DNA of 32,064 nt, taken from positions 1-32,064 of the IMG/VR virus record IMGVR_UViG_3300042154_002386; one strand, 5' to 3'. The first letter of the stretch is position 1, and each line of letters starts with the position of its first letter. The notes beneath the pieces were generated by a model. It worked only from the letters and a program-made list of their open reading frames with translations. It was not told the DNA's origin and searched no databases. A program made the position numbers and the translations under genes. Shown here in pieces: positions 1-32,064 of the stretch. Source of the stretch: a virus.

Positions 1-189
1 GGGTATCGAGGCGAAATTATGTTTAAGTTTCGTTTAATAAAAGATTGGAATCCCGGATGCACATACAACGTAGGCGATCGAGTCGGCCAACTAATAATTT
101 TACCATATCCATTAATTAAGTTCATCGAAACCACCGAATTATCTAATAGTGAGCGCGGGACTGGTGGATTTGGGTCAACAGGAAACTAA
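1..189 (+). CDS. dut: dUTPase (dUTP diphosphatase), C-terminal part
   Basis: This is the last 62 codons of a trimeric dUTPase, open at the left edge of the window. The enzyme hydrolyses dUTP to dUMP and PPi, keeping uracil out of phage DNA and supplying dTMP synthesis. Three family landmarks are visible: GYRGEI at the window edge (motif 3 region), DRVGQLIILP (motif 4), and the glycine-rich C-terminal arm RGTGGFGSTG (motif 5), which closes over the active site. The stop TAA is at 187-189, and the clamp-loader gene starts 8 bases later after an A-rich run. Sitting next to replication genes fits a nucleotide-metabolism/replication cluster. The N-terminal two thirds lie outside the window. Confidence 0.95.
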   Translation, partial: GYRGEIMFKFRLIKDWNPGCTYNVGDRVGQLIILPYPLIKFIETTELSNSERGTGGFGSTGN

Positions 190-197
190 GAAAAAAT

Positions 198-1133
198 ATG
201 TTTAAAAATATAGATAACATCGAAAACACTTTGTGGACAGAAGCATTTCGTCCGGCAACCATTAATGGGTACATTGGTAATGAGCACATTATTGATAAAG
301 TAAAAATTTTTATTGAAAACGGAGATGTTCCGCATTTACTATTCTTTGGGTCAGCTGGTACCGGTAAAACTACCTTAGCAAAAATTATTGCTAATAGTGT
401 CGACGCGGATATAATGTATATAAACGCATCAGACGAAAACTCAGTAGACGCCGTACGAGATAAGATTAAACGATATGCTTCTACGGTAGGATTTAAAAAA
501 TGGAAAATTATTATACTAGATGAATCGGATTATCTTACGCCCAATGCCCAAGCAGCGTTACGTAATTTAATGGAAACATATAGCAAAACAACTAGGTTTA
601 TTTTAACTTGTAATTATATTGAAAAGATTATCGATCCAATTCAAAGTAGATGTCAAACATTTGCAATTACACCACCGAATAAAACTGATGTAGCAAAACG
701 ATTAGTTACAGTATTAGATGAAAAGGGCGTTGAATATGACATTAACGATATTGTAGCAATTATAAATTCTTCATATCCTGATATTCGTCGCGCGATTAAT
801 ACAGCACAAGCTTCGGTAGTAAATAATAAATTACAATTAGACAAAGCTAGTTCTCTTCAAGCAAACTATATGTCAGAAGTTTTAGAATTGTTGAAAAATT
901 CTAAAGATAAAAAAGCAGCATTTAATAAAATTCGCCAAGTAATTGCAGATAGCAAAGTTAGAGACTTTACTCCAATGTACACATTTTTGTATGACAGTTT
1001 AGATGAATTTGCCACAGGTCATATTGGTGGATCTATCTTAATCATAGCAGAAGCCCAATTTAAAGATGCATCGGTGGTTGACAAAGAAATCAACATCATG
1101 GCAATGTTTGTAAACTTATTAAACGAAATTTAA
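198..1133 (+). CDS. gp44: sliding-clamp loader large subunit (T4 gp44-like, RFC small-subunit family)
   Basis: A 311-residue AAA+ ATPase matching the length of T4 gp44 (about 319 aa). It is expected to form the clamp-loader motor with gp62 and place the sliding clamp on primed DNA at the replication fork. Visible motifs are Walker A GSAGTGKT at residues 51-58, Walker B IIILDESD at 104-111, the sensor-1 region LTCNY at 136-140, and the SRC arginine-finger motif at 150-152. The DESD box differs slightly from the usual DEAD/DExD clamp-loader form. The start follows AAAAAAT with no Shine-Dalgarno, typical of Bacteroidetes-type initiation. The gp62-like gene is three genes downstream. Confidence 0.95.
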   Translation: MFKNIDNIENTLWTEAFRPATINGYIGNEHIIDKVKIFIENGDVPHLLFFGSAGTGKTTLAKIIANSVDADIMYINASDENSVDAVRDKIKRYASTVGFKKWKIIILDESDYLTPNAQAALRNLMETYSKTTRFILTCNYIEKIIDPIQSRCQTFAITPPNKTDVAKRLVTVLDEKGVEYDINDIVAIINSSYPDIRRAINTAQASVVNNKLQLDKASSLQANYMSEVLELLKNSKDKKAAFNKIRQVIADSKVRDFTPMYTFLYDSLDEFATGHIGGSILIIAEAQFKDASVVDKEINIMAMFVNLLNEI

Positions 1134-1134
1134 C

Positions 1135-1347
1135 ATGAACACCCCAAATATAAAGCCAACAGATATGCAACCTATCCAATGCACAGAATGCAATGGGTTG
1201 TATTTTCGTCAAGTAGTAGCAATTAATAAGGTTAGTCGATTATTAACCGGCGCTAATAAAGATACAATGGTGCCAATTCCAGTATTCCGATGCGATGATT
1301 GCGGCGCAATACCAGAAGAGTTTCAGCCAATTAAACTGAAAAAATAA
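1135..1347 (+). CDS. small zinc-ribbon protein
   Basis: A 70-residue protein with two Cys pairs, CTEC (C16, C19) and CDDC (C53, C56), that almost certainly bind one zinc. Between them lie a QVVAINKVSRLLTG segment and a conserved-looking VPIPVF just before the second knuckle. I recall similar small zinc-ribbon proteins with an LLTG/LLS...PIPVF core next to clamp-loader genes in marine T4-like phages, but I know no function. It starts one base after the gp44-like stop, and its TAA overlaps the next ATG (TAATG). Co-transcription with the clamp loader suggests a role in replication or late transcription, which is inference only. Confidence 0.8.
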   Translation: MNTPNIKPTDMQPIQCTECNGLYFRQVVAINKVSRLLTGANKDTMVPIPVFRCDDCGAIPEEFQPIKLKK

Positions 1348-1559
1348 TGTCAGCAGCATATCATAAAGATAACATAACAATTGTTTTTAAAACATCAAAT
1401 CGTAGCAATGCTCGTACTAAAATGAAAACGTTTCGAAACAAATGTATCGATGATATTCTAGGTATGAAACTCCCAGGAATTCCAGATACCGCAGTTATTG
1501 TGGAAATTGGATTAGGACGGTTGTTTGAAGCAAAATGGAAAATTAAATATAAACTATAA
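1347..1559 (+). CDS. hypothetical 70-aa basic protein
   Basis: A 70-residue lysine/arginine-rich protein I do not recognise. The N-terminal half is very basic (many K/R between residues 18 and 32). The C-terminal half alternates hydrophobic residues (AVIVEIGLGRLF), suggesting a beta-hairpin or small alpha/beta fold. No Cys/His cluster, membrane segment or signal peptide is visible. Its ATG overlaps the stop of the zinc-ribbon gene, and its TAA is one base before the gp62-like ATG, so it is translationally embedded in the clamp-loader operon. Nucleic-acid binding is plausible from charge alone. Confidence 0.7.
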   Translation: MSAAYHKDNITIVFKTSNRSNARTKMKTFRNKCIDDILGMKLPGIPDTAVIVEIGLGRLFEAKWKIKYKL

Positions 1560-1560
1560 T

Positions 1561-2016
1561 ATGGCAGTAAAAAAAGGGGCAACCCAAGGTGCAACAATTT
1601 TCGATTTTATCGACGGAGTAACATACAAAAAGAAACAATGGTCAAGCTATTCAGAAACTGATCAGAAAAGATTCGCACCATTTATTGTGAATCGATGGCT
1701 GAGTATGCGTCAGGAGTTCACTGAACTAGTTAATGTGTTACAAACATACACAATTGGGTTGTTACGACCATCAGAAACATATCGTTTGTATCATGATTTT
1801 CTTCCGGCATCTAAAGGCTTTGCTAAATACATAAAAGGCAAAAAAGAAGATACCTATACCAAGGAACTGGTAGCACAAGTAGCTGAGCATTATCAAGTAT
1901 CCAAACATGAAGCTGTTGAGTATATAGATTTAATGGATCTACATAGTTGCGATGCATTGATATCAAAATACGGATATACCGACAAAGAAAAACAAACTAT
2001 ATTAAAAGGTAAATAA
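1561..2016 (+). CDS. gp62: sliding-clamp loader small subunit (T4 gp62-like)
   Basis: A 151-residue protein resembling the short gp62 clamp-loader subunit of marine T4-like phages (T4 gp62 is about 187 aa). Recognisable parts are a FDFIDGVTYKKKQW opening, an FIVNRWLSM block near residues 40-50, LLPxSK-like FLPASKGF near the middle, and a C-terminal AVEYIDLMD...KYGYTDKEKQ helix pair. gp62 has no ATPase site and bridges the gp44 ring. I chose ATG 1561, one base after the previous stop, over an in-frame ATG at 1525 that would overlap the upstream gene by 35 bases. The stop overlaps the next start. The call rests on remembered family resemblance plus the gp44 neighbourhood. Confidence 0.8.
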   Translation: MAVKKGATQGATIFDFIDGVTYKKKQWSSYSETDQKRFAPFIVNRWLSMRQEFTELVNVLQTYTIGLLRPSETYRLYHDFLPASKGFAKYIKGKKEDTYTKELVAQVAEHYQVSKHEAVEYIDLMDLHSCDALISKYGYTDKEKQTILKGK

Positions 2017-2258
2017 TGAATATAAACACACAAACACACTATCGGGGCAAAAATAGTCTATATAAATTTGCAGAAGAGTGGCAGCTTAATAGCTATGAAT
2101 TTGATATTATAAAACGAATAGTTAGATGCCGTCACAAAGGCAACTTTGCAGAAGATTTAAAAAAGACAAACGATTTAATCAATATATATCTAGCAGAACA
2201 ACAAGCTGCGTATGATCAGGTAAATATTTCAAATAATTTGTTGGAATTGCGAAAATAA
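2016..2258 (+). CDS. DUF3310-like small protein
   Basis: An 80-residue protein. The pattern YRGKNSLYKFAEEW, then FDIIKRIVRCRHKGNFAEDLKK, then a final helix resembles DUF3310, a small phage family sometimes annotated as a nucleotide-kinase-related or SaV-like protein with no proven activity. The conserved core here is I(I/V)xRxxxKGxxxxDLKK around residues 33-50. The ATG overlaps the gp62-like stop (TAATG), so it is probably made with the clamp-loader subunits. After it comes the first real intergenic gap of the window. Confidence 0.65.
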   Translation: MNINTQTHYRGKNSLYKFAEEWQLNSYEFDIIKRIVRCRHKGNFAEDLKKTNDLINIYLAEQQAAYDQVNISNNLLELRK

Positions 2259-2282
2259 TTTCTTATAATATAAAAAAAGAGT

Positions 2283-2372
2283 ATGACAAATCATGTATTT
2301 ACATTTATAACGGCTACTGCTACGAATGGCACAATACAACTTGATTTAGATAATTATAAAGATATTAACTAA
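2283..2372 (+). CDS. possible 29-aa micro-ORF
   Basis: A 29-codon ORF fills the gap between the DUF3310-like gene and the nuclease gene. It is preceded by TATAATATAAAAAAAGAGT, which could serve as a promoter-like box and A-rich initiation region. The peptide is Thr/Asp-rich with no recognisable motif. It could be a real micro-protein or simply a leader in front of the nuclease gene, whose ATG is 15 bases past its stop. Support is limited to the good upstream context and clean fit in the gap. Confidence 0.35.
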   Translation: MTNHVFTFITATATNGTIQLDLDNYKDIN

Positions 2373-2387
2373 TAACATATCAGTAAT

Positions 2388-3341
2388 ATGAAGTCAGGAT
2401 ACATTAGTCCAATATATAAATTATCATTAACTGATCCTAGCACAGTCCCCGCTAAGATATCGTACTCACAATTCGCAATGCATGAAAAATGTCCGAAACA
2501 GTGGGAACTGTCATACATAAAGAAGTTAGCGCCATTTACTCATAGTATTAATACAATATTTGGAACTGCGTTTCATGAAACCCTGCAAGAGTATCTTACA
2601 ACAATGTACACTAAATCAGTCAATGAAGCCAATGATTTAGATCTGCCAAAAATGCTCACTGAAAATATGAAAACTGAGTATTTTAAGGGTGTTACTGAAA
2701 ATAACGGCGTGCATTTTTCAACGCCGGCTGAATTAGAAGAATTTTTATCTGATGGTATTTCAATTTTAAATTGGTTCATAAAAAGAAGATCACAGTATTT
2801 TTCTACTAAACAGCATGAACTAATAGGCATCGAAGTTCAATTATGTATACCAGCATCGGATATTAATCCTTCAGTATATTGGTATGGCTTTATCGATGTT
2901 GTAATCAAAGACATCAAAAATAATCGAATTAATATTATTGATATTAAAACTAGCACAACCGGGTGGAATAAATATCAAAAAGCAGACAAATTAAAAGCAG
3001 CTCAGTTAGTTTCATATAAAAACTTTTATTCAAAACAGTTTGGATATCCAAAAGATAATATCGATATAGAATTTTTTGTAGTAAAACGAAAAATACAAGT
3101 AGATTCAATGTTCCCACAACACCGAATACAACAAATTTTTCCGGCATCTGGAAAGATTACCCAAAAGCAGGTGCAACAACAAATTGATAAGTTTATATCT
3201 ATGTGTTTTGATTTGGATGGAAATAAAAATGAATCTAGAACATATATGCCGATTGCCGGAAAGGGTGCGAATAATTGTAAATGGTGTCCATTTAAAACTG
3301 ATTATGAAAATTGTCCTAAGGAAAACAGGATACGAGAATGA
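2388..3341 (+). CDS. PD-(D/E)XK nuclease with Cys cluster (Cas4/AddB/RecB C-terminal type)
   Basis: A 317-residue nuclease of the PDDEXK_1 (Cas4/RecB-like) superfamily. Catalytic elements in order are H63 in GTAFHE, E149 (IEVQ), D170 in GFIDVV, the D185-I-K187 core in IIDIKTS, and a QxxxY-type motif at Q206 (QLVSY). One Cys near the N-terminus (C35, in EKCPKQW) plus three near the C-terminus (C297, C300, C309) form the layout that holds a 4Fe-4S cluster in Cas4 and AddB. The likely role is exonuclease processing of DNA ends in recombination or host DNA degradation. Its position beside replication genes fits; no helicase is fused. Confidence 0.88.
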   Translation: MKSGYISPIYKLSLTDPSTVPAKISYSQFAMHEKCPKQWELSYIKKLAPFTHSINTIFGTAFHETLQEYLTTMYTKSVNEANDLDLPKMLTENMKTEYFKGVTENNGVHFSTPAELEEFLSDGISILNWFIKRRSQYFSTKQHELIGIEVQLCIPASDINPSVYWYGFIDVVIKDIKNNRINIIDIKTSTTGWNKYQKADKLKAAQLVSYKNFYSKQFGYPKDNIDIEFFVVKRKIQVDSMFPQHRIQQIFPASGKITQKQVQQQIDKFISMCFDLDGNKNESRTYMPIAGKGANNCKWCPFKTDYENCPKENRIRE

Positions 3342-3376
3342 TTTAATCATATCATTATAAAATACGACAAATATTG

Positions 3377-3775
3377 ATGAAAATAGCGATAATAGGAAAT
3401 ACAAATTGGCAAAATAAAAGAAAAGTAAAAGATATATTATATAGTATCAAACAAAAGTATCCAGAAGCTACAGTTGTAGGCGGCGGCGGAAAGGAAGGTG
3501 CCAATCATATGGTAAAAAAATATGCATTGGAGTTTGGGATGGAATATGCAGAATACAATCCATCATTTTCAGGATTTAATATGTATTCAGCCATGCCAAA
3601 ATCATATTATGGAAAACAATATCATTTTAGCCAATTGCATCACAGAATGAAATTATTGGCATTAAGTTGTGATTATATAATGATTTTAACAAATGACCCC
3701 GAGCTAGATCCAGTTTTAAAAACAGCTTATAATCAAGCAAAAAAATCTAACAAATCGGTTGTTATTTTAAATTAA
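3377..3775 (+). CDS. SLOG/DUF2493-like Rossmann-type protein
   Basis: A 132-residue protein with a Rossmann-like N-terminus (MKIAIIGNTNW), a glycine-rich loop VVGGGGKEGAN around residues 34-44, and a C-terminal KSVVILN strand. The order (IIG strand, GGxxGA loop, then a segment with ALSCDYIMILTNDPE near the end) matches the SLOG superfamily, in particular YspA/DUF2493-type proteins that bind nucleotides or nucleotide-derived ligands. No biochemical role is established for the phage forms. I use the ATG at 3377 rather than the TTG immediately before it. A promoter-like box follows the gene. Confidence 0.65.
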   Translation: MKIAIIGNTNWQNKRKVKDILYSIKQKYPEATVVGGGGKEGANHMVKKYALEFGMEYAEYNPSFSGFNMYSAMPKSYYGKQYHFSQLHHRMKLLALSCDYIMILTNDPELDPVLKTAYNQAKKSNKSVVILN

Positions 3776-3777
3776 AA

Positions 3778-3790
3778 TATTTATAATAAA
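3778..3790 (+). promoter_or_regulatory. late-type promoter box TATTTATAATAAA
   Basis: The 13-mer TATTTATAATAAA lies 23 bases before the glycosyltransferase ATG at 3814 and recurs exactly at 16961 before the lysis genes. It resembles the T4 late promoter -10 element TATAAATA, which needs a gp55-type sigma factor. Intergenic position and exact recurrence are seen; promoter function is inferred. Confidence 0.5.
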
Positions 3791-3813
3791 GTTATAAACA
3801 AGAAAGAGTTTTT

Positions 3814-5298
3814 ATGAAATTACCAGAACTAGAATCTGCTACCCTTAGTAAAAAGAAACGCAAGATTTTATTATTATCAGATGATTTGCGATTGCCATCT
3901 GGCATTGGAACTATATCTCGAGAAATTGTATTAAATACAGTTGATCATTATGATTGGGTACAGTTAGGAGCTGCATTAAATCATCCGGAGCACGGCAAAG
4001 GAATAGATGTATCTGCGGATATTACTAAAGAAACTGGAGTTAGTGATGTATCTGTAAAAATTATTCCGTGGTCTGGATATGGAGATCGTAATATCTTAAT
4101 GGCATTAATTAATGCTGAAAAGCCTGACGCTATACTACATTTTACCGATCCTAGATATTGGACTTGGCTATATGCGTTAGAACATGAATTAAAAAATACA
4201 TTTGAAATTCCAATTATTTATTATTCCATATGGGATGATTTGCCTTTCCCAATGTGGAACGCGCCATTTTACGGAAGTTGTGATTTAATCATGGGTATTA
4301 GTAAACAATCACATAATATTCACAACGAAGTATTAAAACAAAATGATTTCAATGTAATTGACTTGGATGAGCAACCATTAACTGATTTGATTACTCCGAA
4401 AACGATATTAACTAGTTTCGTACCACATGGACTAAATCATAATAAATTTAAACCAATATTGGATACTGACCCACTTTATCAAACTATGTTTAATGATATT
4501 AAAACAGGACATGATGTAGATTTTGTTGTGATGTGGAATAATCGAAATATCAGAAGAAAACAACCAGGCGATCTTATACTAGCATTCAAACAATTTAGAT
4601 CAAGACTACCACAAGAACAACAAGATCGAGTTGCATTGCTATTACATACTGCTATTTCAGATGAAAATGGCACCGATTTACGGGCCGTATGGAAAGCCGT
4701 TGCTCCTGAGTGTAAAATTATATTCTCAGATAAGAAACTAGGCTTAGATGAACTTAATGCCATGTATAACGTGGCGGATGTGGTAGTTAATATAGCATCA
4801 AACGAAGGATGGGGACTAAGTAGTACGGAAGCAATGTTATCTGGTACTCCGATAATTAATAATGTTACCGGCGGGTTACAAGATCAATGTGGATTTCTAG
4901 ACGAAAATGGAGAATGGATTCGTTTCAATGGCGAATTTACAAGCAACCATGCTGGAAAATATAAAAATCATGGCAAATGGGTTAAACCGGTATTTCCTAG
5001 TAACAGATCACTACAAGGATCGCCAATGACTCCATATATTTTTGATGACCGTGTTAATTTTGATGATGTGGCAAATGCTATCATGTATTGGTATAACATG
5101 GATTCTACTAAACGATTAGAATATGGAGCAACCGGTAGAACGTTTTGTTTAGAAAACGGATTAACGGCTGAACAAATGGGGAAATCAATGAAACGGTATA
5201 TCGATATATTATTTGAGTATAAACCATTGGTATCAACAAGATATGTAGTTAAACCGGTTACAAAAAAACAATATAAAAATATAGGAATCACACAATGA
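3814..5298 (+). CDS. GT-B glycosyltransferase (GT4-like)
   Basis: A 494-residue GT-B glycosyltransferase. The N-terminal domain starts with a basic stretch, then ILLLSDDLRLPSGIGT, a donor-fold glycine loop, followed by an HFTDPRYW segment and FVPHGLNHNKF at the domain junction. The C-terminal domain carries the retaining GT4 signature EGWGLSSTEAM (E331 and E339, an EX7E motif), followed by a GTPI block. It should transfer a sugar from an NDP-sugar donor; the acceptor is unknown. Two GT-B enzymes in a row (the next overlaps by 4 bases) suggest sequential additions to one glycan, or possibly to DNA or a virion protein. It is cytoplasmic, with no signal or membrane segment. Confidence 0.88.
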   Translation: MKLPELESATLSKKKRKILLLSDDLRLPSGIGTISREIVLNTVDHYDWVQLGAALNHPEHGKGIDVSADITKETGVSDVSVKIIPWSGYGDRNILMALINAEKPDAILHFTDPRYWTWLYALEHELKNTFEIPIIYYSIWDDLPFPMWNAPFYGSCDLIMGISKQSHNIHNEVLKQNDFNVIDLDEQPLTDLITPKTILTSFVPHGLNHNKFKPILDTDPLYQTMFNDIKTGHDVDFVVMWNNRNIRRKQPGDLILAFKQFRSRLPQEQQDRVALLLHTAISDENGTDLRAVWKAVAPECKIIFSDKKLGLDELNAMYNVADVVVNIASNEGWGLSSTEAMLSGTPIINNVTGGLQDQCGFLDENGEWIRFNGEFTSNHAGKYKNHGKWVKPVFPSNRSLQGSPMTPYIFDDRVNFDDVANAIMYWYNMDSTKRLEYGATGRTFCLENGLTAEQMGKSMKRYIDILFEYKPLVSTRYVVKPVTKKQYKNIGITQ

Positions 5299-6581
5299 GA
5301 AAAGTAGTTATAGCATCGCCACTAGCAACACAAAGTGGATATGGGCACCACGCGCGTGAATTTATCACAAACTCAATGGAATTGATGACACGAGCCGAAT
5401 TAGGAGAAAATCAATGGGATATTAAACTAGTTTCGCTGCCATGGGGCCATACCCCATTTACTTATCCATTGCCGCTGCACTGGCAAACTGCAATGATTGG
5501 ATTGCCATTACATGAACAGCCAGAAGTCTGGGTTCAGATTACAGTACCAAATGAGTTTCAAAATGTAGGAAAATACAATATTGGCGTAACTGCTGGAACA
5601 GAGGGCGATGTTTGCCCAAAAGAGTGGATTGAATCGATTAATAAAATGGATGTAGTTATAGTACCATCTCATTTCACTAAAACTGTATTCGAAAATACCG
5701 CAAAAGCCCATAACATGGGTATTACATGCAAACTCCGAGTCGTTAATGAATATTTTAGAGAATCAGTATATTCTACACAATTGGAAAGTGCACAAAAGGC
5801 ATCAGAACGAATTCCAGAATTAGATAATATTTCAGAATCGTGGTGTTTTTTAGCAGTTGGTCATTGGTTAACTGGTATACTAAATGAAGATCGAAAAAAT
5901 GTATCTGGATTAATATATAATTTCTTTAATACATATAAAGGAAAATCAAATGCCCCTGGATTGATTTTAAAAACGAGTGGAGCAACATATTCAGTAACAG
6001 ACAGATACGAAATTGAAAATAAAATCAATCAAATACAAGATTTATTTGGAACCCGAAAGTTACCTAATGTGTATCTAGTGCACGGAGATTTATCAGATGC
6101 TGAAATGAATTCATTGTACAACCATCCTAAGGTAAAAGCAATGGTATCGTTTACTAGAGCTGAAGGTTTCGGTCGGCCGTTATTAGAATTCTCTACAACT
6201 GGTAAACCCATTATTGCCCCATATTATTCTGGTCAAGTCGACTTTTTACATCCGGAGTATATTTGTCGATTAGCCGGCGGACTCACACCAATTCATGAAT
6301 CGGCCCAAAATAAATTTTTAATTGGGGAATCGAAATGGTTTACTGTAGATCATACTCATGCATCTAAAATGATGAAAGATGTTCAAAAACATTATAATAA
6401 ATGGTTAGTATCTGCAAAAAAGCAACGAGTACATGTTAACAAACGTTTCACAAAAAAACATATCCAAGAAACGCAATATACTCTAGTATTTAAAGAAATT
6501 TTAGATGATCTAGAAAATATTCCGCGGCAACTAGAAATAAAACTTCCTAAGTTGACTTTGCCTAAATTAACCACAGTTTAG
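5295..6581 (+). CDS. GT-B glycosyltransferase (GT4-like)
   Basis: A 428-residue glycosyltransferase, apparently a diverged partner of the preceding gene. The N-terminus MRKVVIASPLATQSGYGHHA has the substrate-loop glycine pattern. The middle contains VIVPSHFTKTVFEN, typical of the GT4 interdomain region. The C-terminal EGFGRPLLE (E290, E298) followed by GKPIIAPYYSGQVDFL forms the EX7E donor site. It overlaps the upstream gene by ATGA, so translation is coupled. The C-terminal tail is repetitive (LPKLTLPKL). Substrate cannot be read from sequence. Confidence 0.87.
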   Translation: MRKVVIASPLATQSGYGHHAREFITNSMELMTRAELGENQWDIKLVSLPWGHTPFTYPLPLHWQTAMIGLPLHEQPEVWVQITVPNEFQNVGKYNIGVTAGTEGDVCPKEWIESINKMDVVIVPSHFTKTVFENTAKAHNMGITCKLRVVNEYFRESVYSTQLESAQKASERIPELDNISESWCFLAVGHWLTGILNEDRKNVSGLIYNFFNTYKGKSNAPGLILKTSGATYSVTDRYEIENKINQIQDLFGTRKLPNVYLVHGDLSDAEMNSLYNHPKVKAMVSFTRAEGFGRPLLEFSTTGKPIIAPYYSGQVDFLHPEYICRLAGGLTPIHESAQNKFLIGESKWFTVDHTHASKMMKDVQKHYNKWLVSAKKQRVHVNKRFTKKHIQETQYTLVFKEILDDLENIPRQLEIKLPKLTLPKLTTV

Positions 6582-6625
6582 ATTAGGATATATGTAATAA
6601 TTTTCCTATATTAAAATAAAAAGTT

Positions 6626-6871
6626 ATGAGAAGCAGAGATAGTGAAGATATATTAAATTGGTTAAAACGCATAATAGATTCATGTGAAACATTAGATCAA
6701 GGTCGTACGGCAGAACAATGTGTTTATAACTTTAAATTGAATTATATCATTCCTACTAAGTATGCATGGAAACTAGAAACGCTTACGCGTATCTTAAACT
6801 TAAAAATATGTGTTTTAGAGTTAAAATCTCGCAGTCGCGAAATTAAATCAACAGATAAATTAATTAATTAA
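6626..6871 (+). CDS. hypothetical 81-aa protein
   Basis: An 81-residue, highly charged protein I do not recognise. It looks helical (SEDILNWLKRIIDSC, then YAWKLETLTRILNLKICVLEL) and has scattered Cys residues but no metal-binding spacing. No signal peptide or membrane segment is present. It stands alone between the two GT-B genes and the long glycan operon, with a 44-base AT-rich gap on the left and 17 bases on the right. The left gap contains TATATGTAATAA and TATTAAAATAAA stretches that could be promoter-like. Confidence 0.6.
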   Translation: MRSRDSEDILNWLKRIIDSCETLDQGRTAEQCVYNFKLNYIIPTKYAWKLETLTRILNLKICVLELKSRSREIKSTDKLIN

Positions 6872-6888
6872 ATTTAACGATATATTAA

Positions 6889-7518
6889 ATGGCAGTAAAA
6901 ATATCATATGCAATTACAGTTTGCCATGAGTTTATAGAAATACAACGTCTTGTTGCCTTCCTATTACAACACAAACGTACGGAAGATGAGATATGTATTT
7001 TGCTAGATAAACCAAAAGCATCTACCGAACTTCTGAATTTGCTTTATATTTGGTCATCTAAAGATTACATCCGCCTTAAGGAAAGTGCATTTCAAGGACA
7101 CTTTGCTGATTGGAAAAACGAACTAACTAGAATGTGTACGGGGGATGTAATCGTTAACATAGATGCTGATGAACTTCCATCTGAAAAGCTGATAGAGGCT
7201 ATTCCACACTTAGTACAAGAAAACCCAGATGTCGACGCAATGCTTGTTCCTAGAGTAAACACGGTAGCTGGTTTAACTTCAGATCATGTAGCAAATTGGG
7301 GCTGGCAAGTAACACCTGAGGGATGGATTAATTGGCCTGATATGCAGTGGCGGATTTATAAAAATTCTCCAGATATTAAATGGGTAAGTAAGGTTCACGA
7401 AAGGTTGGAAGGGTTTAAGACATATACGGCACTGCCAAGTGACCCTGCATTTGCTCTTTTTCACCCTAAGACCATAGACAAACAAGAACGACAAAACAGT
7501 TATTACGATACATTATGA
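6889..7518 (+). CDS. GT-A family glycosyltransferase (GT2-like)
   Basis: A 209-residue protein with the layout of a small GT2-type transferase. It has an N-terminal strand KISYAITVCHE, a middle DWKNELTRMCTGDVIVNIDADE that supplies a DxD-type metal and nucleotide-sugar site (D-A-D-E near residues 95-98), and a C-terminal KWVSKVHERLEGF segment like those that position acceptor residues in this family. It opens the tightly packed glycan operon: its stop overlaps the next ATG (ATGA). The N-terminal nucleotide-binding loop is poorly conserved, so subfamily and donor are uncertain. Confidence 0.75.
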   Translation: MAVKISYAITVCHEFIEIQRLVAFLLQHKRTEDEICILLDKPKASTELLNLLYIWSSKDYIRLKESAFQGHFADWKNELTRMCTGDVIVNIDADELPSEKLIEAIPHLVQENPDVDAMLVPRVNTVAGLTSDHVANWGWQVTPEGWINWPDMQWRIYKNSPDIKWVSKVHERLEGFKTYTALPSDPAFALFHPKTIDKQERQNSYYDTL

Positions 7519-8375
7519 AAAAACGAGTATTAGTAACCGGAGGTGCTGGATTTATCGGTACAAATTTAATTAAATTACTGATCAGTAATAATTATGAGGT
7601 CATTTCAATTGATAATTATTTTACTGGAACTGTTACTAATCATGTACCCGGGGCTACATATATAAATCAAGATATTTTACAAATTTCGGATTTTTCAATA
7701 TACGGAAAATTTGATGTAGTATTTCATTTAGCTGCAATTGCTAGAATTCAGCCATCATTTGATCAGCCGGTAGAATACTTTGAAAATAACGCAGTCGCTA
7801 CTATGAAAATTGCAAAATTTTGTGTAGATACCAATACGCCATTAGTCTTTGCTGGATCTAGTTCGCATCATTCTGGTAAATTTAAGAATCCATATACATT
7901 TAGCAAAGATGTTGGAGAAGAAATAATTGATTTATTTCAACAACATTATAATTTAAATGCATCCGTAGCTAGATTTTACAATGTATATGGCCCACATCAT
8001 CTTAAAAACGGCGGATATTGTACTGTTATTGGGAAATGGGAAATGGCTATCGAAACGAAACAACCTATAATAATATACGGTGATGGAACTAAACGTAGAG
8101 ATTTTACGCATGTTAATGATGTCGTATCTGCATTATTATTAATTTTTGAAAAAAATGCATGGAGTCATATTTTTGAAATTGGCACTGGTAAAAATTATTC
8201 TATAATAGAAATTGCAAATATGTTTAAATACAATTCAATTGTATATGAAGATGATAAACCAGGAGAAGCAATTAATACTCTATGTGATTTTACTTTAGCT
8301 AAAAATGTATTGAATTGGGAATGTAAATTTAATATTAAAGATTATATTTTAAACTATATAGGATCATATGAATGA
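7515..8375 (+). CDS. NAD-dependent nucleotide-sugar epimerase/dehydratase (extended SDR)
   Basis: A 286-residue extended short-chain dehydrogenase/reductase. It shows the NAD-binding TGGAGFIG at residues 8-15, D33 after the second strand for NAD(H) selectivity, FHLAA at 70-74, the GSSS catalytic serine region near 114-117, and Y127-x3-K131 (YTFSK) as the catalytic pair. RFYNVYGP and a GDGTKRRDFTHVNDVV substrate motif follow. It likely epimerises or dehydrates an NDP-sugar for the neighbouring transferases; GalE/WbpP-type chemistry is most likely. At 286 aa it is shorter than typical GalE (about 320-340 aa), mainly at the C-terminus. Confidence 0.9.
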   Translation: MKKRVLVTGGAGFIGTNLIKLLISNNYEVISIDNYFTGTVTNHVPGATYINQDILQISDFSIYGKFDVVFHLAAIARIQPSFDQPVEYFENNAVATMKIAKFCVDTNTPLVFAGSSSHHSGKFKNPYTFSKDVGEEIIDLFQQHYNLNASVARFYNVYGPHHLKNGGYCTVIGKWEMAIETKQPIIIYGDGTKRRDFTHVNDVVSALLLIFEKNAWSHIFEIGTGKNYSIIEIANMFKYNSIVYEDDKPGEAINTLCDFTLAKNVLNWECKFNIKDYILNYIGSYE

Positions 8376-9324
8376 TAATTTAATTATATACGTATCGTCT
8401 CGAAATAATTATGATATGCTGAAAGGCGAAGTATTTAAAAACATTAATACTGAAAGATTTGAATTGATTAATGTAGATGATAATTCTTCTGCAGACGAAG
8501 TTGCAACAGGAAAACAATATTGTTCTGAAAATAACATAGTTTTTTTAGAAAATAAAGACCGCGGGGTTCAAATGGCAACGCAAACATTAATTGATTTTAT
8601 TAACGAGAACAGGCCGAATTGCAAATGGATAGTTTGTTTTCAACATGACATATATCCAATTTCTGAAAATTTCTTTAAAACATTATCTGGATATATTTCA
8701 GAAGAAAAATTAAATGAATTTGGTATAGTTGGCTTCAATGTTTTAGATAATGGAGATTATACTAATGATTGTTTAGATAAGTTTAGTAGCGGCGAATCAC
8801 CGCTAGGGATGATTGGAATGGCACATTTATCAATTCGATCGAATTCTGGAAGATGGTTATGTCCTAAACAGCAAGATAAATTAATCAATTCAGGAAATTG
8901 GAATCAGCCATTTATTTCAGAATTTCCAATGTGGGCGGCAGTTGGCATCAATGTGTCGTTATGGAATAAATATATCAAACCAACAAATGAATATCATTTT
9001 CATCTATGGTTACCGGATATTGCAATGCAGTTTAATTATTTAAATTTTCCATGTTTAACTTTACCAAATTTGTATTGTTTAAATAATCAATTTTTAAAAG
9101 AAAAATATAATATTAATGCTAATTCCGCGACTGGTGCTAAATCAGGAAATGAATACCACTTTGGTAAATATTCAAATTTTGATGCTTGGCGTTCTCGATG
9201 GGGATGGGATTATGAAAATACAAATACTTTTGAATCAATTAAACAAAGTTACGATAACACGTTGATTGGTGAATATTATAAACACGATATACAAACAGGC
9301 CCATTAAGAAAATACGAATTATGA
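8368..9324 (+). CDS. putative GT-A glycosyltransferase
   Basis: A 318-residue protein beginning LIIYVSSRNNYDML, with FELINVDDNSSADE as a plausible nucleotide-binding strand and WIVCFQHDIYPISENF as a DxD-like site (H-D-I-Y). The C-terminal half is rich in aromatics (W/Y/F) and Asn, like acceptor-binding regions. Its ATG overlaps the epimerase stop by 8 bases and its own stop overlaps the next SDR gene. The overall order resembles GT2-like enzymes, but the match is weak and it could be another GT-A clan. Confidence 0.6.
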   Translation: MNDNLIIYVSSRNNYDMLKGEVFKNINTERFELINVDDNSSADEVATGKQYCSENNIVFLENKDRGVQMATQTLIDFINENRPNCKWIVCFQHDIYPISENFFKTLSGYISEEKLNEFGIVGFNVLDNGDYTNDCLDKFSSGESPLGMIGMAHLSIRSNSGRWLCPKQQDKLINSGNWNQPFISEFPMWAAVGINVSLWNKYIKPTNEYHFHLWLPDIAMQFNYLNFPCLTLPNLYCLNNQFLKEKYNINANSATGAKSGNEYHFGKYSNFDAWRSRWGWDYENTNTFESIKQSYDNTLIGEYYKHDIQTGPLRKYEL

Positions 9325-10301
9325 AAATACTAGTAACAGGAGCTGCCGGGTTAATTGCAAGTCATTTAGTAGATTTTTTATTAGAGCAAGGACATATTGT
9401 AGTAGGACTAGATGATATGTCATACGGAAATATTGAAAATTTAAAAAATGCACATCAAAATAAAAATTTTCACTTTAAGAAAACAAGAGTACAATTTTTG
9501 ACTCTGCAGGAAGACAAATTTGATGTCATTTACCATTTAGCTTCAATGAAAAAGCCAGCAAATGGTATTATAAAGTCAGTTGATGTTTTAAAGGAAAATT
9601 ATCAAATGATTGAAACAGTCGTTGCAGACGCAGTAAAGAATGGGTCATTTTTAATATTTACATCAACATCTGATGTATATGGTAATTCTGCAACATTTTT
9701 AGAATCAGAGGCAATTACTATCGGCCCGCCAACTAATGAACGATATTCATATGCATTATCTAAATTATATGGAGAACAATTTATTTTTAATGAAATTCAA
9801 CAATCGAATTTAAAGGGATGCGTAGTTAGAGTATTTGGGTGTGCTTCTTGGCGATCTAATAAAAGTTGGTCTGGTGGGCATGTTCCATTATTTGTGGATA
9901 GAGCTTTGAAAGGCGAATCAATTCATATTCATGGAGATGGAATGCAAACTAGATCGATTAGTCACGCATTGGATATTGCCTGTGGTTTAAGTAAATTAAT
10001 ACAACATATTGATTCGGTCAATGGACAAATTATTAATTTTGGCACAAATGAACAAACTACGGTACGAGCAGTTGCTGAATATATTATATCTAAAACTAAT
10101 TCAAAATCTGAATTAATTTTTGATGGCCGAGAACAAGTATTTGGAAATTATAAAGAAATCATGAATCGATTTGCAAATACGACTAAAGCAAAAGACTTAA
10201 TTAACTTTACGATAAATTATTCAACTTATCAAGTTATAGATGAAATAATCAAGGTATATAGTGATGAAAATAGCGGTTATTACTCCGGTACAGCACATTA
10301 A
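9321..10301 (+). CDS. NAD-dependent epimerase/dehydratase (extended SDR)
   Basis: A 326-residue extended SDR. The NAD loop is TGAAGLIAS at residues 6-14, then D31-D32, YHLAS at 71-75, the TSTSDVYGN serine region near 114-122, and catalytic Y144-x3-K148 (YALSK). VRVFGCAS and HIHGDGMQTRSISHALDIA match the C-terminal sugar-binding part. The loop TGAAGLIAS replaces the usual F of GFIG with L and its last G with A. It probably supplies a modified NDP-sugar together with the SDR at 7515; the two are clearly diverged, not duplicates. The 3' end overlaps the next gene by 38 bases. Confidence 0.88.
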   Translation: MKILVTGAAGLIASHLVDFLLEQGHIVVGLDDMSYGNIENLKNAHQNKNFHFKKTRVQFLTLQEDKFDVIYHLASMKKPANGIIKSVDVLKENYQMIETVVADAVKNGSFLIFTSTSDVYGNSATFLESEAITIGPPTNERYSYALSKLYGEQFIFNEIQQSNLKGCVVRVFGCASWRSNKSWSGGHVPLFVDRALKGESIHIHGDGMQTRSISHALDIACGLSKLIQHIDSVNGQIINFGTNEQTTVRAVAEYIISKTNSKSELIFDGREQVFGNYKEIMNRFANTTKAKDLINFTINYSTYQVIDEIIKVYSDENSGYYSGTAH

Positions 10302-11208
10302 TGGTGTATTAGACATATTACAAACAAAAGGAGATGTATTTTTAAACGAAACTGCATCTAAATCTGAAGTTAGAGATCTTTTATTAAAAGAAAACATTGA
10401 CACTATAATTTGTAATCCAAATCAACAGACATATAAAATTGACCATGAATTATTAAATGGTACTAATGTAACATTAATTAATACATGTTCAACTGGCATG
10501 AATCATATCGATCAGGAATATTGTAATTCTAATAATATTAATATATATTCTTTAACTAAAGATTATAAATTGATAAAACAATTGCCGTCGACATCCGAAT
10601 TAGCATTCGGATTGATGTTGTCATTATTAAGAAACATTCCAACTGCAAATCAACACGTTTCTGAATATAAATGGGACTATACTAATTTTGTAGGCAGACA
10701 AGTTAAAGGATTAACGGTTGGTATAATTGGATATGGTCGTTTAGGAAAAATGATGTTCGATTATTGTAATGCATTTGGAGCTAAGGTGAAGATTTATGAT
10801 CCATATGAAAAACAAAATTTGTCAGATGCATTTTTATTAAATCATTATGCAACATTGGAACATATGTTTGAAACATCTGATGTAATTTCATTGCACGTAC
10901 ATGTTACTAATGAAACTAAATATATGATAGATCGTAAGCTTCTTGGATTATGTAAAAATAGTCCTTATATTATAAATACATCGCGCGGAGAAATTGTACA
11001 TGAACATGATATTGTTGATGCGCTAGATGCAAATTTAATAGCGGGATACGGAACTGATGTTATAGAGAATGAATTTGATGATTTAACTAAGTCACCGATA
11101 ATCATAGCAATGAATAATAAAAAAAATATAATAGTTACTCCGCATATTGGCGGAATGACTCATGAAGGACAAAAAAAGGCATATACATGGGCAGTAAACA
11201 AACTTTAA
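10264..11208 (+). CDS. D-isomer-specific 2-hydroxyacid dehydrogenase (PGDH-like)
   Basis: A 314-residue NAD-dependent 2-hydroxyacid dehydrogenase. The cofactor site is GxGxxG at residues 156-161 (GYGRLG), followed by D179 (IYDPY). The catalytic triad is visible as R241 in NTSRGE, a Glu at 268/270 in DVIENE, and H294 in TPHIGG. Its length is near the 3-phosphoglycerate/erythronate dehydrogenase catalytic core, without a regulatory ACT domain. Inside a glycan operon it may make a hydroxyacid or keto-acid precursor rather than serine; that is inference. I chose ATG 10264 over the adjoining GTG. It overlaps both neighbours (38 bases upstream, 22 downstream). Confidence 0.88.
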   Translation: MKIAVITPVQHINGVLDILQTKGDVFLNETASKSEVRDLLLKENIDTIICNPNQQTYKIDHELLNGTNVTLINTCSTGMNHIDQEYCNSNNINIYSLTKDYKLIKQLPSTSELAFGLMLSLLRNIPTANQHVSEYKWDYTNFVGRQVKGLTVGIIGYGRLGKMMFDYCNAFGAKVKIYDPYEKQNLSDAFLLNHYATLEHMFETSDVISLHVHVTNETKYMIDRKLLGLCKNSPYIINTSRGEIVHEHDIVDALDANLIAGYGTDVIENEFDDLTKSPIIIAMNNKKNIIVTPHIGGMTHEGQKKAYTWAVNKL

Positions 11209-11750
11209 AGGTATTAGTAATAATACCAACAAAATTAGATTCAACGAGACTTCAGAATAAAAATATTCAACAAATAAATGGAAAACCTATGGTTGAATAT
11301 TCAATTGAATATGCAAAATCAAGTAAGTATAATCCTACAATTGTAGTTTCATCAGAAAGTCCGCATGTATGGGATATTGCGTTGAAAAATGATGTATTAT
11401 GGACTGCGAGGCCAGATCATCTTTTAAAAGATGCTGAAGTAACTGATGTGTATATTGAGTTTTGTAGTAAAATTGAAGATGGACAGTATGATTTAGTTGT
11501 AGCATTACAGCCAGATAATCCAGATAGATCACATACATTAGACGAATGTATCGATTATATGATTTCAAATAATTATGATGATTTAATTACCGTTAATCCT
11601 TCATATAAACGAAGTGGGTCTGTTAGAGTGTTTAAATTTGAGTATTTAAAAAATTCAATGGTTAGTAAAAGAATTGGGTGTATACAAGATGCTGCAACCG
11701 ATATTCATTATTTAGATGATTTAAAACAAGTAGAACAAAAAATAGGTTAA
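11187..11750 (+). CDS. NeuA-like cytidylyltransferase (acylneuraminate cytidylyltransferase family)
   Basis: A 187-residue nucleotidyltransferase resembling CMP-nonulosonate synthetases. The N-terminal IIPTKLDSTRLQNKN corresponds to the IPARxGSKxxPxKN nucleotide-binding loop, followed by INGKPMVEYSIEYA and later VVALQPDNPDRS, equivalent to the LQPTSPLR block. Typical NeuA proteins are about 220-230 aa, so this one is compact. With the NeuB-like enzyme two genes downstream, it would activate the nine-carbon acid as a CMP-sugar. Some activating-loop residues deviate, so KDO-like or other sugar specificity is possible. Confidence 0.75.
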   Translation: MGSKQTLKVLVIIPTKLDSTRLQNKNIQQINGKPMVEYSIEYAKSSKYNPTIVVSSESPHVWDIALKNDVLWTARPDHLLKDAEVTDVYIEFCSKIEDGQYDLVVALQPDNPDRSHTLDECIDYMISNNYDDLITVNPSYKRSGSVRVFKFEYLKNSMVSKRIGCIQDAATDIHYLDDLKQVEQKIG

Positions 11751-11751
11751 T

Positions 11752-12339
11752 ATGGCAAAATTTGGAAAAGAACGGTTTCCATCCAATTATCAAAATGCAG
11801 TAGGAATGAACTCAAGTTCAACGTTACATGAAAATTCAAAAGAATTGGTTAAACTACTTAAACAACATAATATTTTAAATTCCGAATCAAAGATCTTCGA
11901 GCTAGGATCAGGCCCTGGCAGAAATTTGCATTACATTAATGTCGAATTTAAAACGAATAACATTTATTGTAGTGATCTATTTGCAGAATCATCTAAGAAT
12001 AATATGTCTGAGTCAATAAAGAATATTATTACATTTTATGAAGGTGACTCACAAGATATCATCGATAATAATATTATTGAAGATTTAGATTTGTTTTTAG
12101 TTTCAGATCATTTTATGCATTTACAATATGAAAAGGCCGATTATATTATCAAAATGATTTTAAAAAATTGGAATCCTAAATATATAATGTTACGCGAACT
12201 GAAAAAAGAATTTGAAACCCCAGACCATCCTAGACTATTTCATAATTATGATCAGTTTTTACAAAAATATGATTTAATTTTAGAAACAACTAGCAGGCAA
12301 ACTGATGCATATTTTATTTGGTTATTAAAAAGAAAATAA
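11752..12339 (+). CDS. class I SAM-dependent methyltransferase
   Basis: A 195-residue methyltransferase. The SAM-binding motif I is FELGSGPGRNLHYI around residues 45-58, followed by an acidic strand end IYCSDLF, a DLFLVSDHFMHL block in the motif IV position, and a C-terminal beta region. It sits between the NeuA-like and NeuB genes with one-base spacers, so it probably methylates a sugar, either free, nucleotide-linked or on the finished glycan. No DNA-methylase catalytic motif (DPPY/NPPF) is present, which argues against base modification. Confidence 0.8.
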   Translation: MAKFGKERFPSNYQNAVGMNSSSTLHENSKELVKLLKQHNILNSESKIFELGSGPGRNLHYINVEFKTNNIYCSDLFAESSKNNMSESIKNIITFYEGDSQDIIDNNIIEDLDLFLVSDHFMHLQYEKADYIIKMILKNWNPKYIMLRELKKEFETPDHPRLFHNYDQFLQKYDLILETTSRQTDAYFIWLLKRK

Positions 12340-12340
12340 T

Positions 12341-13138
12341 ATGAGAATAATAGCAGAAATTGGTTGGAATCACTGCGGTGATATGAATCTAGCAAAAGAA
12401 ATGATTAAAGCGGCTGCAGACAGTGGAGCTGATTACGCCAAATTTCAAACTTGGTCTGTTTCTAGATTAAAAACAGGTGATTGGGACAACGATGGTCGCC
12501 GGGAGATTTATGAGCATGCTGAATTAACAAAAGAGCGCCATGAAGAATTAATTTCATATTGTAAAGAAATGAATATTTCATTCTTGTCATCAGTTTTTAG
12601 TACCGAAGATGCTAAACTATTAGTAGAATTAAAATGTAATTCAGTTAAAATACCTAGTTTTGAATCTAGAAATATTGAGTTAATTAAATATTGCAATGAC
12701 CATTTTGAAACCGTATTTATGTCAACGGGTACATCAACATTGGAAGAAATTAAATATAGTATAAGTTTCTTTAATAAAGCAACATTATATTTAATGCACT
12801 GTGTTTCCGTATATCCTGGAAAATATGAAATTGCAAATCTTCCAAAAATGATTGCGTTAAAACAAGTACACAATTTAGTTGGATATAGCGATCATATCGA
12901 AGGAATTGAATCTGCTAAGATTGCATTAGGATTAGGCGCAGTTGTTATTGAAAAACATTTTACAATCGATAATAATCTTCCAGGCCGGGATAATAAGTTT
13001 GCAATACTTCCAAATGAATTACTTGGATTACGTAAATATATTAATTATATTCATGATATGATGATAGATCATGGAACTAGTTATAATGAATTAGAATCTG
13101 ATTCAAGAACGAATTATGCAGGTAGATTTAATGGATAA
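12341..13138 (+). CDS. neuB: NeuB-type nonulosonic acid (sialate/legionaminate-like) synthase
   Basis: A 265-residue TIM-barrel synthase that should condense phosphoenolpyruvate with an N-acyl hexosamine to make a nine-carbon 2-keto acid. Family landmarks are AEIGWNHCGDMNLAKE at the N-terminus, GADYAKFQTW, FLSSVFS, KIPSFES, MSTGTSTLEE, LMHCVSVYP, VGYSDHIEG, and VIEKHFTIDNNLPGRDNKF near residues 205-223. Standard NeuB enzymes are about 340-350 aa with a C-terminal SAF (antifreeze-like) domain; this one stops after the barrel. The SAF domain normally helps close the partner active site, so it may act with an unseen partner or use a modified site. Sialic, legionaminic and pseudaminic products cannot be told apart from sequence. 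Confidence 0.9.
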   Translation: MRIIAEIGWNHCGDMNLAKEMIKAAADSGADYAKFQTWSVSRLKTGDWDNDGRREIYEHAELTKERHEELISYCKEMNISFLSSVFSTEDAKLLVELKCNSVKIPSFESRNIELIKYCNDHFETVFMSTGTSTLEEIKYSISFFNKATLYLMHCVSVYPGKYEIANLPKMIALKQVHNLVGYSDHIEGIESAKIALGLGAVVIEKHFTIDNNLPGRDNKFAILPNELLGLRKYINYIHDMMIDHGTSYNELESDSRTNYAGRFNG

Positions 13139-13772
13139 AATTTCAGTTATAATTAGAACTCGCAATGAATCTGAATATATAGGTTTTGCAATTCAATCGG
13201 CTATTGATCATTTTAAAGATCCAGAAATTATCATTATGGATAATAATTCTAATGATGATTCTATAGAAATTGTAAATTTATTTTCGCTTAAAACAAATAT
13301 ACAAGTATTCAATATTGATAACTATAGTCCCGGTAGATCTATTAATGAAGCAGTAAAACGATGTAATAATGATATTATTTTAATTTTATCTGCACATTCT
13401 CAGATTCATAAAATGGATTATGAATATGTCCAGTCTTGTTTAAAAAATCATGTAGCAGTATTTGGGAAACAAACTCCTATATACAGAGGTAAAAAAATAA
13501 CACCTAGATATATTTGGAGTCATTTTGGAACTGAAGAAGTTACTAATTTATTTTCAATCATTGAAGATAGATACTTTTTACATAATGCATTTTGTTTTTA
13601 TAGTAAAGAACATTTATTAAAATATCCATTTGATGAAAAACTAGTAGGCAAAGAAGATAGATATTGGGCTATTGATCAAGTTGAACTTGGATATTCATTT
13701 TTTTATACACCAAAAATAGAAATTAACCATTATTGGACCAACAATGGAGCAACATGGAAAGGTTTAGCATGA
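13131..13772 (+). CDS. GT2 family glycosyltransferase lacking a canonical DxD
   Basis: A 213-residue GT2-like transferase. It starts MDKISVIIRTRNESEYIGFA, then EIIIMDNNSNDDS (nucleotide-binding strand), SPGRSINEAV, and ILILSAHSQ where most GT2 enzymes have a DxD/DAD metal motif. An Ala-His variant occurs in some GT2 subgroups, so activity is not excluded. The C-terminal half ends with DQVELGYSFFYTP. I chose ATG 13131, which gives an 8-base overlap with neuB (ATGGATAA), over an in-frame ATG at 13116. The stop overlaps the next start by ATGA. Confidence 0.78.
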   Translation: MDKISVIIRTRNESEYIGFAIQSAIDHFKDPEIIIMDNNSNDDSIEIVNLFSLKTNIQVFNIDNYSPGRSINEAVKRCNNDIILILSAHSQIHKMDYEYVQSCLKNHVAVFGKQTPIYRGKKITPRYIWSHFGTEEVTNLFSIIEDRYFLHNAFCFYSKEHLLKYPFDEKLVGKEDRYWAIDQVELGYSFFYTPKIEINHYWTNNGATWKGLA

Positions 13773-14482
13773 AATTAGCAGTTTATACAGCATTATTTAC
13801 GGACAATCCGGATTATTTATATGGTGATCTTATACCATATGTACATGATAAAAATGGAATAGATTATATTGCATTTACTAATAGTGATTATTTAGAATCC
13901 AATTTTTGGGATGTACGTAAAATGGATATATGGAGATCTGGTCGATGGACCGCTAGAAAATGTAAAACATCTCCGGAAGAATTATTACCTGAATACGATG
14001 CCTGGTTGTGGATGGATAATGAAATTTATTTTACATACGACCCACATGATTTATTTGCATTACATTTAAATGATTTTGATTTAGCAGTTCATGTTCATTG
14101 TGATCGAGATTGTATTTATCAAGAAGTAAATGAAACTATTGATAGAAACCCGCTGCGTGATCCTAAAGAAATGATTATTAATCAAGGAGTGGAGTACCAA
14201 CAACAAGGATACCCAAAAAATACTGGTTTATATGAAAATGGTATATTATATCGACGAAACACTGAATTAATAAGAAATTTCAATAAAACGTGGTTTGAAG
14301 AAACTGCAAAATGGAATACTGAAGATCAAATTTCAATGATGTATGCATTATGGAAATATCCAGCTGTTACCGTTAATGCCTTAAAACAAACATTTGTTTC
14401 GCATAACTATAAAAACACGTATTTACCATTAACAGATCAATTTAAATGTTTGCCTAGATCGAATCGATATGTTAAAAAGTAA
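13769..14482 (+). CDS. TOD1/MUCI70-type glycosyltransferase-like protein (DUF616)
   Basis: A 237-residue protein matching the DUF616 (TOD1/MUCI70, glycosyltransferase-like) family. It has an N-terminal MKLAVYTALFTDNPDYL, IDYIAFTNSDYLESNFWDV, a DAWLWMDNEIYF acidic motif, DLAVHVHCDRDCIYQE, then GLYENGILYRRN and NTEDQISMMYALWK. The family is known from plants and bacterial polysaccharide loci. The MDNE stretch probably replaces the DxD metal site. I use ATG 13769 (ATGA overlap) rather than an ATG 36 bases upstream inside the GT2 gene. It probably adds a hexose-like sugar; the substrate is unknown. Confidence 0.8.
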   Translation: MKLAVYTALFTDNPDYLYGDLIPYVHDKNGIDYIAFTNSDYLESNFWDVRKMDIWRSGRWTARKCKTSPEELLPEYDAWLWMDNEIYFTYDPHDLFALHLNDFDLAVHVHCDRDCIYQEVNETIDRNPLRDPKEMIINQGVEYQQQGYPKNTGLYENGILYRRNTELIRNFNKTWFEETAKWNTEDQISMMYALWKYPAVTVNALKQTFVSHNYKNTYLPLTDQFKCLPRSNRYVKK

Positions 14483-15485
14483 AATATTATTATTATTTAC
14501 AAATCATAGAGTTGCTGAAAAACTATGGCCTATTATACCGCGGTTGGCCGATGAATATGAAATTGATTTATTTTGTGTTGGTCTATTTAGTTTACATACC
14601 CCATGGATTGGCGATATTGATGAACGTATTATTGCAATCAATAAATATAAACGGTATTTTAGTAATATAATTCAAGGACCTGGAATAAAATTTCATGGTG
14701 ATAAAATACAACACTCATTGCTAGATTTTATTAATTTAAATTCGTATAAGTTTGTAATTTATGATGACAATCGAGAAATGCAAGAATTTAAAATTCCAGA
14801 TTTTTATAATGAATGCAAACACAGAAATATTAAAGTAATTGGTAATGTACATGGCAATGAAGATGTTACGATAGATGCATCGGGTATTAGTTATGATTTT
14901 AAATTAGAATTTCACACCGGCGGAATTCCTGCGAATGATACATTAGCTAATGTAGTAGTTCAGCCCAGTCATATATTAGTTATAACCAATTACCTAGGCA
15001 ATCGTGAATCTATATTTCCTATTAATTTCGATCAACATTTTGTTTATGAATCTGGAATTTTAGAATTATCTAAACATTTTAACTTACCAATAAAAGTAAA
15101 AATAAAAACAAGACTTGATAAACCAGATTTTATTAATGATATTTCATATGTAAATAATCTATTAGACTGCGAAGTTATAACAAATTCAGAAAATATTGAT
15201 AATGTAATAGCCAATTCTGCTGTAGTTATATCAGCCCCATCTACATTATCATTTAAGTCGATTCAATTAGGAATTCCGACAGTATTGATTAAAGGGTGTG
15301 GACAAATTGGTAAATTCGATTCATATGCAGGATTAGTAGATCTAAGTAAACAACAAATATTTGATTCTATTCAACATCAAATTGATTGTGGTAAATTTAA
15401 TGAATATATACAAAATACCATCGCAGGTGGCCTTGAATTTAATTCATCGCAAAAATATGTTAACTATATAAAAACAATGTTATGA
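14469..15485 (+). CDS. GT-B-fold glycosyltransferase-like protein
   Basis: A 338-residue protein with two Rossmann-like halves. The first begins SKILLLFTNHRVAEKLW with GNVHGNE in the middle. The second contains VVISAPSTLSFKSIQLGIPTVL at about residues 250-275, the layout seen in UDP-GlcNAc 2-epimerase-like and CDP-glycerol/teichoic-type GT-B enzymes, where a Ser/Thr-rich loop and a GxPTVL strand hold the nucleotide. No EX7E motif is present, so it is not GT4. It could be a transferase for the nonulosonate or a 2-epimerase making its hexosamine precursor; I cannot decide. It overlaps upstream by 14 bases and downstream by ATGA. Confidence 0.55.
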   Translation: MLKSKILLLFTNHRVAEKLWPIIPRLADEYEIDLFCVGLFSLHTPWIGDIDERIIAINKYKRYFSNIIQGPGIKFHGDKIQHSLLDFINLNSYKFVIYDDNREMQEFKIPDFYNECKHRNIKVIGNVHGNEDVTIDASGISYDFKLEFHTGGIPANDTLANVVVQPSHILVITNYLGNRESIFPINFDQHFVYESGILELSKHFNLPIKVKIKTRLDKPDFINDISYVNNLLDCEVITNSENIDNVIANSAVVISAPSTLSFKSIQLGIPTVLIKGCGQIGKFDSYAGLVDLSKQQIFDSIQHQIDCGKFNEYIQNTIAGGLEFNSSQKYVNYIKTML

Positions 15486-16171
15486 AAATAATATACAGAA
15501 TATCAGACACTGGTTATAAAAAAGAAAAACCAGATTACATAGACAACGAAACGTGTTTAGCTAATGCTATTAAAGTGTTCCACAATGTAGAATGGTCTAT
15601 TATAGCAGACAATTGTAGCAAAGAAACATTGAACATGATTACTAAATATGTTCATCCTAATAAAATAACTACAGTGTCAGTAGGGCATGGAGCTGGTACA
15701 TTTAATTTAGCATTAGATGAAGCACTCGAATACAGTGATGATGATATAGTTTACTTTATAGAAAATGATTATCTACACAAACCAGAATCCGTAAAAATAC
15801 TAAAAGAAGGATTCGAATTGGGAGCTTCATTTGTTGCATTGTATGATCATCCAGATAAATACCTAGACCCGAGTAACGGAGGTAATCCATATAGTGCCGG
15901 GGGAGCGGAAGATACCCGAGTTTATTTAACTGACAGTTGTCATTGGAAAGTTACTAATTCAACAACAATGACATTTGCAGCAAAGGTATCCACATTAAAA
16001 CGAGTAGAACCGATACTAAGAAAACATACATCGGGTACGCACCCAGATGACTTCCAAATGTTTTTGGAACTAAGACAACAAGGAGAATTATTAATAACAC
16101 CTTTACCAGGATATGCAACACATGGCGAAACTGCGTGGTTATCTCCTTTAACAGATTGGAGCAAAGTATGA
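15482..16171 (+). CDS. GT-A-type glycosyltransferase
   Basis: A 229-residue protein with a GT-A-like layout. An early strand EWSIIADNCSKETLNMI is followed by GAGTFNLALDEAL and IVYFIENDYLHKPES, where E-N-D-Y replaces the DxD metal site. The C-terminal part has TMTFAAKVSTL, then THPDDFQMF (a plausible catalytic acid region) and ATHGETAW with a possible metal-binding His. Such proteins occur beside other transferases in phage and bacterial glycan loci. It is ATGA-coupled to both neighbours. Donor and acceptor are unknown. Confidence 0.7.
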   Translation: MKIIYRISDTGYKKEKPDYIDNETCLANAIKVFHNVEWSIIADNCSKETLNMITKYVHPNKITTVSVGHGAGTFNLALDEALEYSDDDIVYFIENDYLHKPESVKILKEGFELGASFVALYDHPDKYLDPSNGGNPYSAGGAEDTRVYLTDSCHWKVTNSTTMTFAAKVSTLKRVEPILRKHTSGTHPDDFQMFLELRQQGELLITPLPGYATHGETAWLSPLTDWSKV

Positions 16172-16932
16172 TATCAGTAATTATCCCAACATATAAAAGT
16201 CCAGAAATGCTCGATCTATGTTTACGATCAGCAATCGAAGGACAAACAAATAAAAATCAGATCATAGTTGTAGTAGATGGGTTCTATGACTTAAATAAAG
16301 AGGTCTTAGACCGATGGACAGGCTCTATTGATATACTGAACCTACCGACCAATCAAGGTCTTTGTAGGGGCACTAATTTGGGGGTGTACAATGCCAGATA
16401 CGATAAGATACTCATTGTTAATGATGACAACATATTTCCAAAATTTTGGGATGATAATCTAGAGTTAAACTGTATTGATGGTGCTGTAATTTCTCCTAAT
16501 CAAATCGAACCCAGTCCAAGCATGTTCCCTCAGTTCCACATAAAGGATCTAGGAAAATCAATTAATTTATTTGATTTACCCCGATTTCAGGAATATGAAA
16601 AAGATTTAAATACAGTAACATATAAAAAAGTACCTGAAGAAACCGGCTCTACGCTCCCAATATTTATGTCTAAAACAGATTATTTAAGAGTAGGTGGGTG
16701 GGATGAAAATTACGAACATGGTATGGTCGCAGATTGGGACTTCTTTTTAAAATGCCAACTTTCAGGACTTAAAATGATTAGAACCTATAATTGCCATTTT
16801 TACCATTTTGCTTCAGTTTCAGTGAATGGAGAAAAAAGGCGGCGATCGGAGATTGCTGGTCATGAATATGCAAAATATAAATGGGGTGCTTATATTAAAC
16901 ATGATCCGGCTAACAACCTAAAGTTCATATAA
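16168..16932 (+). CDS. GT2 family glycosyltransferase
   Basis: A 254-residue classical GT2 transferase closing the glycan operon. It has SVIIPTYKSPEMLDLCLRS at the N-terminus, QIIVVVDGF, NQGLCRGTNLGV, ILIVNDDNIFP (metal-binding D-D), then GGWDENYEHGMVADWDFFLK, the WDE and DWD motifs typical of the acceptor side and catalytic base. Length and order fit rhamnosyl/galactosyl-type GT2 enzymes. I use ATG 16168, which overlaps the upstream stop by ATGA, instead of an in-frame ATG at 16135. After it comes a 67-base gap with a late-type promoter, so transcription probably resets here. Confidence 0.88.
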   Translation: MISVIIPTYKSPEMLDLCLRSAIEGQTNKNQIIVVVDGFYDLNKEVLDRWTGSIDILNLPTNQGLCRGTNLGVYNARYDKILIVNDDNIFPKFWDDNLELNCIDGAVISPNQIEPSPSMFPQFHIKDLGKSINLFDLPRFQEYEKDLNTVTYKKVPEETGSTLPIFMSKTDYLRVGGWDENYEHGMVADWDFFLKCQLSGLKMIRTYNCHFYHFASVSVNGEKRRRSEIAGHEYAKYKWGAYIKHDPANNLKFI

Positions 16933-16960
16933 AATGTATCAGAAAAATATTTCATATACA

Positions 16961-16973
16961 TATTTATAATAAA
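16961..16973 (+). promoter_or_regulatory. late-type promoter box TATTTATAATAAA (lysis operon)
   Basis: An exact second copy of the 13-mer at 3778, placed in the only gap between the glycan operon and the lysis genes, 26 bases before a 20-codon leader ORF. It resembles the T4 late -10 element. Late transcription of lysis genes would fit; this is inferred. Confidence 0.55.
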
Positions 16974-16999
16974 ATCTATAACTAACGCGAAATATATAT

Positions 17000-17062
17000 A
17001 TGTTTTATACGCCCGATTTAATTGTATTTACTGATAAATTAAATAGTTTAACTGTAAGATGA
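17000..17062 (+). CDS. 20-aa leader ORF before the holin
   Basis: A 20-codon ORF preceded by AAATATATAT and ending with a TGA that overlaps the holin ATG (ATGA). The peptide (MFYTPDLIVFTDKLNSLTVR) has no membrane segment. The exact stop/start coupling suggests that ribosomes translating the leader deliver initiation to the holin gene, a possible way to set lysis timing. It could also be a chance ORF. Confidence 0.45.
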   Translation: MFYTPDLIVFTDKLNSLTVR

Positions 17063-17499
17063 AGACTTCTACCCTGATTATGTTATCGTTGCCAGCTGTG
17101 TCGGTATCATTTATTTGTGCATACTTTTTTGAAATTTCAATGAATAATTTTGAACAGTATCTAGCAGTTATTGCAGTAATGATATTAGATGGATTTTTTG
17201 GAATTATAAAAGGTATCCGTGTAGAAGGATTTCAAACAAGAAAAGCAATTAATGTATTAAAAACATTGTTTACATGGATTTCAATACTCACGATACTACT
17301 CATGGTAGAAAAAGGGTTTCCTGGTACTGGATGGCTGTCTGAAACAATTATTATGCCATTTATTGTGTTTCAAATAATGTCTGCACTTAAAAATGCATCA
17401 TTGGCCGGATTTATTCAAAATGACTTACTCAATACTATATTAGATAAAATTGATAAACACAAAGGGGGTCGTAATGAAAAACATGATAATCAAGATTAA
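17059..17499 (+). CDS. holin (phage_holin_4/TIGR01593-like)
   Basis: A 146-residue membrane protein with about four hydrophobic segments (roughly residues 7-25, 34-50, 75-92 and 105-120). The central DGFFGIIKGIRVEGFQTRKAI block is the conserved cytoplasmic loop of the phage_holin_4 (toxin-secretion/lysis holin) family. Holins collect in the inner membrane and open it at a set time so the endolysin reaches the cell wall. The C-terminus is charged and hydrophilic (KIDKHKGGRNEKHDNQD), typical of holins. It overlaps the next membrane gene by 26 bases; the endolysin follows, giving a complete lysis cassette. Confidence 0.85.
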   Translation: MKTSTLIMLSLPAVSVSFICAYFFEISMNNFEQYLAVIAVMILDGFFGIIKGIRVEGFQTRKAINVLKTLFTWISILTILLMVEKGFPGTGWLSETIIMPFIVFQIMSALKNASLAGFIQNDLLNTILDKIDKHKGGRNEKHDNQD

Positions 17500-17740
17500 A
17501 AATAGTTTAATTGAATTATTTAAAGACGATAATTCTATTAATGAAAAATCAATTATCGGATTTATGGCATTCATGATGATGGTAGTCACTTTAAGTATTG
17601 ACATTTATACCGGTATAAAAGGATATGAACTGCCAATACATGAATTTGTATTTGATGGGTTCTTGTATATCACCATTGGTGCATTAGGAATTGCGTCATT
17701 TGATAAATTCTGGAGTAACCGAGGAAACGGAGACAAATGA
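17474..17740 (+). CDS. small lysis-cassette membrane protein (second holin or antiholin candidate)
   Basis: An 88-residue protein with two predicted membrane helices (about residues 24-42, IIGFMAFMMMVVTLSIDIY, and 57-75) and charged ends. It is encoded between the holin and the endolysin, overlapping both (26 bases and ATGA), so it is very likely a lysis protein: antiholin, second holin or pinholin-like. I chose ATG 17474 rather than 17450, because GGGGG lies 5 bases before it and the upstream residues are not hydrophobic. No spanin lipobox is visible. Confidence 0.7.
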   Translation: MKNMIIKIKNSLIELFKDDNSINEKSIIGFMAFMMMVVTLSIDIYTGIKGYELPIHEFVFDGFLYITIGALGIASFDKFWSNRGNGDK

Positions 17741-18618
17741 TATTAAAAATAGGTTCACAAGGTAAAGAAGTAAAAGCACTTCAAGAGTTTTTAAAAGTTA
17801 ATACTACTGGGACATTTGGTCCTAAAACTGATGCCGCTGTTAAAGCTTGGCAAAAATCTAATGGATTAAAAGATGATGGGATCGTAGGCCCTGCTACTTG
17901 GGATGCTATGGGATTAGCAACTACTGATAAATCGGAATTAATATATACAACAAAAAACGGTTTAATAATTAACAGGCACTATCTACCTAAAAGTGAGTAT
18001 AAAGAAGGTCCTATAAAAGCAGAATGGCTGTTTTTACATCACACTGCTGGTTGGAATAATCCTTATAAAGATATAGATAGTTGGGGTAGAGATTCAAGAG
18101 GCGCAATTGCAACTGAGTTTGTAATAGGTGGTCCTAAAATTACTGGAGATAATACCGATTATGATGGAGTAGTTACCCAAGCATTCCCAGCTGGGAATTG
18201 GGGATATCATTTAGGAAACAATGGATCTCCTGCTATGCATAAAAACTCTGTAGCAATAGAAGTTTGCAATTTTGGATATCTTGTAAATGGTAACGCCTAT
18301 CAAGGTACTGCTGCCGAAAAATCTCAGATTGTAACATTGAATAAACCTTTTAGAGGCTATAAACAATGGCATAAATATTCAGATACCCAAATAGAATCCT
18401 TACGAAAATTAATTTTACATGTTGCTGATAGAGACAACATCGATGTAAGAGCAGGCCTGCCGGCTTTAATTAAAGAAAAAGGAGCTGATGCGTTTGAATG
18501 GAATAGTGATGCATATCATGGTAGAGTGAAGGGTTTATGGACTCATACTAATACCAGAAAAGATAAAACAGATATGTTTCCTCAACCTGAGTTGATGGAT
18601 ATGTTGGTAAGTTTATAG
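17737..18618 (+). CDS. endolysin: N-acetylmuramoyl-L-alanine amidase with N-terminal peptidoglycan-binding domain
   Basis: A 293-residue endolysin. Residues 1-66 form a PG_binding_1 domain (LKIGSQGKEVKALQEFL, then GTFGPKTDAAVKAWQ and DGIVGPATW). From about residue 85 an Amidase_2 domain follows, with zinc-ligand region FLHHTAGW, NSVAIEVCNFG, and the distal WTHTNTRKDKTDMFPQ that holds the second His and the Asp/Lys pair. It should cut the bond between MurNAc and L-Ala. There is no signal peptide, so release needs the holin two genes upstream. PG-binding at the N-terminus and amidase at the C-terminus is the modular order of many Gram-negative phage lysins. Confidence 0.93.
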   Translation: MILKIGSQGKEVKALQEFLKVNTTGTFGPKTDAAVKAWQKSNGLKDDGIVGPATWDAMGLATTDKSELIYTTKNGLIINRHYLPKSEYKEGPIKAEWLFLHHTAGWNNPYKDIDSWGRDSRGAIATEFVIGGPKITGDNTDYDGVVTQAFPAGNWGYHLGNNGSPAMHKNSVAIEVCNFGYLVNGNAYQGTAAEKSQIVTLNKPFRGYKQWHKYSDTQIESLRKLILHVADRDNIDVRAGLPALIKEKGADAFEWNSDAYHGRVKGLWTHTNTRKDKTDMFPQPELMDMLVSL

Positions 18619-18675
18619 TAAATAAAAAGTAACAGTATATTTTTATTTATCAAATAATTTTCATAATATAATTAT

Positions 18676-19026
18676 ATGAATCTAAAACCAATATTTACAT
18701 CATTTCTTCTGTTTGCAATAGGACAATTAGTAGTCTGGTTTCAGGTAAATGGTCCGATAATATGGCCACTAGCTAAACAGTACCGTTGGATATTACTCTT
18801 ATTGGGCATTCCTATCACGTATATCTTTATGAAAGCAACTGAATCTGCTGTTATCGGCTTTTCAGGAGAATTTTGGCCTGCTCGATTTGTTTCATTTGTG
18901 GTCGGCATATTTATTTTCAGTGTGTTAACGTGGGTATTCCGAGGGGAAGGCATCAATATTAAAACAGCTGTATCTCTATGTTTAGCATTTACTATTATTT
19001 TTATCCAGCTCTTTTGGAAATCATAA
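18676..19026 (+). CDS. four-helix membrane protein, function unknown
   Basis: A 116-residue, very hydrophobic protein with about four membrane segments (near residues 5-23, 37-52, 70-90, 96-113) and short polar loops containing ESAVIGFSGEFWPARF and VFRGEGINIKT. I recall proteins of this size and pattern in marine T4-like phage genomes, but none with a known job. It follows the endolysin by 57 bases, so it may be part of the lysis set, or it may remodel the host membrane. It lacks the loop signature of the holin upstream. Confidence 0.7.
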   Translation: MNLKPIFTSFLLFAIGQLVVWFQVNGPIIWPLAKQYRWILLLLGIPITYIFMKATESAVIGFSGEFWPARFVSFVVGIFIFSVLTWVFRGEGINIKTAVSLCLAFTIIFIQLFWKS

Positions 19027-19040
19027 TATTTATATAAAAG
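19027..19040 (+). promoter_or_regulatory. late-type promoter-like box TATTTATATAAAAG
   Basis: A variant of the recurring box starts right after the preceding stop codon and ends 15 bases before the ATG at 19056. It shares TATTTATA with the copies at 3778, 16961 and 30210. Inferred promoter; one of the weaker copies. Confidence 0.35.
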
Positions 19041-19055
19041 ACTATTATATCAATC

Positions 19056-20072
19056 ATGTTAACAGAATACGAAACACAATCTGGTTTATCTCCAACTATT
19101 TGGAAAGACGAAACTATTCCGACTAGTATTCGTCTAGGATTATTAAAGATTGCAAAGTATTTTTATGACTTTTTAGATGTTAACGCTGCAATCAAAGATA
19201 TAATACTCACCGGCTCATCTGTGAATTATAATTGGACTCCAAATTCTGATATTGATTTACATGTTGTGATTGAATATTCTGATGTAGATAAAAATGAAGA
19301 TCTTGTTCGTAATTTAATGATGGCTAAGAAAAGTATATGGAATTCTAAATACCCATTAAAACTTGGAAATATGGATATTGAACTGTATGCACAGGATGCA
19401 TCAGAGCCACACACATCAACCGGCGTATATTCATTAATGAAAAACAAATGGATAAAAAAACCAAACTATCAAGAAATACAGATCGATGACCAAGAAATTG
19501 CAGAAAAAGCAGCTCCATTTGTATATATGATCAGTCAAATTAATGCAAACGATACTACCGCATTAGAAGATATTGACCGACTACGTGATAAATTGAAAAA
19601 ATTTAGAAAATGTGGGTTAGATGCCGGCGGAGAATATTCTATAGAAAATTTAGCATTTAAATGGTTACGTAATGAAGGATATCTAACTCGTTTATCAGAA
19701 TTAAGAGAAAAAGTTATGATGCAAAACATGGAATTGACAGAAAATAAAACTATTGATGTGGAATCTACAATACGTAGACATTTATATACTAAAGACAAAT
19801 TAACTGATGACGAATGGTCGATGCTTTCTGAATACATGGATGCCGTAACAGATCCAATGGGACAGTGGGAACACCCCGGCGTTTGCACTATAATACCAGG
19901 AAATGCTATTACAATGCAATTTGTTAATTATCCAGTATTTGGATTTGATGACACTGGCCATCACATTATAATGAAACCAAATGAACGACATAGATATCCC
20001 GGAAACAAAGTTTTTGAAATACCTATGAATAGAGCCGATTATTTAGAACTAGTAGAAAGATTAACGAGATGA
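19056..20072 (+). CDS. nucleotidyltransferase-fold protein with unknown C-terminal domain
   Basis: A 338-residue protein. The N-terminal domain is a minimal nucleotidyltransferase: IILTGSSVNYNWTPNSDIDLHVVI, with the GSS motif at residues 53-55 and the D65-x-D67 metal pair, plus a third acidic strand MDIELYA further on. The middle is helical with KLKKFRKCGLD, and the C-terminal third (from about residue 250) is a separate domain rich in aromatics and His. The family adds nucleotides to proteins, RNA or antibiotics; the phage target is unknown. The N-terminus MLTE resembles the end of the capsid tag seen in downstream genes but is too short to count as a full tag. Stop and next start overlap (ATGA). 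Confidence 0.78.
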   Translation: MLTEYETQSGLSPTIWKDETIPTSIRLGLLKIAKYFYDFLDVNAAIKDIILTGSSVNYNWTPNSDIDLHVVIEYSDVDKNEDLVRNLMMAKKSIWNSKYPLKLGNMDIELYAQDASEPHTSTGVYSLMKNKWIKKPNYQEIQIDDQEIAEKAAPFVYMISQINANDTTALEDIDRLRDKLKKFRKCGLDAGGEYSIENLAFKWLRNEGYLTRLSELREKVMMQNMELTENKTIDVESTIRRHLYTKDKLTDDEWSMLSEYMDAVTDPMGQWEHPGVCTIIPGNAITMQFVNYPVFGFDDTGHHIIMKPNERHRYPGNKVFEIPMNRADYLELVERLTR

Positions 20073-20245
20073 AATCAAGAGGGCTAGGAGACGATATTAA
20101 AAAAATAACATCTGCAACGCGTTTAGATCAACTGTCAAAACATATTGCTAAAATATTAGATGAAGACTGTGGATGTGATAACCGACAAGAGTGGCTAAAT
20201 GAAAAAACTAAAAATTGGCCGATTTATAAAAAAAAAGGAATATAG
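20069..20245 (+). CDS. small conserved phage protein (GLGD...DCGCxxR type)
   Basis: A 58-residue protein with GLGDDIKKITSATRLDQL at the start and a DCGCDNRQEWLN motif at residues 33-44. I recall this small family (GLGD-x-IxKxT ... DCGCxxRxxxLN) from many marine and other myophages, always short and of unknown function; the CGC pair might bind metal or form a disulfide. It lies between the nucleotidyltransferase (ATGA overlap) and the fibre-like gene, whose ATG directly follows its stop. Confidence 0.75.
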   Translation: MKSRGLGDDIKKITSATRLDQLSKHIAKILDEDCGCDNRQEWLNEKTKNWPIYKKKGI

Positions 20246-20959
20246 ATGGCAACAATAAGTAAAATTGGAATAACAGATGGGTCTTCAATTCAAGCAGAAC
20301 ACATTACTAGAATTATTAATAGTCTAGATGGTACTGCTACTACCGATATCATAGCAACAGGCTCGTTTACGGGGTCATTTACTGGAAATGGTAGTAGCTT
20401 AACTGGTGTTATTGGTGAGTGGGATGGCACTTTGAATGGGAATGCACAAATTACCGGATCATTAACAGTAACAGGTGCTGGTTCGGTGGTAGATTTCACG
20501 GCAGCAACTGCAATCAGCGAATCGGCTGTTAATATTACAACTAGCTTGAGAGTTCCTGGTAGTTTTAATACTGATTATTTTCTTGCAGAAAGCGGATCAT
20601 ATAATCTAGAAAGTATGATCAATTCAGGCGGTACTGTTGATATAGATTTAAAACATGCAGCTCCATTATTTATTACACTTCCAGCTCCGGCGCAATATGT
20701 TGGATCTCAATATACATTTACATTTCAGAGAAATACTCCAAATGCCAGTGCATATGTTCGTTTTGGCGAAGCAACTACAAGACTAGCAGCAACTGTTGTT
20801 GATGTTACCGGAAATTCGTTTATGACAAAAGCAACAACTATAGTTTCATCATCACTAGGAACGCCAACCCCAGAAACAAGAATAGATCTTATTGCAGGAA
20901 AGACTTTTTGGCATATGAACATAGTAACGGAAAATGGCAACAATTGGTACTCTGCTTAA
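20246..20959 (+). CDS. structural protein, tail-fibre or decoration-like
   Basis: A 237-residue, Ser/Thr/Gly/Ala-rich protein with low charge. Near residues 38-80 it has repeating ATGSFTGSFTGNGSSLTGV and ITGSLTVTGAG units, typical of beta-helical phage fibre shafts. The C-terminal half is beta-rich with hydrophobic and polar alternation (FITLPAPAQYVGSQYTFTF). No enzymatic motif, signal or membrane segment is visible. It is likely a virion fibre or decoration protein. It sits between two small myophage families, and a well-spaced AAGGA site follows for the next gene. Confidence 0.65.
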   Translation: MATISKIGITDGSSIQAEHITRIINSLDGTATTDIIATGSFTGSFTGNGSSLTGVIGEWDGTLNGNAQITGSLTVTGAGSVVDFTAATAISESAVNITTSLRVPGSFNTDYFLAESGSYNLESMINSGGTVDIDLKHAAPLFITLPAPAQYVGSQYTFTFQRNTPNASAYVRFGEATTRLAATVVDVTGNSFMTKATTIVSSSLGTPTPETRIDLIAGKTFWHMNIVTENGNNWYSA

Positions 20960-20960
20960 C

Positions 20961-20965
20961 AAGGA
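20961..20965 (+). promoter_or_regulatory. Shine-Dalgarno-like site AAGGA
   Basis: AAGGA lies 6 bases before the ATG at 20972. Most other starts in the window have only A-rich leaders, so a clear site here and at GroEL (27703) is notable and supports the chosen start. Confidence 0.5.
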
Positions 20966-20971
20966 TAAAAT

Positions 20972-21349
20972 ATGATACGAGAAGATTACAACGAACACGA
21001 AGGCAAAATGGCAAAACAGGATGCAATGGAATGTGCAGACGATGCTCAAGCAGTTGCTAATATGATTCACGAAACGGATGATTTGCCAGAATGGGTAGAA
21101 GCTAAAATAACATTGGCTGCTGAATATATGAACACAGTAAAAGATTGGTTAACATATAATAAAGCTGGTGATGCCCGGTCTGCCATGAAAATGCAATTAA
21201 AGGCATTGATGCCAGAACGCATAGAAAAGATAGATGATAAATGGGTTGTATATCCTAGCAAAGGCGGAAATAGATTAGGTACCCACGACACTAAAAAATC
21301 AGCTTTAAAACAGTTAGCCGCAATCGAAATAAATAAAGGTAAACGATGA
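20972..21349 (+). CDS. phage protein of the EGxMAKxQ...LPxWVxxKI type
   Basis: A 125-residue protein with two parts. Residues 8-60 (HEGKMAKQDAMECADDAQ, then DDLPEWVEAKITLAAEYMNTV) match a small helical family I recall from many myophages, often encoded near head genes. Residues 85-125 form a basic alpha/beta tail (VVYPSKGGNRLGTHDTKKSAL). No catalytic residues are obvious and the function is unknown. It lacks the decapeptide tag of the next genes. It has an AAGGA site and is ATGA-coupled to the tagged Cys-rich protein. Confidence 0.65.
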   Translation: MIREDYNEHEGKMAKQDAMECADDAQAVANMIHETDDLPEWVEAKITLAAEYMNTVKDWLTYNKAGDARSAMKMQLKALMPERIEKIDDKWVVYPSKGGNRLGTHDTKKSALKQLAAIEINKGKR

Positions 21350-21759
21350 ATTTATTAAAATACTTGCTAGTAGAACAACGTACGGGTTGCCCGATTGCAA
21401 CTCAAGATATGAATGTTAATCTCAAGAATCGAAAAAACGCAATCAATGAATACATGTATGGACCATTGGATCCAAATCAGCCAAATAAAGAATATTGGCA
21501 AAAAATTGCATTAGAATGGAATTTGGACGATATCGAACAAGCAAAGAGTGCTAGATGCGGTAACTGTGCTGCATTTGATATTACAGATAAAATGCAATCA
21601 TGTATTGCCAAAGGTATAGGTTCTGAACCAGGTAGCGACGCCATGGATACTATTAATGCAGGAACATTAGGATACTGTAAATTTTTGAAATTTAAATGTG
21701 CTGCAAAAAGAACATGTAGTGCATGGGTCGAAGGCGGTCCGATTAAATCTAAATCATAA
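21346..21759 (+). CDS. Cys-rich protein with predicted capsid-targeting leader
   Basis: A 137-residue protein. It begins MNLLKYLLVE, the first of four near-identical decapeptide leaders in this region, ending in an L-x-E site. The mature part is Cys-rich: a CPIATQD start, ARCGNCAAFD (CxxC, near residues 66-69), then MQSCIAKGIGSE, GYCKFLKFKCAAKRTCSAW. About seven cysteines in this spacing suggest a metal or Fe-S centre. I recall homologous phage proteins (ARCGNCAAF ... GYCKxxxFKCA) of unknown function. Inferred: a head-internal protein that may carry a metal cluster. Confidence 0.75.
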   Translation: MNLLKYLLVEQRTGCPIATQDMNVNLKNRKNAINEYMYGPLDPNQPNKEYWQKIALEWNLDDIEQAKSARCGNCAAFDITDKMQSCIAKGIGSEPGSDAMDTINAGTLGYCKFLKFKCAAKRTCSAWVEGGPIKSKS

Positions 21760-21760
21760 A

Positions 21761-22249
21761 ATGCCAAATAAAATACAAAATATAATTAACGAAGATTTGC
21801 GAGATTGGTTGGGCACTGGCGACAAAGGTGGTGTTGGCGGCGGAGGATGGGATCGCTACAATTCACAAGGTGATCGAGTCGGAAAATGCGGAGATGCCAA
21901 AGACGGAGATCCATATTCTGCTTGTTTGTCTAAAGAAAAAGCAGAAAAGCTAGGTAAAGATGGCAGAGCTAAATTCGTACGAAGAAAACGAGCCGCACAG
22001 AAAAAAGGTGGCGATGCAGCAAAAGGCGGAGAACAAAAAAAAGGTCAAAAGCCAATTCGGGTAAAAACGGAACTCGCAGAAAAATTAAATTTATTTCTGG
22101 AAAAGAATGTTCCAAATGATCCTAATAAATGGTCGTATGCAAAGAGCCAAGCAAAAAAGAAGTATGATGTATATCCCTCAGCATACGCAAATGCATGGGC
22201 TTCAAAAAAATATAAAGAACTTGGTGGAACATGGAGAACAGCAAAATGA
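21761..22249 (+). CDS. DUF5872-like basic protein with predicted capsid-targeting leader
   Basis: A 162-residue, very basic protein. The leader MPNKIQNIINE ends in I-N-E at residues 9-11, close to the tag of the neighbours. Next comes a Gly-rich GDKGGVGGGGWDRYN segment, a CGDAKDGDPYSACLS pair of Cys, a long Lys/Arg-rich stretch, and a C-terminal domain with KKYDVYPSAYANAWASKKYKELGG. That last block resembles DUF5872, seen in phages and algal viruses. A highly basic, Gly-rich protein fits DNA binding inside the head. I use ATG 21761 (one base after the preceding stop) over an in-frame ATG at 21698. It is ATGA-coupled to the SOD gene. Confidence 0.75.
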   Translation: MPNKIQNIINEDLRDWLGTGDKGGVGGGGWDRYNSQGDRVGKCGDAKDGDPYSACLSKEKAEKLGKDGRAKFVRRKRAAQKKGGDAAKGGEQKKGQKPIRVKTELAEKLNLFLEKNVPNDPNKWSYAKSQAKKKYDVYPSAYANAWASKKYKELGGTWRTAK

Positions 22250-22887
22250 TAACACTTAAACGCATATTAACAGAATCAAAACAACTAGAATTTAAACGGT
22301 TGCCATTAACATATGGATTAACAGATCTGTCTCCTATTATAGATGCAGAAACCATGCAAGAACATTATACAAAACATTATAAAGGCTATACTGATAAATT
22401 TAATTCAGCTTGTACAGAATTTAATTATACTTCCGATAAACATGGTTTATTAGAGCGAGCCATTGATATTTGTAAAAAATATTATAAAAAAGATGTTATT
22501 AGAAATAACGGCGGTGGATATATAAACCATTTGTTGTATTTTGAAAATATGACACCTAATTATAAACCACCTAGTTCAAAATTAAAGGCAATGCTAGATG
22601 ATGCTTTCGGAAGTATTTCTAAATTTAAAGAACAGTTTAAACAAGCTGGACTAGATAGATTTGGTTCGGGTTGGGTTTGGTTGTGTGTAAATAATGGTAA
22701 ATTGGAAATATCTACAACATCAAATCAAGACAATCCATATTTTGATAGTAGTATATCAGGAACACCGATATTGGCAATGGATGTTTGGGAGCATGCATAT
22801 TATTTAAAACATCAAAGCAACCGGGCTTCATATATCAACGATTTTTTTAGAGTTATTGATTGGCAGGTAGTTGAAACGAGAATATAG
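22246..22887 (+). CDS. sod: Mn/Fe superoxide dismutase with predicted capsid-targeting leader
   Basis: A 213-residue iron/manganese superoxide dismutase, converting superoxide to O2 and H2O2. All four metal ligands are present: H40 (QEHYTKH), H95 (GYINHLLYF), D179 and H183 (MDVWEHAYYLK). The GGG before H95 and the NQDNP at 160-164 are features of Mn-type enzymes, where a Gln outside helix 3 contacts the active site. The usual HH pair reads H44-Y45. A leader MITLKRILTE precedes the SOD fold, which otherwise starts near residue 18, so the leader is an addition absent from ordinary SODs. The tag and the tagged neighbours suggest that the enzyme is packaged in the virion. ATG 22246 gives an ATGA overlap. 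Confidence 0.9.
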   Translation: MITLKRILTESKQLEFKRLPLTYGLTDLSPIIDAETMQEHYTKHYKGYTDKFNSACTEFNYTSDKHGLLERAIDICKKYYKKDVIRNNGGGYINHLLYFENMTPNYKPPSSKLKAMLDDAFGSISKFKEQFKQAGLDRFGSGWVWLCVNNGKLEISTTSNQDNPYFDSSISGTPILAMDVWEHAYYLKHQSNRASYINDFFRVIDWQVVETRI

Positions 22888-22896
22888 AAAAAAATT

Positions 22897-23709
22897 ATGA
22901 TACGTTTAAAACCATTACTAACAGAAACCGTTAAAGATGCATCTTTTATCGACCGGTTAAAGAAATATGAAAACAGTAAAGGAAATCCGAGCGGGGGATG
23001 GGATCCATCAAAGCAAAAATGGTTTCCACATGGAAGCCCAGAAGGTGGCACTAAAACTATTGCATATGGTCATAAATTACAGTCAAATTCTGAATATCCA
23101 AACGGAATTACAGATACAGACGCGTCCAAACTTCTAGAACGCGATATTGACAATGCAATTACCAAAATAAAAAATGCATTAAAGATTACTAATTTTGATT
23201 CGCTTCCGTCATATGTACAGCAAGCGCTTGTTAACGCAACTTTCCGGGGTGAATTAAAATATGGACACACGGCAGTTGGATATATGAGAAACCGCCAATG
23301 GGATAAAGTAGCAAATGAATATTTAGATAATGATAATTACAGATCTGGATCTGATGGACTTAGGGCCCGAATGGAATGGAATGCAAATCAATTTCGCAAA
23401 TATGGTGAAGAACAATCATTATCACAACTAATTCAACTTAAAAATACAGATGTGCAGATAGTTAAGCCAATAGTAAACCCTGGCCAGCAAATAACTATTC
23501 GAATAGTAAACCCATCGTTAAAACAAGTAGATGCGGATTTTAAAGTTGTCGTAGCTCAAATATACAGTAATACCGGGGAGTTAATAAAAAAACATCGATG
23601 GGAAGATATTGAACAAGGAATCCTTCAATTCAATGCCCCAGCAGAAGCTGGTAACTATATTATAAAATTGAATCGATCGGCAACCGTACCAGTGCGAGTT
23701 GCTGACTAA
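22897..23709 (+). CDS. GH24 lysozyme with predicted capsid-targeting leader and C-terminal Ig-like domain
   Basis: A 270-residue protein. After the leader MIRLKPLLTE comes a T4-lysozyme-like GH24 domain: E25 in KKYENSKGN is the expected catalytic Glu, and TIAYGHKL near residues 55-62 is the conserved TxxYGH loop. Later LPSYVQQALVNATFRGELKYG covers the second lobe. From about residue 185 a beta-sandwich tail with QITIRIVNPSLKQ, then PAEAGNYIIKLN resembles a fibronectin or Ig-like module. Unlike the amidase at 17737, it carries the tag and has no holin next to it. This suggests a virion enzyme that opens the wall during infection rather than a lysis enzyme. Confidence 0.82.
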   Translation: MIRLKPLLTETVKDASFIDRLKKYENSKGNPSGGWDPSKQKWFPHGSPEGGTKTIAYGHKLQSNSEYPNGITDTDASKLLERDIDNAITKIKNALKITNFDSLPSYVQQALVNATFRGELKYGHTAVGYMRNRQWDKVANEYLDNDNYRSGSDGLRARMEWNANQFRKYGEEQSLSQLIQLKNTDVQIVKPIVNPGQQITIRIVNPSLKQVDADFKVVVAQIYSNTGELIKKHRWEDIEQGILQFNAPAEAGNYIIKLNRSATVPVRVAD

Positions 23710-23732
23710 ATATTTGGAATTTATTATTTATT

Positions 23733-23745
23733 TATTTATAATAAG
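23733..23745 (+). promoter_or_regulatory. late-type box TATTTATAATAAG close to a start codon
   Basis: Twelve of 13 bases match the box at 3778 and 16961. It ends 3 bases before the ATG at 23749, so a transcript starting a normal distance downstream would begin at or inside the start codon. That implies a leaderless mRNA or a start further in. Confidence 0.45.
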
Positions 23746-23748
23746 TAT

Positions 23749-23982
23749 ATGAATGATAGTAATCAATTAGACCGATTAATAAAAATATCAATGTTGTTTC
23801 TTGAATCTTTTAATGATACTCATTCTAAACAACAAGTATTAGATTTATTTCCAAAATATTGGAATCTAGAAAAATGCAATGTGGTTTTAGATAATCTACT
23901 AGCATATTGCATACAGTCAGAAAACGAGTTTTGGGAACAAGCAGCTGTTATAAGAAATGTCAAAGAAAAAATTAACTCATAG
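23749..23982 (+). CDS. hypothetical 77-aa helical protein
   Basis: A 77-residue, mostly helical protein I do not recognise (LIKISMLFLESFND, then QQVLDLFPKYWNLEKC, then a final amphipathic helix). Two Cys are present without a metal-binding pattern. It overlaps the ClpS-like gene by 26 bases, so it is probably co-expressed with it. A late-type box sits almost on its ATG. The in-frame ATG 14 codons in (23791) is an alternative start that would leave a normal leader. Confidence 0.6.
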   Translation: MNDSNQLDRLIKISMLFLESFNDTHSKQQVLDLFPKYWNLEKCNVVLDNLLAYCIQSENEFWEQAAVIRNVKEKINS

Positions 23983-24238
23983 AGGAACATACCAATTAAT
24001 AATATTTAATGATGATCATCATACATTCGATGAAATTATTAATTTATTGATAAGTTATGCTGGCCATTTGCCGACACAGGCTCTACAATGCGCTAGTATA
24101 ATTCACAATACTGGTAAATATCCGGTAGTAGAAGATAAATATGATGTTTGTTATGACACATACCAATGTTTACTAGAATATAATATAGTTATGGAAATTA
24201 TAAAAAAACGTAAATATGATGCTAATTCACACAGTTAA
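23957..24238 (+). CDS. clpS: ClpS-like N-degron adaptor
   Basis: A 93-residue protein resembling ClpS, which delivers N-degron proteins to the ClpAP protease. The family motif NDD is at residues 18-20 in LIIFNDDHHTFDEII. The helical core NLLISYAGHLPTQALQCASIIHNTGKYPV corresponds to the E. coli stretch ending VHYQGK, with H50 at the place of the ligand-pocket His. The C-terminal CYDTYQCLLEYNIVMEI matches the last helix. E. coli ClpS is 106 aa, so the core is complete and the N-terminal tail is short. A phage version could redirect host proteolysis or block it. Confidence 0.75.
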   Translation: MSKKKLTHRGTYQLIIFNDDHHTFDEIINLLISYAGHLPTQALQCASIIHNTGKYPVVEDKYDVCYDTYQCLLEYNIVMEIIKKRKYDANSHS

Positions 24239-24419
24239 AAAACAATTATTAAGTATGCGTATTGCAGTACTACATGCTACATATCATCGCAATTTAAAAA
24301 AAGCAACTCTCGCTAAAATGAAAAAAAATCTAGTCGACTTTCAAAAATATATTTATAAGTCAGAAGATGCATGGCGAAAAATGGTAAGATTGATAACAAA
24401 ACAAAATTTATATAAATAA
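24216..24419 (+). CDS. hypothetical 67-aa basic protein
   Basis: A 67-residue, strongly basic protein (about a quarter Lys/Arg) I do not recognise. It appears helical throughout (KKATLAKMKKNLVDFQKYIYKSEDAWRKM quoted in parts: ATLAKMKKNL, VDFQKYIYKS). It overlaps the ClpS-like gene by 23 bases. ATG 24216 and ATG 24219 are both possible starts. A DNA- or RNA-binding role, or a partner of ClpS, is possible but unproven. Its stop codon lies within an exact TATAAATA box. Confidence 0.55.
   Translation: MMLIHTVKKQLLSMRIAVLHATYHRNLKKATLAKMKKNLVDFQKYIYKSEDAWRKMVRLITKQNLYK
24411..24418 (+). promoter_or_regulatory. late-type promoter box TATAAATA
   Basis: An exact match to the T4 late promoter -10 core overlaps the stop of the preceding gene and lies 12 bases before the ATG at 24431. 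Spacing would give a very short 5' leader. Function is inferred from similarity. Confidence 0.45.
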
Positions 24420-24430
24420 AAAATAAAACA

Positions 24431-24817
24431 ATGGGTAAAAAAGATGCATATTCGGGAATGGCACCAAAAGACATTTCTACATTAGCAATGGATCGATTCA
24501 TTCGACGAAATGAACAAAAAAATCAATATACACAAACATTACCGGCTAGAAGAAAAGATGATAGTATACCAATTCATATGTGGCCGTTAAAAGATCAATT
24601 GCAATACTGGGAAAATAGATCAGACCAAGACCGATTCCATGAAAAATATATGTCGTATAGTCTCTGGCATGATGAAGTAAAGCGTATATCTGGTGTGTAT
24701 CCGGCAACTTTTTTAGATTATACTTCTAAACTCAAAACGGAAATTCGTGCAATGTATGATCAATGTATGAACCCCAAATTAGCAGTATTAGAACTAAGAA
24801 AACATGGTGTATACTAA
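24431..24817 (+). CDS. hypothetical 128-aa protein
   Basis: A 128-residue protein I do not recognise. It is rich in charged and aromatic residues (SGMAPKDISTLAMDRFIRR, IPIHMWPLKDQLQYWENRSDQ, YSLWHDEVKRISGVYPATF). It lacks Cys/metal motifs, a signal peptide and membrane segments, and looks like a soluble, probably helical protein. Its stop overlaps the ATG of the HNH gene (TAATG), so the two are translationally linked. Expression probably starts from the TATAAATA box 12 bases upstream. Confidence 0.6.
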   Translation: MGKKDAYSGMAPKDISTLAMDRFIRRNEQKNQYTQTLPARRKDDSIPIHMWPLKDQLQYWENRSDQDRFHEKYMSYSLWHDEVKRISGVYPATFLDYTSKLKTEIRAMYDQCMNPKLAVLELRKHGVY

Positions 24818-25374
24818 TGGCTGATAAAAAGGAATATTCTTATATTTATGGCATCGGTCGTAGTTCGTTAAATTTAAGTGAATCTGATATTAGATATGCC
24901 ATAGAAAATACAAAATCTAATGCAGAGGCTGCTAGATTTCTTAAGGTGTCATTTACGTCGTATAAGAAATATGCTAAAATGTATATCGATCATGGTACCG
25001 GTAACACATTGTATGATTTACACACTAACCAAGCCGGTAAAGGAATTAATAAGGAGACACCGAATGCAACATCTGGTAGATATTCTATAGAAAAAATATT
25101 AGCCGGAGAACATCCTAATTATCCTGTGTGGAAAATACGAAATCGCGTATTGGCACTAGGAATTATGCCAGAAGAATGTAGTAGTTGCGGATATTCAGAA
25201 AGGCGTATAACAGATGACACGGTGCCACTTCTATTAGATCATATTGATGGAGATAAAACCAATCATTGTGTAGAAAATTTACATATGCTTTGTTTGAATT
25301 GTTATTATCAACAAGCTGGCAATCCGTTCAACGAGCAAAAGGAACAGTACTGGAATTATAATAATTTATCCTGA
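24817..25374 (+). CDS. HNH endonuclease with N-terminal helix-turn-helix-like segment
   Basis: A 185-residue HNH-type nuclease. The zinc-ribbon half is CSSC (C121, C124) and CLNC (C159, C162). The catalytic beta-beta-alpha contains LLDHIDGDKTNH (D141-H142, H150) and NLHML with N154. Residues 30-55 (NAEAARFLKVSFTSYKKYAK) look like a helix-turn-helix that would read DNA. Such proteins are common as free-standing homing endonucleases in phages. I use ATG 24817, which overlaps the previous stop, rather than an in-frame ATG at 24763. It lies between two virion-type genes and may be a recent insertion. Confidence 0.88.
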   Translation: MADKKEYSYIYGIGRSSLNLSESDIRYAIENTKSNAEAARFLKVSFTSYKKYAKMYIDHGTGNTLYDLHTNQAGKGINKETPNATSGRYSIEKILAGEHPNYPVWKIRNRVLALGIMPEECSSCGYSERRITDDTVPLLLDHIDGDKTNHCVENLHMLCLNCYYQQAGNPFNEQKEQYWNYNNLS

Positions 25375-25387
25375 TATATATTAGTAT

Positions 25388-26146
25388 ATGATTTATCTCA
25401 AAAAATTAGTAACAGAAGGTCGATATGATTCATTAACAGGCGCACTGTCTAAAACATTGTTACAGACAATAAAAAACAGTTATACAGCTATTAATAGCCC
25501 AGATGGAAAATTTGCTGGAATTAAGATATATTTTAAAAAAGGCGAAACAGTACCGGAAATTACAGCATCTAATTTCAAAGAAATATATTTTCAAGAAGTA
25601 GAAAATACTGATATTCCTATAGAATTTTATTTATCACTTAAAGTTCAGTGGATTCAAGGATTTGCTGATCTTCGAAAAGGTGGTGATGCTTGGAATGATA
25701 GCTGGGAAGAAATTCCAGATGATGGCTCTGACCTACCATTGGTTGAAATCCGATTTGAAATTGATCCATCGGAATACCCTGCCGTATTAAGTGAAATAGC
25801 AATGGACCTTCGTGACACTCTTCGACACGAAATAGAACATCTTACTCAAAGCGGTCCGAATTTGATATCAGGTAAATTTATCCCATCAGATTCGGAATTG
25901 AGATCTAAAATAGAAACTGGCGAATTGCCGGCAAAAGAATACTTTATGTTGCCAAAAGAGGTAGATGCAAATATTCAAGGATTATATTTTTCTGCTAAAA
26001 AACGAAGAGTTGCATTTAAACAAGTAGTTGATGAATATCTAAATTTATTTGTTATAGACAATACAATCAGTAAAGAAGATAAACAAGAAATAGTTAATAC
26101 GTGGCGGAGACGATTGCCAGCTCTTGGAATCAAACAGGAATTATAA
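25388..26146 (+). CDS. HEIEH zinc metallopeptidase with predicted capsid-targeting leader
   Basis: A 252-residue protein. The leader MIYLKKLVTE is the fourth copy of the decapeptide tag, ending in V-x-E. The centre is a zincin-type HExxH: LRHEIEHLTQSG, with H147, E148 and H151, preceded by an alpha helix (EIAMDLRDT). A following LPKEVDAN (E191) could be the third zinc ligand, as in gluzincins. The rest has no close family I can name. I infer a head-internal peptidase delivered with the DNA that would cut host proteins early in infection, similar in idea to T4 and jumbo-phage ejected proteins. A role in head maturation is an alternative. Confidence 0.75.
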   Translation: MIYLKKLVTEGRYDSLTGALSKTLLQTIKNSYTAINSPDGKFAGIKIYFKKGETVPEITASNFKEIYFQEVENTDIPIEFYLSLKVQWIQGFADLRKGGDAWNDSWEEIPDDGSDLPLVEIRFEIDPSEYPAVLSEIAMDLRDTLRHEIEHLTQSGPNLISGKFIPSDSELRSKIETGELPAKEYFMLPKEVDANIQGLYFSAKKRRVAFKQVVDEYLNLFVIDNTISKEDKQEIVNTWRRRLPALGIKQEL

Positions 26147-26503
26147 ATGGAAGAAATAACTCTTTGCACTACATGTGCTATAGCACTAGTAAAAGATATT
26201 AATGAAGGTAAATTGACTTTAACAGAAGCAAAATACCAGGGAAGAAAAGTTACGCTGAACAAACCAATGCGTACTGGTACTAATGAACCTAAAAAATTCA
26301 AAGTGTATGTTAAAGACCCGACAACTGGGAATGTTAAAATGGTTCGATTTGGTCATCAAGGCGGTGGAGTCAATCCAGATAAAAAAACAATGCGAATAAA
26401 AAAGTCAAACCCTGCGCGACGAAAGTCATTTAGAGCAAGACATAACTGTGATAATCCGGGATCTAAAACTAAAGCAAGATACTGGTCATGTAAAATGTGG
26501 TAA
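26147..26503 (+). CDS. basic phage protein with internal LTE site (RKVTLNKPMR...ARHNCDNPG family)
   Basis: A 118-residue protein. The N-terminal 27 residues contain INE (18-20) and LTE (25-27), both possible prohead-protease sites. After LTE the sequence AKYQGRKVTLNKPMR, then KKFKVYVKDPTTGNVKMVRFG and SFRARHNCDNPGSKTKARYW matches a short basic family I recall in marine phages, where homologues often start directly at xLTEAK. The C-terminal NC...C-K-M-W with three Cys is conserved-looking. Basic charge suggests binding DNA in the head. The longer N-terminus here may be an added leader or an upstream misread start; ATG 26147 is the only good one in place. It abuts the metallopeptidase stop. Confidence 0.65.
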   Translation: MEEITLCTTCAIALVKDINEGKLTLTEAKYQGRKVTLNKPMRTGTNEPKKFKVYVKDPTTGNVKMVRFGHQGGGVNPDKKTMRIKKSNPARRKSFRARHNCDNPGSKTKARYWSCKMW

Positions 26504-26504
26504 C

Positions 26505-26518
26505 AAAACTACAGTTTT
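26505..26518 (+). terminator. weak hairpin after the basic protein gene
   Basis: AAAACT and AGTTTT surround a 2-base centre (usable as a 5-bp stem with a TACA loop), followed by a T-rich run, directly after the stop codon. It could be a weak terminator, but the stem is short and AT-only apart from one pair. Confidence 0.25.
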
Positions 26519-26567
26519 ATTTGTATTTTAACATAAATTTTATTATTTTACTAAAAAAAGTATTATT

Positions 26568-26774
26568 ATGTCTATATCCAATGAAGAATACTATGAAGAG
26601 TTATTATATAACGCACATCATCTAGGAATTCATGATCATGTGTTACAATTGGCTAGTTCAATTAGAACAAACAATGAATCGCTAGATCTAGTAGATGCGT
26701 ACGCTACTGCATTTCATCGACTAACCGAGTATGAATACCCTAAATTTGAAAATAACGAACACCATACGCATTAA
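26568..26774 (+). CDS. hypothetical 68-aa acidic protein
   Basis: A 68-residue, acidic, His-rich protein I do not recognise (SNEEYYEELLYNAHHLGIHDH, then a helical middle and a C-terminal HHTH). No signal or membrane segment. The His cluster at both ends might bind metal, but this is weak evidence. It has its own 60-base AT-rich upstream gap and an AT-rich, poorly coding stretch downstream. Confidence 0.55.
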   Translation: MSISNEEYYEELLYNAHHLGIHDHVLQLASSIRTNNESLDLVDAYATAFHRLTEYEYPKFENNEHHTH

Positions 26775-27032
26775 TTAATATTGTTGGATACTTGATATAC
26801 AAAAACAATTTGTTGTTGTAAACCGACGATAATAAAGAAATACAAACAACATACAATCAAACGAGGTGTAATACGAAAAGACCAATTGGATGCTGGTTAC
26901 TTTGATATGGATTTTTGTGAAACGTATTATAGAATCAAAAAAGAAGTATTCGCATACAAAAAAACATAAGAATTGTTTCTTGGATTAACGCAAAACAATT
27001 CTTATACTCATTATGAATTTAAATTAGTAGTT
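26775..27032. other. 258-base stretch without a convincing gene; possible remnant or tiny ORFs
   Basis: No normal gene is visible. One frame stays open from about 26796 to a stop at 26967-26969 but has no ATG before 26907 and could only start at TTG 26886 or an unusual codon. The peptide it would give (RKDQLDAGYFDMDFCETYY in part) looks coding in composition. A second frame from ATG 26890 encodes a 32-residue peptide with a hydrophobic start. It may hold a decayed gene, a gene with an odd start, or a small RNA. Confidence 0.3.
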
Positions 27033-27614
27033 ATGAAAAATGATGAAATTGTTATCGGAAAACCTAAACAAAACACCGCGATAACAGAAAGAAAACAATT
27101 TAACGGCCGAACCATACTAATGCCAGTGTATGTGTCAAATCATATTACTGATGAAATGATTGACTTATTTTTATCTAGCGGCCAATCAATGACAGTTAAT
27201 GCCGGTCGTATATCGGAACAGGTAGTACTACCATATCTCGAAAAACATTTTGATAATAAAGGAAAAGTAGTAGATGCGGATGGGTATGATCACTTATTCG
27301 AAAGTGGTATTCGTAATGAGCATAAAAAGTTAGTAATACGTAAAACTTCCGCTAGCGCCAAAAATATAGGAAAAAACAAGCAAGGCAAATGTGATACAAT
27401 TTCATTTCACCATGCAGGAGTTAACTCAATATTTGTTATTGATTCTAATACATTTTATAAACATGTTATACTAAATTATGACATCACCAGCAACTGTTGG
27501 GATGTAAATTTTTATACAGATATGAAGCTCCAGGGCAAAGGAAAGCGTATAGGATGTAATGCATGGAAAAACACAGAAATGTTATTAAATTTTGCAACTA
27601 AATTAGAATTATAA
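27033..27614 (+). CDS. hypothetical 193-aa protein
   Basis: A 193-residue protein I do not recognise. It has a basic middle (RKTSASAKNIGKNKQGK), two beta-rich flanks (GRTILMPVYVSNHIT; SIFVIDSNTFYKHVILNYDI) and a GKGKRIGCNAWKNTEM loop. No nuclease, ATPase or membrane signature is clear. The reading frame is open upstream to a TTG at 26973, but the first ATG is 27033, which I use. A strong hairpin follows the stop, so it is probably the last gene of its transcript. Confidence 0.6.
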   Translation: MKNDEIVIGKPKQNTAITERKQFNGRTILMPVYVSNHITDEMIDLFLSSGQSMTVNAGRISEQVVLPYLEKHFDNKGKVVDADGYDHLFESGIRNEHKKLVIRKTSASAKNIGKNKQGKCDTISFHHAGVNSIFVIDSNTFYKHVILNYDITSNCWDVNFYTDMKLQGKGKRIGCNAWKNTEMLLNFATKLEL

Positions 27615-27635
27615 ATACTTATTAATAATTTTACT

Positions 27636-27680
27636 AGTAAAAATACAGCAGCAAATTTGGTTGTTTGCTGTATTTTTACT
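27636..27680 (+). terminator. strong hairpin terminator before GroEL
   Basis: A perfect 15-bp inverted repeat: AGTAAAAATACAGCA (27636-27650) and TGCTGTATTTTTACT (27666-27680), with a 15-base loop. The right arm contains T5 and the left arm contains A5, so it could stop transcription from both sides. It isolates GroEL from upstream genes. Confidence 0.75.
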
Positions 27681-27702
27681 ATTATTTAAATAAATAAAAA
27701 CT

Positions 27703-29330
<1,628 letters not shown>

Positions 29331-29341
29331 TTAATAATTCA

Positions 29342-29392
29342 TTTTGGCTCTTAACATAACTTCGATGGGGGTTCATATGTTAAGAGCCAAAA
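29342..29392 (+). terminator. strong hairpin terminator after GroEL
   Basis: A perfect 17-bp inverted repeat: TTTTGGCTCTTAACATA (29342-29358) and TATGTTAAGAGCCAAAA (29376-29392), with a 17-base loop containing TTCGATGGGGG. It begins 11 bases after the GroEL stop. The T run lies on the left arm and the A run on the right, so it can act on the opposite strand too. Confidence 0.8.
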
Positions 29393-29408
29393 AAAACTAT
29401 AAAAAAAT

Positions 29409-29777
29409 ATGGCAATAACAATAATTGATATTGATGATTTCAATGGTGAGATCGTACGAGATAATACGACATATACTATACAAGACAACAATTTATTGCA
29501 AAATTTAACATTATCAAAAACTAGCCTGTGCGGAGGTAAATTTACAGCAGGACATAGTCACAAAGGATTGGATGAAGTATATTATTTTATTAAAGGAAAC
29601 GGCATCATGCGAATCGATGATGAATATACTATAGTTGAACCGGGCAAGATTATCTTAGTACCTGGAGGCGCATTCCATCAAGTAATTAATTCAGATGATT
29701 CTCACCGATTGGATTTTATTTGTGTATTTCAAAAATATGATCGAAACGATTCATCAGCAACATATATTACTACATGA
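29409..29777 (+). CDS. cupin-domain protein
   Basis: A 122-residue single-domain cupin. Motif 1 is visible as GHSHKGLDEVYYFIKGNG (the H-x-H and Glu metal ligands), and motif 2 as PGKIILVPGGAFHQVIN (fourth ligand His). Small single cupins are isomerases, dioxygenases or sugar-binding proteins; which of these applies here is unknown. It follows the GroEL terminator by 16 bases. With sugar-modifying genes elsewhere in the genome, a sugar-isomerase or lyase role is possible but not shown. Its stop overlaps the next start (ATGA). Confidence 0.82.
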   Translation: MAITIIDIDDFNGEIVRDNTTYTIQDNNLLQNLTLSKTSLCGGKFTAGHSHKGLDEVYYFIKGNGIMRIDDEYTIVEPGKIILVPGGAFHQVINSDDSHRLDFICVFQKYDRNDSSATYITT

Positions 29778-30016
29778 TTATTCCTACAAACATATTTGTT
29801 AACAATGATACTGCGTATATTGTAATAGAAACACAGCCTGTTAGTAAATTCTGTGAATCTGGATCTGCAGAGCCAAGCCTGGATATTGTAAAATGTTATC
29901 GGGATTGGTGTTCTGCAGATCATGTTTTAAAACAGAATGATCGGTTTTTGTTTTGCGAAACCATTCAGGATGCTGAAGTTATTAATGAGGATACTGGATC
30001 GGCAGTTAATGAATAA
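29774..30016 (+). CDS. hypothetical 80-aa acidic protein
   Basis: An 80-residue acidic protein I do not recognise. It has four Cys (C27 in KFCESGS, C41, C46, C61) spread without a clear metal motif and a beta-rich start (IFVNNDTAYIVIETQ). It is ATGA-coupled to the cupin gene, so the two may act together. No signal peptide is present; the Cys could be free thiols or bind metal. Confidence 0.55.
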   Translation: MIIPTNIFVNNDTAYIVIETQPVSKFCESGSAEPSLDIVKCYRDWCSADHVLKQNDRFLFCETIQDAEVINEDTGSAVNE

Positions 30017-30027
30017 TTCAATATTTT

Positions 30028-30207
30028 ATGTCAGCAATTAAACCTAATAAAAATTTCTATAATGAACCTCCGGATGTCATTAATATAAAGCCCCAGTATA
30101 GTTCATCTACAACTAGATTGCAACCGCACGTGGGATTGATACCAAATAAAAGATTGCGAGATGTATATGAACGATTCTTTAAAGAAAAAACTAATCAGAC
30201 TGATTAG
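30028..30207 (+). CDS. hypothetical 59-aa protein
   Basis: A 59-residue Asn/Pro-rich protein with a basic end (RLRDVYERFFKEK). The start lies 11 bases after the previous stop, following ATTCAATATTTT. The N-terminal half looks disordered, and the C-terminal part is a charged helix. I do not recognise it. A late-type box lies just after its stop. Confidence 0.5.
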   Translation: MSAIKPNKNFYNEPPDVINIKPQYSSSTTRLQPHVGLIPNKRLRDVYERFFKEKTNQTD

Positions 30208-30209
30208 GA

Positions 30210-30222
30210 TATTTATAAATAA
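30210..30222 (+). promoter_or_regulatory. late-type promoter box TATTTATAAATAA
   Basis: Contains exact TATAAATA, the T4 late promoter core, 11 bases before the ATG at 30234. It is a member of the same family as the boxes at 3778 and 16961, so the secreted proteins that follow may be under phage late control. Confidence 0.5.
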
Positions 30223-30233
30223 AAAACAAATCT

Positions 30234-30587
30234 ATGAAAACATTACTATCTTTAACTTTATTACTATTTGTTTCTCTAAACTCATATAGTATTCCAATAA
30301 AACCCAAACCCATTGCAGTTGCCACTATAGACTCAAACTATAGAGTTACAATTCCTGCAATACCAATACAACGATTCTACTATATAAACATTTCTCATTT
30401 ATCTTTTGAAAATGAAGAAGAAGCAATTAAAATATTCAAATACTATCTTACAGCGAATTTAGTTACACCGGTAATTTACTACAAAGAAAAGTACATTATG
30501 CTAGAAATTTTAATAGAATACATTCCTGACGGTTCTGACCATACAGAATTGCAGTTTTATCTTGATCATCTAACAAAACCTAAATAA
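30234..30587 (+). CDS. secreted 117-aa protein of unknown function
   Basis: A 117-residue protein with a clear Sec signal peptide: Lys at position 3, a hydrophobic core LLSLTLLLFVSL and a small-residue end SYS|I around residue 19. The mature part is beta/alpha with a Pro/Lys-rich start (IPIKPKPIAVATI) and an aromatic centre (RFYYINISHLSF); no lipobox, metal motif or repeats. Secreted proteins are unusual in lytic-phage genes, so a cell-surface or periplasmic role during infection, or a gene taken from the host, is likely. It has a late-type box 11 bases upstream. Confidence 0.65.
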   Translation: MKTLLSLTLLLFVSLNSYSIPIKPKPIAVATIDSNYRVTIPAIPIQRFYYINISHLSFENEEEAIKIFKYYLTANLVTPVIYYKEKYIMLEILIEYIPDGSDHTELQFYLDHLTKPK

Positions 30588-30600
30588 ATCAATAAAAATA

Positions 30601-32064
30601 TGAAATTATTAAAATCAATTTTACTGACAGTATTAGCTTTACCATTATTCTTTGGAAATGTTAATGCACAAATAGTAGGCAGCAATTGCTTTCTAATGGG
30701 GATCAACCAAGAAGTTGGAATTCATTCTAATGGATATGAAGGCACTTCACCTGGATCAATTCCTGCTCCCTTCCCAACTCATTATCGAGGGTTTACTTCA
30801 CGTTTAGCGTTTTTATCTAATGCGGATTTGAGCGTCCCTTGGTCAACTTCTAACTATATGGGAGATGTAATTATGCCAGGTTCACCCGAAGGACGTTTCG
30901 GAATGGAGGTTGATGGGGTTACACAATTTAACAGTTCTGCGGCTGGATCAGGTATTACAAGTTTTGGTCTTTCAAACTATACGATTTACGGAAAATGTAA
31001 ATCAGTAGATTGGGATGGAATCTACGCTGGTATCCAAATCAACATGAACTATATTATGGATACCACTAAAACGTATTACCGAATTATAATTACGTTGACG
31101 AACACCAATCCTATTGCTAAAAATAACGTGTTCTTTTACAAATCATTAGACCCAGACAACAATCAAGATGTTGGATGGGGATTTGCAACAACAAATACAA
31201 TTGAAGCTAACCCAACACCTTTCTGCCCTAAATCATTGGTTTCGGCACTTTCTGTAAGTGGTGGTGATACTCCTGCTTGGTTTGGTTTAGGAGGAATCGG
31301 TGCTGATATCCGTGTATCTAGTGGTGGTTTCTTTGTTGAAGATGGTTCTGACGTTTATGATGGAACAGGTCCAATGATTGGTACGCCAGGTTATGTAACT
31401 TTTGCCGATCAAGCAATAGGTATTGCCCACAAAGATATATCTATTGCTGCTGGTGCTTCATCTCAATTTGAATTTGTGGTTGTTATGGCTGAGGCAGAAT
31501 TAGAAGAAGCACTTTTAGCTCAATATTATTTAGATTATGATGGTGCCGATCCTTATGCTCTTTGTACATATGAAGTTGAACCTGATACATTATATCAAGA
31601 TTGCGCTGGCTCAACTACCCTATCGCTCACTGGTCCAATGTTAGGTTCTTATACTTGGACTTGGACTGACGCTATTACTGGTGAAATTGTTGGAACAGGT
31701 CCAGAAATTGAAGTGACACCTGCTGGAACAACTCATTATATTTGTACCGGAGTGCCAATTGGTGATTGTTTTATATTAGATATTGTTCGTGAGGTGGTGG
31801 TAGTTGCAACAGGAATAGGTCCTGACATGGTAATTGCGCCAATCGGTCCGCAATGTGGTTCATTTGATCTGGGAGATTTAGTAATAACTGATTTAGAAGG
31901 AATCCCTGGAACTTTCATTGAATTTTACACTGAAGAGCCTGATGGTATAGATGACCCTACGGATATTTGGCCTGGTGGTCCAATTGGTCCAACAGACGAA
32001 ATTTGGGTATTAATGGGAGATCCAACGGGTGGTTGTTATGATGTCGAGTTACTAGACATAGATT
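30601..32064 (+). CDS. large secreted surface protein with Ig-like repeats (Bacteroidetes adhesin type), 5' part
   Basis: The reading frame is open from ATG 30601 to the window end (488 codons, no stop). Residues 1-23 form a Sec signal peptide, MKLLKSILLTVLALPLFF then GNVNA|Q, the cleavage pattern common in Bacteroidetes. A beta-rich, Gly/Ser/Thr-rich domain follows to about residue 320. From there the pattern CAGSTTLSLTG...YTWTWTDA...EIEVTPAGTTHYICTG resembles the Ig-like repeats of flavobacterial surface proteins that often end in T9SS or gliding-motility sorting domains. The end of the protein, where a sorting signal would be, is outside the window. It reads less AT-rich than the phage genes. 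A phage receptor, adhesin or host-acquired gene are all possible. Confidence 0.72.

Follow-up and report, generated by a model that had tools for sequence, protein, structure and literature searches.

The closest described system is that of phage T4, where residues 4 and 7 of the leader serve targeting and residues 8 and 10 serve processing, and where the gp21 protease cleaves after L/I-X-E (passages of PMC9026906). The same passages already propose that T4-like phages may load various proteins by such a leader, and the ip genes of T-even phages were identified through their leader (passages of PMC12373910).

Here we study a viral DNA of 32,064 nucleotides (the window), in which four proteins of unrelated families open with M-x-x-L-K-x-h-h-x-E (h, hydrophobic), the Glu being residue 10 in each. 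Judged from its sequence, this decapeptide is very probably a T4-type capsid-targeting propeptide on a broad enzyme cargo.

Tagged genes of the window

The tagged genes and two neighbours are listed below; an arrow marks a predicted or candidate cut.

21346..21375, + strand: tag MNLLKYLLVE on the Cys-rich protein; cut VE↓Q, predicted from sequence
21346..21759, + strand: Cys-rich protein; 7 Cys invariant across an alignment of 19 sequences; no Pfam family
21761..22249, + strand: fifth candidate, MPNKIQNIINE↓DLRDWLG; Glu at 11; weak match to PHROG 27331
22246..22275, + strand: tag MITLKRILTE of the superoxide dismutase; cut predicted at TE↓S
22246..22887, + strand: Fe/Mn superoxide dismutase; Sod_Fe_C 3.1e-37, Sod_Fe_N 8.1e-17
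22897..22926, + strand: tag MIRLKPLLTE on the lysozyme; cut TE↓T, predicted from sequence
22897..23709, + strand: phage lysozyme, PF00959; Phage_lysozyme 2e-5
25388..25417, + strand: tag MIYLKKLVTE of the HEIEH protein; cut predicted at TE↓G
25388..26146, + strand: putative zinc metallopeptidase (HEIEH); no Pfam family
26147..26503, + strand: possible further member, KPMRTG domain after KDINE↓GKLTLTE↓AKYQGRK; phrog_7595; internal LTE↓AKYQGRK

An earlier sequence-only reading of the window had claimed that four proteins share an N-terminal decapeptide with Glu at residue 10. All four open reading frames were found as it described, and the agreement is beyond chance: its pattern matches 4 of the 48 window genes with at least 60 residues, while shuffling residues 2-30 of each gene start in 20,000 rounds gave no match in 19,967 rounds and one match, the maximum, in 33. 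None of 152 internal Met of the window matches. Over all IMG/VR loci examined, a slightly wider pattern is found at 69 of 6,063 gene starts, as against 0 of 24,671 internal Met. The proteins are also unrelated to one another, as claimed; the dismutase and the lysozyme belong to distinct Pfam families and the other two to none.

In relatives of the Cys-rich protein, the position of the tag is taken by MRDLINLLE↓A or by MINLLDILSE↓A. In 7 phage records such relatives are annotated as 'high potential iron-sulfur protein', a label that is the relatives' annotation only; against PDB sequences the one hit, an unrelated protein, had E=0.09. A predicted model of the protein was poor (pLDDT 48) and was set aside.

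The dismutase is, by its Pfam domains and metal-ligand residues, an Fe/Mn superoxide dismutase. The His/His/Asp/His residues that we take to be the metal ligands of dismutases are conserved in the alignment to 6gsc, and the best PDB dismutases begin to align at residue 15, i.e. after the tag. The longest frame opens at ATG 22231, and the tag begins at ATG 22246 with ggag immediately upstream. When the lysozyme was used as a query, the sole match was on a sister contig that is base-identical to the window and extends beyond it.

The HEIEH protein is called a metallopeptidase because its HEIEH motif is invariant across 37 aligned sequences; a fold search with its model (pLDDT 88) gave no PDB match at E<=0.001. 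E10, G11, Y13 and D14 are invariant in the 37 relatives. The conserved E↓G-x-Y-D could be part of the fold of this domain, and it is counted as support only. The residues that follow Glu here (Q, T, N and K besides G, S and A) presumably span a wider range than in T4, a point against the T4-like reading.

The sequence-only reading had overlooked two neighbours, at 21761-22249 and 26147-26503, that carry a site of the same type. Starts resembling the former are found in related contigs (MDNLKRLVQE↓SLRDWFKKEKW and MIKLHDLMNE↓DLRRWVKEKW), and a relative of the latter in G020 opens with MIKLKSLLE.

Virion proteins, prohead protease and capsid protein

A leader rule was fixed before it was run on T4 and on S-CREM2, a distant relative of the window's phage. 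As a positive control, among 70 called T4 ORFs it matches ipII, ipIII and gene 24 only; by the T4 record the products of ipII and ipIII are internal virion proteins and gp24 is cleaved by gp21. The rule misses IPI, gp22, gp23 and gp67 of T4. For S-CREM2, whose virion proteome is published, it picks out 5 of the 27 non-structural proteins that are packaged, three of the five being named enzymes, and leaves 22 of the 27 unmarked. It marks 2 of 172 undetected ORFs (5/27 vs 2/172, p=5.6e-4) and none of the 23 structural proteins, tail proteins included. In another cyanophage, S-SCSM1, the NMNAT reported from the virion by mass spectrometry begins with MKSFLQFLKE↓A.

The sequence-only reading had proposed a search for a gp21-like prohead protease. 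Neither the window nor its sister contig, both of which are fragments, gave a match in a search for PF03420 or in a tblastn search for immuto head genes. A scan of relatives for the major capsid protein (MCP), using the best 80 of 591, returned one strict-tag protein only among 1,110 genes, and because of this a contig with head genes was sought via the distal end of the sister contig. Genes there led to a related contig, G064, which shares 16 ORFs with the sister contig. G064 encodes a gp21-type prohead protease (9e-35) beside five strict-tag proteins among its 98 called genes, so the protease was found, though on a relative. G064 matches only the part of the sister contig beyond the window; the first 21 kb of the window and its four tagged proteins had no match in it. 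The leader rule also matches the G064 terminase. Further, 6 of 11 dismutase-bearing records also encode gp21.

The propeptide of the G064 capsid protein is predicted to end in RQLVKE↓A, and the predicted MCP sites of related phages read A-[KR]-[QE]-h-h-x-E in 65 of 67 frames, the other 2 having no such segment. These sites, which are predicted and come from phages other than the window's own, show the same spacing of a basic residue, two hydrophobics and Glu as the tag. Taking together the T4 layout, the protease and capsid site of G064 and the enrichment in S-CREM2, the parts of the T4-like leader reading that sequence can address came out in its favour, and we regard it as well supported, though unproven for the window's phage.

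It could be argued that the decapeptide docks proteins to the baseplate, the tail or a membrane and stays uncut, with Glu lying within a docking helix. The PHROG matches of the lysozyme do include a baseplate hub and tail lysozyme family, and a tail lysozyme is also reported from the S-CREM2 virion. However, the position of Glu and the hydrophobic pair fit both a known cut site and the sites predicted in the MCP, the absence of marked structural proteins in S-CREM2 points away from the tail, and in the HEIEH protein model tag residues 1-8 lie below pLDDT 50. We consider such docking quite improbable. It is very unlikely, too, that head loading is correct but trimming is done by phage metallopeptidases rather than by gp21. 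Metallopeptidase processing is proposed for polyvalent proteins in passages of the paper on them, and long chains in relatives contain one or two HExxH domains; yet 24 of 40 tagged proteins compared (next section) are not metallopeptidase-like, and the sites agree with the gp21 rule as well as with the predicted MCP sites.

The tag in the clade and in wider relatives

In a held-out check on the clade contigs plus positions 1-21340 of the window, requiring a score of 5/5 at a Met within the first 45 residues, 40 of 500 genes reach this score, whereas none of 1,626 later Met does; counted among the 40 are the copies, on the sister contig, of the four tagged genes of the window. Further proteins with the pattern, which the earlier reading had suggested looking for, thus exist in the clade, e.g. 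MIKLKSIIDE, which lies outside the window on the sister contig. Forty tags fall into 8 groups without blastp links between groups. They show L/M4, hydrophobic residues at 7 and 8 and E10, partly as a result of how the pattern was chosen; in the first four these features held before any search.

The tag persists in the window's clade while the enzyme behind it is exchanged: in one gene slot, that of the lysozyme, tagged wall hydrolases come from three Pfam families. The earlier reading described the cargo as a redox enzyme, a wall enzyme, a protease and a metal protein; the range is broader, and the exchange of enzymes greater, than it noticed.

Among wider relatives, 35 of 44 dismutases examined carry a leader sequence and 6 of the 44 do not; among 53 long metallopeptidase chains whose 5' end is closed, 25 begin directly at an NMNAT-like domain, without a leader. 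These leaderless relatives speak against the T4-type reading. Matches to a looser leader rule are commoner at gene starts than at internal Met in six of the seven immuto or dismutase-bearing genomes compared (p 0.00003-0.02). In giant relatives there is little or no enrichment (G007, 6/399 starts vs 10/1,920 internal Met, p=0.04; G011, 3/384 vs 9/1,715, p=0.47; G005, 0/191 vs 5/882, p=0.59) and the same holds for G054 (4/185 vs 7/845, p=0.12), which likewise counts against that reading. A search for near-identical DNA in named phages gave no match.

AT-rich short starts could be copied among neighbouring genes, but that a functionless start region was spread by recombination, or reflects an initiation-friendly codon run, is extremely unlikely: the tags are not copied DNA, because the 30 bases upstream agree pairwise at only 6-12 of 30 and because, of the 4-6 residues shared by each pair of tags, 1-2 are encoded by different codons, and in relatives whose leaders differ in sequence Glu still stays at about residues 9-10. 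A secretion signal peptide was dismissed on judgement alone.

Proposed loading and comparison with known systems

In the T4-like leader reading, the tag would dock each enzyme on the scaffold core of the prohead during head assembly. A gp21-type serine protease would then cleave after Glu10 and free the mature enzyme, which would remain in the head beside the DNA; upon infection the packaged enzymes would be delivered by ejection, their roles being presumed as well. Within the clade the tag sits, as a module, on a superoxide dismutase, several wall-hydrolase families in one slot, a Cys-rich protein, a putative zinc metallopeptidase and further unnamed proteins. What can be read directly is the tag, its conservation and the unrelated enzymes behind it, together with the protease, capsid site and tagged proteins on one related contig, and, for a distant relative, the enrichment of leaders among packaged proteins.

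More tentatively, with slightly less than even chances, hydrophobic-x-Glu may be a general cargo code of immuto-related T4-like phages, with docking leaders on single enzymes and cut sites between the enzymes of multi-domain chains (NMNAT-like, two HExxH domains, dismutase, cupredoxin-like); an entire enzyme kit would then be delivered along with the genome. In this proposal a further class of leader, MQKLAGIITE, would copy the tail of a scaffold-position protein and load cargo by scaffold mimicry; it resembles the C-terminal tail RMQKLAGIIK of that protein. A search for the LAG leader gave 16 N-terminal matches (one, L192, unrelated) vs 5 'internal' ones (one a mis-called start).

If true, the leader forecasts from sequence which phage enzymes ride in the virion, and in aquatic T4-like phages many proteins now without a name become testable effectors of early infection. 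It would also suggest a reason for phage dismutases, additional wall hydrolases, zeta-toxin-like proteins and nucleotidases, and short tags could be used to load chosen proteins into phage heads.

Several described systems share parts of this arrangement. Head proteins of SPN3US are likewise substrates of a phage prohead protease that cuts behind Glu, but the motif there is A-X-E; the leader of the window has ten residues, with two hydrophobics preceding x-E. DarB of P1 likewise has an N-terminal head signal, which also brings a reporter into the head; that signal spans more than 9 and no more than 30 residues, and no consensus is reported for the Dar proteins. Polyvalent proteins of phages and plasmids are described as chains of several domains, zincin-like metallopeptidases and Pol-beta nucleotidyltransferases among them, and early delivery is proposed for them. 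In the window's clade, by contrast, such domains are separate genes, several of them individually tagged; chains with several unrelated enzymatic domains occur in relatives but not in the window, and those of related phages bear h-x-E at some joints.

Cyanophage virions likewise hold enzymes (NMNAT, kinase, SAM hydrolase, nuclease), and in the portions of text examined those studies name no shared leader as a loading signal. Among the matches listed in a mainly open-access literature search (titles, abstract openings, passages) there was no account of a tagged dismutase, a cyanophage leader or a prohead-cleaved polyprotein, and 'superoxide dismutase' was absent from every record listed for dismutase and phage head.

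The nearest likeness is to the capsid-targeting sequence of T4 (IPI-III and the start of gp24), in its length of 10, its hydrophobics at 4, 7 and 8 and its Glu10. As in T4, one leader stands before unrelated proteins, and the gp21 protease family is present on a related contig. Unlike the T4 leader MKTYQEFIAE, the tag here is rich in leucine and lysine. The cargo differs as well: in T4 it consists of small restriction inhibitors, in the window of recognisable enzymes (dismutase, wall hydrolases, HEIEH protein), and in the window's relatives it extends to zeta-toxin-like and nucleotidase families.

A leader common to unrelated proteins

The sequence-only reading held that four unrelated window proteins (a Cys-rich protein, a superoxide dismutase, a lysozyme and a metallopeptidase) share a tag, M-x-x-L-K-x-h-h-x-E (h, hydrophobic), that would act as a T4-type capsid-targeting propeptide trimmed by a gp21-type prohead protease. 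All four ORFs are present and start as claimed: MNLLKYLLVE, MITLKRILTE, MIRLKPLLTE and MIYLKKLVTE. Pfam finds dismutase domains in the second and Phage_lysozyme in the third, and no family in the Cys-rich protein or in the metallopeptidase-like HEIEH protein. The exact pattern occurs in 4/48 window genes vs 0/152 internal Met, and shuffled gene starts never gave more than one match per round in 20,000 rounds. Since the pattern was derived from these same four proteins, held-out sequence weighs more. Across contigs of the same clade, all five features are found at a Met within the first 45 residues in 40 of 500 genes (including the copies of the four in the sister contig, G001, and some near-duplicate contigs) and at 0 of 1,626 later Met. 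Among the IMG/VR loci examined, a wider pattern is seen in 69 of 6,063 genes, identical proteins counted once and homologues separately, vs 0 of 24,671 later Met. By blastp of their mature parts, the proteins behind the 40 clade tags form eight groups without links to one another; the metallopeptidase-like protein (16) and wall hydrolases (15, partly linked through LysM domains) make up the largest. At the sequence level, the leader is common to the proteins, conserved and exchanged between enzymes.

A tagged protein lies upstream of the metallopeptidase-like gene in 16 clade contigs, two near-duplicate pairs included; computed from gene coordinates, the two starts are 2.2-2.7 kb apart in 15 of these contigs and 4.1 kb apart in the remaining one. 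Six of these tagged proteins were compared with Pfam: those of the window, L011 and L014 belong to Phage_lysozyme, that of L012 to Phage_lysozyme2, and those of L008 and, under the cut-off, G020 to Cell Wall Hydrolase; LysM is present besides in L008, L011 and L012. Judged by these assignments the tag is constant and the enzyme behind it exchanged, as expected if a tag-bearing wall hydrolase is what counts there.

The window, a 32,064-base virus record, is a fragment. Over its final 11,776 bases it agrees base for base with the beginning of G001 (47.6 kb), which is therefore very probably the same phage and is termed the sister contig. In a tblastn comparison with ten genomes or contigs, Flavobacterium phage immuto matches 11 ORFs in the first 20.5 kb of the window, at 25-61% identity, as well as 11 ORFs of G001; the host is therefore likely a member of Bacteroidota. 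Other features are:

Window 27720-29330: a GroEL encoded by the phage, with 56% identity to the immuto GroEL
Window 3814-16932: long run of genes resembling those for sugar enzymes such as glycosyltransferases and epimerases, partly common to immuto
G001 positions 16332, 27116, 27537, 31197 and 31516: five paralogues that contain repeats of an NNEIYYEDSDG-like unit and begin with MKTIAQ or MKTIAK
Sister contig, L186:388-1080 and 1252-1728 (minus): adjoining proteins with a common third start, KNILAENMLRFRxKN or NILAENMLRFRxKN

Protease, capsid protein and a probable scaffold

The gp21-type protease (PF03420) is encoded in 9 of the first 52 related records and in 6 of the 11 dismutase-bearing records, none of these from the window's closest group. 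Such a protease and more tagged proteins occur on a related contig, G064 (74,397 bases; protease 9e-35), which was reached via genes of G001 at the end distant from the window. It is matched by 16 called sister-contig ORFs, with identities of 28-75% and in one case over just 38 residues, and has no match to the window's first 21 kb or to the four tagged genes. Strict tags begin 5 of its 98 genes (MIKLKRILTE, MILLKQILNE, MIRLRDILTE, MISLRDIISE, MIRLKHLLIE), or 4/90 at a 60-residue minimum. There are further near matches; its terminase is a false match of the looser rule. None of ten tagged or near-tagged proteins submitted to Pfam reaches the cut-off. Four tagged or near-tagged G064 proteins (L448:3237-6564) have a common end like GIDTPxxPxM, two of these with a kinase-like glycine loop (GGGYYG, GEGGFG).

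The G064 major capsid protein has the propeptide end RQLVKE|A (bar, predicted cut), and the protein ahead of its gene ends ANRWKKLAGLI. Of 67 capsid frames read from the best 80 of 591 relatives, 65 contain the segment, all as LENQA-[KR]-[QE]-h-h-x-E. The spacing of the basic residue, two hydrophobics and Glu equals that of K-x-h-h-x-E in the tag, and by analogy with T4 a cut after the Glu is predicted. Protease, putative capsid site and tags are all present on one contig, G064. Elsewhere, in Actinomycetia phage DSL-LC01 (L226:19656-20390), the Cys-rich relative is followed directly by genes whose annotations read capsid maturation protease and major capsid protein.

A second leader, RMQKLAGIITE or close variants, lies near the start of about 15 short proteins and resembles the C-terminal RMQKLAGIIK of 48 scaffold-like proteins; the LAG motif is truly internal only four times among 6,041 proteins. 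We read this as cargo that may be loaded by scaffold mimicry. The tailed protein (for example L221:6049) looks like a scaffold from its position before gp23; PHROGs has no named family for it. MQKLAGIITE is found on short unnamed proteins at L225:22457, L227:25061, L384:4271, L321:7534 and others.

Leaders before and within longer chains

The best PDB dismutases align from residue 15 of the window protein. Relatives are encoded in 48 viral loci, of which 44 were read (partial matches L350, L351, L355 and L356 omitted). A leader with terminal Glu at about residue 9-10 is seen in 35, as in MKLMSILTE|A, MIKLLDLLTE|A and MKIKDILFE|Q, although in L336 and L337 the frame is also open upstream of it; three (L323, L328, L330) are fused behind other domains, and six (L348, L349, L352, L353, L354, L357) have no leader. 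Giant phage G007 encodes a dismutase of 25% identity that carries FINLVE|A within an extension peculiar to it. Where the dismutase is fused, LNE|Q (G062) or ITE|N (L328) comes a short way ahead of it, and G054 has a tag-like ITLKSLLME|E within a fusion. In related phages the leader also begins zeta-toxin-family P-loop proteins (L364:1082-2020, L370:13666-14418).

The metallopeptidase-like domain of immuto-like phages mostly lies within a long protein. The residue two before Glu is hydrophobic in 53/53 fused copies read, in 40 different seven-residue contexts; these proteins have an h-x-E density of 2% per residue. E, G, Y and D at the joint are invariant across 37 aligned copies, standalone or fused; because they may belong to the fold, this conservation counts as support, not proof. 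The leader is absent from 25 of 53 closed long chains. Such chains are similar to polyvalent proteins, for which passages of PMC5512222 propose processing by metallopeptidases. Three multi-domain chains (L328:3062-6829, G062:40109-44029 and immuto gp088, L225:17913-20636) have h-x-E at some joints and stretches that are NMNAT-like, HExxH and dismutase, with a cupredoxin-like one in L328; gp088 is without the dismutase and annotated solely as nicotinamide mononucleotide adenylyltransferase.

Virion proteins of T4 and cyanophages

Tagged enzymes would dock on the prohead core, lose the leader after Glu10 and be ejected along with the DNA. Their roles are the least certain part: the dismutase could shield the DNA in the head or counter oxidants of the host, the wall hydrolase could aid entry and the HEIEH protein could cleave host proteins. 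Against this capsid-targeting reading we count the little or no leader enrichment at gene starts in G007, G011, G005 and G054 (looser rule), the leaderless chains and dismutases, the unmatched packaged proteins of cyanophage S-CREM2 (the fixed rule misses most of those in the published table) and a G064 without the window's own tagged genes.

The L-K form begins 0/215 genes in immuto and 1/215 in S-CREM2; leaders in these named phages have the same layout in other letters. A leader rule fixed before the tests matches only ipII, ipIII and gene 24 among 70 called T4 ORFs (two stretches). Applied to 222 called S-CREM2 genes, with virion detection from Table 3 of PMC10665884, it matches 5/27 detected non-structural or unknown proteins, 0/23 structural and 2/172 others (Fisher p=5.6e-4); the detected gp145 and gp174 are absent from this gene set. 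The looser rule gives 6/27 vs 9/172 (p=0.008). When the 50 virion proteins are taken together and compared with the rest, p=0.11 with the looser and 0.007 with the fixed rule.

Table. Virion-detected S-CREM2 proteins (same source) matching the fixed rule
SAM hydrolase: MKDFDSFLEE
gp13: MKDLHSFLTE
Kinase: MKRFDAFLTE
gp136: MQTFSMFFSE
NMNAT-type protein: MKNFSSFLTE

Further, the NMNAT of cyanophage S-SCSM1, reported from its virion in PMC9602691, starts MKSFLQFLKE|A, and its P-SSM2 relative, known here from sequence alone, MKSFSQFLTE|T. S-CREM2 gp156, listed as virion-detected and related to the window nucleotidyltransferase (19056-20072), starts with no such leader. Published mass spectrometry shows that enzymes whose sequences bear a leader of the same layout are packaged in distant relatives. 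For T4, passages of PMC9026906 place gp21 cleavage after L/I-X-E, describe the first 10 residues of IPIII as sufficient, assign targeting to residues 4 and 7 and processing to 8 and 10, and already propose that such leaders may allow T4-like phages to load various proteins.
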